From Candidatus Sulfotelmatobacter sp. (lineage in GTDB: Bacteria; Vulcanimicrobiota; Vulcanimicrobiia; Vulcanimicrobiales; Vulcanimicrobiaceae), in assembly GCA_035504415.1 (NCBI GenBank), contig DATJRY010000005.1, positions 161,061-225,060 of the forward strand: a DNA stretch of 64,000 nucleotides, in the 5' to 3' direction. A program made the translations under genes and the position numbers. Shown piece by piece: positions 1-64,000 of the stretch. The notes beneath the pieces are model-generated. The model saw only the letters and a program-made list of their open reading frames with translations. It searched no databases and was not told the DNA's origin. Numbering within the stretch: the first letter of the stretch is position 1; each line of letters begins with the position of its first letter.

Positions 1-1544
1 CGAGCCGGATCGACGAACGCCAGCGCCACGATCTCGTCGCGATTCGGACCCGAGAGCACCGCGTCGGTCAGCAGTCCACCGAAGCGCGCGACCAGCCGCG
101 TGCGCAGCGGCCCTGCGCTCACCCACGTCCCGGTCGCGAGCTTGAAATCCTCGGCGATCCGCCCGTCGAAGAAAAAGCCCTCCTCCGGCCGCGCCTCGTC
201 GACGAAGCGCAGCGCGTCGCCGATGCGATAGAACCCGTCCTCGTCGAAGGCTTCGCGCGTGCGGACCGGATCGCGAAAGTAGCCGGGCGTGATGTTGTCG
301 CCGCGCAAGCGCAGCTCGAGCTTGCCGTCGACCGGGACCAGCTTTGCCGTCACGCCCGGGATCGGCACGCCGACGTAGCCGGGTCCCGGTGCGAACCACG
401 GCGCGGCCAGCGCCGCCGGCGCCGTCTCGGTCGAGCCCAAGCTGGTCGTCATCAGGATGCGCTCGCCGGTCGTCGCGACCGCCAGCTCCTGCAGCGCGTC
501 CCACAGGTGCGGCGAAAGCCCCGCGCCGGAGTAGAACAGCACGCGCAGCCGCGAGAAGAATCGCTGCGCCAACGCCGGGTCGCGGCGCAGCGCGTCGATC
601 AGCAGCTCGTAGCCTTTGGGGACGTCGAAGTAGATGGTCGGCGCCACCTCGCGCAGCGCGCGCACCGTCTCGCCGAACAGCGCCGGCGCGGGCTTGCCGG
701 GGTTGACGTAGAGCGTCCCGCCGTTGGCCAGCACGATGCCCACGTTGTGATTGCCGCCGAAGGTATGGTTCCACGGCAGCCAGTCCAGGATCACCGGCGG
801 CTCGTCGGTCAGGAACGCGAGGAAGCCTTGGATCATACGCTGATTCGCGCACAGCATCCGGTGCGTGTTGACGACGCCTTTCGGCGTCCCGGTCGAGCCC
901 GACGTGAAGAGGATCTTCGCGATCGTGTCGGGGCCGACGGCAGCGTGCGCGCGGGCCAGCGCCGCGCCGGGCTCGGCCGCCAGCAGCGCGGCGAACGGCG
1001 TCGTCGCGCGCGCCGGATGCGGGGCCCGCGAGGTGACCAACTCCGCGTCGGGCGGCACGGCAGCGTCGATCGCGGCCGCGTAGGCCGCGCCGTCGCTCGC
1101 GTAGACCAGCCCCGGCGTCACCACCGCGAGCACCTCACGCAGCTTGCGGTGATCGGTCGAGACCAGCGAGTACGCGGTCGAGATCGGCGCGTACGGAACG
1201 CCGGCGTAGAGCGCGCCCAAGCCCAGCAGCGCGTGATCGACGGCGTTCTCCGAGAGGATGGCGACGCCGCGCTCGGCGGTGAGACCACGGTCGATCAACG
1301 CGGCGCCGATCGCGCGCGCCGCCGCCAGTGCCTGCGCGTACGTGACCCGCCGCCAGCCCTCGCCGTCGCGCTCGGCGACGAAGGCGCGCTCGGGCGCCCG
1401 GGCGGCCCAGTGCTCGAGGTGATCGGTCAGCCGGGCCGCGTAGGGACCCAGCGGCTCGCGGTTGCGCACGATGCGCGTGCCGTCGGAACGCCGCTCGACC
1501 TCGACCGCGCGCGAACCCAGCCGAACCGAGCGCACCTGGTGCAT
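1..1544 (-). CDS. fcs: Feruloyl-CoA synthase, 3'-truncated by the window edge
   Basis: ATP-dependent CoA ligation of ferulate and related hydroxycinnamates, the entry step of phenylpropanoid breakdown. I translated the minus strand from ATG at 1544; 514 residues are visible and no stop is reached at the window edge. The N-terminus ([19 protein letters not shown], then an EPLGPY...LEHWA stretch) is typical of the feruloyl-CoA synthase branch of the ANL superfamily, not of generic fatty-acyl-CoA ligases. The phosphate loop [10 protein letters not shown] lies near 880-910, followed by a [17 protein letters not shown] segment, and the GDALRF region is near the left end. No hydratase/lyase follows inside the window, but crotonases and an aldehyde dehydrogenase are encoded at 31-44 kb. 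Substrate is inferred from family resemblance. Confidence 0.88.
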
Positions 1545-1603
1545 GCCGCGACTATCCGGCGCGAGCACGAGCACTTCCCGCTCGCGCTCGCGCCGGGGCG
1601 CCG

Positions 1604-3514
1604 TCAGTCGTCCTGGCTGTTCTTGGCCGTGAAGCTGAAGGTGGCCGGCCCGTCGTCCCAGGTCGTCGACGAGTGGTCGAGCCACATCGAGCCACCGACC
1701 GTCCCGCCCATCGGAACGTTGAAGGTGTACGGCCCGAACTGACAGTTCTGACTCGACTGGTCGTCGTTGTCGTACTGCGTCTGCGTGATCGAGAACTCGA
1801 TCGAGAGGTCCTGGGCCAGCGTCGCGTCGACCGTGTACATGACGTTGTACTTGCCCGGGTTGTCGCAATCGATCCCCAGCGAGTTGAACACCTGACCGGG
1901 GCTGAGCGGGATCGACTGCTGGTCCGGTCCGATGCTGACGTTCTGCGTGCTCTCGAACCACGCGCTGTGCTGTCCGTTGTAGGTGTAGAGGATGTCGAGC
2001 CGCCGGAAGATGTCGGATGGCGGCTGCAGCGCGAGGTCGACGACGATGTTCGCGTTCGACGCCGTCAACGTGACCGTCTTCGACGTCGAGTACTCGTAGT
2101 TCTCGTAGAGAACCTGAGCGCTGATGTTGTACGAACCGATCCCGACGTGCTGGAGCTTGTAGGCGCCGTTGCCGTCGGTGTAGGCGTCCATCCCGTCGTA
2201 CAGCTTGACGTAGGCGTTCTTGACGGCCTGGCCGTTGACCGTCACCTTGCCCGAGACGCTGCCCCAGGTGATGACCTGCTTCCAGCGCGAGACCGTGTAC
2301 TGCTCGGGGTGCGCGTCGAGGAACTGCAGCGGCTCGGCGTACCCGAGCACGCCGAAGGGCGGCGCCTTCCACCAGCGGATGTTGTCGGGGCTGACGGCGT
2401 TGGCGTTGCCCGGCGTCTGCCAGGCGTTCGAGCCGTAGCCGTTGGCGGCGTTGTCGAAGGCGAAGGTGTTGAGCAGCTGATCGGTGATGTCGCTCGCGAT
2501 CGCGGTCGAGATGAACGGGATCTCGGAGATCCAGCCTTCCGCGTCGAGCACGTCCTGCTGGAAGATCCCGTTGAGGATGTTACCGCCGGTCGCGCGCTCG
2601 TCTTGCGTGTAGAAGAACAGCCCGTCGAGCATCTCCGGCCCGACCAGCGCGCCTTGCGCGACCGCGCTCGGCGTGAGGTCGCCTTCGGTGACGTATTGGT
2701 TGGTCGTCTCTTGGTGCACGCCGTTCTGGTGCATGCAGTACCAGACGAACGACGAGCAGACCGCCGGGATCGTCCCGGCCGCCCAGCCGGCGTCGGCCGG
2801 CGCGGTGTAGGTGAGCGCCATCTCGGGCTTGGTGTAGCAGTAGAACCGGTAGTGCGCTTTCGGCGCGACGACGACGTTGCCGTTGGCGTCGACCTGTCCG
2901 CCGTGGCTGCGCGCGTAATCGGCGACGGTCATCAGCTTGGCGCGGGTCGCCGCGCTCTCGGGATCCGGCTTGACGACCAGCGGCGGCGTCAGCACGAACT
3001 GATCGTTGTCGGTGTTGCCGATCGCCTCGGCGTCGAAGCCGGCGATGCTGTACTTCTTCCCGTTGGGGTCGATCCAGGTCTCGCCGTTGAGCGCCGCGTC
3101 GATCGTCTGGGTGACCGAACCCGGCCACAAGTAGGTCAGCACGTCGGGTTGGATGCCGCCCGCGCCGGCCAGACCCTGGGTGTAGTCGGGCAGCCGGTCC
3201 TCCGAGGCCGTGCAGTGGGTGACCTCGACGAAGTTCTTCGACATGATCCCGGAGTGCGAGTGATACTGCGGCGGAGACATCGCGCGCAGGAGCTGCGAGA
3301 TGATCGAGGTGCCGCCCGGCGCGAGGATGACGTCGCCCTTGAGCGCGTTCTGGAACTCGGCCGGCATCATCACCGTCTCGGTGACGTCGGTCAGCTGGCA
3401 GACGAGTTGGTGCGCGGCGGCGGTCGACGCGTCGCTGGTCGAGATGTTGTCGGGATCGCAGATTTGGCCGGCCGCGACGGGACCCGGCACGGGTGGTGGT
3501 GGCAGTCCTGCCAT
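1604..3514 (-). CDS. Permuted papain-like (YiiX/NlpC-P60 type) protein with a CarboxypepD_reg-like domain
   Basis: A 636-residue protein of unknown function. Residues about 58-100 contain GDVILAPGGTS followed by HSHSGI (His87), and C253 sits in CSSFVWYC. His before Cys is the order found in circularly permuted papain-like folds (YiiX/LRAT/NlpC relatives), so a hydrolase or acyltransferase is plausible. Residues about 419-505 form a beta-sandwich of the carboxypeptidase-regulatory type (SGKVTVNGQAVKNAYVKLYD). The last ~130 residues are not recognised. There is no signal peptide or membrane segment although the domains resemble those of secreted proteins. ATG at 3514 is preceded by AAGGGGG overlapping the stop of the upstream PKD gene, so the two are probably translated together. 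Exact substrate unknown. Confidence 0.6.
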   Translation of the reverse strand: MAGLPPPPVPGPVAAGQICDPDNISTSDASTAAAHQLVCQLTDVTETVMMPAEFQNALKGDVILAPGGTSIISQLLRAMSPPQYHSHSGIMSKNFVEVTHCTASEDRLPDYTQGLAGAGGIQPDVLTYLWPGSVTQTIDAALNGETWIDPNGKKYSIAGFDAEAIGNTDNDQFVLTPPLVVKPDPESAATRAKLMTVADYARSHGGQVDANGNVVVAPKAHYRFYCYTKPEMALTYTAPADAGWAAGTIPAVCSSFVWYCMHQNGVHQETTNQYVTEGDLTPSAVAQGALVGPEMLDGLFFYTQDERATGGNILNGIFQQDVLDAEGWISEIPFISTAIASDITDQLLNTFAFDNAANGYGSNAWQTPGNANAVSPDNIRWWKAPPFGVLGYAEPLQFLDAHPEQYTVSRWKQVITWGSVSGKVTVNGQAVKNAYVKLYDGMDAYTDGNGAYKLQHVGIGSYNISAQVLYENYEYSTSKTVTLTASNANIVVDLALQPPSDIFRRLDILYTYNGQHSAWFESTQNVSIGPDQQSIPLSPGQVFNSLGIDCDNPGKYNVMYTVDATLAQDLSIEFSITQTQYDNDDQSSQNCQFGPYTFNVPMGGTVGGSMWLDHSSTTWDDGPATFSFTAKNSQDD

Positions 3515-3518
3515 GATC

Positions 3519-5060
3519 TTAGGCCCCCTTCTGGCTGGCGGAGAGAATTCCGGAACGGATCGCGGCGCGTGCCTGCGACTTGGCCGCGACGGTATGCGGC
3601 GGCGTCGAGAGCGCGATCGCGACGGTGTTGGTCGCCTCGTCGGCGGAGATCGCGCCGGCGTCGGCCGCGAGCTTGAGCTTCGGGTCGGTCGCGACCGTCA
3701 GCGCGGCCTTGCTGAAGTTCGCCAGGTCGAGGGTGATCTTCGGCGCGCTCGCCGCTTGCGTCAGCCACGCGCCGCCGCTCTGCGTGAGCGGGATGCGGAA
3801 GGTGCGCGAGAACAGCACGGGCGTCGTCGTGTTGCCCGACTTGAAGCTGCCCTTGTAGTACACGATGAAGCCGGGGACGGCGCTGCCGAGCTTGGTGGCC
3901 GCGCTCAGCTCCGAGATCGGGATGACGATCCCGAAAGCGCTGGCGCCGTTGGCCTTGATCGTGATCGGCGTCTTCATGGTGGTGAAGGTCGGCGCCGGGA
4001 GCTGCGCGTCGACGTTGTCGCTGGTCGGCGTGAAGCCCATCGACGTCAGCGTGATCGGCTCGGCCTCGACGTTGTAGACGGTCATCGAAGCCGTGAAGCC
4101 GACACCCTTTTGGAAGTTCGCATAGACGTCGGAGTCGACGTTGGGGACGATCGTCCCGAACTGCTTGCACATCTCGTACGCCGAGTTGAGCACCAGCGTG
4201 CGGGTCACGGTGACGTTGTCGTGCACGGAGGTGCAGGTCACGTCGAAGGGCTGCGAGACCATCCCCACCTTGATGGCCGGGAAGTAGTCGTGGGTGACGG
4301 TCGGCGACTGCGTCGTCGCCGTCGTCCCGTCGCCGAAGTTCCACTTGTAGCTGGTCTGCTGCGGCGTCACCGTCAGGTTCAGCGATGGCACCACGGTGTA
4401 CGCCGCGGTCGCCTTGACGTCGTTCGCGAGCGCTTGCGTCTGCGTCGCGTGCACGGTGCGCTGCGCGGCGGGCACGGCGGAGATGGCCTTGTCGAGCACG
4501 GTCGGCGGCGCCGGCACCACGGCCGGGCGGGTCGTGGTCGACGTGACCTCGGGCTTCGCCGCGGCCGCGGCGGCAGCAGCCGCCGCCGCGGGCGTGGCGG
4601 GCGGCGGGACGGGCAGCTCGGCGCCCAACGAGAACGTCGCGACGTAGTGCGCACCGATCGTCTGGGTGAGCTGCAGCTTGGCGACGGGCGTGATGATCGG
4701 CGCCGTCAGCGTGCGCCGGAAGGTGACCGCGTCGCCGGCGACGGTGACCGTCGCCGTCGCCGTTTCGCTCTGCGTGCCGTGCACGGCGCGAATCAGCAGC
4801 GTGCGGGTGCCGGCGCCCAGATACTGCACGTACCTGTGCGCGGTGGGAACGCCGTCGATCGTCACCGTGACGGGCGAGTTCGCCGCGTACGGCTTCCCGG
4901 AGCCGTCGAGAACTTCGATCAGCACCGACTGTCCCGGACGAGCCGTGCTCGGCGAGACCGTCACCGACCCGATCAGCTTCTCGGCGAGGATGATCGGTGA
5001 TTTGAGCAGCACGTCACCGCTGACGACGGATGCCGTCGCCGGTGTGGTGGTTTCAGCCAT
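3519..5060 (-). CDS. PKD-domain protein of unknown function
   Basis: A 513-residue protein starting at ATG 5060, chosen over upstream in-frame codons because GGAGG sits six bases before it. Residues 30-110 look like an Ig-like fold, residues 157-168 are a run of alanines after a PVPPP linker, and residues 239-260 (YKWNFGDGTTATT...HDYF) are a recognisable PKD signature. The C-terminal half is beta-rich with alternating Thr/Val. No signal peptide, lipobox or transmembrane helix is evident, unusual for PKD proteins, which are mostly extracellular. The gene is five bases upstream of the permuted-papain gene and a good sigma70-like promoter lies 95 bases upstream. A structural or adhesive partner for the downstream protein is a guess. 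Confidence 0.6.
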   Translation of the reverse strand: MAETTTPATASVVSGDVLLKSPIILAEKLIGSVTVSPSTARPGQSVLIEVLDGSGKPYAANSPVTVTIDGVPTAHRYVQYLGAGTRTLLIRAVHGTQSETATATVTVAGDAVTFRRTLTAPIITPVAKLQLTQTIGAHYVATFSLGAELPVPPPATPAAAAAAAAAAAKPEVTSTTTRPAVVPAPPTVLDKAISAVPAAQRTVHATQTQALANDVKATAAYTVVPSLNLTVTPQQTSYKWNFGDGTTATTQSPTVTHDYFPAIKVGMVSQPFDVTCTSVHDNVTVTRTLVLNSAYEMCKQFGTIVPNVDSDVYANFQKGVGFTASMTVYNVEAEPITLTSMGFTPTSDNVDAQLPAPTFTTMKTPITIKANGASAFGIVIPISELSAATKLGSAVPGFIVYYKGSFKSGNTTTPVLFSRTFRIPLTQSGGAWLTQAASAPKITLDLANFSKAALTVATDPKLKLAADAGAISADEATNTVAIALSTPPHTVAAKSQARAAIRSGILSASQKGA

Positions 5061-5156
5061 GGAGCGCCTCCGAATGGGGCGAGAAGCGTGAGGCGCATCC
5101 GGCGCACGGAGCATCGCTCCGGCGGAAGACCTCACTGACCGATGGACTGCCGGGCC

Positions 5157-5185
5157 ACTATAGCGCATCGCGAGCGCGTCCACAA
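5157..5185 (-). promoter_or_regulatory. Candidate sigma70-like promoter for the PKD/papain-like pair
   Basis: Reading the minus strand, TTGTGG (5180-5185) is followed after exactly 17 bases by TATAGT (5157-5162), about 95 bases upstream of the ATG at 5060. It lies in the 207-base gap after the stressosome operon. No operator is obvious. Assignment is by eye. Confidence 0.5.
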
Positions 5186-5267
5186 GGGGCGCGCGTCAAC
5201 TGGTCGCGATGTGCGCCGACGCACCGACGCTCGCCCGTCCTGCGCACGAGCGATCCCGCGCGGGTGA

Positions 5268-6851
5268 TCAGCGCGTGCGGCGCATGGCGACGATCGCGAT
5301 GTCGTCGGTCACGTTCGTGGGCCCGGCGTCGCGCACGACGCGATCGCACAGCGCGTCCAGCTCGCCGCGGCCGTCGGCCACCGCGCGCGCGAGCCGCTCG
5401 AGGCCCTCTTCGATCGTCTCGCGGCGCCGTTCGATCAGCCCGTCGGTGAACAGAAGGAACAGATCGTCGCGCTCGAGCGCGAAGTCGTGCTCGGGCGCGG
5501 CTGCCGCTTCCACGCCGAGCAGCGGACCGCCGATCGGCAAGAAGCTCACGCCGCCGCGCGTCTGCAGCAGCGGCGGCGGATGCCCGGCGTTGGCCAAGGT
5601 GCCGCGGCCGTCGGTCGGATCGTAGACCGCGCAGCAGACCGTCGCGGTGACGTCGGGATGGAAGCGCAGCAGCAACCGGTTCAAGCGGACCAGCATGGCG
5701 CCCGGGCCGTGTCCCTCGAGCATGTACGAGCGAATCGCGGTCCGCAGCTGCGCCATCACCGCCGCGGCCTCCAGCGAGTGGCCGACCACGTCGCCGATCG
5801 CCACCACGATCCGGCCGTCCTCGAGGGTGAAGATCTCGTAGAAGTCGCCGCCGACCTCGGCGTGCTCGGCGCTGGCTTGGTAGCGCACGGCGATATCGAC
5901 GCCCGGAATCGCGGGCACGACGTCCGGCAACAGGTTCCTCTGCAGCGTCAGCGCGATCTGCCGCTCGACGTCGAACGAACGCGCGTTGCGCAGCGCGATT
6001 CCGGCGGCGCGCGCGTACTGCTTGAGCACGACCTCCGCCTCGTCGCCGAAGGTGCGGATCGACGGCGACGCCGCGTGGCCGACCAGCAGAAAGCCGTGCA
6101 CGCCCACCGGATCGCTGAACTCGGCGACCAGGAACGCGGGGACGCGCGCGACCGGCAGGACGCCCGCCAGCGCCGCCGCGCCGATCGAGGCGCGACCGGC
6201 CAGGACGCGCCGCGCGGCGTGCAGCACGGTCGCGTCGTGATCGTACAGCACCGGCTCGTCGCCCGGCGCGGCGCCCGCCAGGAAGCTGCGTTCGCCGACC
6301 ACGGCGGTTGCGATGGCGGTCGTCTCGAACAGCGCGGCCGCCTCGCCCGCGATCGCGATCAAAAGGTGCTCGAGCGTCGGCGCCTCGTTGAGCGCGTGGG
6401 TCGCATCGTTGAGCGCGCGCAGCCGGCGCGCCAACAGCGTGGCCGTGCGCTCGGCGGTCGCACCGCGCAACAGCGCTTCGACGCTGGCCAACAGCTCTTC
6501 GCGCTCGAGCGGCTCGACCAAATACCCCTCGGCGCCGCGGCGCAGTCCCTCGGAACGATCGGCCGGCTGGATCGCCGTCGCCGAGACGTGCAGCACCGGA
6601 ATCGCGCCCGTCTCCGCGCCGGCCTTGACCCGCTCGCAGACCTCGTACCCGGTCATGTCGGGCAGGTTGATGTCGAGCACGAGCAGGTCGGGCTGCTCGG
6701 AGAGGACGAGGTCGAGCGCCTCGGCGCCGGTCTTCCCTTCGATCACGTCGTAGCCGGCGCGGCGCAGCCACGTCGCCAAGACGTACCGGTTGCTCTCGCT
6801 GTCGTCGACGACGAGGATGCGGGTCCCCTCCGGGTTGGATGCGTACGTCAC
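5268..6851 (-). CDS. Response regulator with SpoIIE-type PP2C phosphatase output
   Basis: 527 residues from GTG 6851, which overlaps the stop of the upstream kinase gene as GTGA. Residues 11-125 are a receiver domain (RILVVDDSESN, phospho-acceptor D60 in LLVLDINLPD). A middle region of about 160 residues resembles a GAF domain. Residues about 315-527 are a SpoIIE/RsbU-type PP2C phosphatase with EVGGDFYEIF, GDVVGHSLEAA, NAGHPPP and LLFTDGLIERR. Such proteins dephosphorylate STAS-domain anti-anti-sigma factors. As last gene of the rsbRST operon it is probably an output or feedback arm controlled by phosphotransfer from the adjacent hybrid kinase. No cognate STAS/anti-sigma pair with a sigma factor is in the window, so the final target is open. 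Confidence 0.85.
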   Translation of the reverse strand: MTYASNPEGTRILVVDDSESNRYVLATWLRRAGYDVIEGKTGAEALDLVLSEQPDLLVLDINLPDMTGYEVCERVKAGAETGAIPVLHVSATAIQPADRSEGLRRGAEGYLVEPLEREELLASVEALLRGATAERTATLLARRLRALNDATHALNEAPTLEHLLIAIAGEAAALFETTAIATAVVGERSFLAGAAPGDEPVLYDHDATVLHAARRVLAGRASIGAAALAGVLPVARVPAFLVAEFSDPVGVHGFLLVGHAASPSIRTFGDEAEVVLKQYARAAGIALRNARSFDVERQIALTLQRNLLPDVVPAIPGVDIAVRYQASAEHAEVGGDFYEIFTLEDGRIVVAIGDVVGHSLEAAAVMAQLRTAIRSYMLEGHGPGAMLVRLNRLLLRFHPDVTATVCCAVYDPTDGRGTLANAGHPPPLLQTRGGVSFLPIGGPLLGVEAAAAPEHDFALERDDLFLLFTDGLIERRRETIEEGLERLARAVADGRGELDALCDRVVRDAGPTNVTDDIAIVAMRRTR

Positions 6852-8620
6852 GTCGGCAATACCGCGTGGTCGAGCGCATCGGCGATCGCGCCCTGCACGA
6901 CCTCGCGGCTGATGTTGCTCTTCGCCAGCAGCGCCGCGGCAGACCCCAGCGTGGTGCGGACGTTCGGCGAGAGCTCGACGGAGGTCACGATCACGACCGG
7001 GATCGCGCGCAGAGCCGGGTCGCCGCTCATCTCGGCGAGGACGGCGGCGCCGTCCAGGTCGGGCATGCACAAGTCGAGGAAGGCCAGCGTCGGGGCGCGC
7101 TCGCGCAGCAGCTTGAGTCCCTCGATCCCGCCGCGCGCCTCGAGCACCTGTCCCGCCACGCCTTGCAGCATCCCGCGCAGCGCGGTCCGGAAGCCGTCGT
7201 CGTCGTCGACGATCAGCACGGTCGGCACCGACACCGCGCGGGCCGGCTGCTGCCCCGGCGTCCGCACCGCGCGCAACAGCGGCTGCCAGAGCAGCGGCAA
7301 GCGGATCGTGAACGTGCTGCCGCGGCCGGGATCGCTCTCGACCGCCATCTCGCCGCCCAGCGTCTGCGTGAGCCGGCGCGCGTAGGGTAAGCCCAGGCCG
7401 GTCCCCTTCTGCTCCGCCTGCAACGGACCGCGCACCTGATAGAACTCTTCGAAGATCCGCTCGATGTCCTCGCGCGCGATCCCGATTCCGCTGTCGCTGA
7501 CGGTGATCTCGACGCTGTGCGACGAGTCGGCGCGCGCGTGCAGCCGAACCGTCCCGTCCGGGGTGAACTTCAACGCGTTGGTCAGCAGGTTGCGCAGCAC
7601 CTGACCGAGCAGCTGCGGGTCGGTCTCGACCGGCGGCAAATCGGGCTCGACCGCGACCTGGAGGCTCACGCCCGCGCGCGCCAGCGGACGCAGCGCGCCG
7701 CGCAGCTCGCCGAAGAGCTGACCGAGGTCGACGGATTGCACGTCGGGCTCGATGCGTCCCGACTCCGCCTTGGCCAAATCGAGCAGCTGGTTGACCAGCA
7801 GCAGCAGCTCGGAACCGGACACGCGGATGAGCGCCAACTGTTGGCGCTGCGCGCTGGTGAGCTGCTCCGAGGCCGGATCGAGCAGCAGCCGCGCCAGCGC
7901 GAGGACCGAGTTGACCGGGCTGCGCAGCTCGTGACTGACGTTGGCGAGAAAACGGCTCTTGGCTTCGTTCGCCTGGTTGAGACGCACGGTCTTGTCGTCG
8001 ATCTCGGCGTACAGTGCGACGACGCCGCGATTGGTCTCCTCGAGCTCGTCGGCCAACTGCGCGTACATCGCCATCACGCCGCGGTTGGTCTCCTCGAGCT
8101 CGCCGTTGAGCTGCTCGAGCTGGTCTTGCCGTTCGCGCAAGGCCGAGAGCGTCGCGATCAAGTCGCGGTTCTCCAGCCGCAGCTCGTCCAGCGCGCTCGG
8201 CGAGGTGATGCCCGCGAGCGCGGTGCGCAGCTCCTCTTCGCTCTGCCGGCGCGGCGCGCCCGGCCGCGGGCGCATCAGCACGCCGATCGCGCTGGTGCGC
8301 GCACCGTCGCTCACCTCGACGTCCTCGACCAGCCGGCGCGCGGCTTGCAGCCCGACGATCCCGGTGTCGACCCGTGCGCCGCTGCGCGGGAAGTTCTCGA
8401 ACGCGACGTGCAGCGCGCCGTCGCCGCGCAAGGTGAAGATCGCCCGCGCTTTGCGACTGCCGCCGGCCAACGATTCGCGTCCCAGCTCGCTCAGCGCGGT
8501 GGCGAAGCGGACCTGGTCCGCTTCGTCGCAGCCGATTCCGGCGGCGGCGACGCGCGCCGCCTGCCGGAGGGCGAAGACGTCCTCGGCACGCTCGATCGGG
8601 AGCGTCGCGACGTCGCTCAC
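6848..8620 (-). CDS. Hybrid sensor histidine kinase with N-terminal RsbT-like domain and C-terminal receiver
   Basis: 590 residues; GTG 8620 overlaps the upstream stop by GTGA. Residues 1-120 resemble an RsbT/anti-sigma ATPase fold, but the N-box motif reads LSELGRESLAGG and lacks the catalytic Asn, so this part may be a binding module. Residues 145-220 form a coiled coil containing the phrase ELEETNRGV twice. HisKA follows with H230 in NVSHELRSP, then HATPase_c (N348, DSGIGI, GTGLGL) and a receiver domain with D516 in LAFLDLCMPD. No membrane segment is seen, so the kinase is cytoplasmic. The gene order suggests the stressosome releases a switch protein that acts on this kinase, which then signals to the following receiver-phosphatase. 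Confidence 0.87.
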   Translation of the reverse strand: MSDVATLPIERAEDVFALRQAARVAAAGIGCDEADQVRFATALSELGRESLAGGSRKARAIFTLRGDGALHVAFENFPRSGARVDTGIVGLQAARRLVEDVEVSDGARTSAIGVLMRPRPGAPRRQSEEELRTALAGITSPSALDELRLENRDLIATLSALRERQDQLEQLNGELEETNRGVMAMYAQLADELEETNRGVVALYAEIDDKTVRLNQANEAKSRFLANVSHELRSPVNSVLALARLLLDPASEQLTSAQRQQLALIRVSGSELLLLVNQLLDLAKAESGRIEPDVQSVDLGQLFGELRGALRPLARAGVSLQVAVEPDLPPVETDPQLLGQVLRNLLTNALKFTPDGTVRLHARADSSHSVEITVSDSGIGIAREDIERIFEEFYQVRGPLQAEQKGTGLGLPYARRLTQTLGGEMAVESDPGRGSTFTIRLPLLWQPLLRAVRTPGQQPARAVSVPTVLIVDDDDGFRTALRGMLQGVAGQVLEARGGIEGLKLLRERAPTLAFLDLCMPDLDGAAVLAEMSGDPALRAIPVVIVTSVELSPNVRTTLGSAAALLAKSNISREVVQGAIADALDHAVLPT

Positions 8621-9633
8621 GAGGCGCGCGCCACCGCGATCGACGCGTCGTCGCGCCGCACCCCGGCGTCGCGCATCAGCGTCGCCGCCACCAGGTGCGG
8701 ATCGCGCGCGCGCAAGCCGGGATACGCGTCCAGGTCCCACTTCGAAGAGAGCCCGTCGGAGTGCAGCAGCACCAGCGATCGCGGCGCCAGCGGCACCGTC
8801 ACCTCGCGGATCGTGCGCGCGTTGTTGCCGACGATGCCGGCCGAGGACACCAACGCGCGACGGCGCTCGCCGTCGTCGATCCAGGCCGCGACGTTGCCGA
8901 CGCCGGCGAACGTCAGCGACGCGCTGCTCGGGTCGATCCGCACGATCGCGACGGCCGCGCCGCGCGTGCCGCGCAACGCCTGGTCGAGCCGTTTGAGCGT
9001 GCTCGCGGGGTTCGGATCGGACTCGCCCGCGGTGAAGGCCCGCACCGCGGCGCGCGCGGCGATCGCCGCGATCTCGCCGTGGCCGAGCCCGTCGACCAGG
9101 GCGACGCTGGTCGCCTCACCGTCGAGGCGGTACGCGCAGGCGTCGCCGCAGACCGCCTCGCCGTTCATCGGGCGCGTGATCGCGGCGATCCGCGGCGGCC
9201 GCTGCGCGGTCGGCTGGCGCCAGAACGTCGCGATCGTGACCGTGCCGCGCCCGACGACCGAGTGACTGTCGAACCAGCTGGCGAGCCGCATCGCGGCGCC
9301 CAGGCCGATGCCGAGCGTTCCGGACGTCGAATGGTGGTCGATCGACGACGCGGCGAGATCGGCCATCCCGGGACCGGCGTCGACGACGACCAGCTCGACG
9401 GCGGCGTCGTTCGGAATGCGGCGCAGGCGAACCAAGATCGCGCCCGCGACCGCGTGCCGGTAAAGGTTGGTGGCCAGCTCGGTCGCCGCGATGGCGACCT
9501 CGCCTGCACGGTGTTCGTCGAAGCCCAGCCGCCGGGCCAACGCGCTGGCCGCGCGTCGCACGCTTCCCGGTGCGCTCTCGTCCTCGACGGGAATCCAGGC
9601 GATGTCCTCGACCGGCTCGTTCAGCGCTTCCAC
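8617..9633 (-). CDS. Fusion of anti-sigma-type ATPase and RsbX/SpoIIE-type PP2C phosphatase
   Basis: 338 residues. Residues about 15-140 are an RsbT/RsbW-like GHKL ATPase (TELATNLYRHA with N55, DAGPGM, GTLGIGLGA). Residues about 150-338 are a compact PP2C phosphatase (GEAVCGDACAYR, VDGLGHG, HSDGLSSKW, RRDDASIAV), like RsbX, which resets phosphorylated RsbR and RsbS. The start is GTG 9633, thirteen bases inside rsbT, so translation is coupled. Combining kinase-like and phosphatase modules after rsbRST is known from non-Bacillus stressosome loci; here it would turn off or reset the complex. Whether the ATPase half still phosphorylates anything is unknown. Confidence 0.82.
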   Translation of the reverse strand: MEALNEPVEDIAWIPVEDESAPGSVRRAASALARRLGFDEHRAGEVAIAATELATNLYRHAVAGAILVRLRRIPNDAAVELVVVDAGPGMADLAASSIDHHSTSGTLGIGLGAAMRLASWFDSHSVVGRGTVTIATFWRQPTAQRPPRIAAITRPMNGEAVCGDACAYRLDGEATSVALVDGLGHGEIAAIAARAAVRAFTAGESDPNPASTLKRLDQALRGTRGAAVAIVRIDPSSASLTFAGVGNVAAWIDDGERRRALVSSAGIVGNNARTIREVTVPLAPRSLVLLHSDGLSSKWDLDAYPGLRARDPHLVAATLMRDAGVRRDDASIAVARAS

Positions 9634-10013
9634 TTGGTCACCGTGACCCTCGTTCCACGGCCGGGTCCCGTTTCGATGTCGAACGCGTCGACCAACCGGC
9701 GACTGCCGGACAATCCGAGTCCCAGGCCGCCGGCGGTCGTGTAGCCGCCGGCAAGCGCCAGGTCGAGGTTCTGGATACCCGGACCCTGATCGACGAAAGC
9801 CGCCCGCAGTCCCGTCCGCGACCCCTCGTGCAGCAGCTCGAGCTGCGCGCGGCCCCCGCCGCCGTGGATCAGCGTGTTGCGCGCCAGCTCGCTCGCGGCG
9901 GTGACGATCTTGGTTTGATCGACGATCGAGAGCGCCACTTGCGCGGCCATCGCACGGACGGCCTGACGTACGCGAACCACGTCGGCGTCGTTGTTGATCT
10001 CCAGTTCTTCCAC
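9621..10013 (-). CDS. rsbT: Stressosome switch kinase RsbT
   Basis: 130 residues, the usual RsbT size. A single GHKL serine/threonine kinase domain: SELARNTLIHGGGG (N46) and FVDQGPGIQN (D75), then a GGLGLGLSGSRRLVD lid. In Bacillus, RsbT phosphorylates RsbR and RsbS on stress, leaves the stressosome and activates RsbU. No RsbU is adjacent here, so the free kinase probably engages the downstream phosphatase or hybrid-kinase proteins. GTG 10013 is the best start in frame; a GAGGCGG sequence lies about 16 bases upstream. It is 33 bases after rsbS and overlaps the next gene. Confidence 0.9.
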   Translation of the reverse strand: MEELEINNDADVVRVRQAVRAMAAQVALSIVDQTKIVTAASELARNTLIHGGGGRAQLELLHEGSRTGLRAAFVDQGPGIQNLDLALAGGYTTAGGLGLGLSGSRRLVDAFDIETGPGRGTRVTVTKWKR

Positions 10014-10046
10014 GATGGTGTCAGCCGCCTCGCCGGCCCGACGGCA

Positions 10047-10469
10047 TCACGAGATGCGCTCGCCCCCATCGGCCGCGTCGTCCGGCTCGTCACCGTCGTT
10101 GTCGGTCGCACCGCGGCCGGCTTCGCGCAGCAGCGTGAAGGCTCGCTCGGCGTTGAGGGCCGTGCGCACGCCGCCCAGCGAGAGGCCCAGCTCCGCCAGG
10201 GTGATCGCGACCGCCGGACGCATCCCGCACACGACCGTCTCCGCGTCGAGCACGCGCGCCATCGAGGCGATCGTCGCCAACATGCGCCCGATGAACGTGT
10301 CGACGATCTCGAGCGCCGAGATCTCGATGATCACGCCCGTGGCGCCGGTCTCGACGATGCGATTGGAGAGGTCCTCTTGCAGTGCCAGCGTCGTCTGATC
10401 GCTGACGTCGACCTGGATCGAGACCATCAAGACCTGCCCGATCTTGACGATCGGGACGCGCTCGATCAT
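10047..10469 (-). CDS. rsbS: Stressosome scaffold RsbS (STAS protein)
   Basis: 140 residues forming a single STAS domain, slightly longer than Bacillus RsbS because of an acidic tail (DNDGDEPDDAADGGE). It builds the stressosome core with RsbR and holds RsbT. Start ATG 10469 overlaps the rsbR stop by ATGA. The phospho-site region reads EIVDTFIGRML, with Thr58 where Bacillus RsbS has Ser59 (VDMIDSFIAKVL); the rest of the fold (VCGMRPAVAITLAELGL) is well conserved. Thr is phosphorylatable, so function may be kept with altered kinetics. Comparison to Bacillus is from memory of that sequence. Confidence 0.9.
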   Translation of the reverse strand: MIERVPIVKIGQVLMVSIQVDVSDQTTLALQEDLSNRIVETGATGVIIEISALEIVDTFIGRMLATIASMARVLDAETVVCGMRPAVAITLAELGLSLGGVRTALNAERAFTLLREAGRGATDNDGDEPDDAADGGERIS

Positions 10470-11320
10470 GCGCGCTTTTCGATCTTGCGGACCTCGAGGC
10501 CGGCGCGCTGCAAGGTGATCTTCAACGCGTCGGCGAGGCTCGATTTGGTGACGATGTCGCCGAACTCGACGCCCAGCGCGACGATCGTCTGGGCGATCTG
10601 CGGGCGGATCCCCGAGATCACGCAGTCGGCGCCCATCAGCCGTGCGGCGAAGACGGTCTTGAGCAAGTGCTGCGCGACCTGCGTGTCGACGGCCGGCACG
10701 CCGGTGATGTCGATGATGGCGTGGGCGCTGCCGGTCGAGAGGAGCGTCTGCAGGAGCTGCTCCATCACGACCTGCGTGCGCTCGGAGTCGAGCGTGCCGA
10801 CCAGCGGCAGCGCGACGATGCCGTCCCACAGCTTGACCACCGGCGTCGAGAGCTCGAGCAGCTGCTCGGCCTGATTGGTGATGACCGCTTCGCGCGTCTG
10901 CACGAAGGCTTCGAACGTCTGCAGGCCGAGCGCGTCGATGAACGACGAGAAGGTCGCGAACTCGGCGAACGAGTATGGCGGCGTCTTCTCCTCGCGCGCG
11001 ACCTGCAGCACCGCGTCGCGCAGGGCGAAGACGGCGACCGCGGTCTCGCTCGGGGTGAAGCCTTGGCGCGCTCGCGTACGCGAGTACTCGGTCAGCATCG
11101 CGCGCACTTCCGCGAAGTCCGGCGCGTCCAAGCTCAGCGATCCCTGTTGCGCGGCGGCGATCAGCGCGTCGAGCAACGGGGTCAGCTCGCGTTCGGCCTC
11201 GTCCGGGGTCATGCGCCCCCGCGAAGCGCTCAGGACCGTCTGGATCCAAGCTTTGGCGATGCGCTCGCGCTCGCGAGCGAGGTAGGTGATGACGAGGTTC
11301 GTCGTTTGCTGCGGTGCCAT
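10466..11320 (-). CDS. rsbR: Stressosome sensor RsbR
   Basis: 284 residues. Residues 1-150 form an all-alpha N-terminal sensor domain of the RsbRD/non-haem-globin type; residues about 165-280 are the STAS domain. Both regulatory threonines known from Bacillus RsbR are present: T213 in PAVDTQVAQH (equivalent of T171) and T245 in PQIAQTIVALG (equivalent of T205). ATG 11320 is the first gene of the operon that runs to 5268, so its promoter should lie in the 176-base gap shared with the divergent MFS gene. What the sensor domain detects cannot be read from sequence. Confidence 0.9.
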   Translation of the reverse strand: MAPQQTTNLVITYLARERERIAKAWIQTVLSASRGRMTPDEAERELTPLLDALIAAAQQGSLSLDAPDFAEVRAMLTEYSRTRARQGFTPSETAVAVFALRDAVLQVAREEKTPPYSFAEFATFSSFIDALGLQTFEAFVQTREAVITNQAEQLLELSTPVVKLWDGIVALPLVGTLDSERTQVVMEQLLQTLLSTGSAHAIIDITGVPAVDTQVAQHLLKTVFAARLMGADCVISGIRPQIAQTIVALGVEFGDIVTKSSLADALKITLQRAGLEVRKIEKRA

Positions 11321-11375
11321 CGGGCGGCTTCCATTAGGTGCGCGGGCGCGACGTTCCGCTCGATCACGCCCGATC

Positions 11376-11389
11376 GTACGCCAACGTAC
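11376..11389. promoter_or_regulatory. GTACG-N4-CGTAC palindrome between rsbR and the MFS gene
   Basis: A perfect inverted repeat, GTACG CCAA CGTAC, sits 55 bases upstream of the rsbR start in the divergent gap. It could be an operator for the stressosome operon, the MFS gene or both. TTGACG at 11398-11403 could be a -35 element, but no good -10 follows at the right spacing. Confidence 0.3.
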
Positions 11390-11496
11390 CGAACGTCTTG
11401 ACGGTTTGCGAACCAGCGGGCGAGCGGCCCCTTCCAGGAAATCGGCAGAGTACTGTCGATTCGTTTCGCAGCGAAGCCTTCACGAAAGGTGCCCCC

Positions 11497-12855
11497 ATGA
11501 CCGTGTCCGCCGCCGAGGAGATCGAGAGCTCGCGCTTCGGCCTCTTCCACCGCCTGATCATCGGCCTGATCGGCCTGACCGTCGTTTTCGACGGCTACGA
11601 CACGTTCGTGCCGGCGTACGTCATCTCGGCGGTCGCCGGTCCCAAGGGAGCCTGGCACCTCAGCCACACGCAAGCCGGATTTCTCGTCTCTTCCGGCCTG
11701 TTCGGGTTCATGATCGGCGCCCTCGTACACGGCTCGATCGCCGACCGGATCGGACGCCGCGCCACGCTGCTGGGCGGGATGTGGATCTCCGGCGTCTTCT
11801 CGCTGGCGACGGCGATCTTCGCCAACGACGACGGGACGTTTCTCATCCTGCGCGTCCTCACCGGTCTGGGTCTGGGCACGCTGCTGCCGCTGTGCACGAC
11901 GTACATCACCGAGTTCTCGCCGGCGCGCGGGCGCAACGCCTTCGTCGTGTGGGGGGCCGCCGTCGGGTGGGCGAGCGGCGCGATCGTCGCCTCGCTGGTC
12001 GGCATCTGGCTCACGCCGCGGTTCGGCTGGCACGCGCTGTTCTGGTTCGCCTCGCTCTCGCTGATCGTCGCCGCGATCTCGCAGGTCTGGCTGCCCGAGT
12101 CGCCGCGCTTCCTGGCGCTGCGCGCGCGCTTCGGCGAGCTGGCGCTGCTGTTGGCGCGCATTCGTCCCGAACGTGCGGAGATCTACCGCGGCGCGACCTT
12201 CGTCATCCCGGCCGTGCTGGCCGGGAGCGGCTCGCCGCTGGCGCTGTTGGCGCCGGCGTTCCGGCGCAACACGATCATCATCTGGGTGTGCGCCTTCTTC
12301 GTGCTGTTCGACATCTACGGCTTGGGCGGCTGGCTGCCGCCGGTGATGATGACGCGCGGCGAGACCCCGTCGGCGAGCTTCGGCTACGGTGCGCTGCTCC
12401 AGATCGCCTCGCTGCTGGGCGCGTTCGCGTGCGGCGCGATCGCCGACCGGCGCGGCGGCCGCCGCATGCCGCTGGCCGTCTGGTGGCTGCTCGGCGCGGC
12501 GTCGGTGCTGCTGCTGGCCGTCGTCAACACGCACGTCACCAACGCGCTGCTGATCTTCGCGGCCGGATTCTTCGTCATCGGCGGCCAGTTCATCCTCAAC
12601 AACTTCACCGCCGTCGCGTATCCGACCGAGCTGCGCGCGACCGGCGTCGGCATGGAGCTGGGCATCGGACGCGTCGGCGGCATCCTGGGGCCGTACATCG
12701 GCGGCGCGATCCAGGACGCGTTCGGCGGCGCCAACGGCTTCTTCGCGGCGATGGCGCTGGCGTCGCTGCTAAGCGCGTTGGCGATCTGGTTCTCGCGTCC
12801 GGTCGCCGGCGACATCAGCGCGGCGCCGACGATGCCGCAGGATGCGGTCGCCTGA
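11497..12855 (+). CDS. MFS transporter, aromatic acid:H+ symporter (AAHS) type
   Basis: 452 residues with about 12 hydrophobic segments. Start ATG 11497 has AAAGGTG upstream. The VVFDGYDTFVPAYVISA opening, with an acidic residue in helix 1, GSIADRIGRR between helices 2 and 3, and GAIADRRGGRR in the second half are hallmarks of the BenK/PcaK/MhpT-like AAHS family, which imports benzoates and hydroxycinnamates with protons. The neighbouring MarR regulator and flavin hydroxylase support an aromatic substrate. It is divergent from the stressosome operon. The particular substrate is not deducible. Confidence 0.83.
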   Translation: MTVSAAEEIESSRFGLFHRLIIGLIGLTVVFDGYDTFVPAYVISAVAGPKGAWHLSHTQAGFLVSSGLFGFMIGALVHGSIADRIGRRATLLGGMWISGVFSLATAIFANDDGTFLILRVLTGLGLGTLLPLCTTYITEFSPARGRNAFVVWGAAVGWASGAIVASLVGIWLTPRFGWHALFWFASLSLIVAAISQVWLPESPRFLALRARFGELALLLARIRPERAEIYRGATFVIPAVLAGSGSPLALLAPAFRRNTIIIWVCAFFVLFDIYGLGGWLPPVMMTRGETPSASFGYGALLQIASLLGAFACGAIADRRGGRRMPLAVWWLLGAASVLLLAVVNTHVTNALLIFAAGFFVIGGQFILNNFTAVAYPTELRATGVGMELGIGRVGGILGPYIGGAIQDAFGGANGFFAAMALASLLSALAIWFSRPVAGDISAAPTMPQDAVA

Positions 12856-12858
12856 CCG

Positions 12859-13323
12859 CTACGCGCCGACGTCGGTGAGATGCGGGACGCGCGATGCGGC
12901 GTTGTGCGCGTCGACGAAGCGCTGCAGGAGCGCCAGGAACTGGGCCGCTTCGTCCGCGCTGAACGGCGAGAGCAGGCGCGCGCGCTCGGCGGCGACCGGC
13001 GCGGCCAGCTGCGCCAGCCGCTCGCGCCCGCTGCGGGTGATGCGCAGCCGGTAACGCCGCTGATCGCCGGCATCGGTCTGACGCGCCACCAAGCCGGCGT
13101 CGACGAGCTTGCCGACGACCAGGCCGGCGGTCGAGCGGTCGAGTCCCAACCGTCGCGCGATCCCGATCTGGTCGATGCGCGCGACGCCGCCGATCAAGGT
13201 GAGCACGCCGTACTGCGTGGGCGTCATCCCGTCGCTGTACTCCATGAACGTCGAGACCGCCATCTGATGCGCCCGGCGGATCAGGTACCCGGGGCGCAGA
13301 TAGAGCTCGTCCAGGACGTCCAT
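12859..13323 (-). CDS. MarR-family transcriptional regulator
   Basis: 154 residues, a typical length. Winged-helix MarR domain with GMTPTQYGVLTLIGG, then IARRLGLDRSTAGLVVGKLVDAGLVARQTDAGDQRRYRLRIT as recognition helix and wing (split here only for reading). It reads convergently toward the AAHS transporter and divergently from the PhzS-like monooxygenase, separated from it by only 42 bases, so it most likely represses that gene in response to an aromatic ligand. Start ATG 13323. The effector is unknown. Confidence 0.85.
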   Translation of the reverse strand: MDVLDELYLRPGYLIRRAHQMAVSTFMEYSDGMTPTQYGVLTLIGGVARIDQIGIARRLGLDRSTAGLVVGKLVDAGLVARQTDAGDQRRYRLRITRSGRERLAQLAAPVAAERARLLSPFSADEAAQFLALLQRFVDAHNAASRVPHLTDVGA

Positions 13324-13365
13324 GCGAGCGGATTCGTCAGACGTCTGCCGAATTCCGCCGGCACC

Positions 13366-14613
13366 ATGGAACCGATCATCGTCGTCGGCGGCGGCATCGG
13401 CGGTCTGACGCTGGCGCTCAGCCTGCATCGGGCCGGCCTGCCGTGCCGGGTCTACGAAGCCGTGCCGGAGATCAAGGCGATCGGCGTCGGCATCAATTTG
13501 TTGCCGCACGCGATGCGCCAGCTCGACGCGCTGGGCGTACTCGAGCCGTTGGCCGCGGTCGCGGTCGAGACGAAGGAGGCGGCGTTCTACAACCGCTTCG
13601 GCCAGCACATCTACACCGAACCGCTCGGACGCGCGGCCGGCTACGACTGGCCGCAGCTCTCGATCCATCGCGGCGACCTGCACCTGGTGCTGCTGCGCGC
13701 CGCGCGCGAACGGCTCGGCGAGCAGAACGTTCTGTGCGGCTGGCAGTGCACCGGTGTCGAGCAGGACGATCGCGGCGTGCGCGCGCGATTCGTCGACCCG
13801 GTCTCGCACGCCGAACGTCCGGTACAGCACGGAGCGCTCGCGATCGGCTGCGACGGCATTCACTCCGCGATTCGCAAGCAGCTCCACCCGCACGAGGGGC
13901 CGCCGCGGTACTCCGGCGTCAACATGTGGCGCGGCGTCACCGTCGGCGCGCCGTTCCTCTCCGGCGCGACGTTCGCGCGCGTGGGCTGGCTGACGCCGGC
14001 GAAGCTCGTCCTCTACCCGATCCGCGACGACGTCGACGGGCGCGGGAACCAGCTGCTGAACTGGGTCGTCGAGATCCAGACGCCGCACCACGCCGTGCGC
14101 GACTGGAACCGGCGCGGCGCGCTCGAGGACTTCTTGCCGGCGCTCGCCGATTGGCACTTCGATTGGTGTGACGTGCCGGCGCTGATCCGCGGCGCGCAGA
14201 CGGTCCTCGAATACCCGATGGTCGACCAGGACCCGTTGCCGTGGTGGACGCAGGGCCGCATCACGCTGCTCGGCGATGCGGCGCACCCGATGGTGCCGCG
14301 CGGCTCCAACGGCGCGGGCCAAGCGATCGTCGACGCGCACGTCTTGGCCGACCTGTTGCAGCGCAGCGCCGACCCGTCGGCTGCGCTGCGCGCCTACGAG
14401 GAACTGCGCTTGCCGGCGACGGCCGCCGTCGTGCTGGCGAATCGCGCCAATCCGCCCGATGCGATCTTGCGCGAAGTCTACGAGCGCACCGGCGACCGGC
14501 CGTTCACCGACATCGACGCGGTCATCTCGCACGCCGAGCTGGTCGGGCTGACCGACGCCTACAAGCGGGTCGCGGGGTACGACCGCGAGACGCTCACGCG
14601 CACCGAGCGGTAA
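13366..14613 (+). CDS. PhzS-like FAD-dependent aromatic monooxygenase
   Basis: 415 residues, class A flavoprotein hydroxylase. Rossmann motif VVGGGIGGLTLALSL at residues 5-20, DG motif GCDGIHSAIR, and the second FAD/ribose motif LLGDAAHPMVPRGSNGAG. Segments such as MWRGVT, DWNRRGALEDFLP and YPMVDQDPLPWW closely resemble Pseudomonas PhzS, the phenazine 1-monooxygenase, more than salicylate hydroxylases. No phenazine-core genes are seen, so the substrate is probably another aromatic carboxylate; an oxidative decarboxylation or hydroxylation is expected, using NADH and O2. Divergent from MarR, followed 31 bases later by a signalling gene. Confidence 0.78.
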   Translation: MEPIIVVGGGIGGLTLALSLHRAGLPCRVYEAVPEIKAIGVGINLLPHAMRQLDALGVLEPLAAVAVETKEAAFYNRFGQHIYTEPLGRAAGYDWPQLSIHRGDLHLVLLRAARERLGEQNVLCGWQCTGVEQDDRGVRARFVDPVSHAERPVQHGALAIGCDGIHSAIRKQLHPHEGPPRYSGVNMWRGVTVGAPFLSGATFARVGWLTPAKLVLYPIRDDVDGRGNQLLNWVVEIQTPHHAVRDWNRRGALEDFLPALADWHFDWCDVPALIRGAQTVLEYPMVDQDPLPWWTQGRITLLGDAAHPMVPRGSNGAGQAIVDAHVLADLLQRSADPSAALRAYEELRLPATAAVVLANRANPPDAILREVYERTGDRPFTDIDAVISHAELVGLTDAYKRVAGYDRETLTRTER

Positions 14614-14622
14614 ACCCGGGGA

Positions 14623-14640
14623 CCCGCCACGAAAGGCGGG
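14623..14640 (+). other. Hairpin overlapping the ribosome-binding site of the PAS-GAF-SpoIIE gene
   Basis: CCCGCC ACGAAA GGCGGG forms a perfect six-base stem. Its 3' arm contains the purine-rich region immediately before the GTG start at 14645, so folding could mask the ribosome-binding site. There is no U-run, so a terminator is unlikely. Confidence 0.35.
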
Positions 14641-14644
14641 ACCA

Positions 14645-17149
14645 GTGGACGAGCAGCGATCGGACGGTCTCGATCGAAGCAGCGCCGCGCGCGCCTTGGC
14701 CGACGCCATGCCCCACGTGGTCTGGGTCTCGGCCGCCGACGGCCGCTTCGAATGGTTCAACGCGCGGTGGTATACCTACACCGGCCTGGGTTTCGAGCAG
14801 ACGGTCGCAGCCTTCCACAACGAGCGCAGCGCCGTCTTCCACGCCGACGACGTCGACGCGTTCCTGGCCGGCTGGTACGACGCGCTGCGCAAAGGCCGGC
14901 CGTTCGAGATCGAGACGCGGCTGCGCGGCGTCGACGGCGTCTACCGGTGGTTTCTCGCGCGCTCCTCGCCGGTCGTCGACCAAGCCGGGCGCATCGTGCA
15001 GTGGCTCGGTACCTTCACCGACATCGACGACCGCAAGCACGCGGAAGCCCAGAGCTTGTACTTGGCCGCCGCCAGCGAGGTGCTCGGCTCGTCGCTCGAC
15101 CTGACGGCGACGTTGCGCGAGCTGGCCGAGCTGGCCGTCCCGGCGATGGCCGACTGGTGCTCGGTGCTGCTGCTGCAGCGCGACGGCGCGCTGACCCCGG
15201 TCGCGTACGCACCCGACGACGCCGACCGCCGCCAGCTGGCCGCGATTTTCACCGAGCCGAGCGTCGAAGGGCTCAGTGCGGCCGACGTCGCGCACACCGG
15301 CAAGTCGCTGCTGATCTCGCAGGCGCCCGCGCCCGCGCGCTCGCTGATCACGGTGGCGCTGGTCGGGCGCTCGCGCATCTACGGCGCACTGCAGCTGGCG
15401 ACCGGGCCGTCGGGGCGGGTGCTCGACGCGCGCGACCTGCGCACCGCCGAGACGTTGGCCGCGCGCGCCGCGACCGCGATCGAGAACGCGCGACTCTACC
15501 AGCAGGTGCAGTTCGCGGCGCGCGCGGGCGAAGCGCTGGCCGAGTCGCTCGACTCCGAGACGACCATGCGGCGCGTGCTGGACTTGATCGTCCCGGCGTT
15601 GGCCGATTGGGCCGTCATCGACCTGTTCGACGAGCAAGGCCGCGTCTACATCGGCGCGATGGTCCATGCCGATCCGGCCATGGCACCGCTGGTGGCGCGC
15701 TTGACCGGCGCCTCGACCGCGCGCCCCGAGTTCTCCGAGCTGGTCGCGACCGCGGTGCGCGCGCCGGCTACCACGGTCACGCCGCAGATCGATCCCAACG
15801 TCGTCGCGACGCTGGTGCTGCCCGAGTACCGCGACGCGATGCTGGCGCTCGACGGGCGCTCGTCGATCCTCGTGCCGCTGCGCTCCGGCGGGCGCGCGCT
15901 GGGCGCGCTGGTCGCGTACTTCACCGCCTCGACGCGCCGCTTCAGCGACGAGGACGTGCCGATGTTCGAAGAGGTCGCGCGCCGCGCCGCGGTCGCGATC
16001 GAGAACGCGCAGCTCTACGAATCGGAGCGGCACGTCGCCAACGCCTTTCAGCGCGCCGCGCTGCCCAGCTCGCTGCCCGTGCTCGAGGGGGTCACCTTCG
16101 ACGCCGTCTACGTCGCGGCGCGCAACGAGGCGCAGGTCGGCGGCGACTGGTACGACGCGGTCCGATTGCCCGATGGCCGCATCGTCGTCTCGATCGGCGA
16201 CGTCGCCGGCAGCGGACTCGAGGCCGCCGTCATCATGGCCGCGATGCGCCAGATCCTGCGCGGCGTCGCGCACGTCTACGCCGATCCGGCGACGATGATC
16301 GACGCCGCCGACCGCACCTTGAAGGCCGAGCATCCCGGCCGCATCGTGACCGCCGTGGCGGCCGTTTTCGACCCGATCGCCAACACGCTCTCGTACGCGA
16401 ATGCCGGCCATCCGCGGCCGCTGGTCCGCGCCGCCGACGGCCGCGTGCACGAGCTCCCCTCCGAAGGGTTGCCGTTGGGACTGCGCGACCGCGGCGACGC
16501 CGAGACGCGCGTCGTCCCGCTCGAGCGCGACGCGCTGTTCGTCTTCTTCACCGACGGGCTGACCGAGTCGACCCGCGACCCGATCGAAGGCGAACGGCTG
16601 CTGCGCACGGCGCTGGCCAGCCCGGCGATCGTCGCGCGCCGCGACGCCGCCGTCGCGCTCTACGACACGCTGCTGGCCGCCGGAACGCACGACGACGTCG
16701 TCGTGCTGACGATGCACGTCGCCGGCGAGCCCGAACACGTCTCGCGCTGGCACTTCGAGACCGGCGACGCAGGCGCGGCGCGCGCGACCCGCGAGTCGTT
16801 CGCGCAGACGCTGGCGCGCATGGGCGTGAACGGCGAGAGCGCGTTCACCGCCGAGCTGATCTTCAGCGAGCTGCTCGGCAACGTCGTGCGCTACGCGCCC
16901 GGCGCGGTCGAGGTCGCGCTCGAGTGCGCCGGCCGGCTGCCGCCGGTGCTGCACTTCTTCGACCGCGGTCCCGGCTTCGACGTCGTCCCGCGACTGCCGA
17001 CCGACCGGCTCAGCGAGCGCGGACGCGGTCTGTTCCTGGTGTGGTCGATGGCCGAGGACTTCAGCGTCGCCAAGCGCCCCGGCGGCGGCTCGCACGCGCG
17101 CGCCGTGCTGCCGGTGCGTTCCGAGGCGCGTCAGCCGCTGCGCAGCTAG
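14645..17149 (+). CDS. PAS-GAF-GAF-SpoIIE phosphatase with C-terminal anti-sigma-type ATPase
   Basis: 834 residues, soluble. A PAS_3 domain (about 12-120, MPHVVWVSAADGRFEWFNAR, ending in TDIDDRKHAE), two GAF-like domains (about 130-290 and 300-455), a SpoIIE PP2C phosphatase (about 465-690: VGGDWYDAV, GDVAGSGLEAA, NAGHPRPLV, FFTDGLTESTRD, THDDVVVL) and a GHKL ATPase (about 700-825: FSELLGNVVRYAPG, DRGPGFDV, GRGLFLV). Such proteins sense a signal and switch anti-anti-sigma partners. GTG 14645 is the start best placed relative to AAAGG. It is separate from the stressosome operon but shares its output chemistry, so crosstalk is possible. Confidence 0.86.
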   Translation: MDEQRSDGLDRSSAARALADAMPHVVWVSAADGRFEWFNARWYTYTGLGFEQTVAAFHNERSAVFHADDVDAFLAGWYDALRKGRPFEIETRLRGVDGVYRWFLARSSPVVDQAGRIVQWLGTFTDIDDRKHAEAQSLYLAAASEVLGSSLDLTATLRELAELAVPAMADWCSVLLLQRDGALTPVAYAPDDADRRQLAAIFTEPSVEGLSAADVAHTGKSLLISQAPAPARSLITVALVGRSRIYGALQLATGPSGRVLDARDLRTAETLAARAATAIENARLYQQVQFAARAGEALAESLDSETTMRRVLDLIVPALADWAVIDLFDEQGRVYIGAMVHADPAMAPLVARLTGASTARPEFSELVATAVRAPATTVTPQIDPNVVATLVLPEYRDAMLALDGRSSILVPLRSGGRALGALVAYFTASTRRFSDEDVPMFEEVARRAAVAIENAQLYESERHVANAFQRAALPSSLPVLEGVTFDAVYVAARNEAQVGGDWYDAVRLPDGRIVVSIGDVAGSGLEAAVIMAAMRQILRGVAHVYADPATMIDAADRTLKAEHPGRIVTAVAAVFDPIANTLSYANAGHPRPLVRAADGRVHELPSEGLPLGLRDRGDAETRVVPLERDALFVFFTDGLTESTRDPIEGERLLRTALASPAIVARRDAAVALYDTLLAAGTHDDVVVLTMHVAGEPEHVSRWHFETGDAGAARATRESFAQTLARMGVNGESAFTAELIFSELLGNVVRYAPGAVEVALECAGRLPPVLHFFDRGPGFDVVPRLPTDRLSERGRGLFLVWSMAEDFSVAKRPGGGSHARAVLPVRSEARQPLRS

Positions 17150-17607
17150 CGGTCGGAGCCCTCGACCAGCGCCTGCGCGAGCGTCTCGAATAGCTGCCGC
17201 TCCTGATCGTGGAAGCGATCCTCGCGCGGGCTGTCGACGTCGAGCACCCCGACCACCTCGCCGTCGGCCAGCAGCGGCACGACGATCTCCGAGCGGGATG
17301 CCGCATCGCAGGCGATGTGGCCGGGAAAGGCGTGTACGTCCGGGACGACCAGCGTACGGCGTTCGCGGGCCGCGCTGCCGCACACGCCGGCACCCAGCGC
17401 GATGCGCGTGCACGCCGGCCGGCCTTGGAACGGCCCCAGCACCAGCTCGTCGCCGCGGCGCAGGTACACGCCGACCCAGTTGACGTCCGGCAACGCTTGA
17501 TACAGCAAGGCCGAGAGGTTGGCGGCGTTCGCGATCAGGTCGCGCTCCCCGTCGAGCAGCGCGCGCCCCTGCGCGATCACGAGCTCGGCGTCGATCGTTT
17601 CGTTCAT
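17146..17607 (-). CDS. msrC: Free methionine-(R)-sulfoxide reductase (GAF type)
   Basis: 153 residues, one GAF domain. It reduces free Met-R-sulfoxide using thioredoxin-type electrons. The three redox cysteines are all present, C66 (RPACTR), C76 (GAGVCG) and C100 (GHIACD), with the same spacings (10 and 24) as C84/C94/C118 of E. coli fRMsr. The conserved WVGVYL and LGPFQG segments are also there. ATG 17607. It is convergent with the SpoIIE gene, overlapping it by four bases, and follows the SulP gene with no gap, so it may be co-transcribed with that transporter. Confidence 0.9.
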   Translation of the reverse strand: MNETIDAELVIAQGRALLDGERDLIANAANLSALLYQALPDVNWVGVYLRRGDELVLGPFQGRPACTRIALGAGVCGSAARERRTLVVPDVHAFPGHIACDAASRSEIVVPLLADGEVVGVLDVDSPREDRFHDQERQLFETLAQALVEGSDR

Positions 17608-17608
17608 C

Positions 17609-19768
17609 TCACCGTTGCAGGTTGGCGACCAGACCGCTCTGATACTCCAACCGTTCCCCGAGCGAGCGGATGATGGCGGCCGTCAGCGACGCGGCCAGCG
17701 CCGGGTCACCGACCTCCATCGCCGTCAGCGCGCCCGCGGTGAGGACGTGCACGACGCTGGGCCGGTCGGCCAGCGCGGTCGCGCTGCGCCGCGTGTCGCG
17801 ATAGAGGCCGATCTCGCCCAGGATCGTGCGATCGCCCAGGCTGCGCAGCCGCAGATGCGAGCCGTCGTCGTTCTCGAGCACGACCCGCACGCGGCCCGAC
17901 TCGATGAAGAACATCGACTCGGCGTGCTCGTTCTGGCGGCACAGCGCCTCGCCGACGCCGAACGTGCGCGGCTGCAGATAGGCCAGCAGCCGTTGCGCAA
18001 GGTCCGCCGAGCGCAGCTCGTATTCCAGCCAGTCCCCCAGCGGCACGTGCGGCAGGTCGGGCTGGTCGTCGGGGACGATCAGCTGGTCCTCGCACCACTC
18101 CAGCGCGTGATCGAGGCCGCCGAAATGCTCGATCCCGTCGTGCACGCCGGCCGCGCCGCTGACCCAGTCGTTCGCGACCCGCTCGTTCATCCCGCTGAAC
18201 ACGAGGCGCACACCGCGCGCCTCGGCGGCGCGGTAGGCCTTGACGAAGCTCGACACGCCCGAGGCGTCCATCCCGACCACCATGCGGAAATCGAACACGC
18301 AGAAGCGCGTGTTCGGGCGTTCGATCTCGGCCTTGGCGTTGCGGAACAAGCGGTCGGCCATCCCGAAGAACACGAATCCTTGCAGCTCGAAGATGCGAAT
18401 CGACCAACCGTCGTCGGCCAGGATCGCCAGCTCTTCGAGCGGTCGCACCAAACTGCTGCGGCGCTGCGCGCCGGTCATCGAATGCTTGACGACGTCGATG
18501 CGGCTGTAGTTGAAGGCGAACAGCAGCGCGCCGGCGACGACGCCGACGATCAGTCCGGTCAGGAACCCCCACACGACGATGACGCCGAAGATCAGCAGCA
18601 GCGCGCCGTACTCGAGCGGCGCGAGCTGTCCGCGCGCCGCGATCAGCCAGCGGTAGAGGAGCTGCACGCCCAAGCTGAGCAGCAAGCCGGCCAGCACGAA
18701 GGTCGGCACGACCGCGATCGCGCGCCAGCCGCCGAGCAGTAAGAGCGCGCTGGCCGCCGCCAGCGCCACGCCGGCGACGCGGTCGCTGCCCCCGAAGCGC
18801 CGCAGCAGCAGCGTGCGGTTGAGGGAGAGGTAGCCCACGAAACCGCCGACCAGCGCCGAAGCCAAGTTCGCGATGCCCTCGGCGCGCAGCTCGTGGTCGA
18901 GGTCGACGTCGTCCTCGGTCTCCAGCTCCAAGCCGGTCGCGTTGAACAAGATCGTCACTACCGCGACGATGACGACCGTGAGCAGCTCGCCCGAGGCGCG
19001 CCCGAACGCCGGCCACACGACGGCATTCAGATCGTGGCTGGTCCAGGGCGTCCAGATGTGCAACCGCTCCGGCGCTTTGACGAGCCAGCCGGCCTGCTGC
19101 GCGGCGAGCGGCGCGACGTGCAGCGCCCACAGCGCCAGCGCGAACAGGACGACGACGCCGACCAGCAGCACCGGCACGCCGAGTGCCTTCTTCACGTAAC
19201 GCGCCTCGGCCGCGACCAGCGCGGCGAACGCGACGGCGGCGCCGAGCCGCGCGAGCACGAGCGGATCGGCGTAGGCGCGCGCGTGCGCGAGGTCGGGCGG
19301 AATGCCGGCCGCGACTTTGATGGCGCCGACCGTCAGCACCCATGCGGTGCCGGCGACGAAACCGCCGACGACCGGGAACGGGACGTAGCGAATCCACCCC
19401 CCGCCGCGCACCGAGCCCAGCGCGATCAGCGCCAGCGCGGTCACCGCGGTGACCAGCACCATCATCCACAGCACGGTGGCGACGATCGCGTGCGGTGAGG
19501 CGCCGGCGCTCGCGAGCTGGGGTTGCATGGTCGCCGCCGTCACGGCCAACAGCGCGACCGCGTTGCCTTCCGGGCCGGCGACGACGGTGCGGAACGGGCT
19601 GAGGATCGCGACCAGCAGCGCGACGCAGGTCATGCTCAGCATCGCCGCGGTGACGCCCAGCGGCAACGCGAACGCGAGCGGGCCCGAGAAGATCAGCGCG
19701 GCGTACGACAAATTGAAGACGAGGCAGACCACGGCGGTCAGCACGCCTGCCGAGACGTTCCGAACCAT
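17609..19768 (-). CDS. SulP-family anion transporter with STAS and cyclic-nucleotide-binding domains
   Basis: 719 residues from ATG 19768 (GGAAG eight bases upstream); GTG 19798 would add ten. The N-terminal ~430 residues hold the SulP membrane core (VVAGPEGNAVALL, FVAGTAWVLTVGAIKVAAG, ten or more helices). Next comes a STAS domain (about 440-545; IRIFELQGFVFFGMADRL, FRMVVGMDASGVSSF). The C-terminal part (about 590-715) is a cNMP-binding fold (FGVGEALCRQNEHAESMFFIESG, ILGEIGLYRDTRRSATA). This SulP-STAS-cNMP arrangement is known in bacteria but its substrate and ligand are undetermined; bicarbonate, sulfate or dicarboxylate are possible. Confidence 0.85.
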   Translation of the reverse strand: MVRNVSAGVLTAVVCLVFNLSYAALIFSGPLAFALPLGVTAAMLSMTCVALLVAILSPFRTVVAGPEGNAVALLAVTAATMQPQLASAGASPHAIVATVLWMMVLVTAVTALALIALGSVRGGGWIRYVPFPVVGGFVAGTAWVLTVGAIKVAAGIPPDLAHARAYADPLVLARLGAAVAFAALVAAEARYVKKALGVPVLLVGVVVLFALALWALHVAPLAAQQAGWLVKAPERLHIWTPWTSHDLNAVVWPAFGRASGELLTVVIVAVVTILFNATGLELETEDDVDLDHELRAEGIANLASALVGGFVGYLSLNRTLLLRRFGGSDRVAGVALAAASALLLLGGWRAIAVVPTFVLAGLLLSLGVQLLYRWLIAARGQLAPLEYGALLLIFGVIVVWGFLTGLIVGVVAGALLFAFNYSRIDVVKHSMTGAQRRSSLVRPLEELAILADDGWSIRIFELQGFVFFGMADRLFRNAKAEIERPNTRFCVFDFRMVVGMDASGVSSFVKAYRAAEARGVRLVFSGMNERVANDWVSGAAGVHDGIEHFGGLDHALEWCEDQLIVPDDQPDLPHVPLGDWLEYELRSADLAQRLLAYLQPRTFGVGEALCRQNEHAESMFFIESGRVRVVLENDDGSHLRLRSLGDRTILGEIGLYRDTRRSATALADRPSVVHVLTAGALTAMEVGDPALAASLTAAIIRSLGERLEYQSGLVANLQR

Positions 19769-19828
19769 CGCCCGTACTTCCGCGTACCTGCGAGCCACCT
19801 CTGCAAGTAGCGCCGGAGTACGGTTAGA

Positions 19829-21793
19829 CTACGGCGCCTCGATCGTCCCGTTCGCGCGCCGCGCCATGCCGCCGACCCAGCGGTACAACGCGACCACCAC
19901 GATCGCGAACACGATCGTCCCCAGCCAGTTCGCGACCGGTTGGAACGAATCGCCCACCAGCGCCAGCGGCGCTTCCTTCCGCGTGACCACGATCAGTCCG
20001 GCCAGCACCACGCCGAACAGGCTCTCGCCGACGATCAGCCCCGACGCCAGCAGCACGCCCAACCGCTGCCCGGCCTCGCCGAATCCGCTGCGCGTGACCC
20101 AGCGCTCGTATGCGCGCCCCACCAGCGCGCCCAGCACGATCGGGGTGATCGTCGCGGCCGGCAGATAGATGCCCAGCCCCACCGCCAGCGGCGGGAGGCG
20201 CATGCGATGGAACAGTCCCAGCGTCTGATCGAGCGCGATCATCACGACGCCCAGCAGCGCGCCGATGCCGATCATCCCCCAATCGATCTGCCCCTCGATC
20301 ACGCCCTTGGCCAGCGCCGAGATCAGCGTCGCCTGCGGCGCCGGCAGCGCGTGCGGACCGGTGAAACCGTAGGCCGCCTGCAGCAGCCCGAGAATCGGCG
20401 GGATGATCGCCGCGCCGACGATGACGCCGATGACGAGCGCCACCTGCTGCCGCCAGGGCGTCGCGTCGACCAGCTGACCGGTCTTGAGGTCCTGCAAGTT
20501 GTCGTTGGCGATCGTCGCCACGCACAGCACGACGGCGGTGACGAACAGCGCGAACGCGACCAGCGCCGCGGCGCCGTGCGGATCGGTGCGGTGCGCGACC
20601 GCGAGCAGCAGCAGCGCGGCGCCGACGACGGTCAAGATCGCCAGGCCCGAGACCGGGCTGTTCGACGACCCGATCAGTCCCGCCATGTAACCGCACGCCG
20701 CGGCGACCAGGAAGCCGGCGATGACGACGTACACGACCGCGCCGATCGTCAGCGGGACGATCAGATCGCCGAGCGCGCCGCCGGCCAAGAAGCTCACCAG
20801 CAGCGCGGCCAGCGGCAGCACCATCACCAGGCTGACCAGCGCGACGGTACCGATCGGAATGTCTTGCTCGGTGCGCGGCAAGTCGGCGCCCTCGCCGGCC
20901 GCGACGCGGCGCGCGGTCGCGAGCGCCGACGCGACGCCGCGCGTCACCGGACCGGCCAGCTTCGCCAGCGCCCAGATGGCGGCGATACCGATCTCGCCCG
21001 CGCCGATGAAGCGTACTTGGTGGCGCCAGACGCCGACGGCGATCGTCGCCGCGTCGCCGACCGCCGGGTGCAGCGCGGTCAGGATCGGGGTCGCCGCGCC
21101 CCAGGCGATGACGACGCCGACCAGCATCGCGACGCCGACCGAGAGTCCGACCAGATGGCCGACGCCGAGCAGCGCCAGCGAGTATTGGATGCCGTTGCCG
21201 GTCGCGACCGCGCCGGCGCGAAAGAAGCCGTCGATCTCGCCCGCCACGACCTGCGTCGCCGTCGCGGCCGCGAAGCCGGCCGACGCGATCGCGCCCCAGA
21301 CGACCGACCACAGCCCGGCGCGGTTCTCCGCCGCGGCACCCTCGGAGCTGCCGACGCGCAGCACCTCCGCCGCGGCGACGCCTTCGGGATACGGTAAGTC
21401 GCTCTCGACCACCAGCGCGCGGCGCAGCGGGACCGAGTACATCACGCCCAGCACGCCGCCGATCGCGCACACGCCGAACGACTGCCAGAACGGGAAGCCG
21501 GTCCACCACCCGACCATCACCAGCCCGGGCAAGACGAAGATGATCGACGAGAGCGTGCCCGCCGCCGACGCGATCGTCTGCACGATGTTGTTCTCGTAGA
21601 TCGTCGCGTTGCGCAGCCAGCGCAGCACCGCCATCGAGATCACCGCCGCCGGAATCGACGAGGCGAAGGTCAGGCCGACTTTCAGCCCGAGGTAGACGTT
21701 GGCGGCCGTGAAGACGAGCGTGATCGCGGCACCCAGAACGATCCCGCGCCACGTGAGCTCGGCTCCCCGGCCCAAACCGGCCTGGGAACGCAT
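19829..21793 (-). CDS. OPT-family oligopeptide/metal-chelate transporter
   Basis: 654 residues and about 14-16 membrane helices. The N-terminal region (ELTWRGIVLGAAITLVFTAANVYLGLKVG and SIPAAVISMAVLRWL) and PLRRALVVESDLPYPEGVAAAEVL are characteristic of bacterial OPT proteins, which move peptides or metal chelates, probably with protons. ATG 21793. It follows the panE-like gene on the same strand with 43 bases between. No peptidase is adjacent, so the cargo is open. Confidence 0.87.
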   Translation of the reverse strand: MRSQAGLGRGAELTWRGIVLGAAITLVFTAANVYLGLKVGLTFASSIPAAVISMAVLRWLRNATIYENNIVQTIASAAGTLSSIIFVLPGLVMVGWWTGFPFWQSFGVCAIGGVLGVMYSVPLRRALVVESDLPYPEGVAAAEVLRVGSSEGAAAENRAGLWSVVWGAIASAGFAAATATQVVAGEIDGFFRAGAVATGNGIQYSLALLGVGHLVGLSVGVAMLVGVVIAWGAATPILTALHPAVGDAATIAVGVWRHQVRFIGAGEIGIAAIWALAKLAGPVTRGVASALATARRVAAGEGADLPRTEQDIPIGTVALVSLVMVLPLAALLVSFLAGGALGDLIVPLTIGAVVYVVIAGFLVAAACGYMAGLIGSSNSPVSGLAILTVVGAALLLLAVAHRTDPHGAAALVAFALFVTAVVLCVATIANDNLQDLKTGQLVDATPWRQQVALVIGVIVGAAIIPPILGLLQAAYGFTGPHALPAPQATLISALAKGVIEGQIDWGMIGIGALLGVVMIALDQTLGLFHRMRLPPLAVGLGIYLPAATITPIVLGALVGRAYERWVTRSGFGEAGQRLGVLLASGLIVGESLFGVVLAGLIVVTRKEAPLALVGDSFQPVANWLGTIVFAIVVVALYRWVGGMARRANGTIEAP

Positions 21794-21836
21794 CCCGGCC
21801 TCTGCGCCGCCCCCGACGGGTGCCCCTTCGCCCGCC

Positions 21837-22805
21837 TCAGCGGGTGCGGAGCGAGGCGTTCACCAGCGACGCCAAACCGTAGACCGCCGAGCTGAACGGG
21901 ACCGCGACCCCGCAGCGCTCGCCCAACTCGACGACCGCCCCAAGCAGCGGATCGAGCTCGAGCGGACGGCCCGCTTCGAGGTCCTGCAGCATCGAGGTCT
22001 TGGTGTCGTCGCGCGGGCTCTGCGCGATGCGACGCTCGACGTCGACCGCCGGCTCGTCGCCGAGCGCGCTCGCGACCGCGAGGCACTCGCTCATGACGGC
22101 GCGCGCGAGCTGCAACGCGCGCGGCTGCGCCATGATCGTGCCCATCGTCGAACGCGTCAGCGCGCTGATCGGGTTGAAGGCGGCGTTGCCGAGCAGCTTC
22201 GCCCACACCTCGCGCCGCGGCTCGTCGCTCGTCTCGGCGCGAAAACCCGCCCGCGCCAAGACCTCGGCAACCGGCGCGAGCAGCTCGTCGCCGGCCGGTG
22301 CGGCCGCGCCGAGCACGATGCGATCGCCGTGCGTGTGGCGCACCACTCCCGGCTCCGGTACCGTCGCCGCGATGTAGAGCGAGGCCGCCAGCACGCGCTC
22401 GACCGGAATCGCGCGCGCGAGCGCACCGCGGGGATCGACCGACGCGAGCTGCCAGCCGCCGGCGCGGGGATGGCCGAGCGTGTACCACCACGGGATGCCG
22501 TTCTGCATCGAGACGATCGTCGTCGCCGGGCCGCTCATCGCCGCGATCGCGGGCAGCGCGTCGCGCAGCTGGTGCGCCTTCACGCTCAGCACCAGCACGT
22601 CGACGACCCCGATCCGCGCCGGATCGCTCTCGACGGCGACCTCGGCCGCGGTCGACCCCGAGCCGTCGCGCAGCGTCAGACCGCGTTCGCGCAGCACGTC
22701 GGCCTGCGTGGCGCGCGCCAGCAGGACGACCTCCTTGTGCGCCATCGCCAGCCGCGCTCCGACGTACGTGCCGATCGCGCCGGCGCCGACGATCCCCCAC
22801 CGCAT
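21837..22805 (-). CDS. Ketopantoate reductase (ApbA/PanE) family protein
   Basis: 322 residues. NADPH-binding Rossmann fold at the start (MRWGIVGAGAIGTYVGARLA), the C-terminal helical domain containing the catalytic Lys in VWAKLLGNAAFNPISAL, and the acidic LELDPLLGAVVELGE segment. Family members reduce 2-dehydropantoate to pantoate or act on related 2-oxo acids. No other pantothenate gene is in sight, so a paralog with a different oxo-acid substrate is as likely as true PanE. ATG 22805, divergent from the PaiB-like gene with 84 bases between. Confidence 0.8.
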   Translation of the reverse strand: MRWGIVGAGAIGTYVGARLAMAHKEVVLLARATQADVLRERGLTLRDGSGSTAAEVAVESDPARIGVVDVLVLSVKAHQLRDALPAIAAMSGPATTIVSMQNGIPWWYTLGHPRAGGWQLASVDPRGALARAIPVERVLAASLYIAATVPEPGVVRHTHGDRIVLGAAAPAGDELLAPVAEVLARAGFRAETSDEPRREVWAKLLGNAAFNPISALTRSTMGTIMAQPRALQLARAVMSECLAVASALGDEPAVDVERRIAQSPRDDTKTSMLQDLEAGRPLELDPLLGAVVELGERCGVAVPFSSAVYGLASLVNASLRTR

Positions 22806-22889
22806 CGGGTGGGGAGTCGTGCCGACGATCGCCGTCCTCCTGCCGCGAGCGGGCGGGGACGGCAGGCCGGGCGCCGGAACACCAGCCAC

Positions 22890-23540
22890 ATGTACGTGCC
22901 GAAGCACTTCGCCGAGCAGGACGCGACGCTGCTGCGCGAGGCGATCGCACGCTATCCGCTCGCGACGCTCGTCACCGCGTACGAGGCGGCGCCGGTCGCG
23001 AACCACCTGCCGATGCTGGTCGACCCGGAGCGGCCCGACGTGCTGTTGTGCCACGTCGCCCGCGCCAACGCGCTGTGGCGCACCGTCGACCAACGAAGCG
23101 AGGCGCTCGCGATCTTCACCGGTCCCGACGCCTACGTCTCGCCCGCGTTCTATCCCGCCAAACGCGAGCACGGCCGCGTCGTGCCGACGTGGAACTACAT
23201 CGCCGTCCACGTCTACGGCACGCTGCACGTGCTCGACGACCTCGCGGCGACGCGACGCATCGTCACGCTGCTGACGGACGCGCACGAGGCGCCGCGGGCG
23301 CAGCCCTGGCACGTCGACGACGCGCCCGAGACGTTCGTCGAACAGCAGCTCGGCGCCATCGTCGGCCTCGAGCTGCACGTCGCGCGCGCGATCGGGAAAT
23401 GGAAGCTGGGCCAGAACCGTTCGACCGCGGACCGGCTGGGCGTCGAGGATGCGCTCTCGGCCTCCGATCGCCCGAGCGACCGCGCGACCGCCGACGCGAT
23501 GGCCGAGCGTGCGGCGCGCGATGCGAAGCCGGCGGACTGA
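22890..23540 (+). CDS. PaiB-like FMN-binding protein
   Basis: 216 residues from ATG 22890. Begins MYVPKHFAEQDATLLREAI and contains GPDAYVSPAFYPAKREHGRVVPTWNY, the signature of the PaiB/FMN-binding split-barrel family. Bacillus PaiB was described as a negative regulator of sporulation and protease genes, but the fold is that of a flavin-binding protein and the molecular role remains unclear. The C-terminus has the common LGQNRS motif (KLGQNRSTADR). Convergent with the next flavoprotein gene. Confidence 0.85.
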   Translation: MYVPKHFAEQDATLLREAIARYPLATLVTAYEAAPVANHLPMLVDPERPDVLLCHVARANALWRTVDQRSEALAIFTGPDAYVSPAFYPAKREHGRVVPTWNYIAVHVYGTLHVLDDLAATRRIVTLLTDAHEAPRAQPWHVDDAPETFVEQQLGAIVGLELHVARAIGKWKLGQNRSTADRLGVEDALSASDRPSDRATADAMAERAARDAKPAD

Positions 23541-23543
23541 CGC

Positions 23544-24674
23544 CTAGGAGTCGCGCACCCGCGCCGTCCGCAGCAGATCACGGGTCGCGTCCATGCTGAC
23601 CTGAACCTGTTCGCGGTCCTCGTCCAAGCGCGCCGTCTGGTAGCGTCGCAGCGCGCGCGCGCCGGCGGCGCCCCGCACGCCGCCTTCGTCGTCGACGTAC
23701 GTCGCGATGGCCAGCGCGTCGAGCAGCCCGGTTATCAAGCCCGCTCCGACCATCGGCGAGGAGACGTGCGCGGCATCGCCGAGCATCGCGACGCGCCCGC
23801 TCGCGAGACGTTCGGGAAGATACTCCGCCAGCGGCGTCCCGAAGGCGACGTTTCGATCGAGTGCCGCCACGATCGCCGCGGCAGCCGGCGTACCGGGCCA
23901 GCGCGCCGGCGCGATCGCGCGCAGCTCGGCGCGCAGCGTGTCGTCGAGCGTCACCGAGCTGCGCACCTCGTCGCCGACCAGCAAGCCGCGCTCGCGCAGC
24001 CACGCCGTCCGGCTGCCGTCGTACCACGCGAAGGTGATCTGGCGCGATCCGGGCGCCGTCTCGCCGTGTGGTCCGGGGACGTGATAGGCGACCAGGCGCG
24101 CCGTCTCGGGAATCGGTTGGCGGCCGCCGCCGAGCTGGCGCGCGCGCCACATCGCTTCCGGCAGCCACGCCTCGTGCGGCAGACCGCGCCACAGCACGAA
24201 GCCGCCGTAGCGCGCGTGCTGACGGGCCGGATCGACGGCGGCGCGCACGACGCTGCGATAGCCGTCGGCGCCCAGCACGACGTCCGCCTCGAACGTCGTG
24301 CCGTCGAGGGTGCGGGCGACGGCGCGCTGCGCGCCGTCGCGCACCTCGACCACCCGCCGACCCGCGTGAATCTCGATGCCCGGCGTGCGCGCGACGACGG
24401 CCAGCAGCCAGCTCCGGATCGCGTACCAGGTCGAGGTCTCGCGCGAGGTGCGGATGACCGGCATCGCCGGAACGAGCTCGCTGGTGCGCGGGTCGACGCC
24501 GGCGAGTCGCGCGTACAGGTCGCGCTCGACGCCGAGCCCCGCACCCCCGCGCTCGTCGCCGACCGTCTGCTCGAGCACGGTCACGGCGATGCCGCGCCGC
24601 GCGAGCGCGATCGCGAGCGGCAAGCCGACCAGCGACCCGCCGACGACGATCGCGGCACCCCGATTTGCCGGCAC
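23544..24674 (-). CDS. FAD-dependent monooxygenase (UbiH/PHBH-like fold)
   Basis: 376 residues from GTG 24674. The dinucleotide-binding motif AIVVGGSLVGLPLAIALARRG deviates from GxGxxG only at the second Gly position (GGSLVG). GADGYRSVVRA and the later GDAAHVSSPMVGAGL motif are intact. This resembles 2,6-dihydroxypyridine hydroxylase-type or unspecified FAD-binding-domain proteins. Substrate not assigned; it is not an obvious operon member, with the serine-hydrolase gene 36 bases upstream on the same strand. Confidence 0.78.
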   Translation of the reverse strand: MPANRGAAIVVGGSLVGLPLAIALARRGIAVTVLEQTVGDERGGAGLGVERDLYARLAGVDPRTSELVPAMPVIRTSRETSTWYAIRSWLLAVVARTPGIEIHAGRRVVEVRDGAQRAVARTLDGTTFEADVVLGADGYRSVVRAAVDPARQHARYGGFVLWRGLPHEAWLPEAMWRARQLGGGRQPIPETARLVAYHVPGPHGETAPGSRQITFAWYDGSRTAWLRERGLLVGDEVRSSVTLDDTLRAELRAIAPARWPGTPAAAAIVAALDRNVAFGTPLAEYLPERLASGRVAMLGDAAHVSSPMVGAGLITGLLDALAIATYVDDEGGVRGAAGARALRRYQTARLDEDREQVQVSMDATRDLLRTARVRDS

Positions 24675-24710
24675 GCCGACGACTATGCGGCCGCTGCCGC
24701 GATCACCTGG

Positions 24711-26444
24711 CTACGGTGCGCTCGCGGCGAGGATGTCCTGGGCGATGAGGTCGCGAAACCGCTTCCAGACCGGATACTGCATGTAGTTCGCCGCGGTGAC
24801 GAGCACGACCAGATCGAGCTGCGGCACGACCTCGAGCAGCTGGCCGCCGTTCCCGCCGGCTTCGTAACTGCGATAGGTGCGACGCCCGACGCGCAGCGTC
24901 AGCCGATGCCAAGAGTACCCGTAGTCGCCCGGCGTCTGCAGGCTCGCATGCGGGCGCAGCGCGTCGGTCACCCACGCGTGCGGGAGCAGCCGCACACCGT
25001 GCCACCTCCCGCCGTCGAGGAAGAGTTGGCCGAGCTTGAGGAAGTCGCGCGGAAGCAGATACTCGCCGCCGCCCAGATACATCGTCCCGGTCGGCGTGAT
25101 CGGGATGTAGTAGCGGCCGAACTGCAACGGCCGCGCGATCGTTCGATCGAACCACAGCGGCAGCCAGACGGCGGTCGCGTGCGAGACGACGCCGCCGACC
25201 AGATTGATCCCCTCGCTGCAGTAGACGGCGCGCACGCCGGGCGCGCTTGCCATCGGCAGGTCGAGCATGTAGCGGTACCAGTCGGGCTGGCCGGCTTGGC
25301 TCTGCACGACGCCTTCGTTGCCCGGCGACGCGTCGTCGTTGTCATCGCAGCGCAAGCCGCTCGACATGTCGAGGACGTCGCCGAGCGTGATGTGCGCCTT
25401 GCGCGGATCGGGGTGCCGCAGCGCGCCGAACCGGTAGAACGGCAGGATCGGCGTATCGGCGCGCAGAGCAGCGCCATGCGCGATCGCCGTCCCGACCAAC
25501 GCCGCATCGAAGCTCTTACCGGCCGAACGCAAATCGTGCGGACGATCGGCGGAGAAGCCGTCGAAATACGCGTCGACGACCAACCGGCCGTGGCGCGCGA
25601 CCAGCAGCCCTTGGATCACCGGCGCGCGCAGCGAGTCGTCGGGGGTGCGCAGGATGTGGTCGAGCAGCGCCTCGACGGGCGCCGGCCGCATTCCGACTTG
25701 CGCCAAGGTCCCGACCGGCCAGCCGTCCGCGCGCGGCAGCGGCCGCTCGTAGGCGAGGTGCGAGCGCATCGGCGTGCGCGGAAAGAACCCGCTCGCCGCG
25801 CTCGGCGCGACGCGCGTGAAGATCGCCGGTGGATACGGCGCGATCGTCAGCGCGATCGTTTGCGTCGCCGGATCGTAGGCACCGGCGAAGCCGCCGTGGG
25901 CTCCGGTGAAGCGGAGCGTCGTGCCGTCGAGCCGCGCCGACGCGAAGCTCGGCCCGAAGTTCGCCAGCGGATCGCGGACGAAACCGCGCAGTCCGCCCTG
26001 CGGCCCCGGTTGCAAGACGAGGTAGAGCTCGAGACGCGAGGGGAGCGTGACGACCTGGCCGACCCAGGTGTCCGGCTCCCGCAGCCGCAGATCGGCCGGC
26101 GAGCCGTAGCGGTTCCCGAACGTCGCTCCCGCGGGCTGGATCCAGAACGCGCGCATCGAGGCACCGGGGCTCACCGGAGCGTGCAGCTCGCCGAACCCGG
26201 CGGGAAAGCGGAACGTTCGGATGGTGCCGGCCGTCCTGCCGGTCGCCTCGAGGCCGTCGATGCTCGCCGTCCAGCGTCCCGCATGCGCTCGCACGACGAG
26301 CTCGCCGTCGACCGGCGGACCGACGGTTCCCACCGCACGCCACAGCCCGGCGAGCGCGCGCGAGCCGTCGACGCCTTGCGCGCCGGCGGCGACCGCGGCG
26401 AACGGCAGGGCCGCCGTCAGCAACAACGAGAGTACGGATCGCAT
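24711..26444 (-). CDS. Exported serine hydrolase (class C beta-lactamase fold)
   Basis: 577 residues. A signal peptide (MRSVLSLLLTAALPFAAVAAGAQG) suggests a periplasmic protein. Residues 30-215 are a beta-rich domain of unknown function, followed by the beta-lactamase/DD-peptidase fold: S307-A-G-K310 as SxxK, YCSEGIN as the Tyr motif, and EAGGNGGQL in the KTG position. These enzymes act on beta-lactams, peptides or esters. The start ATG 26444 shares the CATG with the divergent regulator gene; that regulator may control it. Confidence 0.82.
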   Translation of the reverse strand: MRSVLSLLLTAALPFAAVAAGAQGVDGSRALAGLWRAVGTVGPPVDGELVVRAHAGRWTASIDGLEATGRTAGTIRTFRFPAGFGELHAPVSPGASMRAFWIQPAGATFGNRYGSPADLRLREPDTWVGQVVTLPSRLELYLVLQPGPQGGLRGFVRDPLANFGPSFASARLDGTTLRFTGAHGGFAGAYDPATQTIALTIAPYPPAIFTRVAPSAASGFFPRTPMRSHLAYERPLPRADGWPVGTLAQVGMRPAPVEALLDHILRTPDDSLRAPVIQGLLVARHGRLVVDAYFDGFSADRPHDLRSAGKSFDAALVGTAIAHGAALRADTPILPFYRFGALRHPDPRKAHITLGDVLDMSSGLRCDDNDDASPGNEGVVQSQAGQPDWYRYMLDLPMASAPGVRAVYCSEGINLVGGVVSHATAVWLPLWFDRTIARPLQFGRYYIPITPTGTMYLGGGEYLLPRDFLKLGQLFLDGGRWHGVRLLPHAWVTDALRPHASLQTPGDYGYSWHRLTLRVGRRTYRSYEAGGNGGQLLEVVPQLDLVVLVTAANYMQYPVWKRFRDLIAQDILAASAP

Positions 26445-27908
26445 GACTCCATCGTGGCGAACGAGCGGCGGCGCGTCTTCACGGATCTCTCACGGCGAGC
26501 GCGTCTATCGCATCGGAGCCCTCTCCCTCGACGCCGATCGGCTCGTCGTGTTGGCGAACGGCACACCGGTCGCGCTGGCGCCGAAGGCGGTTGCAACGCT
26601 TGCGTTGCTCGTCGAGCGCGCCGGTACGCCGGTCGCCAAAGACGAGTTCCTCGACACGATCTGGAGCGACGCCGACGTCGGCGAGGCGACGCTGGCGCAG
26701 AACGTCTACCTGTTGCGGCGCACGTTGCGGCTGCACGGTTTGGACGGTGCCATCCGTACGCTCCGCGCCGCGGGTACGTCTTTACCGCACCGGTCGCGCG
26801 CGACGCGTCGCCGCCGGCGTCACGTCGGCCGGCACCGCCGGCGGCTCCGGCGCGGCGGTGGCCGACCCTCGCGCTGACACTGCTCGCGTTGCTGGTGATG
26901 GGCGGCGGCGGCCCGGCGCCGGTACGCGGCACGCCCGCTCGGGCGAGCGCGCTCGCGCCGGAAGCCGATCGCCTGTACCGGTTGGGTCGCTACTATTGGC
27001 AGTTGCGAACGCTCGAGGGGATGACGCGCAGCATCGGCTACTTCCGCGCCGTCGTCGCCGCCGCACCGGACGACGTGCTCGGCTTCGCCGGGCTGGCCGA
27101 TGCGTACGCGGAGCTGGCGGAGTATCGCTGCGACGGCGGGCCGCCGTGCGCTCGCGAAACGGCGCTGGCGGCCCGCTATGCCGCCGCGGCGCTGACCCGC
27201 GATCCGAACGCTGCCGCCGCGCTGACCTCGCAAGCACGGATCATCGATCTCGCCGACGGCGATCCCGACCGTGCCGACGCGTGGTACCGACGCGCGATCG
27301 CCGCCGACCCGCGCTACGCGATCGCCCACGAATGGCGCGGGCTCGAACTGCTCTCCCGGGGACGGCTGACCGCGGCGCGCGCGGAGCTGACGCACGCCGC
27401 GCAGCTCGAACCGGTCGCGACCGTGATCTATGCCGGGCTCGCGCGTGCTGCGTTCTACCAGCGCGACTACCGCGTCGCGCTCGCGTACGCGCGCGAAGCG
27501 ATCGCCCTCAATCCGCGCCGCGTCGAGTCGCTCGTGGTGATCGGCCTCGCGTCCGAGGAGCTTGGCCGGGCGAGTGCGGCGCGGACGGCGTTTCGTCGCC
27601 TCGCCGCCGTCGACGCGGACGTGCCCGACGAGCGCGCGCTCGAAGCGGCGTTGTCGGTGCGCGCCGGACGCCGGACGCCGGGGCTGCGCGCGCTCGACGC
27701 GATCGTGCGCAGCCACCCGCGGGGCGACTATGCGCTGCTCGATGCCGCGCTGGGCTACGTCGCCGCCGGCCGGCCCGCGACCGCGCTGCGGCTGCTACCG
27801 CGCGTGCGCTTCGGCTACGGTCTCTCGCGCACGTGGCTCGCGCTCGATCCGCGGCTCGACCCGGTGCGGCGCGATCGCCGGTTCGCGTCCTGGACGCGTG
27901 CGGACTGA
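26443..27908 (+). pseudogene. CadC/ToxR-like membrane winged-helix regulator with TPR domain, interrupted by a one-base frameshift
   Basis: From ATG 26443 the first frame encodes a winged-helix DNA-binding domain (YRIGALSLDADRLVVL, FLDTIWSDADVGEATLAQNV, LRRTLRLHGLDGAIRT). It loses homology at about 26761, and the expected PRRGYVFTAPV wing continues in another frame, as if one base were missing in CTCCGC at 26761-26766. The second frame then runs to 27908, with a membrane helix (TLALTLLALLVMGG) and tetratricopeptide-like repeats (AEADR, ADAWYRRAIAADPRYAIAHEWRGLEL, VALAYAREAIALNPRR). The intact protein would be a membrane-anchored regulator of about 488 residues. A sequencing error and a real lesion are equally possible. 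It is divergent from the serine hydrolase. Confidence 0.8.
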
Positions 27909-27913
27909 AGACG

Positions 27914-29428
27914 CTACGCGCGCGCAGCCGTGCGTGCGCGCAGCTCGGTCTTGATCACCTTGCCCACGCTGGTGCGGGGCAGCGCGTCGACGAACGTGAT
28001 CGTGCGTGGCTTCTTGTAGCCCGCGATCAGCGTGCGGCAGTGCTCGATCAGCGCCGCCTCGTCGGCCCGGGCGCCCGGCGCCAGCTCGACGAACGCGGCG
28101 ACCGCTTCGCCGTACACCGCGTCGGGGACGCCGATCACGGCCGCGTCGGCGACGGCCGGGTGCGCGAGCAGCGCGCGCTCGACTTCCTTCGAATAGATGT
28201 TCAGGCCGCCGCTGAGGATCATGTCCTTCTTGCGGTCGACGACGTAGAGGTAGCCCGCGTCGTCGAAGCGGCCCAGATCGCCCGTGTGCAGCCAGCCGTC
28301 GCGCAGCGTCTGCGCCGTCTCCTCGGGACGCCCGTAGTAGGCGCGCATCGCAAGGCCCGTGCCGGGCTCGCCGCAGCGCACGATGATCTCGCCGACCTTG
28401 CCGGCCGGGACGTCGGCGCCGGCCTCGTCGATCAGCCGAATCTCGACGCCCACCGTCGGGCGCCCGACCGAGCCCGCGTGCGCGACCTGCTCGTGCGGCA
28501 GCAGCGTGGTGATGCTGCCGGCCTCGGTCATCGCCAAGAACGAGTACAGCTGCAGCCGCGGCAGCGCGCGCAGCAGCTTCTCCTTGACCGCGATCGGGAA
28601 CGCCTCGCCGGTCGCCAGCACCACGCGCAGGGTCGCGCAGCGCGACGCGTCGCGCTCGAGCTCGGGGAGCAGCAGCCGCGCGATGGTCGGCACGATCCCG
28701 GCCACGGTGATGCGTTCGCGCGCGATCGTCTCGAGGACGTCGGCGGCGTCGAAGCGCGGCATCACCACCAGCGTCGCGCCCAAGCTGACCGCGTTGAGCA
28801 GCCGTGCGATCGCGGTGCGGTGCGCCAGCGGCGTCGTCACCAAAATGCGGTCCGCCTCGCTCAGACGCCAATCGACGTCGTTGATGAACGCCATCACGAC
28901 CAGGTTGGCATGGGTGACGATCGCGCCTTTGGGCGCGCCGGTCGTCCCGGAGGTGTAGCAGATCAGCGCGTCGTCGAGCTCGCCGGGGATCGGCGGCAGC
29001 GGCTCCTCGCCGCCTTCGGCGACCAGGTCGTCGAGACCGCGCGCCGGATCGCAGGCCAGCCAGATCGTCGTGCCCGTCCCGATCGCCAGCGCGACGGTGG
29101 CCGCGTGCGAGGGCGCGCCGAGCGCCACCAACGGCGCGCAGTCGGCGATCACGTGCGCCAGCTCGTGCGCCGTCAGCCGGACGTTGACCGGCACGACGAT
29201 CGCCCCGCACTTGACGACGGCATAGAACGCCTCGACCCACGCCGGCCCGTTGTCGAGCACGACCAGCACGCGCTCGCCCGGGCCGACGCCGCGCCGCCGC
29301 AGCGCCCGTGCCGCGGCATCGGTGCGCGCGTGCAGCGCGCCGTAGCTCAGGCGGAGATCGCCGCACACGACCGCTTCGCGCTCGGGATGGCGCAGCGCCA
29401 TCCCCGCTAGGAAGCTGCCGATCTTCAT
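27914..29428 (-). CDS. AMP-dependent acyl-CoA synthetase
   Basis: 504 residues from ATG 29428. ANL superfamily: phosphate loop YTSGTTGAPKG, the DGWLHTGDLGRFD hinge and YKKPRTITFVDALPRTSVGKVIKTEL with the catalytic Lys near the end. The closest general class is fatty/aromatic carboxylate-CoA ligase; the substrate is not resolved. As last gene of the operon that starts with IclR at 35239, it would activate the acid imported by the ABC transporter, feeding the crotonase and thiolase-fold enzymes encoded upstream. Confidence 0.85.
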   Translation of the reverse strand: MKIGSFLAGMALRHPEREAVVCGDLRLSYGALHARTDAAARALRRRGVGPGERVLVVLDNGPAWVEAFYAVVKCGAIVVPVNVRLTAHELAHVIADCAPLVALGAPSHAATVALAIGTGTTIWLACDPARGLDDLVAEGGEEPLPPIPGELDDALICYTSGTTGAPKGAIVTHANLVVMAFINDVDWRLSEADRILVTTPLAHRTAIARLLNAVSLGATLVVMPRFDAADVLETIARERITVAGIVPTIARLLLPELERDASRCATLRVVLATGEAFPIAVKEKLLRALPRLQLYSFLAMTEAGSITTLLPHEQVAHAGSVGRPTVGVEIRLIDEAGADVPAGKVGEIIVRCGEPGTGLAMRAYYGRPEETAQTLRDGWLHTGDLGRFDDAGYLYVVDRKKDMILSGGLNIYSKEVERALLAHPAVADAAVIGVPDAVYGEAVAAFVELAPGARADEAALIEHCRTLIAGYKKPRTITFVDALPRTSVGKVIKTELRARTAARA

Positions 29429-29438
29429 CGCGCGGCGC

Positions 29439-29852
29439 TCACTCCGCGGGGACGAAGACCGGGTAGTGCTGGTCGGCGAGCTGCTCGAAGGCCACTCGCA
29501 CCCGCATCCCGATCCGCACCTGCTCGGGCGGGACGTCGATGACGCGCGCGATGATCCGCACGCCCTCGTCGAGCTGCACGGTCGCCACCGCGTACGGCAC
29601 GAGCGGCGCGAAGTCGGGCGGCGCGACGCGCGCGATCGTGCACGCGAAGACCTCGCCCGTCCCCTTCACCGCGCGCCATTCGAGGTTACGGCTGCCGGTG
29701 TAGATGCTGACCGGACGCGGATAGTGCTGGAAGCGGCCGCTGTCGCGGCAGAACTGCAGCACCAGCTTCCCCTCGCGGGCACCGTCCCAGAACGGCTGCG
29801 AGTCGACGTAGGTGCCGATCTTCGGCGCGCGCCGCGCTTTGGGCTCGCTCAT
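29439..29852 (-). CDS. OB-fold protein (DUF35/ChsH2-like), partner of the thiolase-fold enzyme
   Basis: 137 residues; ATG 29852 overlaps the thiolase stop by ATGA. The C-terminal half is the DUF35 OB-fold (EVFACTIARVAPPDFAPLVPYAVATVQLDEGVR). The N-terminal rubredoxin-like zinc ribbon normally has CxxC...CxxC, but here the region LQFCRDSGRFQHYPRP keeps only one Cys, so zinc binding is probably lost. In steroid and benzylsuccinate pathways such proteins form stable complexes with thiolase-fold aldolases or acyltransferases. Obligate coupling to the preceding gene supports that. Confidence 0.82.
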   Translation of the reverse strand: MSEPKARRAPKIGTYVDSQPFWDGAREGKLVLQFCRDSGRFQHYPRPVSIYTGSRNLEWRAVKGTGEVFACTIARVAPPDFAPLVPYAVATVQLDEGVRIIARVIDVPPEQVRIGMRVRVAFEQLADQHYPVFVPAE

Positions 29853-31024
29853 CGTGACGTCTCCAGGATCAGCACGTTGCTGACCGACCAATTGCGCGCG
29901 TAGGGGATGACGCCGATCCCGGTGACCATCGCGTTGCGCGGGTCGGGGACTTGGCGTTCGCCGGCCTCGCCGAACAGCTGGCGCACTGCCTCGACCAGGT
30001 TGAGGCCGCCGCTGGCCAAGCCCGGCTGACCGCACGAGATCTGTCCGCCGCCGGTGTTGAGCGGCAACGTGCCGGTCGGCGAAAGGTCGGTCTCGAGCAC
30101 GTAGCGCGAACCCTCGCCGCGCGCGCAGAAACCGATCTGCTCGAGCTGCAGCAGCACCGCGATGGTGAAGTCGTCGTACGGCTGGAACATCCGCACGTCG
30201 GCGTGCGTCATCCCGGCCTGCGCCAGCGCGCGCGGACCGACGCGAGTGAAGCCGCTCTCGGTCACGTCGGCTTCGGGCTCCGTGCCGAGGTGGTTCGTCA
30301 GCTCGGCGTAACCGACCGGGAACGCGCGCTGCCGCAGCCCCAGCCGGTCGGCGTTCTCCACGCTCGTCACCAGCACGGCGTTGGCCCCGTCGGCCCACAT
30401 CACCGAGTCCAGCAGCCGCAGCGGATCGAAGACCATCCGCGAGGCGCGATAGTCGTCGAGCGTGAGCGGCTTACGCAGCTTGCCGCACGCGTTCTCGTTG
30501 CGCAGCGCGCCCGCGCGCTGCGTGATCGCGATCTTGCCCAGCGCGTCGGGATCGAGCGCGTGGTCGCGCACGTAGCGGCTCATCATGAGCCCGAACATCC
30601 CCGGCGGTCCTTGGATCCCGGTCGGGTCCTGGAACTCGTCCTTGTAGGCGGCGTAGTTCGCGGCCCAGTGCGTGCTGGGCGCGTCGCCGCCGATGACCAG
30701 CGCCGTCGTGCACAGGCCGTCGCGGATCGCGCCCGCCGCGCGGGCGACGCCGCCGATGCTCGAGGCGCCGCCGAGTCCGCCCAGCTGCAGCCAGGTCGGG
30801 CTCAAGCCCAGCGCGTCGGCCATGTAGACGGCGTAGAACGGGTTGGCGGCTTCGCTCAGCGCGACGGCGACGTTCATTCCGTCGATCTCGCGCTTGTCGA
30901 TGCCGGTGCGTTCGAGCAGCTGCGCGAGCGCTTCGCCGCACAGGTCGTAGGCGCTGCGGCCCGTCTTGACGTCGATCTTCGTCTCGGCGTAGCCGACGAT
31001 CGCGATGTCGCGTGCCACGCTCAT
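29849..31024 (-). CDS. Thiolase-fold protein (SCP-x/Ltp2 group) without the usual nucleophilic Cys
   Basis: 391 residues; ATG 31024 overlaps the crotonase stop by ATGA. The fold is thiolase-like (RDIAIVGYAETK, the paired NTGGGQISCG and IGVIPYAR elements). At the nucleophile position the sequence reads LGGLGGASSIGG, with Ala-Ser where catalytic thiolases have Cys, and the NxHGG loop appears as NTGGG. The retained Tyr in PYDDFTIAVLLQLEQIGFC matches Ltp2-type retro-aldolases, which work with a DUF35 partner, as encoded next. An aldolase acting on a beta-hydroxyacyl-CoA is the best inference, though a degenerate thiolase cannot be excluded. Confidence 0.8.
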   Translation of the reverse strand: MSVARDIAIVGYAETKIDVKTGRSAYDLCGEALAQLLERTGIDKREIDGMNVAVALSEAANPFYAVYMADALGLSPTWLQLGGLGGASSIGGVARAAGAIRDGLCTTALVIGGDAPSTHWAANYAAYKDEFQDPTGIQGPPGMFGLMMSRYVRDHALDPDALGKIAITQRAGALRNENACGKLRKPLTLDDYRASRMVFDPLRLLDSVMWADGANAVLVTSVENADRLGLRQRAFPVGYAELTNHLGTEPEADVTESGFTRVGPRALAQAGMTHADVRMFQPYDDFTIAVLLQLEQIGFCARGEGSRYVLETDLSPTGTLPLNTGGGQISCGQPGLASGGLNLVEAVRQLFGEAGERQVPDPRNAMVTGIGVIPYARNWSVSNVLILETSR

Positions 31025-31824
31025 TGGCCCTTGAACGCGGGCGTGCGCTTTTCGCGGAAGGCCGCCAGGCCTTCGTCGCGATCGTCGGTGAGGTAGAGGA
31101 AGAACGACGCGTCGCCTTCGTACGCCATCCCGTTGGCCAGCGAGAGGTCGGCGCCGCGCTCGATCGCGAGCTTGCTCATCATGACCGAGATCGGCGCGCC
31201 GGCGGCGATCGTCTCGGCCAGCTCGCGCGCTTTGGTCATCGCTTCGCCGGCGGGCGCGACGTGGTTGACGATGCGGTACCCCAGCGCGTCCTGCGCGGAG
31301 AGCCGGCGCCCGGTCCAGATCAGCTCCTTCGCCAGCGGCTTGCCGACCAGCCGCGCCAGCGTCTGCGTTCCGCCGCCGCCCGGCATCATCCCCAGCTTGA
31401 CTTCGGGCAGGCCGAACGTCGCCCGTTCGCCGGCGACGATGAAGTCGGCGCACAGCGCCAGCTCGAAGCCGCCGCCCAGCGCGTAGCCTTCGACGACCGC
31501 GATGACCGGCTTGCTGTACTCGGGCAGTGCGCGGAACAGCTGGCCGGTCTTGCGCACGCGGCGGCGTTTGCGGTAGAAGTCGAACTTCTCGCGCGGCCCG
31601 ATCGCGAACTCGCTGGTGTCGATCCCGGTGCAGAACGCCTTGTCGGTCCCCGACAACAGCACCGCGGCGATCGCGCGATCGCTCTCCGCGTCGGCCAACA
31701 GCTCGAGGATCTCCGCGGCGGTCTGCTCGCGGATCGCGTTCATCTTCTCGGGGCGCTGGATCTGGATCTCCAGCCAACGCTCCCTCCGCACGACGACGAC
31801 GTCCTGCGGATCGGTGGTACTCAC
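31021..31824 (-). CDS. Enoyl-CoA hydratase/isomerase (crotonase)
   Basis: 267 residues from GTG 31824, with GGAG thirteen bases upstream overlapping the ATPase stop. Crotonase oxyanion-hole segments CTGIDTSEF and ALGGGFELALCADF are intact, and LPEVKLGMMPGGGG carries one of the usual catalytic Glu residues. It would hydrate an enoyl-CoA, giving the hydroxyacyl-CoA for the thiolase-fold enzyme encoded next. Together with the CoA ligase this makes a short side-chain-degradation pathway. Confidence 0.87.
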   Translation of the reverse strand: MSTTDPQDVVVVRRERWLEIQIQRPEKMNAIREQTAAEILELLADAESDRAIAAVLLSGTDKAFCTGIDTSEFAIGPREKFDFYRKRRRVRKTGQLFRALPEYSKPVIAVVEGYALGGGFELALCADFIVAGERATFGLPEVKLGMMPGGGGTQTLARLVGKPLAKELIWTGRRLSAQDALGYRIVNHVAPAGEAMTKARELAETIAAGAPISVMMSKLAIERGADLSLANGMAYEGDASFFLYLTDDRDEGLAAFREKRTPAFKGQ

Positions 31825-31833
31825 GGTGGTGGT

Positions 31834-32586
31834 TTACTCCTGACGGGACGAGATCGCGTCGCCGAGCATCGCGGCCGCGATGCGGTCGACGAGCGCGCGC
31901 GGATCGGGGTGATCGGCCGGACGCAGCTCGAGCACGACGTGCGCCGGAGCCGCGAGGACGACGACGCGGTCGGCCATCTCGATCGCGTCCTCGATGCGGT
32001 GGGTGATGAACAGGCACGTCTTGCCCAGGTCGTGGACGAGCGCGCGGAAGTCGCGGCGCAGCTCCGCCGAGGTCACCTGGTCGAGCTGGCTGAACGACTC
32101 GTCGAGCAGCACGATCTCGGGATCGACGGCCAGCGCGCGCGCCAGCGAGACGCGCTGCCGCATCCCGCCCGACAGCTCGTGCGGATACTTCTCCTCGGCG
32201 CCGGTCATCTTCACCCGGGCCAGCCACGTGCGCGCGCGCTCGAGCGCCTGCGTACGCGGCGTGCCGCCGATCTGCAAGCCCAGCGCGACGTTCTCGAGCG
32301 TCGTGCGCCACGGCAACAGCCGGTCGGTCTGGAAGCTGATGGCGAGCTTGCCGCGCAGCGCGCGAAACTCGCGGAACGGATCGCAGCCCGCCACCAGCGC
32401 GTGGCCGGACGATGGTGCCAGCGCGCCGAGGATGACGTTGATCGCGGTGCTCTTGCCGGCGCCGGTCCGCCCGACCAGCGCGACGATCTCGCCGCGCTCG
32501 ACGATCAGGCTCAGGTTCTCGACCGCCGTCACCCCGTTGAAGCTGCAGGTGACGCGATCGAGCACGATCTCGGGCTGCACGCTCAT
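31834..32586 (-). CDS. ABC transporter ATPase, nitrate/sulfonate/taurine (SsuB/TauB) type
   Basis: 250 residues. Walker A GRTGAGKS, signature LSGGMRQRVSLARAL, Walker B EIVLLDES and H-loop ITHRIEDAIEMADRV. ATG 32586 overlaps the permease stop by ATGA. It energises the permease encoded upstream with the SsuA-like binding protein. Family members import small organic anions; in this operon the cargo is likely an aromatic or aliphatic carboxylate rather than a sulfonate, because CoA-pathway enzymes follow and no sulfonate oxygenase is present. Confidence 0.88.
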   Translation of the reverse strand: MSVQPEIVLDRVTCSFNGVTAVENLSLIVERGEIVALVGRTGAGKSTAINVILGALAPSSGHALVAGCDPFREFRALRGKLAISFQTDRLLPWRTTLENVALGLQIGGTPRTQALERARTWLARVKMTGAEEKYPHELSGGMRQRVSLARALAVDPEIVLLDESFSQLDQVTSAELRRDFRALVHDLGKTCLFITHRIEDAIEMADRVVVLAAPAHVVLELRPADHPDPRALVDRIAAAMLGDAISSRQE

Positions 32587-33410
32587 CGCACGGCCACCTC
32601 GCCGCGCCAGTGCAAGAGCCGTCGCTCGATCGCACCGATCAGGGCCTGCAGGATCAGATTGAACGCGACCAGCAGCACGGTCCACGCCAGGATGTCGTCC
32701 ATCTCGAAGGCCGACTCGGCGACGGCCATCTTCGCGCCGATGCCCACCGCCGCGCCGATCAGCTCGGCAAAGACCACCATGCGAATCGCGTAGCCGATCG
32801 CCGACTTGGTCGTCAGGATGACGTACGGGATCAGGTGCGGGAAGAGCAGGTAGCGAAACGTCTGCAACGGCCTGGGCCGAAAGCTCTCGACCATCTCGAG
32901 CAGCTCTTTGGGCAACGCCTGCAGTCCGTCGTAGACGTTGATCGCGTAGAATGGCAGTATGATCAAGAACAGGATGAAAAAGATCCGCTCTTCCGTGTTC
33001 CGGAACCAGAAGACGGCGATCAGCATCCACGAGAGCGCCGGGACGCCGGTGACGACGACCAGCAGCACGCGGATATACGGCCGCAGCCAGGTCGCACCCA
33101 GCATCACGACGCCCAGCGCCGAGCCGACGACCAGCGAAGCGAGCACCGCGGCGAACAGACGCAGCAGCGTCGCGACGACGTCGCCGGTATCGTGGGTCAG
33201 CTCGTTCCAGAGCGCGCGCAGGATGACCAGCGGCGCCGGCATGATGTAGGCCGGCACGAAGAAGCTGGCGATCTGAATCGCGGCGACGATCGCGACGATG
33301 ACGACCACGCCGGCGATCGCGTCGGCGCGCTGCCCGCGCCCGCGCGCGCCGCGTGCCGGCGCGTCGACCGCGCCGACGCCGAGCTCAGCGGACGGCGAAG
33401 AAACCATCAT
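32583..33410 (-). CDS. ABC transporter permease (SsuC/TauC type)
   Basis: 275 residues starting at the first of two tandem ATG codons (33410 or 33407), which overlap the end of the binding-protein gene. Six membrane helices are predicted, beginning AIAGVVVIVAIVAAIQIASF. The cytoplasmic EAA-like coupling loop is LEMVESFRPRPLQTFRYLLFPHLIPYV. Works with the ATPase and binding protein. The roughly 30 residues before the first helix are polar and low-complexity, so the true start could be later. Confidence 0.86.
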   Translation of the reverse strand: MMVSSPSAELGVGAVDAPARGARGRGQRADAIAGVVVIVAIVAAIQIASFFVPAYIMPAPLVILRALWNELTHDTGDVVATLLRLFAAVLASLVVGSALGVVMLGATWLRPYIRVLLVVVTGVPALSWMLIAVFWFRNTEERIFFILFLIILPFYAINVYDGLQALPKELLEMVESFRPRPLQTFRYLLFPHLIPYVILTTKSAIGYAIRMVVFAELIGAAVGIGAKMAVAESAFEMDDILAWTVLLVAFNLILQALIGAIERRLLHWRGEVAVR

Positions 33411-34377
33411 CCAGCTTGCGCGGGAGCTGTCCGTTCTTGAGCAGGTACGCGGCGGCCGTGGCGACGTTCTTGCGGCCCTCGGGATCACTCATCGGCCACG
33501 CTTCGAAGGTGAAGCGCCCGGCCGAGAAGCCCAGCTTGAGCGCCGCCGGCGGAATGTCCATCTTGGGCGCCGAGTCGGCGATGGCCGCATCTTGATTGGT
33601 TGTGATCCAATGGATCGCGTCGGCGAACGCGGCGGCGACCTTGCCGCCGATGCCCGGGGCCGCGTCGAGCGCCGGCTTGCGCCCGGCCAGCCCGAAGAAC
33701 GGCATCGGCGAACCCAGGTGGCGCCGGAAGTCCTCGCCGGCATCGTAGATGACGCGCAGCGACGGGTCACGCGCGATCCCCACGCTGACGCTGGGCTCCC
33801 ACGAGACCGCCGCGTCGGCGCGGTTGGCAGAGACCAGCGTGACCGCGGTCGCCGGACTCTCGACGTTCTGCACCGTCGCGTCGTGTTCGAGGTCGACGTG
33901 ATGGAAGTCGCGCAGCGCGGCCGCCGCCAGCCGGTACGTCCCCGACGAGAGGACGCCGGCGACCGTCTTGCCTTTCAATTCTTCGGGATTCGCCGGGCCG
34001 TGCGCGCCCGCGACGACGCTGACCATCCCGGCCGTCGTCAGCGTCGCCAGCAGCGCGACCGGCGCGCCGGCGAGATAACGCTGCGCGAACGCGTCCCAGC
34101 CGCCGATCGCGATGTCGGTCGTGCCGGCGATGAAGTCGTTGTAGTACGCGCTCAGCGAGGGCTGAATGCCCAGCACGTCGAGCTGGAAGCCGTGCTTGAC
34201 GTCGAAGTGGTTGCGCAGCACCGCGTCGTTGAGGATGACGCCGAACCCGGTCGAGAGCGTCTGGCACTTGACGTGCGGGAGGTCGGCGGCCCGCGCGATC
34301 CGGGGGACGGCGATCGCCGTGCCGGCCAGAGCGGCTCCTCCCGCGATGAACGTTGCGCGACCGATGCTCGTGCTCAT
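33385..34377 (-). CDS. ABC transporter substrate-binding protein, SsuA/NMT1-like
   Basis: 330 residues with a cleavable signal (MSTSIGRATFIAGGAALAGTAIAVPRIARA). AAAGGAGA nine bases before ATG 34377 is one of the best ribosome-binding sites in the window. The fold has two lobes with the ligand-contact patterns GTTDIAIGGWDAFAQ and SANRADAAVSWEPSVSVG. It determines transporter specificity, but the ligand is not readable from sequence. It follows the IclR gene by 31 bases. Confidence 0.86.
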   Translation of the reverse strand: MSTSIGRATFIAGGAALAGTAIAVPRIARAADLPHVKCQTLSTGFGVILNDAVLRNHFDVKHGFQLDVLGIQPSLSAYYNDFIAGTTDIAIGGWDAFAQRYLAGAPVALLATLTTAGMVSVVAGAHGPANPEELKGKTVAGVLSSGTYRLAAAALRDFHHVDLEHDATVQNVESPATAVTLVSANRADAAVSWEPSVSVGIARDPSLRVIYDAGEDFRRHLGSPMPFFGLAGRKPALDAAPGIGGKVAAAFADAIHWITTNQDAAIADSAPKMDIPPAALKLGFSAGRFTFEAWPMSDPEGRKNVATAAAYLLKNGQLPRKLDDGFFAVR

Positions 34378-34408
34378 GCCTTCGTCTCCTTTGTTGGTCT
34401 ATCGGCCC

Positions 34409-35239
34409 TTATGCGCCGAGCGCTTCGCGGCGCCGGTGGCCGCCGAAGATCGGCGGCAGGTCGATCGGTGCCGCGGCGATCCGGTGCAGCACGGGCAGGA
34501 TGCGATCGCGCACTTCGGCCGGCGCGAACGAGGCGGTCGGGCCGACCGCGTTGAGGGCGGCGACGACGCGGCCTTCCGCATCGCGCAGCGGCACCGCCGC
34601 GCTGGCGATCCCGGTCTCGATCATCCGCAGCGCGACCGCATAGCCGTCGCGGCGCACCTGCGCGAGATCGGTCAGCAGCGTCGGCAGATCGGCGATCGTG
34701 TTCTCGGTATAGACGGCGAACGCGCCCTCACCGTAGAGCGCGCGCACGCGCGCTTCGGGCAAGTGCGCCAGCAAGACGCGGCCGATCGCCGTCGCGTGCG
34801 CCGGCAGCGCCGAGCCGGCATGGACTTCGAACGGCAGCAGCTGGCGCACCGCGCTGCGCGCGACGTGCACGACGACGCGCCCTTCGAGGATGCCGACGTT
34901 GGCGGTGTGGCCCAGCTCGTCGGAGACGAGCGTGACCCGCGCTTGCAGATCGGGATCGTTGAGCGCGGTGCGCACCTTGGCGCCGACCCACATCAGCTTC
35001 GGTCCCGCTCGATACACCTTGGTCTCGGGATTGAACGAGAGGTACTCGAGCGCCGTCCAGGTCTGCAAGATGCGGTGCGCGACCGAGTGCCCGAGGCCCA
35101 GGCGGCGCTGCACGTCGCGCAGCGTGAGTGCTCCCTCACCGACCAGCAGCTCGAGGACCTCGGCCGAGCGGCCCACGGTCCGTAATTGCTCGTCGTTCTT
35201 CCCGTTTCTCGGGAAGCTTTTCCCGTTTTCCACCTGCAT
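34409..35239 (-). CDS. IclR-family transcriptional regulator
   Basis: 276 residues if translated from ATG 35239; a downstream GTG would give about 250. The winged helix (GRSAEVLELLVGEGALTLRDVQRRLGLGHSVAHRIL) is followed by an effector-binding domain with ATAIGRVLLAHLPEARVRALYGE and DGYAVALRMIETGIASAAVPLRDAEG. It is the first gene of the ABC/acyl-CoA operon and divergent from the TonB receptor, so autoregulation together with control of the operon is likely. Palindromes at 35198-35224 fall in its 5' region. Confidence 0.87.
   Translation of the reverse strand: MQVENGKSFPRNGKNDEQLRTVGRSAEVLELLVGEGALTLRDVQRRLGLGHSVAHRILQTWTALEYLSFNPETKVYRAGPKLMWVGAKVRTALNDPDLQARVTLVSDELGHTANVGILEGRVVVHVARSAVRQLLPFEVHAGSALPAHATAIGRVLLAHLPEARVRALYGEGAFAVYTENTIADLPTLLTDLAQVRRDGYAVALRMIETGIASAAVPLRDAEGRVVAALNAVGPTASFAPAEVRDRILPVLHRIAAAPIDLPPIFGGHRRREALGA
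35198..35229. promoter_or_regulatory. TTCCCGTTT repeats and overlapping palindromes at the 5' end of the IclR gene
   Basis: CTTCCCG-N5-CGGGAAG (35198-35216) overlaps GGGAAGCTTTTCCC (35211-35224), and TTCCCGTTT occurs twice 21 bases apart, two helical turns. If the IclR start is at the later GTG, this block is upstream and could be its operator; if the start is 35239 it lies in codons 6-14. Confidence 0.4.
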
Positions 35240-35354
35240 CCGACTGTACGGCAACGCGTTGCGCCGGTCAACGCTCGCGGCGGACCGTTTCTCCAAGCGA
35301 AACCAAGCCCCAGTCCACGGGGAGGCTTGGATTTAGATTTTCCTCAGACAAGGA

Positions 35355-35368
35355 TTAGGACTACCTAA
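35355..35368. promoter_or_regulatory. Candidate iron-responsive operator before the TonB receptor
   Basis: TTAGG-ACTA-CCTAA ends eight bases before the TonB receptor start at 35376. The same arms and spacing recur at 37919-37932 before bfd. TTAGG-N4-CCTAA equals the first 14 bases of the classical DtxR/IdeR consensus TTAGGTTAGCCTAACCTAA apart from the four spacer bases. A bound repressor here would block translation initiation or transcription. Regulator identity is inferred. Confidence 0.6.
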
Positions 35369-35375
35369 CTCATGA

Positions 35376-37871
35376 ATGAGCCGCCCCATGATCGCTTGGA
35401 GCCGGCGGCTGTCCGCCCTTGTCGCGTTGGTCGCCTTCGTCGCCGCGGGGGTGCCTGCGCGGGCGCAAGGCCCCGCGCCCGGCGGTGCCGCCAGCGGCAC
35501 CGTCCGCGCGTCCGACGGAACGCCGATCGCGAAAGCCGTCGTCGCGCTGCGCGGCAACGGCCCGCTTCGCAGCGCCCGCAGCGACGCCGCCGGCCGCTTT
35601 CAGATCGACGGCCTGCGCGCCGGCACGTATCTGGTCGACGTGCACGCCGACGGGTACACGCCGCTGACCGGCCAGACGGTACAGATCACCGACGGTCGGA
35701 ACGCCGTGCTCGACGTCGCGCTGCCGCGCGCGCAAGTCGCCTCGCTGGTCACGATCGGCGCGGTGACGGCCAACGGCACCCGCGCGCTCTCGACCTCGCC
35801 GGCGCCGACGCTCGAGATCAGCGCGCAGCCGTACGCGCAGCAGGGCGTCACCCGCGTGAGCGACATCCTGACCGACCAGCTCTCGACGACGGTGTACCCG
35901 ATCCTGGGCGGCGGCCTCAACGCGCCGGCCGTCGTCGCGCTGCGCGGTCCGGATCCCAGCGAGACCCTGGTCGACGTCGACGGGCACCAGGTCAACAACG
36001 GCAGCACTGGTGATTTCGACCTCTCGCTGCTCGATCCGGCCGACCTGCAGAGCATTCAGGTCGTCTACGGCATCGCGCCCTCGGCGCTCTACGGCCCGAA
36101 CACGCTGGGCGGCGCGCTCAACGTGCGCACGCTCGAACCGACGACGACGCCGCAGACGACCGTGCGTTTCTCCGACGGCTCGTACGACACGTTCGCCGAC
36201 ACGTTCGACACGACCGGAACGGTCGGCCGGCTCGGCTACGCCTTCTCCTACCACCGCGTCACCTCGGGCGGTCAGCTCGACGACTACCTGATCCCGACCA
36301 CCAGCGGCAACGGGGTGGCGCCGATCTCGAACGCGCTCGATGCCGGCACGGTGCTCGGCAAGCTGCGCTACGCGCTCCCCGCGGGCGGCTTCGTCGGGCT
36401 GACGTTCAGCGATCAGTCGGTCTTCCGCGACCTCTCGGCGACGCTCTCGGCGGTGCAGCTCGGACCGACCGGCACGCTGAACGGCGCAACCTACACCAAC
36501 GAATCGGGCACGACGCTGAACGACTCCACCATCGCCTACGGCCTGGACGCCGAGGTTCCGCTCGGACCGAAGAACGCCGAGGGCAGCGCGCTGACGACGG
36601 CCATCTTCCGCCAGCAGAACGGCACCGCGTTTCAGTCGGTCGGCGGCCCCGGCACCGGCAGCTCGCCGTATCTGTACGACGACCACGATCGCATCGTCGA
36701 CGACACGCTCGAGATCGTCCACGAGCTGCCGCACGGCTCGCTGACGCTCAAGTACGCGCTGACCGACGAAGGGCTGCTGACGGACTACATCCCCGGCGTG
36801 ATCTTCGCCGACGCGTATCTGCGTCAGCCGATCGGGACGACGGTGCTGCCGTTCGACGTCGCGCGCGCCGACGCGACCTCGATCCCGGGCATCCCCGACT
36901 CGACGACGCAGTTCCTCAGCCAGACGGAACGTTCGCTCGGGCTCCTCTACCAGATCGAGCCGACCGCGAAGTTGCACTATGCGTTCGCCGCGTACGACAG
37001 CGACTACAGCACGTTCGGCCACAGCCTCGATCCGCGCGTCGGCTTCACCTGGACGCCGACCGCGGACGTGGGCTATCGCGCCTCGGTCGGCACGACGTTC
37101 CAGTCGCCGCAGCTGCCGGGTCTGCTGATTCCGCCGGTGCTGCCCGCGCCGGCGCCGAGCGACACCGTCCCCGGCTTCTACTCGAGCATCGGCAACCCGC
37201 ACCTGACCGCCGAGCACGCGACCTCGTACGACCTGGGCGCCGATCACGTGTTCGGCGGCGCGCAACCGGTCACCGCGTCGCTCGACGTCTACCGCACCGA
37301 CTTGCACAACGGCGTCGCGACGTACTACTCGCCGACGCCGTGCACGAGCGTGCTGGACGACCCGGCGACGTGCTTGAGCTACCCGGTCAACGTGACGCGC
37401 GAAGTCTACGAGGGGATCGAGCTGCGCGCGGCGCGTCCGCTCGCGCCGCACACGACGCTGCGCTTCAGCTACGACGTCGACAGCGTCTTCACCAAGGACG
37501 TCCCGGCGGGGTCGGCCGACAACTTCCCCAACTTCCAGCAGTCGGCCGGGGTGCCGCTGCACAAGGCGACGCTGGACCTCGCGCACGATGGCCGGAGCAT
37601 CGCCTACTACGCCGGCGTCCTCTACGAGGGCGAGTACAACGAGCTGAACCTACCGCCGTACGCGACGCTGCGCGCCGGCGTCACCTGGCACGCCGGCAAG
37701 ACGCTCGACCTCGGCCTGTACGGCACCAACCTGACCAACGTCTACAACTTCAAGCTCACGGAACTCGGGCAGGGCATTCTCTACGGGACCATCGTAGGCG
37801 GCCCGCAGGCGGCCGACGCGCTGCCGCTGGCCGGCCCGCAGATCACCTTCACCGCCGCCCTCCACACCTAG
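35376..37871 (+). CDS. TonB-dependent receptor with N-terminal carboxypeptidase-regulatory-like domain
   Basis: 831 residues. Signal peptide ends near VPARAQG. Residues about 38-115 form a CarboxypepD_reg-like domain (SGTVRASDGTPIAKAVVAL...AGRFQIDGLRAGTYLV). The plug (about 140-260: QGVTRVSDILTDQLSTTV, ALRGPDPSETLVDVDGHQVN, QVVYGIAPSALYGPNTLGGALNVRT) and a long beta-barrel follow, ending in ITFTAALHT. It would import ferric siderophores, haem or another scarce ligand across the outer membrane. The palindrome just upstream and the Bfd/Bfr genes downstream point to iron. ATG 35376 or 35388 both fit. No TonB/ExbBD in the window. Confidence 0.88.
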   Translation: MSRPMIAWSRRLSALVALVAFVAAGVPARAQGPAPGGAASGTVRASDGTPIAKAVVALRGNGPLRSARSDAAGRFQIDGLRAGTYLVDVHADGYTPLTGQTVQITDGRNAVLDVALPRAQVASLVTIGAVTANGTRALSTSPAPTLEISAQPYAQQGVTRVSDILTDQLSTTVYPILGGGLNAPAVVALRGPDPSETLVDVDGHQVNNGSTGDFDLSLLDPADLQSIQVVYGIAPSALYGPNTLGGALNVRTLEPTTTPQTTVRFSDGSYDTFADTFDTTGTVGRLGYAFSYHRVTSGGQLDDYLIPTTSGNGVAPISNALDAGTVLGKLRYALPAGGFVGLTFSDQSVFRDLSATLSAVQLGPTGTLNGATYTNESGTTLNDSTIAYGLDAEVPLGPKNAEGSALTTAIFRQQNGTAFQSVGGPGTGSSPYLYDDHDRIVDDTLEIVHELPHGSLTLKYALTDEGLLTDYIPGVIFADAYLRQPIGTTVLPFDVARADATSIPGIPDSTTQFLSQTERSLGLLYQIEPTAKLHYAFAAYDSDYSTFGHSLDPRVGFTWTPTADVGYRASVGTTFQSPQLPGLLIPPVLPAPAPSDTVPGFYSSIGNPHLTAEHATSYDLGADHVFGGAQPVTASLDVYRTDLHNGVATYYSPTPCTSVLDDPATCLSYPVNVTREVYEGIELRAARPLAPHTTLRFSYDVDSVFTKDVPAGSADNFPNFQQSAGVPLHKATLDLAHDGRSIAYYAGVLYEGEYNELNLPPYATLRAGVTWHAGKTLDLGLYGTNLTNVYNFKLTELGQGILYGTIVGGPQAADALPLAGPQITFTAALHT

Positions 37872-37917
37872 GGGGCGACCTCTTGTCGCTCATCCCAAAG
37901 TCGCGCCTCACGGGGAG

Positions 37918-37933
37918 GTTAGGCGCTCCTAAC
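37918..37933. promoter_or_regulatory. Candidate iron-responsive operator before bfd
   Basis: GTTAGG-CGCT-CCTAAC is a 16-base inverted repeat lying 20 bases upstream of the bfd start. The TTAGG/CCTAA arms match the copy before the TonB receptor, with identical spacing. It lies in the 82-base gap between the receptor stop and bfd, so it probably controls bfd-bfr separately from the receptor. Confidence 0.6.
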
Positions 37934-37953
37934 AAGAGAATGTGGGCTGCCTC

Positions 37954-38160
37954 ATGATCGTTTGCATCTGCAACGCGCTCCGCGAGCGTGAGATCGAGCG
38001 GAACGTCTCGACCGGCGGCGTCCAGACCGTCGACGACGTCTTCTCGGCCGCGGGCTGCGAAGCGCGCTGCGGCACGTGCGTCCCCGAGATCGAGGGAATG
38101 CTGTTGCGGAAGCGCCCGGCGTCCTCGGCGACGAACGAGGGCCGAAACGCCCCGCTCTGA
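37954..38160 (+). CDS. bfd: Bacterioferritin-associated ferredoxin
   Basis: 68 residues from ATG 37954 (a GTG at 37942 would add four). A BFD-type [2Fe-2S] domain with ligands C4, C6, C39 and C42, close to the C4/C6/C38/C41 arrangement of E. coli Bfd; C35 is an extra Cys. Bfd passes electrons to haem in bacterioferritin to mobilise stored iron when iron is short. The gene is directly followed by bfr, which supports this. About 15 residues follow the domain as a polar tail. Confidence 0.88.
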   Translation: MIVCICNALREREIERNVSTGGVQTVDDVFSAAGCEARCGTCVPEIEGMLLRKRPASSATNEGRNAPL

Positions 38161-38178
38161 CCGTTCGGAGGTGAACCG

Positions 38179-38676
38179 GTGCGGGCACCCGCCGCGATCA
38201 TCGATCAGCTCAACAAGATGCTCTTCAACGAGCTGACCGCGATCAACCAATACTTCCTTCACGCGCGCATGTTCCGCAACTGGGGCTACGTCGAGCTCGG
38301 CGAGCGCGTCTATCACGAGTCGATCGGGGAGATGCGCCACGCCGATTGGCTGATCGAGCGCATCCTGTTCCTCGACGGCTTGCCCAACCTGCAAGACCTC
38401 GGGAAGCTGCGCATCGGCGAGAACGTCCCCGAGGCGCTCGAGAGCGACCTGCGGCTGGAGATGACGGCGCGCGACGACACCGCGGCGTCGATCGCGCTGT
38501 TCGAGCGCGAAGGCGACTACGTCAGCCGCGAGATCTCGGCCAAGATCCTGATCGACTCCGAAGAGCACGTCGACTTCCTCGAGACGCAGATCCGTCTGCT
38601 GGGCGCGCTGGGCGAGCAGAACTACTTGCAGACCGCGGCCGGCAAGCTGCGTTCGCCCGACAGCCCCGCCGACTGA
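38179..38676 (+). CDS. bfr: Bacterioferritin (one ferroxidase ligand changed)
   Basis: 165 residues from GTG 38179 with GGAGGTGA seven bases upstream. Stores iron as a 24-mer shell. Ferroxidase ligands E18, E51, H54, E94 and H130 are present, and haem-ligand M52 is in EMRHAD. At position 127, normally Glu (DEEGH), the sequence reads IDSEEHVD, so it is Ser127-E128-E129-H130. This is an alignment by eye to E. coli Bfr, where positions match with no gap. The change may weaken the second iron site. Co-transcribed with bfd, 18 bases away. Confidence 0.9.
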   Translation: MRAPAAIIDQLNKMLFNELTAINQYFLHARMFRNWGYVELGERVYHESIGEMRHADWLIERILFLDGLPNLQDLGKLRIGENVPEALESDLRLEMTARDDTAASIALFEREGDYVSREISAKILIDSEEHVDFLETQIRLLGALGEQNYLQTAAGKLRSPDSPAD

Positions 38677-38695
38677 GCTGGCGCGCCGTCGGATC

Positions 38696-39277
38696 GTGTC
38701 GCACCACGGCGGCGTCATCGGCGTGTCGGATCACGGCGGCTGGGCGGTGCTGGTGACGGCCACGCGCGACGGCACGCTCCTCGACCGCCGCCGCGTCGAG
38801 CTCGTCGACGACGACTTGCCGGCCATCCCCCATCACCACGAATGTCAGCTGCTCCCGATGGACCAGGCGGTAGCGCTGGTCGAGCGCGTGCGCGCTTCGG
38901 CGGAACGGCACGCCGTCAGCGCGCTGGACGCCGTGGCGACGGCGGTGCCGGACGTGCGCGGCATCGCGCTGCGCACCCGTCCGCCGCTACCGGCCTCCGT
39001 CGCCGAACGCATCACCGACTACCGCGCGCGCAACGTCGCGGACTGGGTCATGTACCGCGAGGCGCTGGCTGGCGCCGCTGCGGCGCGCGGCTGGTCCGTC
39101 CAATGGTACGACGCGAAAACCGTGTTCGCGCTCGCCGGCCAGGCGTTGCAGATCGAGGACTTCGACACGCATTGCTCGCGGTTGCGCCGAACGTTCGGGC
39201 CGCCGTGGAATCAGGATCACAAGCTCGCGCTGGCGGCCGCCCTCGTCACCGCGACGACGCTCGAGCGCGCGCGGTAG
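38696..39277 (+). CDS. Conserved-looking hypothetical protein
   Basis: 193 residues from GTG 38696, nineteen bases after bfr. Not recognised. The N-terminal strands (GVIGVSDHGGWAVLVTATRDGTLLDRRRVEL) have the alternating pattern of an RNase H-like fold, and the C-terminus (FGPPWNQDHKLALAAALVTATTLERA) is helical. No signal peptide or membrane segment. It may belong to the bfd-bfr unit. Its last 32 bases overlap the convergent ThDP gene. Confidence 0.55.
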   Translation: MSHHGGVIGVSDHGGWAVLVTATRDGTLLDRRRVELVDDDLPAIPHHHECQLLPMDQAVALVERVRASAERHAVSALDAVATAVPDVRGIALRTRPPLPASVAERITDYRARNVADWVMYREALAGAAAARGWSVQWYDAKTVFALAGQALQIEDFDTHCSRLRRTFGPPWNQDHKLALAAALVTATTLERAR

Positions 39278-40922
39278 CGACGTCGAGGTCGGGCGTGAGC
39301 TGGTCGCGCTCGACGACGAGCTCGAGCAGCGCGGCGCGGCCGGCGGCGCGGGCGCGCGCGAACGCGGCCGGAAACTCCGCCGTCGCGGCGACCCGCTCGG
39401 CGTGCGCGCCGAAGGCTCGCGCGTAGGCGACGAAGTCGGGGTTCTGCAGCTCGGTCGCGATGACGCGGGCGGGGAACTCGCGCTCTTGGTGCGCACGGAT
39501 GCTGCCGTACGAACCGTTGTCGACGACGATGACGATCGGATCGAGACCGTACTGCGCGGCGGTGACCAACTCTTGCGCCGTCATCAAGAAGCAGCCGTCG
39601 CCGGCGAAGTCGATCACCACGCGCTCGGGGTGGACGAGCTTGGCGGCGATCGCCGCCGGCAGGCCGTAGCCCATCGTGCCGCTGGTCGGCGCGAGCTGCG
39701 TGTGCAACGGCCGGTAGCGGTAGAAGCGCTGCACCCAGATCGCGTAGTTGCCGGCGCCGTTGCAGACGATCGCGTCGCGCGGCAGCGTGTCGCGCAGATG
39801 TACCATGACCGCGCCCAGGTCGAGCGCGCCGGCACTCGGCGGCGGCTGCAGCCGCTTCTCGTAGTCCGCGTGCGCGGCGGTCGCCCAGGCGTCCCAGGGT
39901 CGCACCGGCAGCGGCGCGAGCGCGGCGAGCGCGCGCGCCATCGGCGCCACGCCGGCGTTGATCGGCAGCGTCGCGGTGTAGACGCGACCCAGCTCTTCGC
40001 TGCCGGGGTGAACGTGGATCAGCGTCTGCACCGGGCGCGGGATCGTCAGCAGCGTGTAGCCGTCGGTCGAGGTTTCGCCCAGGCGCGGACCGAGCGCGAG
40101 CAGCAGGTCGGCGTCGCGGATGCGCTGCGCCAGCGCCCGATCCATTCCCAAGCCGGCGTGCCCGGCGTAGAGCGGGTGCGCGTTGTCGAACACGTCCTGC
40201 CGCCGGAACGTGAGCGCGACCGGGAGTCCGAACGCGTCGGCGAACGTCTGCAGGTCCGCGCACGCCTCCGCGGTCCAACCACCGCCGCCGGCCAGCACCA
40301 ACGGCCGCTGCGCGCCGGCAAGCAGCGCGCGCAGCTGCGCCAGCTGCTCGGGCGCGGGGCTCGGCGGCGCGACCGTCACCGGCGGCGCGTCGGCGACGGC
40401 GGTCTGCTCGTCGAGCACGTCCTCGGGGATGCCGAGCACGACCGGGCCCGGACGCCCGTTGCACGCGGTCGCGAACGCGCGCGCGATCGCTTCGGGGATG
40501 CGGGCGGCCTCGTCGACCTGCTCGGCGTGCTTCGCCAGCGTCGCGAAGGTCGCGCGCACGTCGATCTCTTGCCATGCTTCGCGGCCGAGGTGTTCGCGCC
40601 CCGGCAAGCCGACGATCAGCACCAGCGGCGTCGAGTCCTGCTTGGCGGTGTGGACGCCGATCGACGCGTGCGTCGCGCCCGGCGCGCGCGTCACCATCAC
40701 GACGCCGGGCCTGCCGGTCAGCTTCCCGTACGCCTCGCCCATGTGCGCGGCCGCGCCTTCGTGGCGGCAGACGATGAACCGCATCGCATCGCGCCGATCG
40801 TACAGCGCGTCGAGCGCGCGAAGATAGCTCTCGCCGGGCACCCCGAAGATCAGATCGACGCCGTGCAGCGCGAGCGCCGCGACGAGCACCTCGCCGCCGC
40901 TGCGCCGCGGCGCCGCGCTCAC
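39246..40922 (-). CDS. Thiamine-diphosphate-dependent decarboxylase/lyase
   Basis: 558 residues; GTG 40922 overlaps the MFS stop by GTGA. The Pyr domain has the catalytic Glu55 in VCRHEGAAAHMGEAYGK, and the PP domain has the GDG-N motif (DFAGDGCFLMTAQELV...NGSYG). General resemblance is to acetolactate-synthase-like and benzoylformate-decarboxylase-like enzymes. There is no small regulatory subunit, and the operon context argues against branched-chain synthesis, so decarboxylation of an aromatic 2-oxo acid is the better inference. It is the last gene of the ten-gene UbiD operon. Confidence 0.82.
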   Translation of the reverse strand: MSAAPRRSGGEVLVAALALHGVDLIFGVPGESYLRALDALYDRRDAMRFIVCRHEGAAAHMGEAYGKLTGRPGVVMVTRAPGATHASIGVHTAKQDSTPLVLIVGLPGREHLGREAWQEIDVRATFATLAKHAEQVDEAARIPEAIARAFATACNGRPGPVVLGIPEDVLDEQTAVADAPPVTVAPPSPAPEQLAQLRALLAGAQRPLVLAGGGGWTAEACADLQTFADAFGLPVALTFRRQDVFDNAHPLYAGHAGLGMDRALAQRIRDADLLLALGPRLGETSTDGYTLLTIPRPVQTLIHVHPGSEELGRVYTATLPINAGVAPMARALAALAPLPVRPWDAWATAAHADYEKRLQPPPSAGALDLGAVMVHLRDTLPRDAIVCNGAGNYAIWVQRFYRYRPLHTQLAPTSGTMGYGLPAAIAAKLVHPERVVIDFAGDGCFLMTAQELVTAAQYGLDPIVIVVDNGSYGSIRAHQEREFPARVIATELQNPDFVAYARAFGAHAERVAATAEFPAAFARARAAGRAALLELVVERDQLTPDLDVATARARASSR

Positions 40923-42265
40923 GCCGTCACCGCGTCCAGTCGTTCGTCGCCTCCCTCGGGCACCAGCCAGTTCAGGACCAAGAAGACGATCATGGCGGCG
41001 CCGACGAAGACGCCGAGCCAGGTCGCGATCTCACTGGTCCGATGCGTCGCCAGCGTCACCAGCGTCGGCATGAAGCCGCCGATCGCGTAGCCGATGTTCC
41101 ACGACAGGGCCGTTCCCGACGCGCGGATCGCGGTCGGAAAACGGCGGTTGAGGAACAGCACGATCGGCGCGGTGGCGAGCGGCGAGACCATCGTGAGCAG
41201 CAGCGACCAGGTGCGCAGCGCACCGACCTGCGTCGGCTGCAAGGTTCCGAGCACGTGATAGAGGAGCGGCACGCACACCAGGCCCAGCACGCCGCCGAGC
41301 AGCATCGTGCGGCGCACCCCGAGCGCCCGGGTCACCAGGCCCGCGACGAACGCGGCGGCGATCGTCGCGATGCTGCTGACGATCAGGATGCTCCCGGCGA
41401 CCGGCTTGGGCACGCCCACGACGGTCGTCAGGAAGGTCGGGATGTAGCCCGACGTGAGATAATACAGGGTCGCGCCGCCGCCGACGACCAGCGCGTTGGT
41501 CACGAAGACGCGACGGTACGCGCTTCCGAAGAGCACGTGCAGCGGCCGAGCCCGAGTCGCCTTCGCCGCCGCCGCACGCCGCCACGCCGGCGTCTCGACC
41601 GTCGTCGCGTAGATGACGAGTCCCACCAGCGCGCTGAGCAGCCCCGAAAAGAACATCCAGCGCCAACCCCACACCGCGTAGGCCGGGCCGGGAAACGCGT
41701 GCGCGGTGATCGCGAACGCGATCGAGGCGAGCAGCGCGCCCGTCCCCGAACCACCGCCGCCGCTGGTCAGCCCCGAGACCACCGCGCGCCAGCGCGACGG
41801 TACCGTTTCGAGCCCGATCGTGTGCGTCGCGGCGACGACCCCGCCGACGAACACGCCTTGCACCAGCCGCAGCACCAGGAACAGGATCGGCGCCAGCAAG
41901 CCGACTTCTTGCAGCGTCGGCAGCGTGCCGAGCAGCGCCGTCACCACGCCGACGCCGATGAACGCCACCAACAGCGCCGGGCGGCGTCCGCGCCGGTCGG
42001 CGAACGGCCCGAACAGCACCGAGCCCACCGGCCGCATCACCAGCGTGACGCCGAACGCGGCATACACGGCGGCTAGCGACACGAGCGGGTTGTGCGCCTT
42101 GAAGAACAGCGGGCCGATGGTCGGCGCGACGTACAGGATGATGAACAGATCGAACAGGTCGAGCGCCCAGCCGAGCACCGACGCGGCGGCCGCGCCGAAC
42201 GCGCCGGTCGTGACCTGGACGCCGCTCGCCTCGACCAGCTCGCCGGCCGCGATGCCGCTGCTCAC
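40919..42265 (-). CDS. MFS transporter, metabolite:H+ symporter (MHS) type
   Basis: 448 residues; GTG 42265 overlaps the aldehyde dehydrogenase stop by GTGA. Twelve helices; the first has GWALDLFDLFIILYVAPTIGPLFF, and the loop is FGPFADRRGRRPALL, as in ShiA/PcaT/KgtP-type carboxylate importers. Placement among catabolic genes indicates it imports the substrate acid of the pathway. Substrate not assigned. Confidence 0.82.
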   Translation of the reverse strand: MSSGIAAGELVEASGVQVTTGAFGAAAASVLGWALDLFDLFIILYVAPTIGPLFFKAHNPLVSLAAVYAAFGVTLVMRPVGSVLFGPFADRRGRRPALLVAFIGVGVVTALLGTLPTLQEVGLLAPILFLVLRLVQGVFVGGVVAATHTIGLETVPSRWRAVVSGLTSGGGGSGTGALLASIAFAITAHAFPGPAYAVWGWRWMFFSGLLSALVGLVIYATTVETPAWRRAAAAKATRARPLHVLFGSAYRRVFVTNALVVGGGATLYYLTSGYIPTFLTTVVGVPKPVAGSILIVSSIATIAAAFVAGLVTRALGVRRTMLLGGVLGLVCVPLLYHVLGTLQPTQVGALRTWSLLLTMVSPLATAPIVLFLNRRFPTAIRASGTALSWNIGYAIGGFMPTLVTLATHRTSEIATWLGVFVGAAMIVFLVLNWLVPEGGDERLDAVTA

Positions 42266-43668
42266 GCCTCGAGCCCCTGCCAGTTGATGTGCTTGAGTTC
42301 GGTGAACAGCTCGAGCCCCTCGACCCCGCGCGTCCGGTTGAGGCCGGAGTGCTTGGTGCCGCCCGAAGGCATCTCGGCGAACGAGGCGTTGTAGCCGTTG
42401 ACCCACACGGTCCCGGCGCGAATCGCGCGCGCCATGCGCCACGCGCGGCGCACGTCGGCCGTCCACACGCCGGCACTCAAGCCGTAGTCGGTCGCGTTGG
42501 CGAGCGCGATCGCGTCGTCGTCGCCCTCGAACGGCTCGACGGTCACCACCGGGCCGAAGACTTCCTCGCGCACGATCGTCGCGCCGCGCGCGGGGCCGGC
42601 GACCACCGTCGCCTCCATGAACGTTCCGCTCAGGCCGGCCGGGCGCGCGCGCTTGCCGCCGGCCTCGATCGTCCCGGTCCGCTGCGGATCCTCGACGAAG
42701 CCGAGCACGCGCGCGAGGTGCTGCTCGGTGATCAGCGCGCCCAGATCGGTCGCTTCGTCGAACGGATCGCCGACGCGCAGCGCGCGCACGCGCGCGACGA
42801 TCGCCGCCAACACGTCGGCGTACACGCTGCGCTCGACCAGCACGCGGGTGCAGGCCATGCACATCTGCCCCGCCGTGACGAAGGCGTTGCGGACGACCGC
42901 GCTGACCGCGCGGTCCAGCTCGGCGTCGGCGAAGAGGACGTTGGAAGCCTTGCCGCCCAGCTCCAGCAGCACGGTCTTGAAGGTCGCGGCCGCGTCGCGC
43001 GCGATGATCGCGCCGGTCGCGGAGGAGCCCGTGAACGCGACCGCGCGCACGTCGGGATGGCGCACGAGTGCCGCGCCGACGCTCGGCCCGACGCCGTGCA
43101 CGACCTGGACGACGTCCTCGGGCACGCCGGCGCCGTAACCGATGTCCAGCATGCGCTGCACGACCAGCGGCGTCTGCTCGGCCGGCTTGAGCACCGCCGT
43201 CACCCCGGCGGCCAACGCCGGCGCCAGATCGCGCAGCACCAGCAGCAGCGGCCAGTTCCAGGGCGTGATGAAGCCGGTCACGCCGAGCGGCGTGCGTTCC
43301 AAGTGCGCGACCGAGCCGTCGGGCAGCGTCCCGGCGCGACCCCCGACATAGCGCGCGAGCCCGGCGTTGTAGCGCAACGCGTCGACGCTGCCGGCCACTT
43401 CCGCGCGCGCCTCGCGCACGATCTTGCCCGTCTCGCGCACGATCAGCGGCACCAGCTCGCCGGCCTGTGCTTCGAGCGCGTCGGCCCACGCCAGCAGCAC
43501 GCGCGCACGCAGCTTGGCGTCGCGCGACCACAGCCCGCGCTCGAACGCGGCGTGCGCCCGCGCGACCGCGCGCTGCACGTCCGCGGCCGACGCGAGCGGG
43601 ACGCCGCCCAGCTCCGCCCCGGTCGACGGATCGAACGAGCGCAGCACGTCGCCGGCGAGCGCCGTCAT
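42262..43668 (-). CDS. NAD(P)-dependent aldehyde dehydrogenase
   Basis: 468 residues; ATG 43668 overlaps the crotonase stop by ATGA. Catalytic Cys270 in AGQMCMACTR, Glu236 in LELGGK, and the TPWNWP motif with N138 are all intact. It oxidises an aldehyde to the acid. With the neighbouring crotonase, a side-chain-cleaving hydratase/lyase followed by aldehyde oxidation, as in ferulate-to-vanillate degradation, is one possible role; benzaldehyde dehydrogenase function with the ThDP decarboxylase is another. Confidence 0.87.
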   Translation of the reverse strand: MTALAGDVLRSFDPSTGAELGGVPLASAADVQRAVARAHAAFERGLWSRDAKLRARVLLAWADALEAQAGELVPLIVRETGKIVREARAEVAGSVDALRYNAGLARYVGGRAGTLPDGSVAHLERTPLGVTGFITPWNWPLLLVLRDLAPALAAGVTAVLKPAEQTPLVVQRMLDIGYGAGVPEDVVQVVHGVGPSVGAALVRHPDVRAVAFTGSSATGAIIARDAAATFKTVLLELGGKASNVLFADAELDRAVSAVVRNAFVTAGQMCMACTRVLVERSVYADVLAAIVARVRALRVGDPFDEATDLGALITEQHLARVLGFVEDPQRTGTIEAGGKRARPAGLSGTFMEATVVAGPARGATIVREEVFGPVVTVEPFEGDDDAIALANATDYGLSAGVWTADVRRAWRMARAIRAGTVWVNGYNASFAEMPSGGTKHSGLNRTRGVEGLELFTELKHINWQGLEA

Positions 43669-44504
43669 CGGCTCACGCCGTTGGCCGGACCGCGTTCCGC
43701 GTCGTGGCTGGGAAACCGCGGCTTGCGCTTCTCGCCGAACGCCGCCACGCCTTCGGCGAAGTCGGGCGTCATCCGCAGCCGGCCGTACTCGCGCCCCTCC
43801 AGCTCCATCGCGACGCTGAGCGGCGCTTCGGCGTTGGCGTCCAGGACGCGCTTGGCGGCGCGCAGCGCCGGCGCCGGCAGCGCGATCAGCTCGTCGACCA
43901 GCGACTGCACCGCGTCATCCAGCTCTGCCACCGGATGGACGCTGGTGAGCAGACCCCACGAGAGCGCCTCGGCCGCCGCGACGCGGCGGCCGCGCATCAC
44001 CATGTCCTTGGCGCGCCCGACGCCGGCCATGCGCGCGATGCGCTGCGAGCCGCCGCTGCCCGGAATCATCCCCAGCGTGATCTCGGGCAGCCCGATCAGC
44101 GTCGTGTCGCTCGCGACGCGGAAGTCGCACGCCAGCGAGAGCTCCAGCCCGACGCCGAACGTGTAGCCGGTCAGGCGCGCGATGACGGGCTTGGGGCAGC
44201 GCTCCGGCGCGGCGACGTTCCACGCCAGATCGGAGAGGTGCTCGGCGTCGGTCTCCATGAACTGCGCGATGTTGCCGCCGGCGCTGAACGCTTTCTCGCC
44301 GGCGCCGCGCACGACGATCACGCGCACCGCCGGGTCCTCGCTCAGCTCGTCGAAGAGCTTGGCCAGCACGGCCCGGCCGGGATACGGCAGGCGGTTGAAG
44401 TGCGGCTCGTCGTCGAGCATGACGGTCGCCACGCGGCGAGCCGAATCGATCTCGGCGTGCAGCGCGTGCGCGCGCAACAGCTCGACGTTCTGCGAGGTCT
44501 TCAC
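43665..44504 (-). CDS. Enoyl-CoA hydratase/isomerase (crotonase)
   Basis: 279 residues; GTG 44504 overlaps the ligase stop by GTGA. Oxyanion-hole segments FSAGGNIAQF and FGVGLELSLACDF, and the active-site loop LPEITLGMIPGSGGSQRI. It is distinct from the crotonase at 31 kb (different linker and FGVG rather than LGGG). Hydratase or hydratase-lyase activity on an aryl-enoyl-CoA is plausible from its position between a CoA ligase and an aldehyde dehydrogenase; it lacks obvious feruloyl-hydratase-lyase signatures. Confidence 0.85.
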   Translation of the reverse strand: MKTSQNVELLRAHALHAEIDSARRVATVMLDDEPHFNRLPYPGRAVLAKLFDELSEDPAVRVIVVRGAGEKAFSAGGNIAQFMETDAEHLSDLAWNVAAPERCPKPVIARLTGYTFGVGLELSLACDFRVASDTTLIGLPEITLGMIPGSGGSQRIARMAGVGRAKDMVMRGRRVAAAEALSWGLLTSVHPVAELDDAVQSLVDELIALPAPALRAAKRVLDANAEAPLSVAMELEGREYGRLRMTPDFAEGVAAFGEKRKPRFPSHDAERGPANGVSR

Positions 44505-46024
44505 GAGGGAATCTCCTGCGGGAGCGTGGTGTAGTTACCGGCGCGCAGCTCGGTGCGCAGCACCTTGCCCGAGGCCGACTGGGGGATCGCGGCGACGAAC
44601 ACGTATTCGCGCGGCCGTTTGAACTGGGTCATCCCGCTGCCGCGGGCGTAGGCGTCGAGCTCGGCGGCACTGACCGCCGCCAGCGGCTCGACGAAGGCGA
44701 CGATCTTCTCGCCCAGCCGCTCGTCGCGCACGCCGATGATCGCGCAGCGTCCGACCGCGGGGTGCGCGGCGATGACGTCCTCGACCTCGGCCGGATAGAC
44801 GTTCTCGCCGCCGGTGATGATCATGTCGTCGACGCGGCCCAGGACGAACAGGTCGCCGTCGTCGTCCTTCATCCCGAGATCGCCGTTGAAGTACCAGCCC
44901 GAGCGGATCGCCTTCGCGTCGGCGTCGGGCCGCCGCCAGTACCCCGCGAACGCCTCCTCCGAATCGAGCCGCGCAATGATCTGGCCCGACTCGCCGGGCA
45001 CGCACACGTCGTCCGGGTCGTCCGAGCCGAGCCGCACGACGCGCACGCACTCGTTGAGCCCGGCCTTGCCGGCGCAGGCCGGCTTGCGGTCGAGCTGGTC
45101 GTAGATGGTGAACGTGTAGATCTCGGTCGAACCGTAGTGGTTGACGAAGATCTCGGGCGCGAACAGCGCGAAGCAGCGCTCGACCAGCGAGGGCGTCATC
45201 GGCGCGCCGGCGTAGCCGAGCTTCGTCAACGAGCGCAGATCGCGCGCCTCGATCCCCGGCACGTGCACCAGATCGTAGTACAGCGTGGGCGCCAGGTAGA
45301 GGTTCGTGATCCGCTCGCACTCGATCAGGTCGAGCGCGCCGGCGGCGTCGAACTTCGGCATCGACACGAAGGTGCCGTTGGTCAGCGCCATCGCGACCAG
45401 CGAACGCACCCCCATCGTGTGGTAGAGCGGCATCGACCCGAGGGTGACCTCGCCGCGACGGTAGCGGTTCTGCGCGACGTGCGCCAGCGCGGCCGCCCGT
45501 TCGGCGCGATGCGTGCGCGGCACGCCCTTGGGGCGGCCGGTCGTTCCGGACGTGTACAGGAGGATCGCCGTCGCCGTCTCGGCGACCGGCGGCAGCGTCG
45601 CGGGCGGCGTCCGCACCAGCGCGGCCCAGCTGGTCGCGGCGCCCACGACCGTTCCGACGCCCACGGTGGGAACGGCGTGCGCGACGCGCGCGATCTGCGG
45701 CCCGACGTCCTCGACCACCGCGCAGCGCGGCTCGGCGTCGCCCACGATATAGGCCAGCTCGCCGTCCGCCAGCCGCCAGTTGACCGGCGTGATCGCGGCG
45801 CCGAGCAGCGCGCACGCCCAGTACAGCGTGCACAGCGGCTCGCCGTTGCGCAGCACCGCCAGCACGCGGTCGCCCTCGCCGACGCCCAGCGCGCGCAAGC
45901 CGGTCGCGACCGACGCGATCCGCGCCAGCCATTGCGCGTAGGTCAGCCGCAGCGTGCCGTCGACCAGCGCCGGTGCGTCCGGCTCGCGTTCGACCGCGTC
46001 GCGGAAGCTCGTCGCCAGATCCAT
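44501..46024 (-). CDS. Aromatic/aliphatic carboxylate-CoA ligase
   Basis: 507 residues. ATG 46024 shares its A with the stop of the 2Fe-2S gene (TGATG). ANL ligase: phosphate loop YTSGTTGRPKG, GYAGAPMTPSLVERCF, NHYGSTEIYTF, GWYFNGDLGMKD and C-terminal PQSASGKVLRTEL. Features such as the STEIYTF stretch resemble benzoate/4-chlorobenzoate-CoA ligases more than fatty-acid ligases. It supplies the acyl-CoA for the molybdenum hydroxylase, crotonase, or both. Confidence 0.84.
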   Translation of the reverse strand: MDLATSFRDAVEREPDAPALVDGTLRLTYAQWLARIASVATGLRALGVGEGDRVLAVLRNGEPLCTLYWACALLGAAITPVNWRLADGELAYIVGDAEPRCAVVEDVGPQIARVAHAVPTVGVGTVVGAATSWAALVRTPPATLPPVAETATAILLYTSGTTGRPKGVPRTHRAERAAALAHVAQNRYRRGEVTLGSMPLYHTMGVRSLVAMALTNGTFVSMPKFDAAGALDLIECERITNLYLAPTLYYDLVHVPGIEARDLRSLTKLGYAGAPMTPSLVERCFALFAPEIFVNHYGSTEIYTFTIYDQLDRKPACAGKAGLNECVRVVRLGSDDPDDVCVPGESGQIIARLDSEEAFAGYWRRPDADAKAIRSGWYFNGDLGMKDDDGDLFVLGRVDDMIITGGENVYPAEVEDVIAAHPAVGRCAIIGVRDERLGEKIVAFVEPLAAVSAAELDAYARGSGMTQFKRPREYVFVAAIPQSASGKVLRTELRAGNYTTLPQEIPS

Positions 46025-46515
46025 CAGCGCGCGTCCGCCGCGGCGACGTCGAGCACGGCCTCGACGATCGGCGCGTACCCCGTGCAGCGGCACAGGTGGC
46101 CCGAGAGCATCTCGCGCACGCCGCGCTCGCTGACCTCCTCGCCGCTCTCCAGGTACGCCTGGGCCGACACCAGGATCCCGGGCGTGCAGAAGCCGCACTG
46201 CAGCGCGTGCCGCTCGCGGAACGCTTCTTGCAGCGGCGAGAGCGCCTCGCGCGTGCCCTGCGAGGCGACGGTCCGCACGTCGGCGCCGTCGGCCTGCACC
46301 GCGAACAGCAAGCACGAGCGCGTGACGCGGCCGTCGAGCCGGATGGTGCACGCGCCGCACACGCCGTGCTCGCAGCCGACGTGCACGCCGGTCGCGCCGC
46401 ACTCGGTGCGCAGGAAATCGTGCAGCAGCGTGCGCGGCGCGACCTCGCGGCGCAGCCGGCGCCCGTCGACCGTCACCTCGACGGTCAGCCGCTGGTCGCT
46501 CTCGCAGGACGTCAT
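46024..46515 (-). CDS. Molybdenum hydroxylase small subunit ([2Fe-2S])
   Basis: 163 residues; ATG 46515 overlaps the medium subunit stop by ATGA. Two [2Fe-2S] clusters: C48, C53, C56, C68 in the plant-ferredoxin-like domain and C107, C110, C142, C144 (QCGFCTPG, HLCRCTGY) in the helical domain. It carries electrons between the molybdenum site and FAD. A standard CoxS/XdhC-like subunit. Confidence 0.93.
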   Translation of the reverse strand: MTSCESDQRLTVEVTVDGRRLRREVAPRTLLHDFLRTECGATGVHVGCEHGVCGACTIRLDGRVTRSCLLFAVQADGADVRTVASQGTREALSPLQEAFRERHALQCGFCTPGILVSAQAYLESGEEVSERGVREMLSGHLCRCTGYAPIVEAVLDVAAADAR

Positions 46516-47381
46516 CCTTCTTCTCCTCGGGCATCGTGCAAGGCGGCGCGCAGCACCCGCCGCGCCAAGACGCCGGCCAGCTGGCGGCGGTACGCGGCGC
46601 TGGCCCGGTGATCGCCGAACGGCTCGATCTCGCGCGCGGCGCGCGCCGCCAGCGCGTCGATCGCCGCCGCGTCGAGCGTTCGGCCGACGTGCTCCGCCGT
46701 GCCGAGCACGACCGGAACGTCGCCCACGCCGCCGAGCACCAGCCGCAGCGCGTCGAGCGCGTCGTCGTCGCGCAGCCGCAGCGCGCAGGCGGCCGAGACG
46801 ATCGCGAAGTCGCCGTGTCGTTCCGCGAACTCGTCGAACGCGTAACCGTCGCGGCCGCGCCGAACCGGAAAACGCGCCCGGACCAGCAGCTCGTCGGGCT
46901 CCAGCGCGGTGGTGAAGTGCGCGACGAAGAACGCCGCCGCGTCGAGCGTGCGCGTCCCACGCCGCGAGGCGCACTCCAACCGCGCGCCCAACGTCGCCGC
47001 GACGACCGGCAGCTCCGCGCTGGGGTCGGCGTGCGCGAGGGAGCCGCACAGCGTGCCGCGGCTGCGCGTCTGCCAATGGCCGACGAACGGCAGCGCGCGC
47101 GCCAACAACGGAACGTGCTCGCGCACGAGCGCGCCGCTCAGCACGTCGCTCTGGCGCACCAGCGCGCCCACGGCCAGCTCGTCGCCGTCGAGCGCCAGCG
47201 TCGACTCGTCGAGCCGGTTGACGTCGACCAGCCGCGCCGGGCGCGCGAACCGCATGTTCATCGCCGGCACCAGCGACTGGCCGCCGGCCAAGACCTTCGC
47301 CTCGTCGCCGTGCGTCGCCAACACCTCGAGCGCCTCGGCGCGCGTGGCGGGCCGATGGTACGCGAACGCGGCCGGCTTCAC
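46512..47381 (-). CDS. Molybdenum hydroxylase FAD-binding (medium) subunit
   Basis: 289 residues; GTG 47381 overlaps the large-subunit stop by GTGA. The FAD-binding motifs AGGQSLVPAMNMR and TRSRGTLCGSLAHADPSAE (a TIGGN-type loop changed to TLCGS) are visible. No 4Fe-4S insertion, so it is not a classical anaerobic 4-hydroxybenzoyl-CoA reductase medium subunit. It belongs to the CoxM group and passes electrons to an unknown acceptor. Confidence 0.9.
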   Translation of the reverse strand: MKPAAFAYHRPATRAEALEVLATHGDEAKVLAGGQSLVPAMNMRFARPARLVDVNRLDESTLALDGDELAVGALVRQSDVLSGALVREHVPLLARALPFVGHWQTRSRGTLCGSLAHADPSAELPVVAATLGARLECASRRGTRTLDAAAFFVAHFTTALEPDELLVRARFPVRRGRDGYAFDEFAERHGDFAIVSAACALRLRDDDALDALRLVLGGVGDVPVVLGTAEHVGRTLDAAAIDALAARAAREIEPFGDHRASAAYRRQLAGVLARRVLRAALHDARGEEG

Positions 47382-49822
47382 GGCGCCCCCTGCGCGCGCT
47401 GCGCCAACAGCGACCACACGCGCCCGGGCGTCAGCGGCAAGGTGACGTCCTCGACGCCGAGCGCGTCGGCGACGGCGTTGGCGATCACGACCGGAACGCT
47501 CATCGAGTTCCCCTCGCCGACGCCTTTCGCGCCCAGCGGCGTGAACGGCGAGGGGACGTTCTCGTGGCCGATCCGCAGCGCCGGCATCTCGGTCGCGGTC
47601 GGGATCAGATAGTCGGCCAGCGTGCCGGAGAGCAGCGCGCCGTCCTCGCCGTAGGCCATCTCCTCGAACAGCGCGCCACCCAATCCGTGCGCGAAGCCGC
47701 CGTGGATCTGGCCGTCGACGAGCTTGGGGTTGAGGATCGTGCCGCAATCGTGCACGGTGACGTACTGCTCGACGGTGACCTGCCCGGTCTGCGCGTCGAC
47801 GCGCACGTAGCAGACGTCGGCGATGAAGCCGTAGACGGCCGACGAGTCGACGGTGTCGTCGTCGGACGGCGGCGCGAGCATCGGGAGCGAGAAGTAGGCC
47901 GTCTCGAACACGCCCGGCTCCATCCCGGCCGGCAGCGCGACGGGATTCCAGTGCGCCAAGCCCGCCAGCCGTTTGACCGGGACGCGCTTGCGCGAATCGC
48001 CCAGCGCGACCGCGTTGCCGCCGGTCAGCACGACGTCCTCGACGGCCACGCCGAGCTCGCGCGCCGCCAGGGTGCGCAGCTTGGTCGCGACCTTGCGCGC
48101 CGCTTGTTGGATGGCCGCGGAGGCGACCGGCGCGAAGCGGCTCGAGTACGAACCCGATGCGATCGACCACGGGCTGGTCTGGGTGTCCATCTCCGCGACG
48201 ACCTCGATGCCCTCGTACGGCACGCCCAGCTCGTCGGCGACGATCTGCGCCGCCACCGTCTGATGGCCTTGCCCTTGCGGCGTCGTGCCGAGGCGCACGG
48301 TGACCGCGCCGAGCGGATCCATCGCGACGGTCGCCGCCTCGGTGCAGCCCGACTTGGGCAGCGACCCTTCGCGCATCTCGCGCGTCAGCGCGATCGAGAC
48401 GTAGCCCATGTTCGAGCCCGACGGCTCGACGATGCAGCCGATGCCGATCCCGGCCAACGTGCCGGCGGCGCGATCGGCGTCGCGGCGCGCGAGCAGCGCG
48501 TCGTAGTCGGCCATCGCCAGCGCGCGGTCGAGCGCGCGGTGGTAGTCGCCCGCGTCGTAGATCGAACCCGGCGGCGCGTGATAGGGAAACTCGTCCGCGC
48601 GCAGCAGATTGCGCCGGATCACCTCGAGCACCGGCAGACCCAGCCGTTGCGCGACGCGCACGACCAGCCGTTCGAGCGTGAAGTACTGCTCTTGTCCGCC
48701 GTAGCCGCGATTGAGGCCGGTCGGGAGCTTGTTGGTGACGACGATGCGGTTGTCGATCTTGACCGCGGGGATGCGGTACGCGCCGGTGACGGAACCGTGC
48801 ATGCGGTACAGGCAGGCGGGCTCGGGCGCGCGCACGTAGGCGCCGCAGTTGTCGACCTGGTCGAGCGCGAGCGCGAGGATCGTGCCGTCGCGTTTGACGG
48901 CTGCCTGAGCCCGGGTCAGCCGGTCGGTCGAGCTCGAGGCGGCCTGCAGGTGCTCGAGCCGGTCTTCGATCCAGCGCACCGGCACGCCGGCGACGCGCGC
49001 CGCCACCGCGAGCAGCACGATGTACGGGTAGACCAGCGCCTTGATGCCGTAGCTGCCGCCGATGTCGGGCGGCACGTGGATGCGCAGGTGATTGCCGGCC
49101 ACGCCGAGCGCGCCGGCCATCACCGCGTGCAGGACGAACGGGCCGTGGAAGTTGGCGTGCACGACGTAGGTGCCCGCGCCCAGGTCGTAGTTCGCGATCA
49201 CGCCGTACGTCTCGATCGGCGTCGAGCCGTACTTGGGGAACGAGACGTCCAGCTCGACGACCTCGTCGGCCTGCGCGAAGGCGCCCGCGACGTCGCCGTA
49301 CACGAACGAGCGCTGGTGGACGACGTTGCTTCCGACGCTCTCGTGCAGCGGCGCCGAGTCGCCTCGCAGCGCATCCTCGATCCGCACCACCGGCGGCAGC
49401 TCGTCGTACGCGACGACGATCGCTTCGAGCGCGTCCTCGGCCAGATAGCGGTCGCGCGCGACCACGACCGCGACCGGCTCGCCGACGTAGTGGACCTTGT
49501 CGATCGCGCAGCTGTAGAACGGGAGCTTGGTCTCGATCCCGACGCTGAACGGTTTGGTGTAGCGCTCGACGTCGCGACCGGTGACGACGGCCAACACGCC
49601 CTCCATCGCCAGCGCGTCGGCGACGTCGATCGAGACGATGCGCGCGTGCGGATACGGGCTGCGCAAGATCGCCGCGTGGTGCGTGTTGGGGAACGGCGAG
49701 AGATCGTCGATGAAGCGCCCGGCGCCGGTCAAGAGCGCCGGGTCCTCCTTGCGCGGCACGCCGGTGCCGACCAGCGTCGGGCGCGGCTCATCGGTCGTCG
49801 TGCGCGGCGGGCGGGTGATCAC
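47378..49822 (-). CDS. Molybdenum hydroxylase large (molybdopterin-binding) subunit
   Basis: 814 residues from GTG 49822, overlapping the IclR stop by GTGA. Xanthine-dehydrogenase/CO-dehydrogenase-like: first domain GTGVPRKEDPALLTGAGRFIDDL, Moco-binding segments PPDIGGSYGIKALVYPY, TGLNRGYGGQEQYF and TTPQGQGHQTV, and the catalytic Glu in LGAKGVGEGNS. The CO-dehydrogenase-specific AYRCSFR loop is absent, so it is not CODH. With a CoA ligase and UbiD in the same operon, hydroxylation of an aromatic or N-heteroaromatic substrate is likely. No Moco maturation factor is in the operon. Confidence 0.9.
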   Translation of the reverse strand: MITRPPRTTTDEPRPTLVGTGVPRKEDPALLTGAGRFIDDLSPFPNTHHAAILRSPYPHARIVSIDVADALAMEGVLAVVTGRDVERYTKPFSVGIETKLPFYSCAIDKVHYVGEPVAVVVARDRYLAEDALEAIVVAYDELPPVVRIEDALRGDSAPLHESVGSNVVHQRSFVYGDVAGAFAQADEVVELDVSFPKYGSTPIETYGVIANYDLGAGTYVVHANFHGPFVLHAVMAGALGVAGNHLRIHVPPDIGGSYGIKALVYPYIVLLAVAARVAGVPVRWIEDRLEHLQAASSSTDRLTRAQAAVKRDGTILALALDQVDNCGAYVRAPEPACLYRMHGSVTGAYRIPAVKIDNRIVVTNKLPTGLNRGYGGQEQYFTLERLVVRVAQRLGLPVLEVIRRNLLRADEFPYHAPPGSIYDAGDYHRALDRALAMADYDALLARRDADRAAGTLAGIGIGCIVEPSGSNMGYVSIALTREMREGSLPKSGCTEAATVAMDPLGAVTVRLGTTPQGQGHQTVAAQIVADELGVPYEGIEVVAEMDTQTSPWSIASGSYSSRFAPVASAAIQQAARKVATKLRTLAARELGVAVEDVVLTGGNAVALGDSRKRVPVKRLAGLAHWNPVALPAGMEPGVFETAYFSLPMLAPPSDDDTVDSSAVYGFIADVCYVRVDAQTGQVTVEQYVTVHDCGTILNPKLVDGQIHGGFAHGLGGALFEEMAYGEDGALLSGTLADYLIPTATEMPALRIGHENVPSPFTPLGAKGVGEGNSMSVPVVIANAVADALGVEDVTLPLTPGRVWSLLAQRAQGAP

Positions 49823-50607
49823 GACGGATCGTCTCCGCTGCCCAGCTCGCGCTCGATCTTCGCGCGCGCCGGACGCAGCAGCGCGACCAGCTCGGCGTGG
49901 TCGAGCTGCTCGAACCGGAAGCGCGGGATGCAGAAACCGAACGCCGCGATGGTCGTCCCGTCGGCCAGCCGCAGCGGCATCGCGATCCCGCCGACCTCGC
50001 CGCGGTACTCGCCGCGGTTGATCGCGTAGCCGTCGCGGCGGATGGCGGCCAGCTCGTCGAGCAGCACGGCCGGTTCGACCAGCGTCTGATCGGTGTAGCG
50101 CCGCAGCGCGCGCGCCACCCGCTGCTGCTCGGCCTCGGGCTGCATCGCCAGCAGTGCCTTCCCGGTCGAGGTCGCCGCGGCGGGGAAGCGCAGCCCGATC
50201 GGCGAGACGCTGCGCACCGCATGCGTCCCTTCGATCACGTTGACGTACGTGCCGTAGCCCTTGCCGCTGTAGATCGCCAGCTGCGTCGTCTCGCCGGTCC
50301 GGTCGCGCAGCGCGCGCATGTGCGGCGCGGCGACGTCGACGACGTTGCCGCCGCCCAGCGTCGCGCGCCCGATCCGCCACCAGTGCTGGGTGAGTCCGTA
50401 GCGGCCGGTGTCGGCGTTCTGCCGTGCGTATCCGCGCCGCTCGAAGGTCGCCAGGATGCGATACACGGTGCTCTTGTTGATCCCCGCCAACGCCGCGCAC
50501 TCGCTGATGCCCAGATCCCGCTGTCCGTCGGAGGCGAACGCTTCGAGCACGTCGAGCACGCGATCGACCGACTGCAGCGAGGTCGCGCCCGGCTCGGGGG
50601 CGGTCAC
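49819..50607 (-). CDS. IclR-family transcriptional regulator of the UbiD operon
   Basis: 262 residues from GTG 50607, overlapping the UbiD stop by GTGA. Winged helix SVDRVLDVLEAFASDG...ISECAALAGINKSTVYRILATFERRGY, effector domain with SPIGLRFPAAATSTGKALLAMQ and DGYAINRGEYRGEVGGIAMPLR. Being inside the operon, it likely controls it via the palindrome at 52050-52066. The effector is probably the pathway's aromatic acid. Confidence 0.87.
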   Translation of the reverse strand: MTAPEPGATSLQSVDRVLDVLEAFASDGQRDLGISECAALAGINKSTVYRILATFERRGYARQNADTGRYGLTQHWWRIGRATLGGGNVVDVAAPHMRALRDRTGETTQLAIYSGKGYGTYVNVIEGTHAVRSVSPIGLRFPAAATSTGKALLAMQPEAEQQRVARALRRYTDQTLVEPAVLLDELAAIRRDGYAINRGEYRGEVGGIAMPLRLADGTTIAAFGFCIPRFRFEQLDHAELVALLRPARAKIERELGSGDDPS

Positions 50608-51998
50608 CCGCGGTCCTCGGCGCCGGCGAAGGTCCGGCCTGCGCTCGGCACCGCCACGGCGGCCGGATCGATCGCGTCCTCGCCCGGAATGCGAATGCGC
50701 AGATACCGGAAGCGGTCGGCGTCCAGCGGAATCGTGCAGTCGAAGCCGACCTTCGTCCCCAAGCCGTCCTCGGTCGAGGGGTCGAGCTTGGAGCCCTGCG
50801 CGGCGTTGACGACGATCAGGTCGCGATCGGCCTGGAAGCGGGTCGCGAACGCCCACTCGACGTCGGCCGGATCGGAGATGTCGACGTCGGGATCGACGAC
50901 GTAGACGTGCTTGACGTCGAAGCTGTTGGCGAACGCGGCCAGGATCGCGTTCTTCCCCTGACCTTTGACCCGCTTGTCGATCTGCACGACGGCGTGGTAG
51001 CGGCAGAACGCGCCGACCGACATGCGCACGTCGCGCACGGTCGGCACCGCTTGCCGCACGGTCTGCAGCAAGCTGGCTTCGCGCGGGATCCCGCCGAGCA
51101 GCAGATGTTCCATCGCCGCCGGCACGATGGTGTGGAAGATCGGGTTGGTGCGGTGCGTGATCGCGCTGACCTCGACCACTTCTTTGTCGCTGCGCGGCCC
51201 GTAGTACTTGGGGAACTCGCCGAACGGCCCTTCGGGCTCGCGTACGCCCGGTAGGATCTTTCCTTCGATCACGAACTCGGCGTGCGCGGGAACGTCGACG
51301 TCGACGGTGGTGCAGCGCACGACCGGAAGCGGCTCCCCGCGCAACGCACCGGCGATCTCCAGCTCGTCGACGCCGAAGGGCGTCGAGGCCTGCGAGGCCA
51401 GCAGCGTCACCGGATCGATCCCGACTACGATCGCGCACTCGAGCGGCGCGCCCCGGCGTTCGGCCGCGACCTGCAGGTGGTGCGTGTGGCGCGGCAGGAT
51501 CAGCGCGCCGAAGCGGTTCTTGCCCGAGACCTGCAAGCGATGGATCGACACGTTCTGCTTGCGCGTGACCGGATCGCGCACGATGAACAGTCCCGCCGTC
51601 ACGTAGTCGCCCGCGTCGTGCTCGTGGTGCACCGGCATCGGCAGGGTCGCGCGCAGATCGACGGCCGCGCCGGCGAGGACGTGCTGCTGGCAGGTCGCCT
51701 CGGCGTGCTCGACGCGCCGCACCGGCAGCGGCGCCGCGACGGCGGCGGTGAACGTCGCCAGCAGGTCGGCCTCGGCGACGCCGCAGGCTTCGGCGATCAT
51801 CGCGCGCGTCGAGACGATCCCGCTCACGACCGGCGTCGTGTGCCCGGTCACGGCGGTGAACAGCACCGCTCGCCCGTCGAGCCGCTTGGCGATCGCGGCC
51901 AGCTCGAACCGCAAGTCCACCGGCCGTTCGACCACGTCGAGGCGGTGGGTGGCTTGGAGATGGTCGAGCCAAGTGCGCAGGGTCGCGGCGGGGATCAC
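50604..51998 (-). CDS. UbiD-family prenyl-FMN-dependent (de)carboxylase
   Basis: 464 residues from GTG 51998, first gene of the operon. Reversible decarboxylation of an aromatic or alpha,beta-unsaturated acid using prenylated FMN. The prFMN-contact Arg is in SIHRLQV and the Glu-Arg catalytic region is EPEGPFGEFPKYYGPR. The FAIIVGIDPVT-like segment (CAIVVGIDPVTLLASQ) and CTIPLDADRF are typical too. The flavin prenyltransferase UbiX needed for its cofactor is not in the window and must be elsewhere. Confidence 0.9.
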   Translation of the reverse strand: MIPAATLRTWLDHLQATHRLDVVERPVDLRFELAAIAKRLDGRAVLFTAVTGHTTPVVSGIVSTRAMIAEACGVAEADLLATFTAAVAAPLPVRRVEHAEATCQQHVLAGAAVDLRATLPMPVHHEHDAGDYVTAGLFIVRDPVTRKQNVSIHRLQVSGKNRFGALILPRHTHHLQVAAERRGAPLECAIVVGIDPVTLLASQASTPFGVDELEIAGALRGEPLPVVRCTTVDVDVPAHAEFVIEGKILPGVREPEGPFGEFPKYYGPRSDKEVVEVSAITHRTNPIFHTIVPAAMEHLLLGGIPREASLLQTVRQAVPTVRDVRMSVGAFCRYHAVVQIDKRVKGQGKNAILAAFANSFDVKHVYVVDPDVDISDPADVEWAFATRFQADRDLIVVNAAQGSKLDPSTEDGLGTKVGFDCTIPLDADRFRYLRIRIPGEDAIDPAAVAVPSAGRTFAGAEDRG

Positions 51999-52049
51999 CC
52001 AGCGCCCTTCACGCCGCCGCCGCGAGCGCCCCTCCCAGAGCGAACGATC

Positions 52050-52066
52050 GTTTCGCTGAACGAAAC
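52050..52066. promoter_or_regulatory. GTTTCG-N5-CGAAAC palindrome, candidate IclR operator
   Basis: A perfect 6+5+6 inverted repeat 52 bases upstream of the UbiD start. Its size and GTTnCG/CGnAAC flavour resemble operators of IclR-type aromatic regulators such as PobR and PcaU. It is the only obvious palindrome in the 187-base stretch before the next possible gene start. Confidence 0.5.
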
Positions 52067-52185
52067 ACGGGCCGGGAAGGAGCAGTGTCCGTTACCGTAC
52101 CGGCGGCGACGGGGGACTTCGCGTACACTCAGGATCGAGCGGTACCACCGTGCGGCGGCACCATTTCACGTTCAGGAGAGCCCTG

Positions 52186-52419
52186 ATGGTCCTCGAACGT
52201 CTCCCTCTCTGGATCACCGCGTGGCTGCACGCCGGTGACGACGATCCGAGCGAAGCGCGCCGGACGGCGGCGCTAGCGGCGCATGAGGACGAGCTCGCGC
52301 CGGGTCTCCCAGCCGGCTCGCTCGAGCTCCGGCGTGCCGGAGAGCTCGATCGGATACCCGATACAAAGGTACGCCGTCAAGCGCCACGCCGGCGGAACGT
52401 CGAGCGCGCTCGTCACTGA
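52186..52419 (+). CDS. Possible small protein of unknown function
   Basis: 77 codons from ATG 52186, with AGGAGA seven bases upstream. It begins MVLERLPLWITAWLHAGDDD, a short amphipathic stretch. The 3' two-thirds lie antisense over the bluB tail, so only the first 29 codons are outside another gene. Expression is uncertain; the strong ribosome-binding site is the only real support. Confidence 0.3.
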   Translation: MVLERLPLWITAWLHAGDDDPSEARRTAALAAHEDELAPGLPAGSLELRRAGELDRIPDTKVRRQAPRRRNVERARH

Positions 52420-52905
52420 CGCCGGGTCGAGAATCGAGACCCACCCGACGCCGAGCCCGCGCGCCCGGGCCGCCAGCCAGAGGTTCTGCACGGCGGCGAC
52501 CGTCGAGTAGGCCAGCGTCTCGGGCATCGTCGCGCGGCCCAGTCCGCGGCCGACCGCGGTCGCCTCGTCGGTGAAGACGGCCAGCTGCACCGGCGCATCG
52601 TCGAGCCCGGCGAGCTTGAGTCCGGCGTACCGCCGGGCGTCCTCGCCCGCGTAGCCGCTCAGCGCGTCGGCGTTCGCCGCGCGAAAGCTCGCCGCCACGG
52701 CCGCTCGCGCCGCCTCGCCTTCGACCAGCACGAACCGCCACGGCTGACTGTAACCGACCGACGGGGCGCAGCGGGCGGCTTCGAGCAGCTCGTCGATCGC
52801 GCCCGGCGCGAGGGGATCGCGCGCGAAACGGCGGACGTCGCGACGGAGGTGCAGCAAGCGGTCGAGGTCGCGCACGAAGCTCGTTTCGAAGGCGCCGGGT
52901 TCCAT
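52273..52905 (-). CDS. bluB: 5,6-dimethylbenzimidazole synthase
   Basis: 210 residues from ATG 52905, with AAGGAG seven bases upstream. A nitroreductase-fold enzyme that splits reduced FMN with oxygen to make the lower ligand of vitamin B12. BluB marks are present: LHLRRDVRRFARDPL near the N-terminus with the catalytic Asp, AAPSVG-like APSVGYSQPWRFV, and LGVGWVSILDP. No other cobalamin gene is visible. Divergent from the Nramp-like gene with 85 bases between, which may share a promoter region. Confidence 0.88.
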   Translation of the reverse strand: MEPGAFETSFVRDLDRLLHLRRDVRRFARDPLAPGAIDELLEAARCAPSVGYSQPWRFVLVEGEAARAAVAASFRAANADALSGYAGEDARRYAGLKLAGLDDAPVQLAVFTDEATAVGRGLGRATMPETLAYSTVAAVQNLWLAARARGLGVGWVSILDPASVTSALDVPPAWRLTAYLCIGYPIELSGTPELERAGWETRRELVLMRR

Positions 52906-52990
52906 CGCCGACTCCTTCGCCGTTGCGGCCGCGCTCCCGGTCGCGGCTGCGAACGCTTCGAGCGTTCGCCCGCCGGGTAGGGGACGGGGA

Positions 52991-54208
52991 GTGAAGGCCG
53001 CGCAGCGGGCGACGACGTTCGGATCGGGGATCGTCGCCGGCGCCTCGGACAACGACCCGACCACGGTCGCGACGCTGGCGGTGATCGGCTCAACGACGAC
53101 CTACGAGCTGGGCTGGCTCACGCTGCTGATCATCCCGATGCTGGCGGTGATCCAAGCGATCGCCGCACAGGTCGGCGCGGTCTCCAAGAAGGGGCTCGAG
53201 GACTGCGTTCGCGCGCAGTACGGCCGCGGCTGGGCGCTGCTCACGCTCGGGCTGCTGCTGTCGGTCAACCTGCTGACGCTGGCGGCCGATCTCGAAGGCG
53301 GCGGCGCCGCGCTCGGCATGCTCACCGGCATCGAGTACCATTGGTGGCTGATCCCGCTGGGCGCGCTGACGGTCGGCGTGCTCGTGTTCAGCAACTACAC
53401 GGCGATCTCGCGCGTGCTGCGCTATGTCAGCTTGGTGTTCCTGACGTACGTCGGCGCGGCGATCCTCGCGCACCCGGACTGGCGGGCGGTCTTGGTCGAC
53501 TCGTTCGTCCCGCACTTCCGCTTCGACGAGAACACCGTCGCCGGCGCGCTCGCGCTGCTCGGCACCACGCTGACCGCGTACGCGTACGTCTGGGAGACGA
53601 TCTCGCAGAGCGAGGAGAAGCCGCGCCTGGCGCGGCTGGGTTTGGTGCAGGTCGACGCGGCGCTCGGCATCGTCGCCGCCGGCATCACCTTCTGGTTCAT
53701 CCTGATCGCGACCGGCGCGACCCTCGGCGTCCATCACCGGGCGGTGCAGACGGCCGAAGAGGCCGCGCAAGCGCTCGCGCCGATCGCGGGGCCGCTCGCC
53801 AAGTACATCTTCGCGGTCGGGCTGCTCGGCTCGGCGCTGATCGCCGTCCCCGTCATCGCCGGAACCTGCGCGTACGTCGCAGCCGAGATGTTCGGCTGGC
53901 GCCACAGCCTCGACGCCAAGTTCTCGGCCGCGAAGAGCTTCTACCGCGTGCTGATCGCGTGCATGGCGATCGGGGTCGCGATCGGCTTCGCCGGCGTCAA
54001 GCCGATCACGCTCCTGTTCTTCTCCGGCATCGCGGGCGGCATCGCGACCCCGTTCACGCTGGTCATGATGCTGCTGATCGGCCGCAACGACAAGGTGATG
54101 CACCGTCACCGCATCGCGCCCTGGCTCGCGGTCGGCGGCTGGTGCGTGACGGCGATCGTCACCTGCGCCACCGGCATCTATCTCGTCCAAACGATCCGCG
54201 GAAGCTGA
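52991..54208 (+). CDS. Nramp-like divalent-metal transporter with non-canonical motifs
   Basis: 405 residues, about 11 helices, from GTG 52991 (GGGGACGGGGA just upstream). Family assignment rests on GSGIVAGASDNDPTTVAT in helix 1 and GTTLTAYAYVWETISQSEEKP in helix 6. Classic Nramp proteins carry DPGN and MPHN at these places; here they read DNDP (residues 20-23) and TAYA. The metal-site Asp and Asn survive partly, but the soft-metal-selecting Met is missing, as in Nramp-related magnesium transporters. Cargo is thus uncertain: Mg2+, Mn2+ or another metal. Adjacent to bluB. Confidence 0.75.
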   Translation: MKAAQRATTFGSGIVAGASDNDPTTVATLAVIGSTTTYELGWLTLLIIPMLAVIQAIAAQVGAVSKKGLEDCVRAQYGRGWALLTLGLLLSVNLLTLAADLEGGGAALGMLTGIEYHWWLIPLGALTVGVLVFSNYTAISRVLRYVSLVFLTYVGAAILAHPDWRAVLVDSFVPHFRFDENTVAGALALLGTTLTAYAYVWETISQSEEKPRLARLGLVQVDAALGIVAAGITFWFILIATGATLGVHHRAVQTAEEAAQALAPIAGPLAKYIFAVGLLGSALIAVPVIAGTCAYVAAEMFGWRHSLDAKFSAAKSFYRVLIACMAIGVAIGFAGVKPITLLFFSGIAGGIATPFTLVMMLLIGRNDKVMHRHRIAPWLAVGGWCVTAIVTCATGIYLVQTIRGS

Positions 54209-54235
54209 CGCCGTCGTGGGTCAGGCGCCCGCACC

Positions 54236-54350
54236 TTAACGAAGCCCTAACGTCCCCGGTAGAGGACGCCGCGAGCTGCTGTGGTACCGACCGGAAGGCC
54301 GGCTCGTACCGGCGTTTTGCCGCGTCGTTTTTCGACGCGGCGCTTCTTTG
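54236..54350 (+). promoter_or_regulatory. Structured leader upstream of the lipoprotein gene
   Basis: GGTAC (54283-54287) pairs with GTACC (54306-54310) around an inner CCGG-AAGG-CCGG hairpin, separated by the symmetrical internal loop CGA/CTC. Right after, a strong terminator-like hairpin follows. The stack of an aptamer-like fold plus terminator 35 bases before the ATG at 54384 would suit a riboswitch or attenuator, but no known class is recognised. Confidence 0.35.
54319..54348 (+). terminator. Rho-independent-like terminator
   Basis: GCCGCGTCG (54319-54327), loop TTTTT, CGACGCGGC (54333-54341) forms a nine-base perfect stem, followed by GCTTCTTT. It could end the Nramp-like transcript or act as an attenuator for the lipoprotein gene. 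Confidence 0.6.
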
Positions 54351-54383
54351 CGTGGCCGCGGGTGCGGCCGAGGGACTCACTGG

Positions 54384-56270
54384 ATGCGTCGTTTTCTCTT
54401 GATCGGCTTGGCACTCGCGGCAACCACCGTCGCGGCGTGCAACACGGGCGGCGGCACGACGCCCCCGGGACAGTTCCGCAGCACCCCCTCCCCGGTCCCG
54501 ACCGCGACGCCCGTCCCGACCGCGACGCCGCTGGCGGCGGCCGTCGCGACCAGCGTTCCGGTGGCGATCAGCTCGAGCGGGAACGCCATCGCCACGCCGC
54601 TCCCGGCGCCGAGCGGCTACACCTCGAACCTCACCATCCCGATCGCCAGCGCCCCGGCGGGAACGACCATCGCGATCACCAGCAGCACGACGATTCCAGC
54701 CTCCCTGCCGGTGCTCTCGCACCACCGCGTCATCGCGTCGGTGCGGCTGCCGAAGGCCGCGACCGGTAACACCGCGATCTTCTTCGACTCGCTCACGCCG
54801 AGCGCGCCGATCACCGTCGCCGGCACGATCAGCGCCTCGCAGGCGTTCCCGAGCGGCGTGCTGACCAGCGGCACGCAGTACTACCTGGGCTTCTACGACA
54901 GCACGCAGCCCTCGCCGGCGTGGGAGACCATCGCCGGTCCGGTCACGACGTCCGACGGCCGCACGCTGACCTTCAGCGGCTCGACCAAGTCGTTCACCAT
55001 GCAGGCCAACGCGCTGTACGGCATCGCGATCTTCTCGCTCGCCAGCCCGACGACGACGCCGCCGCCCGCACCGCAGACGCTCGCGTACTTGGGCGCCAAC
55101 ACCAGCATCACGGTCGTCAACGCCGCGGGCGTCGTCGCCACCACGCTGCCGATCCCGGCCAACGGCCTGGGACTCGACGACGCCGGCAACGTCTACTCGA
55201 TGGCCTATCCGCCCACCCCGGCCCCGGTCGGCTCGGGCAGCCCGACCCCCGCGCCGCTGCCGCCGACGATCGCCAAATACGACGCCGGCAGCACCAGCGT
55301 CGCGACCAGCTACACGCCCTCGAACACCTCCGGCGTGTTCCTGATCAGCGCCGGCACCGGCGCGTTCTCGACCTTCGGCGCACCCAACGCGCAGAACGGG
55401 AACGGCAGCGGCGCGGTCGACGAAGTCTTCGACGTCTGGGATGCCGGCTCGACCGGCGGCGCACCGAGCCGCACCATCACCGAGCCGTTCACCGGCGTCT
55501 ACTTCGGCATCATGGCCCATGACGGCACCCTCTACACGCCGCACCTCAACGGCGACGGCACGTTCCAGTACGACGTCTACGCGCCGGGCGCGTCGACCCC
55601 CACCCGCACGATCAGCGAGACGATCGTCCCGGCCGACCAGCAGGCCAACTTCTCGCCGAACTACGCGGCGATCGGTCCCGACGGCACGCTCTACGTGACC
55701 GAGTACACCTTCCTGCAGCCCGATCCGCTGGCCGGCCTGTACATCTACAAGCCGGACGGCACCGAGGCGTTCGCCCCGACCACCAGCGACGCGAACGGCG
55801 CGGGTCCCGAGGGCGTCGACGTCGACGCCGGCGGCAACGTCTACGTGGTCAACAACAACGCCGGCTATCAGGTGAACAACGACTACGCGCCGCAGGACGA
55901 CTCGCTGCACGACATCGAGGTGTTCGCGCCGGGGAGCACGACCGCGGCGCGCCACATCACCGGGTCGTTCAACGCCTACCCGATCGCCGCCGCCTCGGAC
56001 GGGACGCTCTTCATCTCGAGCTTCACCTTCAACAACGACGGCGTCGGCGAGAACGAGACCGACTCGATCGCGGCCGGAACCTCGACGATCACCACCATCT
56101 CGTCGAGCGGCGTGAGCGGGATCGTGCTCTACGACGGCAACCGCGAGACGACCGGCAAGGTTCGCGTCGCGGCGAGCCGTTCGAGCGCCTCGCTCGGTCA
56201 CGGCGGCGGCGGTCTCGCCGCGCACCGGCTGGCCATCCGCCGCCGCATGGCGGCGGCGCTCAAACGCTGA
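54384..56270 (+). CDS. Lipoprotein, probable beta-propeller-like repeats, unknown function
   Basis: 628 residues from ATG 54384. Lipobox: MRRFLLIGLALAATTVAACN with the lipidated Cys19, then a Pro/Thr-rich linker (STPSPVPTATPVPTATP) likely spanning the periplasm or cell surface. From residue about 250 there are repeated short strands (GLGLDDAGNVYSMAY, GIMAHDGTLYTPHL, AIGPDGTLYVTEY, GVDVDAGGNVYVVNN, AASDGTLFISSF), which look like NHL/SMP-30-type propeller blades. The C-terminus is basic (RLAIRRRMAAALKR). No function assigned. Tail overlaps urtE by 11 bases convergently. Confidence 0.7.
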   Translation: MRRFLLIGLALAATTVAACNTGGGTTPPGQFRSTPSPVPTATPVPTATPLAAAVATSVPVAISSSGNAIATPLPAPSGYTSNLTIPIASAPAGTTIAITSSTTIPASLPVLSHHRVIASVRLPKAATGNTAIFFDSLTPSAPITVAGTISASQAFPSGVLTSGTQYYLGFYDSTQPSPAWETIAGPVTTSDGRTLTFSGSTKSFTMQANALYGIAIFSLASPTTTPPPAPQTLAYLGANTSITVVNAAGVVATTLPIPANGLGLDDAGNVYSMAYPPTPAPVGSGSPTPAPLPPTIAKYDAGSTSVATSYTPSNTSGVFLISAGTGAFSTFGAPNAQNGNGSGAVDEVFDVWDAGSTGGAPSRTITEPFTGVYFGIMAHDGTLYTPHLNGDGTFQYDVYAPGASTPTRTISETIVPADQQANFSPNYAAIGPDGTLYVTEYTFLQPDPLAGLYIYKPDGTEAFAPTTSDANGAGPEGVDVDAGGNVYVVNNNAGYQVNNDYAPQDDSLHDIEVFAPGSTTAARHITGSFNAYPIAAASDGTLFISSFTFNNDGVGENETDSIAAGTSTITTISSSGVSGIVLYDGNRETTGKVRVAASRSSASLGHGGGGLAAHRLAIRRRMAAALKR

Positions 56271-56964
56271 GCAGCGGCGCGACTTCCTCAGGAGCATCGG
56301 TGGCGGTCGTGCCGGAGCGCACGACCGTCCCGCGCTGCATGACGTAATACCGGTCCGCGACGGACCAGGCGAAATCGAGGTGCTGCTCGACCAGCAGCAC
56401 CGCGATGCCGCGCTCGCGCCGAATCTCGCGCAGCGCCTCCTCGATCTCGGCGACGATCGAGGGCTGAATCCCTTCGGTGGGTTCGTCGAGCAGCAGCACC
56501 TGCGGCTCGCCCAGCAGCGCGCGACCCAGCGCGACCTGCTGCTGCTCGCCGCCGCTGAGCACCCCGCCGGCGCGGGCGCGCAGACGCTCGAGGGCCGGGA
56601 AGAGCAGGTACACCTCGTCGAGCGTCACCGAACGCGGCGCGCCGCGTCCGGTGCGCGCCGTCGCGCCCAGACGCAGGTTCTCTTCGACCGTCAAGTGCGG
56701 AAAGATGCCGCGTCCCTGCGGCACGTACCCGATCCCCGCTCGCGCGCGCCGAAACGACGGCACGCGCGTCAGCTCGCGCGCACCCAGCCGCACGTGGCCG
56801 GAGCTGGCCGGGTGCAAGCCGACGATCGTGCGCAACAGCGTCGTCTTGCCGACGCCGTTGCGTCCCAGCAGCGCGACCGCTTCGCCGGCCTCGACCTGCA
56901 GCGCGACGTCGCTGAGCACCTGGCTGAGCCCGTAGGCCGCGCCGACGCCCTCAAGCGCGAGCAT
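56260..56964 (-). CDS. urtE: Urea-type ABC transporter ATPase UrtE
   Basis: 234 residues; ATG 56964 overlaps the urtD stop by 14 bases. Walker A GRNGVGKT, signature LSGGEQQQVALGRALL, Walker B VLLLDEPTEGIQPSIV. The TEGIQPSI stretch is typical of UrtE in contrast to LivF. Last gene of the urtABCDE operon. Confidence 0.9.
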   Translation of the reverse strand: MLALEGVGAAYGLSQVLSDVALQVEAGEAVALLGRNGVGKTTLLRTIVGLHPASSGHVRLGARELTRVPSFRRARAGIGYVPQGRGIFPHLTVEENLRLGATARTGRGAPRSVTLDEVYLLFPALERLRARAGGVLSGGEQQQVALGRALLGEPQVLLLDEPTEGIQPSIVAEIEEALREIRRERGIAVLLVEQHLDFAWSVADRYYVMQRGTVVRSGTTATDAPEEVAPLLSV

Positions 56965-57709
56965 GCAACTCGTTGGCGCGGCCGAGATAAACGGCCGCGA
57001 CGCGTGGATCGGCACGGACCGTGTCGATCGTGCCGCTGGTGAGCAGCTGCCCTTGGTGCAGCACCGCGACCGGCGAGGCCAGTTGCGCGATGAAGTCCAT
57101 GTCGTGGTCGATCACGATCAGCGCGTGCCGCCCGGCGAGCGAGCGGATCAGCGTCGCCGTCGCCTCCGCTTCGCGGTGCGTCATGCCGGCGGCCGGCTCG
57201 TCGAGCAGCAGCAGCTCCGCGCCGGAGGCGACGACCATTCCGATCTCCAGCCACTGCTTCTCGCCGTGCGCGAGGTACGCGGCCGGCAGCGCGCGCTTGG
57301 CGCTCAAGCCGATGATCTCGAGCACCTCGTCGACGCGCGCGCGTTCGGCCGCGCTCGGTCGCGCGCGCAGGGCGCGCCACGAGCGCCGGTCGCGCGTCGC
57401 CGCGACGACGAGATTGTCCTCGATCGTGAGCGCGTCGAGCACGCCCGGCGTCTGGAACTTGCGGCAGATACCGTGGCGCACGATCTCGAACTCGGGCAGC
57501 GCGCGCAGATCCTCGCCCTTGAACGTGATGCGTCCGGCGCTCGGGCGCACCCGGCCGATGATCGCGTCGAGCAAGGTCGACTTGCCCGCGCCGTTGGGAC
57601 CGATCAGCGATTGGATCGCGCCGGCCTGCACCGTCAGGCTGATCCCGTCCAGCGCGCGATAGCCCTCGTAGCTGACGACGACGTCCTCGACGGCGAGCAG
57701 CGCGCTCAC
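56951..57709 (-). CDS. urtD: Urea-type ABC transporter ATPase UrtD
   Basis: 252 residues; GTG 57709 overlaps the urtC stop by GTGA. Walker A GPNGAGKS, signature-region LAHGEKQWLEIGM in place of LSGGQ as usual in UrtD/LivG, Walker B LLLLDEPAAGMTHREAEAT. GHRALDGISLTVQAGAIQSL-like opening. Second ATPase of the urea transporter. Confidence 0.9.
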   Translation of the reverse strand: MSALLAVEDVVVSYEGYRALDGISLTVQAGAIQSLIGPNGAGKSTLLDAIIGRVRPSAGRITFKGEDLRALPEFEIVRHGICRKFQTPGVLDALTIEDNLVVAATRDRRSWRALRARPSAAERARVDEVLEIIGLSAKRALPAAYLAHGEKQWLEIGMVVASGAELLLLDEPAAGMTHREAEATATLIRSLAGRHALIVIDHDMDFIAQLASPVAVLHQGQLLTSGTIDTVRADPRVAAVYLGRANELHARA

Positions 57710-58758
57710 GGGCCCTCGACGACGACGGCCGTCGACACGCGGCGGCGCGCCGCGCGCGGACGCCAGTCGCGCAGCACGCCGGCGATGCCCTGCGGCATGA
57801 CGGTCACGACGACGACGAACAGCGCGCCGACGACGTACAGCCACAGGTCGGGGAAGGCGCTGCTGATCCAATCTTTGCCGAAGTTGACGAGCAGCGTCCC
57901 CAGGATCGCGCCGACCAGCGCGTCGCGCCCGCCGACCGCGACCCAGATGACCATCTCGATCGAGGGCACGACACCGAACATCGCCGGCGAGACCACGCCC
58001 AAATCGAGCGTCACCAGCGCGCCGGCGATCCCGGCCAGAACGCCGGCGATCGCGAAGGCGATGACCTTGAACGGCAGCGGATCGTAGCCGAGAAAGCGCA
58101 CCCGGTTCTCGCCGTCGCGCATCGCCAGCAGCAGCTTGCCGAACTGCGAACCCTTGAGCCAGCGCATCGCCAAGAACGTGAGTACCAGCACCGTCAGCGA
58201 GATCCAGTACAGCCCCAATTGGGTCGACGGATCCGTCAGCGCGTGCCCGAACGCGTCGCTGAAGTTCGTCAACCCGTTGAAGCCGCCCGTGTAGGGCTGC
58301 TGGCTGATGATGAAGGTCGTCGTCGCCAGCACCAGCGCTTGGGTGATGATGGCGAAGTACGGTCCGCTGATGCGCCGCCGGAAGACCAGGAACGCCAGCA
58401 GCGCCGCGGCCAAGCCCGGCAGCACCAGCGCGGCGGCGATTGCGACGGTGCCGCTGCGAAACGGCGCCCACCACCACGGCAGCGCCGTCAAGCCGCTCCA
58501 CTGCATGAAGTCGGGCAAGCCGCCGGCGTCCGCGCCGGCCAGCTTGAGGTGCATCGCGATCGCGTAGCCGCCCAAGCCGAAGAACACGCCTTGGCCGAGC
58601 GTGAGGATGCCGCCCGTTCCCCACACGAACGAGATGCCCAGCGCCAGGATCGCCATCGCGATGAACCGGCCCAGCAGCGAGAGCTCGTACGGCGGCAGGT
58701 AGAACGGTGCGGTGGCACCCGCCGCCACCACCACTACGAACAGGAGCGCTCCGCGCAT
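57706..58758 (-). CDS. urtC: Urea-type ABC transporter permease UrtC
   Basis: 350 residues; ATG 58758 shares a base with the urtB stop (TGATG). LivM-like permease with about 10 helices: WGTGGILTLGQGVFFGLGGYAIAMHL, RISGPYFAIITQALVLA and LLAMRDGENRVRFLGYDPLPFKVIAF, the last characteristic of UrtC. Pairs with UrtB. Confidence 0.9.
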   Translation of the reverse strand: MRGALLFVVVVAAGATAPFYLPPYELSLLGRFIAMAILALGISFVWGTGGILTLGQGVFFGLGGYAIAMHLKLAGADAGGLPDFMQWSGLTALPWWWAPFRSGTVAIAAALVLPGLAAALLAFLVFRRRISGPYFAIITQALVLATTTFIISQQPYTGGFNGLTNFSDAFGHALTDPSTQLGLYWISLTVLVLTFLAMRWLKGSQFGKLLLAMRDGENRVRFLGYDPLPFKVIAFAIAGVLAGIAGALVTLDLGVVSPAMFGVVPSIEMVIWVAVGGRDALVGAILGTLLVNFGKDWISSAFPDLWLYVVGALFVVVVTVMPQGIAGVLRDWRPRAARRRVSTAVVVEGP

Positions 58759-59672
58759 CAACCCTCCGCCTCGAGTGCGCGCGAGCTGCGCGTGACGATC
58801 CCGCGCGGCCGGAACTGGATGAAGGCGATCACCGCCACCAGGAGCAGCACGTCGGCGAAGCTCACGCTGGTGAAGATCTGCGCCAGCGCCGAGAACAAGC
58901 CGACCAGCAGCGCGGCCAGCAACGTTCCGGTCAAGCTTCCCAAGCCGCCCACGATCACGACCAGGAACGCATAGACGATGTAGCTCTGCCCGACCGTCGG
59001 CGTGACCGGTGCGATCAGCGCCAGCGCCGCACCGGCCAAACCGGCGATCCCGGTGCCCAGCGAGAACACCGCGAGGTCCACCAGTCGCGTGTTGGTCCCG
59101 AGCGCTTCGGCCATGGCCCGGTTCTGGTGCACGGCGCGCACGTACAGGCCGGCCGGCGTGCGAGCGAACACGTACGCCACCCCGCCCAGCACGAGCGCGG
59201 CCAGCACGATGATGAACACGCGCACAGCCGGGATCGCGAAGCCCGTCAAGGCGCTGCCGCCGACGGCCAACGAGCCCGAGAGCCAATCCGGCGCGGTCAC
59301 CTCGACCCCGACCGGACCGAAGATGCTGCGCGCCGCTTGCTGCAGCACCAGGCTGACGCCCCACGTGGCCAGCAGCGTGTCCAGCGGGCGACCGTAGAGG
59401 CGGCGGATCAACGTCACCTCGAGGAACGCGCCCACCAGGGCGGTGACGACGAACGCGCCGAGCAAGCCGACGGGAAACCCGACGGTCTTGCCCAGCCCGC
59501 TCATCGCCAAGTAGCTGACGTAGCCGCCCATCATCAACATCTCGCCGTGCGCCATGTTGATCACCCGCATCAGCCCGAAGCTGAGCGCGAGACCGAGCGC
59601 CGCCAACAGCAGGATCGAAGCGACGCTGATCCCGTTGAAGATTTGGCCGGCGACGAGTGTCGATTCGGTCAC
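58758..59672 (-). CDS. urtB: Urea-type ABC transporter permease UrtB
   Basis: 304 residues from GTG 59672. LivH-like permease with about 8-9 helices: LGLALSFGLMRVINMAHGEMLMMGGYVSYLA and YIVYAFLVVIVGGLGSLTGTLLAALLVG. It is one base downstream of the urtA stop, so translation may be coupled. It lacks the long N-terminal periplasmic extension seen in many UrtB proteins. Confidence 0.88.
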   Translation of the reverse strand: MTESTLVAGQIFNGISVASILLLAALGLALSFGLMRVINMAHGEMLMMGGYVSYLAMSGLGKTVGFPVGLLGAFVVTALVGAFLEVTLIRRLYGRPLDTLLATWGVSLVLQQAARSIFGPVGVEVTAPDWLSGSLAVGGSALTGFAIPAVRVFIIVLAALVLGGVAYVFARTPAGLYVRAVHQNRAMAEALGTNTRLVDLAVFSLGTGIAGLAGAALALIAPVTPTVGQSYIVYAFLVVIVGGLGSLTGTLLAALLVGLFSALAQIFTSVSFADVLLLVAVIAFIQFRPRGIVTRSSRALEAEG

Positions 59673-59673
59673 G

Positions 59674-60882
59674 TCAGTGGATGCAGGTCTTTCCGGGGAA
59701 CGAGAGCGGATCGTAGGGGACCGGCTCGACCGGTTGTTTCGAGCTCCACAGGATCTTGAACTGACCGTCCGGCTCGAGCTCGCCGACGTACGCCGTCTGC
59801 ATCAAGCTCAAGTTGTTGACGAACTTCGTCTGGCCCAGACCGACGTCGGCCAGCGTGAGCGTCGAAGCGGCCTTGGCGACCTTGGCCGGATCGAACGTGC
59901 CGGCTTTCTTCACCGCCGCGGCCCAGGCGTAGACGTCCAGGTAGCCGTGCGCCATCGGATCGTCGACCGGCTGGCCCGGGTACTTGGCCTGATACGCCGC
60001 GACGAACTTCTTGTTGGCCGGATCGGGCAGGCTCTCGAAGTAGTTCCAGGCCGCGTAGCTGCCGGCCAAGAGCGACGGTCCGATCGCCTTCGCCTCCTGC
60101 TCCGCGATGCTGAACGACATCACCGGCAGCTTCGACGAGGGCAGGCCGGCCGCGGCCATCTGCTTGAAGAACGAGACGTTGCTGTCGCCGTTGAGCGTGT
60201 TGAACACGATCTGCGGCTTGGCCAGCTTGATCTTGCTGATGACGGCGCTGAAGTCGGTCCCGCCCAGCGGCACGTACTCTTCACCGGCGACGGTCCCGCC
60301 GTCGTGCACGATGTGCTTGCGCAAGATCAGGTTCGCGGTGCGCGGGAAGACGTAGTCCGAGCCCAACAGGAAGATGCTCTTGTAGCCCTTCTCCTCGGCC
60401 CACTGGAGCGCCGGCAGAATCTGCTGGTTGGGCTGCGCGCCGGAGTACATGATGTCGGGCGAGCACTCGTTGCCCTCGAACTGCACCGGATACCACAGCA
60501 GCGAGTGGAACCGCTCGAAGACCGGCAGCATCGCCTTGCGGCTGGCCGACGTCCATCCGCCGAAGACGGTCACCACGTCGTCCTGCTGGATCAGCTTCTG
60601 CGCCTTTTGGGCGAACATCGCGGGGTCGGAGGCGCCGTCCTCCACGACCGGGACGATCTTCTTCCCCAGCACGCCGCCCTGCGCGTTGATCTGGTCGATC
60701 GCCAGCAGCTCGGCGTTCTTGACGGTCACCTCGGAGATCGCCATGGTTCCGGTCAGCGATTGTAAGACGCCGACCTTCACGGTGTCGCCGGCCGCGACGG
60801 TCGTCGCCGGCAGGCTCGAGAGCACGATCGCCAGCGCTGCGCCAACGGCGCCGCTGCGAGCGATGGAAGCACGTGTGAGCAC
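59674..60882 (-). CDS. urtA: Urea-type ABC transporter substrate-binding protein UrtA
   Basis: 402 residues from GTG 60882 with GGGAGG five bases upstream. A signal peptide (ending ATTVAAGDT) precedes a periplasmic-binding fold: VGVLQSLTGTMAISEVTVKNAELLAIDQIN, FGGWTSASRKAMLPVFE, NECSPDIMYSGAQPNQQILPAL, and the UrtA-like GSDYVFPRTANLI. The YPVQFEGNECS stretch is characteristic of UrtA/FmdD (urea or short amides). No urease gene is in the window, so urea use is inferred, not shown. Confidence 0.87.
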   Translation of the reverse strand: MLTRASIARSGAVGAALAIVLSSLPATTVAAGDTVKVGVLQSLTGTMAISEVTVKNAELLAIDQINAQGGVLGKKIVPVVEDGASDPAMFAQKAQKLIQQDDVVTVFGGWTSASRKAMLPVFERFHSLLWYPVQFEGNECSPDIMYSGAQPNQQILPALQWAEEKGYKSIFLLGSDYVFPRTANLILRKHIVHDGGTVAGEEYVPLGGTDFSAVISKIKLAKPQIVFNTLNGDSNVSFFKQMAAAGLPSSKLPVMSFSIAEQEAKAIGPSLLAGSYAAWNYFESLPDPANKKFVAAYQAKYPGQPVDDPMAHGYLDVYAWAAAVKKAGTFDPAKVAKAASTLTLADVGLGQTKFVNNLSLMQTAYVGELEPDGQFKILWSSKQPVEPVPYDPLSFPGKTCIH

Positions 60883-60928
60883 GGACCCTCCCTATCGTCG
60901 TTCGATGAATGCGGAAGCGCGTACGTTC

Positions 60929-60943
60929 GCCTCGCGGCGAGGC
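60929..60943. other. GCCTCG-CGG-CGAGGC hairpin before urtA
   Basis: A six-base stem with a three-base loop lies 47 bases upstream of the urtA start, in the 147-base gap between the two binding-protein genes. It may be an operator or part of a terminator for the SBP gene; there is no U-run. Confidence 0.3.
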
Positions 60944-61029
60944 CACCGATTCGACGTTTGGGACAGCGTGCGCGCACAACGTTGGCGATGCGTCAGGACG
61001 ACGACCGCCGCATGCGTGCTAGTCTGGGG

Positions 61030-62307
61030 TCATACGCGGCTCACGCGCACCGGCGTGTAGTTCTCGCGTGGAACGACGGGCTCTCCCCCGATGATCGCTG
61101 CCGCGCGACCGCTGTCGGCGTCGTCGCACGCGCCGGCGGCGAACTCGCCGCCGACCGCCGAGACGATGCGAAAGTAGTCGTCGGGCGCGCGGCGTTTCGC
61201 GCGCGGCAGCATCTCGGCACAGTACGTCTCCTGCGCGGCCTGGTGGTCGCAAGCGCGGAAGATCCCCGGCTGCGCCTTGGCGGCGTCGTAGCGGTAGCCT
61301 TCGAAGGCGTGGACGAGCGCGGCGGTCTCGCTGGTGCCGCACGCGTGCATCCGGTCGACGACGTTGCGGACCGCCATGTAGCCCAGATACTGGCGCCAGT
61401 TGGGTGGAAACCCCTGGGCGCTCGCGACGAAGCGACGGTACAGCGCCGCCGCGTCGCCGCCCGCGTCCGGTCCCCACACGTAGCCCCACAGCGAGCCGGC
61501 CAGGTCTTCCGCCGGGAAACCGGCCGCGAGCTCGTTCTCGCCGGTGACGCCGGCCGCCAGCATGCGTTTGTTCAGGCCGAACTGCACGAACGCGGTGGCC
61601 GCGTTCTGGGTGTCGGTCCCGCCGTTGAGCAGCAAGAACGCGTCGGCGTCGGTGGCGCGCGCCTTGAGCATGTACGACGAGAAGTCGTTGGTGCCGATCG
61701 GGTGGACGTCCATCCCGGCGACCGCGCCGCCGTGGGCGAGCAAGATCGTGCGCAGCCGGTCGCGCGCGTCCGTGCCGAAGGCGTAGTCGGCGACCAGAAA
61801 ATACCAGCGACGCGCGCGCCGCACCAACTCGGCGCCCAACGCCGTCGTCAGCATCGCCAGCGAACAGGTCTGGCGAAAGCAGACGCGGTTCGCCTTCGCG
61901 CCGGTCATCGCGGTGTCGTGCGTTCCGATGGCCACGTACAGCACGCCGGCCTCCTGTGCGTACGCGGAGAGCGCGTTGCCGACCGCCGACGAGGTGCCCC
62001 CGACGAGCACGTCGACCTTCTCGATCTCCACCAGCCGGCGCGCTTCGGTCAGCGCGACGGCGGGCTTGGTCTGATCGTCGCCGTAGACCAGCTCCCAGCG
62101 CACGCGGCCGCGCGCGTTCGCGTCGCCCAGCGCCAGCTGCGCGCCGTTGCGCTGCGGGAGGCCGCCGACGGCGAACGGTCCGGAGAACGAGTCGACGTAG
62201 CCGATGCGCACCGTCGGCGTCGCCGCAGCGGCTCGCCGCGGCAGCGTGCCGGCAGCGCCGGCGGCGAGCGCGCCGCCCAGAAACGACGATCGCGAGAACT
62301 GCGTCAT
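61030..62307 (-). CDS. ABC transporter substrate-binding protein, branched-chain amino acid (LivJ-like) type
   Basis: 425 residues from ATG 62307. A twin-arginine-like or Sec signal (MTQFSRSSFLGGALAAGAAGTLPRRAAA). Peripla_BP_6 fold: RIGYVDSFSGPFAVGGLPQRNGAQLALGDAN, LVGGTSSAVGNALSAYAQE, YAFGTDARDRL and VRNVVDRMHACGT. It is an orphan: no permease of its own. It sits upstream of urtA on the same strand, 147 bases away, so it could be a second specificity component for the Urt transporter. Confidence 0.82.
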   Translation of the reverse strand: MTQFSRSSFLGGALAAGAAGTLPRRAAAATPTVRIGYVDSFSGPFAVGGLPQRNGAQLALGDANARGRVRWELVYGDDQTKPAVALTEARRLVEIEKVDVLVGGTSSAVGNALSAYAQEAGVLYVAIGTHDTAMTGAKANRVCFRQTCSLAMLTTALGAELVRRARRWYFLVADYAFGTDARDRLRTILLAHGGAVAGMDVHPIGTNDFSSYMLKARATDADAFLLLNGGTDTQNAATAFVQFGLNKRMLAAGVTGENELAAGFPAEDLAGSLWGYVWGPDAGGDAAALYRRFVASAQGFPPNWRQYLGYMAVRNVVDRMHACGTSETAALVHAFEGYRYDAAKAQPGIFRACDHQAAQETYCAEMLPRAKRRAPDDYFRIVSAVGGEFAAGACDDADSGRAAAIIGGEPVVPRENYTPVRVSRV

Positions 62308-62389
62308 GGGCCCCTCTGCGCGCAGACGCACGAGCGGCCCTGCCCGCCGAGGCGAAACCCCGGCCGTTCGGCTCGCGTAGGAACAGATG

Positions 62390-63896
62390 ATGAGGGATCG
62401 CATCGCACTCGGTCTGGCCGCGGCGACGTTCGTGCTGCACGCGGCCGTTGCCGGCCGCTACGATCTCATGCGCGACGAGCTGTACTTCATCGTCTGCGGC
62501 CAGCACCCGGCGTTCGGCTACGCCGACCAGCCGCCGCTGGTGCCGCTGCTCGACGCCGGCCTCTACGCGCTCGGCCATCACGTGTGGGTCGTGCGAATCC
62601 CGGCCGTGCTCGCCGCCGCGGCGCTGGTCTGGCTGACCGTTCGCTTCGCGCGCGTGCTGGGCGGCGGTGACGGCGCCGCCTGGGCCGCCGGCATCGCGGC
62701 CGCGATCGCGCCGTTCTTCCTCGGCATCCCGGCGACGATGAACACGACGGTGTTCGAGCCGCTGGTCTGGACCGCGGTCGCATACGGCCTCTCCCGCGCC
62801 GCGATCCTCAACGACCGCCGCGCACCGATCTGGGCCGGGATCGTGGCCGGCATCGGTCTCGAGGCGAAGTACGCCGGCCTTTCGTGGCTGATCGCGCTCG
62901 GCGTCGGCGCGCTGCTGACCCGCGAGCGGCGACTGCTGGCGTGGCCCCAGCTCTGGCTCGGCATCGGCCTGGCGTTCGTCATCGCGGTACCGTCGGTGCT
63001 CTGGCAAGCCGCGAACCACTGGCCGTTCCTCGAGCTGCTGGCCGCGACGAAAGCCAAGAACATCGCGACGAGCCCGGCCGCGTTCCTGTTGCACCAAGTC
63101 TTCGTGATGGACCCGCTGCTGGCGCCGATTTGGATCGCCGGCATCATCGCGCCGTTCGTCGATCGCACCTTGGCCCGCGCGCGCTTCCTGGCGCTCGCGT
63201 TCGTCGTCGTCACGATCACGCTGCTGGTCACGCCGAGCAAAGACTACTATCTCGCCGCCGCCTACCCGACGGTGCTGGCGATCGGCAGCGTCGCCCTTCG
63301 AGCGCGTCATCCGCAACGCGATCGTGCGCGGCGCATACCTGGCGGCGGCCATCGCCCTGGCCGCGCTCGGTGCGCCCCTCGCGCTCCCGCTGCTCTCGCC
63401 GCCGGCGCTGATCGAGTACGAACAGCGCACACATCTCGCGCAGCGCCCGCAAGAGAAATCCGGCGTCGGCGCGCTGCTCCCGCAAGTGTTCGCCGACGAG
63501 CTGGGCTGGCGCGACATGGCCCGCCAAGTCGCGGCAGCGTGGGCCACGCTGCCGCCGGACGTGCGCGCGCACACGTCGATCGTGACGCAGAACTACGGCG
63601 AGGCCGGCGCGCTCGAGCTCTACGGCGAACCGCTCGGCCTGCCACCCCCACTCAGCGGCCACGATCAATTCTATCTCTGGGGCCTACGCGGCCAGAACCC
63701 CGATTCGGTACTCCTCATCGACGCGCCGGGCAACATGCTTCCCGACCCCGCCGCGCACTGCGCGCACTGGCGCGTCCTCGGCAAGCTCTTCTCCCCCTAC
63801 GCCATGCCCTACGAAAACGAGCGCACGATGCTCTTGTGCGAGCACGCCCACCCCTCGCTAGCAACAGCCTGGCCGAAGCTCAAACATTTCGAGTAG
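62390..63896 (+). pseudogene. PMT/ArnT-like (GT39/83) membrane glycosyltransferase, interrupted by a one-base frameshift
   Basis: The first frame starts at ATG 62390 (AGGA eight bases upstream) and gives ~303 residues with the family motif YDLMRDELYFIV near the N-terminus, PLLDAGLYALG and about eight membrane helices, then YYLAAAYPTVLAIGSVAL. At about 63297 homology moves to a second frame (ERVIRNAIVRGAYLAAAIAL...) that runs to a TAG at 63894-63896 and contains a soluble C-terminal domain. The junction matches a single extra base in CCCTTCG. The first frame otherwise stays open to the window edge, a reading-frame artefact of high GC. Real lesion or error cannot be told apart. Confidence 0.78.
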
Positions 63897-63951
63897 CGAA
63901 GACGCCCCATAACCATCATGCCGGGCGAGCGGCGCCGCACCACCCACGCCG

Positions 63952-64000
63952 GGGCCTTTTCCGCGAGCGAAGGCCCGGAAGGCCGAGAGCGACGCGGAAA
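63952..64000. repeat. Inverted repeat at the right edge, truncated
   Basis: TTTCCGCG (63958-63965) pairs with CGCGGAAA (63993-64000) around a G/A-rich loop containing GAAGGCCCGGAAGGCC. The left arm continues outward as GGGGCCT, so the right arm may extend beyond the window. It is in the 3' gap after the glycosyltransferase and could be a transcription terminator or a palindromic repeat element. Confidence 0.45.

What the first reader, a model, noticed from the sequence alone, without database searches (positions are those of the whole stretch)
39246..51998. Ten-gene, end-to-end-overlapping aromatic catabolic operon centred on UbiD and a molybdenum hydroxylase
Ten genes on one strand overlap by 1-4 bases at every junction: UbiD, IclR, Mo-hydroxylase large/medium/small, CoA ligase, crotonase, aldehyde dehydrogenase, MFS, ThDP enzyme. 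Seen directly. This set does not match a textbook pathway I know. A route using UbiD (de)carboxylation, Mo-dependent ring hydroxylation, CoA activation, side-chain hydration, aldehyde oxidation and a 2-oxo acid decarboxylase would degrade an aromatic or heteroaromatic acid with its own importer. The gene combination is inference; each family is established.
Basis: partly seen in the sequence, partly recalled or inferred. Interest (0 to 1): 0.8.

Follow-up and report, generated by a model that had tools for sequence, protein, structure and literature searches.

The report
Furan-acid degradation operon in Vulcanimicrobium
Ten overlapping genes in a bacterium of the little-studied phylum Eremiobacterota match, in gene order and enzyme type, a known bacterial pathway for eating furan acids (breakdown products of plant sugars), so the bacterium is predicted to import these acids and would turn them into 2-oxoglutarate, and the operon carries one extra enzyme of unknown role.

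Summary
In detail: ten genes (39246-51998, minus strand) overlap at all nine junctions. The claim that the set matches no known pathway is not: it is an hmf-type furan-acid operon. [quoted passage not shown] an MFS importer, aldehyde dehydrogenase and IclR regulator complete it. The order L-M-S-ligase-crotonase recurs in plasmids of Cupriavidus, Caballeronia, Rhizobium and Geobacillus and in 48 of 80 named-genome loci. The genome groups in one genus with a genome of exactly the chromosome length of Vulcanimicrobium alpinus, in which no close hmf large subunit was found. Unusual: a palindrome before the operon, also present before iclR-led hmf operons of order relatives; no CoxG, as in two family relatives; and a ThDP enzyme as tenth gene, found also in hmf clusters of Xanthobacter oligotrophicus and Bradyrhizobium murdochi. 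Its reaction is unresolved: 2-oxoglutarate decarboxylase would fit chemically, but a 2-oxoglutarate dehydrogenase gene is present. No substrate was tested. New variant of a known kind; moderate interest.

The parts
50604..51998 (-). ubiD-type gene, HmfF-like, predicted 2,5-furandicarboxylate decarboxylase (464 aa)
   Evidence: Best PDB matches 6h6v and 6h6x (496.8 and 484.2 bits), next other enzyme AnInD 204.3; a PMC8988006 passage gives 6H6V as HmfF; many relatives named 2,5-furandicarboxylate decarboxylase 1; H298/R306/R333 kept
49819..50607 (-). IclR-family regulator (262 aa)
   Evidence: PF01614 and PF09339; 45-48% homologue directly before moL in three same-order genomes
47378..49822 (-). 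molybdenum hydroxylase large subunit, HmfA-like, predicted 2-furoyl-CoA dehydrogenase (814 aa)
   Evidence: PF01315, PF02738, PF20256; 91% relative named 2-furoyl-CoA dehydrogenase large subunit; no CSFR motif
46512..47381 (-). FAD (medium) subunit, HmfB-like (289 aa)
   Evidence: PF00941, PF03450; conserved order
46024..46515 (-). [2Fe-2S] small subunit, HmfC-like (163 aa)
   Evidence: PF00111, PF01799; conserved order
44501..46024 (-). acyl-CoA ligase, HmfD-like, predicted 2-furoyl-CoA synthetase (507 aa)
   Evidence: PF00501, PF13193; 54% to the Cupriavidus necator pENH92 gene in the same place
43665..44504 (-). crotonase-fold gene, HmfE-like (279 aa)
   Evidence: PF00378; 50-69% to its counterpart in the hmf loci; both hydratase-type glutamates (E121, E141) kept in 18 of 18 loci compared
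42262..43668 (-). aldehyde dehydrogenase, predicted furan aldehyde dehydrogenase (468 aa)
   Evidence: PF00171; 45-48% to ALDH beside HmfF-type UbiD in L004 and L005, 38-43% to ALDHs in other hmf loci except L068 (36%)
40919..42265 (-). MFS metabolite:H+ symporter type, predicted furan-acid importer (448 aa)
   Evidence: PF07690; TIGR00883 193.9 bits, below its cut-off of 443.45; 45-51% to MFS genes inside other hmf clusters
39246..40922 (-). ThDP-dependent enzyme, NF006052/PRK08199 subfamily (558 aa), role unknown
52050..52066 (.). palindrome GTTTCG-N5-CGAAAC, predicted IclR operator, beginning 52 bp before ubiD
   Evidence: one exact match in the window; elsewhere in the fetched loci (2.7 Mb) only copies of this same site; GTTTC-N7-GAAAC before iclR in L133 and L134

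Best explanation
The ten overlapping genes match known hmf gene clusters in order and enzyme type, and are predicted to import furan carboxylic acids and would degrade them through 2-furoyl-CoA to 2-oxoglutarate. Predicted steps: the MFS protein imports the acid; the aldehyde dehydrogenase would oxidise furan aldehydes (furfural, 5-formyl-2-furoate) to acids; the UbiD enzyme, with prenylated FMN made by a UbiX encoded elsewhere in the genome, would decarboxylate 2,5-furandicarboxylate to 2-furoate; the ligase would make 2-furoyl-CoA; the three-subunit molybdenum enzyme would hydroxylate C5; the crotonase-fold enzyme would complete the route to 2-oxoglutarate by ring opening or thioester cleavage. 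The IclR protein likely represses the operon from a palindrome that begins 52 bp before the first gene. The tenth gene, a ThDP enzyme, likely acts on a 2-oxo acid or aldehyde of this route; its reaction is unknown. Shown: gene order, families, homology, conserved residues, palindrome. Inferred: every reaction, the substrate, the direction of transport and the regulation.
For: Intact overlapping frames. UbiD scores 497 bits with 6h6v against 204 with the next other enzyme. A His that I take to be the HmfF residue called key to furan specificity in a PMC7976604 passage (placed through the alignment), with two arginines, is kept in 18 of 18 HmfF-type UbiDs that cover the sites. Large-subunit relatives are named 2-furoyl-CoA dehydrogenase. 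The order moL-moM-moS-ligase-crotonase stands in four annotated plasmids (Geobacillus with CoxG between) and in 48 of 80 named-genome loci (the script counts 49, and I removed L100, whose ligase and crotonase lie on the other strand). Of those 49, 16 have MFS at 45% or more, 14 UbiD at 45% or more, 8 ALDH at 35% or more. UbiX and XdhC genes lie elsewhere in the genome. Cluster table of P. umsongensis GO16 (PMC12064950 passages).
Against: No enzyme or growth test exists. The names are mostly automatic annotation. No NCBIfam equivalog is passed by the large subunit. UbiX, XdhC, MobA-like, GMC or iron alcohol dehydrogenase and AraC genes found in other hmf clusters have no match in the window. 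CoxG, found in 16 of 19 hmf loci searched, is missing here. UbiD L008, not shown to be hmf-linked, also has the three residues. A ThDP gene is seen in only 2 of the 49 loci.
Confidence: 0.88

Rival explanations
1. The same enzyme logic is used for another five-membered heteroaryl acid, such as pyrrole- or thiophene-2-carboxylate, rather than furan acids.
For: UbiD enzymes act on several heteroaromatic acids, pyrrole-2-carboxylate among them (PMC7976604 passages). No assay exists here.
Against: Pyrrole-2-carboxylate decarboxylase PA0254 scores 103 bits against 497 for HmfF. PA0254 has Asn where HmfF has the furan-specificity His, and the window protein has His. The whole hmfABCDE order is kept.
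Confidence: 0.08
2. Hydroxycinnamate (ferulate) degradation: CoA ligase, hydratase-lyase and vanillin dehydrogenase, with UbiD decarboxylating the resulting benzoate.
For: Ligase, crotonase and ALDH are adjacent, and that trio is known for ferulate (recalled). The vanillate-type UbiD model VdcC matches at 293.4 bits.
Against: That model's cut-off is 650 and HmfF is far closer. The crotonase is 50-69% identical to its counterpart in the hmf loci. The trio would not need the Mo enzyme.
Confidence: 0.02
3. The molybdenum enzyme is an aerobic CO dehydrogenase, 4-hydroxybenzoyl-CoA reductase or xanthine dehydrogenase, with the other genes unrelated to it.
For: Best NCBIfam matches are CO dehydrogenase (499.5 bits) and glyceraldehyde dehydrogenase (489.1); the best PDB match is a CoxL.
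Against: Scores are far below the cut-offs (950, 790; 4-hydroxybenzoyl-CoA reductase 392.2 against 994.55; xanthine dehydrogenase 359.3 against 780). CSFR is absent. Homologues sit with ligase and crotonase.
Confidence: 0.02

Closest known systems
hmf clusters (hmfABCDE, hmfF, hmfT) of Cupriavidus basilensis HMF14 and Pseudomonas umsongensis GO16
   Same: Three-subunit Mo enzyme, ligase, HmfE, UbiD-type FDCA decarboxylase, transporter, aldehyde dehydrogenase (PMC6678421 and PMC12064950 passages). Their sequences were not held; the comparison is by described function and by relatives.
   Different: Here one overlapping operon led by UbiD and an IclR gene; the GO16 table lists LysR and AraC regulators, a UbiX-like PsfC and PsfD. 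Extra ThDP gene here; the words IclR, thiamine and acetolactate do not occur in the GO16 main text.
hmf region of Geobacillus kaustophilus plasmid pHTA426 (L033)
   Same: Crotonase 54%, ligase 49%, large subunit 57%, MFS 45%, UbiD 64% identical
   Different: Carries CoxG, XdhC, MobA-like, MoaA and ModB genes; no ThDP match in the 26-kb stretch
hmf cluster of Xanthobacter oligotrophicus 29k (L075)
   Same: UbiD, hmfABCDE, MFS, ThDP enzyme of the same subfamily (58-60%) and ALDH in one stretch
   Different: AraC and LysR regulators, UbiX and CoxG present; its ThDP enzyme lies in another branch of the tree

Membership tests
hmf furan-acid catabolic cluster | contiguous hmfABCDE order: Mo L, M, S, CoA ligase, crotonase | tested here: met
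hmf furan-acid catabolic cluster | HmfF-type UbiD decarboxylase with the furan-specificity His | tested here: met
   the paper numbers the His 297, I count 296 in the 6h6v chain, so the match is by alignment; the two arginines are recalled from Payne 2019, which is not held
hmf furan-acid catabolic cluster | source of prenylated FMN (UbiX) | tested here: met
   no match in the window; one UbiX over its cut-off elsewhere in the genome
hmf furan-acid catabolic cluster | CoxG gene or domain with the large subunit (common in clusters, not shown to be required) | tested here: not met
   absent from the window, L041/L132 (identical) and L136; found in 16 of 19 loci searched; a COXG gene lies elsewhere in the genome
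hmf furan-acid catabolic cluster | turnover of, or growth on, furan acids | not testable with these tools
   needs an assay
aerobic CO dehydrogenase | CSFR active-site motif and score over the curated cut-off | tested here: not met
   CSFR named as active site in a PMC9758169 passage
cyanobacterial-type 2-oxoglutarate decarboxylase (for the ThDP gene) | substrate lysines equivalent to Lys386 and Lys471 of MaKGD | tested here: inconclusive
   by motif spacing alone, counted by hand, they seem absent; the MaKGD sequence was not at hand and not aligned
PRK08199 / NF006052 ThDP subfamily | score over curated cut-off 539 | tested here: met
   824.6 bits

The most novel reading that the evidence does not exclude
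A ThDP enzyme is an unrecognised working part of furan-acid degradation, recruited at least twice to hmf clusters in two phyla: it decarboxylates the pathway's 2-oxoglutarate to succinic semialdehyde, or joins or cleaves a furan aldehyde, giving the pathway a second exit or a detoxifying step that the published scheme lacks.
Probability: 0.2. Interest if true: 0.6.

Novelty: new variant of a known kind. Interest (0 to 1): 0.36.

Why it matters
Furan acids and aldehydes arise when plant sugars break down and hinder biomass processing, and 2,5-furandicarboxylate is a plastic monomer. The find places a complete predicted pathway in a phylum known mainly from uncultured genomes, offers a concrete regulator and operator to test, and raises one clear question: what a ThDP enzyme does in furan degradation. 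Genes of this kind in the phylum already carry such names in databases (P0249), so what is new is the arrangement, the regulation and the tenth gene.

Tried and rejected
ThDP enzyme plus ALDH as a bypass from 2-oxoglutarate to succinate: a 2-oxoglutarate dehydrogenase E1-type gene is present in the genome (PF16870), so no bypass is needed. The ALDH of the Xanthobacter ThDP cluster is 64-67% identical to ALDHs of two hmf clusters with no ThDP match nearby (L034, L035), so it is not a dedicated ThDP partner. In its favour, weakly: in the V. alpinus-sized genome a 57% ThDP relative lies 14 bp after a citrate synthase gene. Kept only as the novel case.

Separate origin of the UbiD gene (64-70% to Bacillota and Rubrobacter types, 47-49% to order relatives): the test did not reject one clade, p-AU 0.0754.
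Full report
Observation. The ten frames at 39246-51998 (minus strand) are intact and overlap at each of nine junctions, eight by 4 bp and one (small subunit/ligase) by 1 bp. A gap of 274 bp (51999-52272) separates ubiD from the next frame, a nitroreductase.

Identity of the pathway. The combination is the hmf set. In C. basilensis HMF14, hmfABCDE encode the Mo-dependent 2-furoyl-CoA dehydrogenase (A, B, C), 2-furoyl-CoA synthetase (D) and a proposed 2-oxoglutaroyl-CoA thioesterase (E), with no gene assigned to lactone hydrolysis (PMC6678421, passages). The GO16 cluster adds HmfF, transporters and an aldehyde dehydrogenase (PMC12064950, passages). The window UbiD scores 497 bits with PDB 6h6v and 204 with the next other enzyme; a passage of PMC8988006 gives 6H6V as HmfF. 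A passage of PMC7976604 says that His297 of HmfF is key to furan specificity; by alignment to 6h6v I take it to be His298 here, although I count 296 in the 6h6v chain. That His, with Arg306 and Arg333 (roles recalled; the source paper is not held), was checked in 26 loci. Of these, 18 are HmfF-type and cover the sites, and 18 of 18 have all three; 16 of the 18 lie beside hmf genes, while L004 and L005 are order relatives for which linkage was not shown. Two more HmfF-type matches (L042, L045) do not reach the sites. Of six other UbiDs, L008 also has all three and five do not, among them the second UbiD of this genome. Relatives of UbiD and of the large subunit carry, among other names, 2,5-furandicarboxylate decarboxylase 1 and 2-furoyl-CoA dehydrogenase large subunit; others are named only UbiD family or xanthine dehydrogenase family.

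Gene order elsewhere. Large-medium-small-ligase-crotonase stands in Cupriavidus necator pENH92, Caballeronia sp. M1242, Rhizobium sp. TCK and, with CoxG between, Geobacillus kaustophilus pHTA426. My rule counts 49 of 80 with the order; L100 has ligase and crotonase on the other strand, so 48. The others include cut contigs, split matches and Mo enzymes with other neighbours. Among the 49, UbiD at 45% or more is in 14, MFS at 45% or more in 16, ALDH at 35% or more in 8, IclR in none, ThDP at 50% or more in two. Many loci are cut, so these are lower bounds. Within the phylum, L133, L134 and L135 have iclR before moL; L132 and L136 have moL to crotonase but no match to ubiD, iclR, MFS or ALDH in the stretch read, and L132 begins 1.5 kb before moL.

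Organism. The genome is 4.17 Mb in 21 contigs. Of 149 genomes of the phylum, 6 have a close large subunit (E at most 1e-150), and of the ten other genomes of the genus none does; their best UbiD matches are at 1e-37 to 1e-42. Several are incomplete. In the large-subunit tree the Eremiobacterota rows and close metagenome proteins form one clade of 13 (100/99) beside Bacillota. So the operon is patchy in the phylum; loss and transfer were not told apart.

Regulation. A palindrome GTTTCG-TTCAG-CGAAAC lies at 52050-52066, beginning 52 bp before ubiD. With up to one mismatch the pattern occurs twice in the window against 0.16 expected (2 of 100 shuffles reach two); the second copy (one mismatch, 35287-35303) lies at the start of another IclR gene. 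In the loci held then (2.7 Mb) the exact pattern occurs only in copies of this same site. In L133 and L134, order relatives whose hmf operon begins with iclR, GTTTC-N7-GAAAC lies before or at the iclR start; L135 has it with one change; L133's copy covers the iclR start. These three are close kin and count as little more than one case. No sigma-70-type promoter was seen.

Differences from other clusters. CoxG was found in 16 of 19 hmf loci searched and not in the window, L041/L132 (one sequence) or L136; the last two genomes are of this family, and the three loci of the sister family have it. A COXG gene beside an XdhC gene lies elsewhere in the genome, as does UbiX.

The ThDP gene. It belongs to PRK08199 (824.6 bits, cut-off 539). 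The same subfamily lies in the Xanthobacter cluster (hmfE-MFS-ThDP-ALDH) and the Bradyrhizobium murdochi cluster (UbiX-UbiD-ThDP-AraC-hmfA). I searched 50 genomes that hold such loci (of 52 named; two dropped by the cap): 33 of 50 have 35 ThDP matches at E at most 1e-120, and the two hmf-linked ones score highest. Two linked where 0.15 are expected gives P about 0.01, computed after the pattern was seen and on a sample chosen by similarity. In the tree those two form one clade and the window lies in another, two gains on that tree (quick method). Metagenome proteins P0127 (ThDP, 73%) and P0002 (large subunit, 85%) share a longest-contig length of 59,052 bp, which suggests one more linked case. 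Nine of ten congeners have a 54-59% ThDP relative and no close hmf large subunit. In a sample of 397 genomes of the Xanthobacter order, 16 have a match at E at most 1e-185 and only the Xanthobacter one is hmf-linked. So the gene is common, mostly elsewhere, and only sometimes in hmf clusters. Its reaction stays open. A 2-oxoglutarate dehydrogenase gene is present, and the lysines of a cyanobacterial 2-oxoglutarate decarboxylase (PMC10418658, passages and section 2.5) do not seem kept by hand-counted motif spacing; both speak against that reading.

Literature. A search for Eremiobacterota with furan gave one unrelated paper; other searches on hmf genes and furan terms listed none on this phylum, and the 15 listed of 35 papers show none on a ThDP enzyme in hmf clusters by title and abstract. 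Only the open library was searched.

Verdict. A well-supported prediction of a known pathway in an under-studied phylum, with a testable operator and one unexplained gene.

Noticed in passing
window 32583-35296: A second IclR gene (34409-35296) lies before ABC importer genes (NMT1-like binding protein 33385-34377, weak match; permease 32583-33488); a one-mismatch copy of the palindrome overlaps its start at 35287-35303.
   Followed up: partly
window 56260-62403: ABC importer genes of branched-chain amino acid type (two ATPase frames, two permease frames, two binding proteins), minus strand, upstream of the operon.
   Followed up: partly
window 52273-54208: Nitroreductase frame (minus) and Nramp transporter frame (plus) overlap in coordinates.
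   Followed up: no
window 38696-39277: A 193-aa frame beside the operon end, plus strand, with no Pfam match, overlapping the ThDP gene end by 32 bp.
   Followed up: no
L005 and L006: HmfF-type UbiD matches of two of three same-order genomes show in-frame stop codons (one TAG; two TGA): decay or assembly error.
   Followed up: no
L153: In the V. alpinus-sized genome a ThDP relative lies 14 bp after a citrate synthase gene on the same strand.
   Followed up: partly
L033: Plasmid pHTA426 of Geobacillus kaustophilus carries an hmf-type gene set together with moaA, modB, XdhC and MobA-like genes.
   Followed up: partly
G091 and G092: Two same-family genomes carry at least 11 UbiD-type matches each (11 candidates were scored in each).
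   Followed up: no
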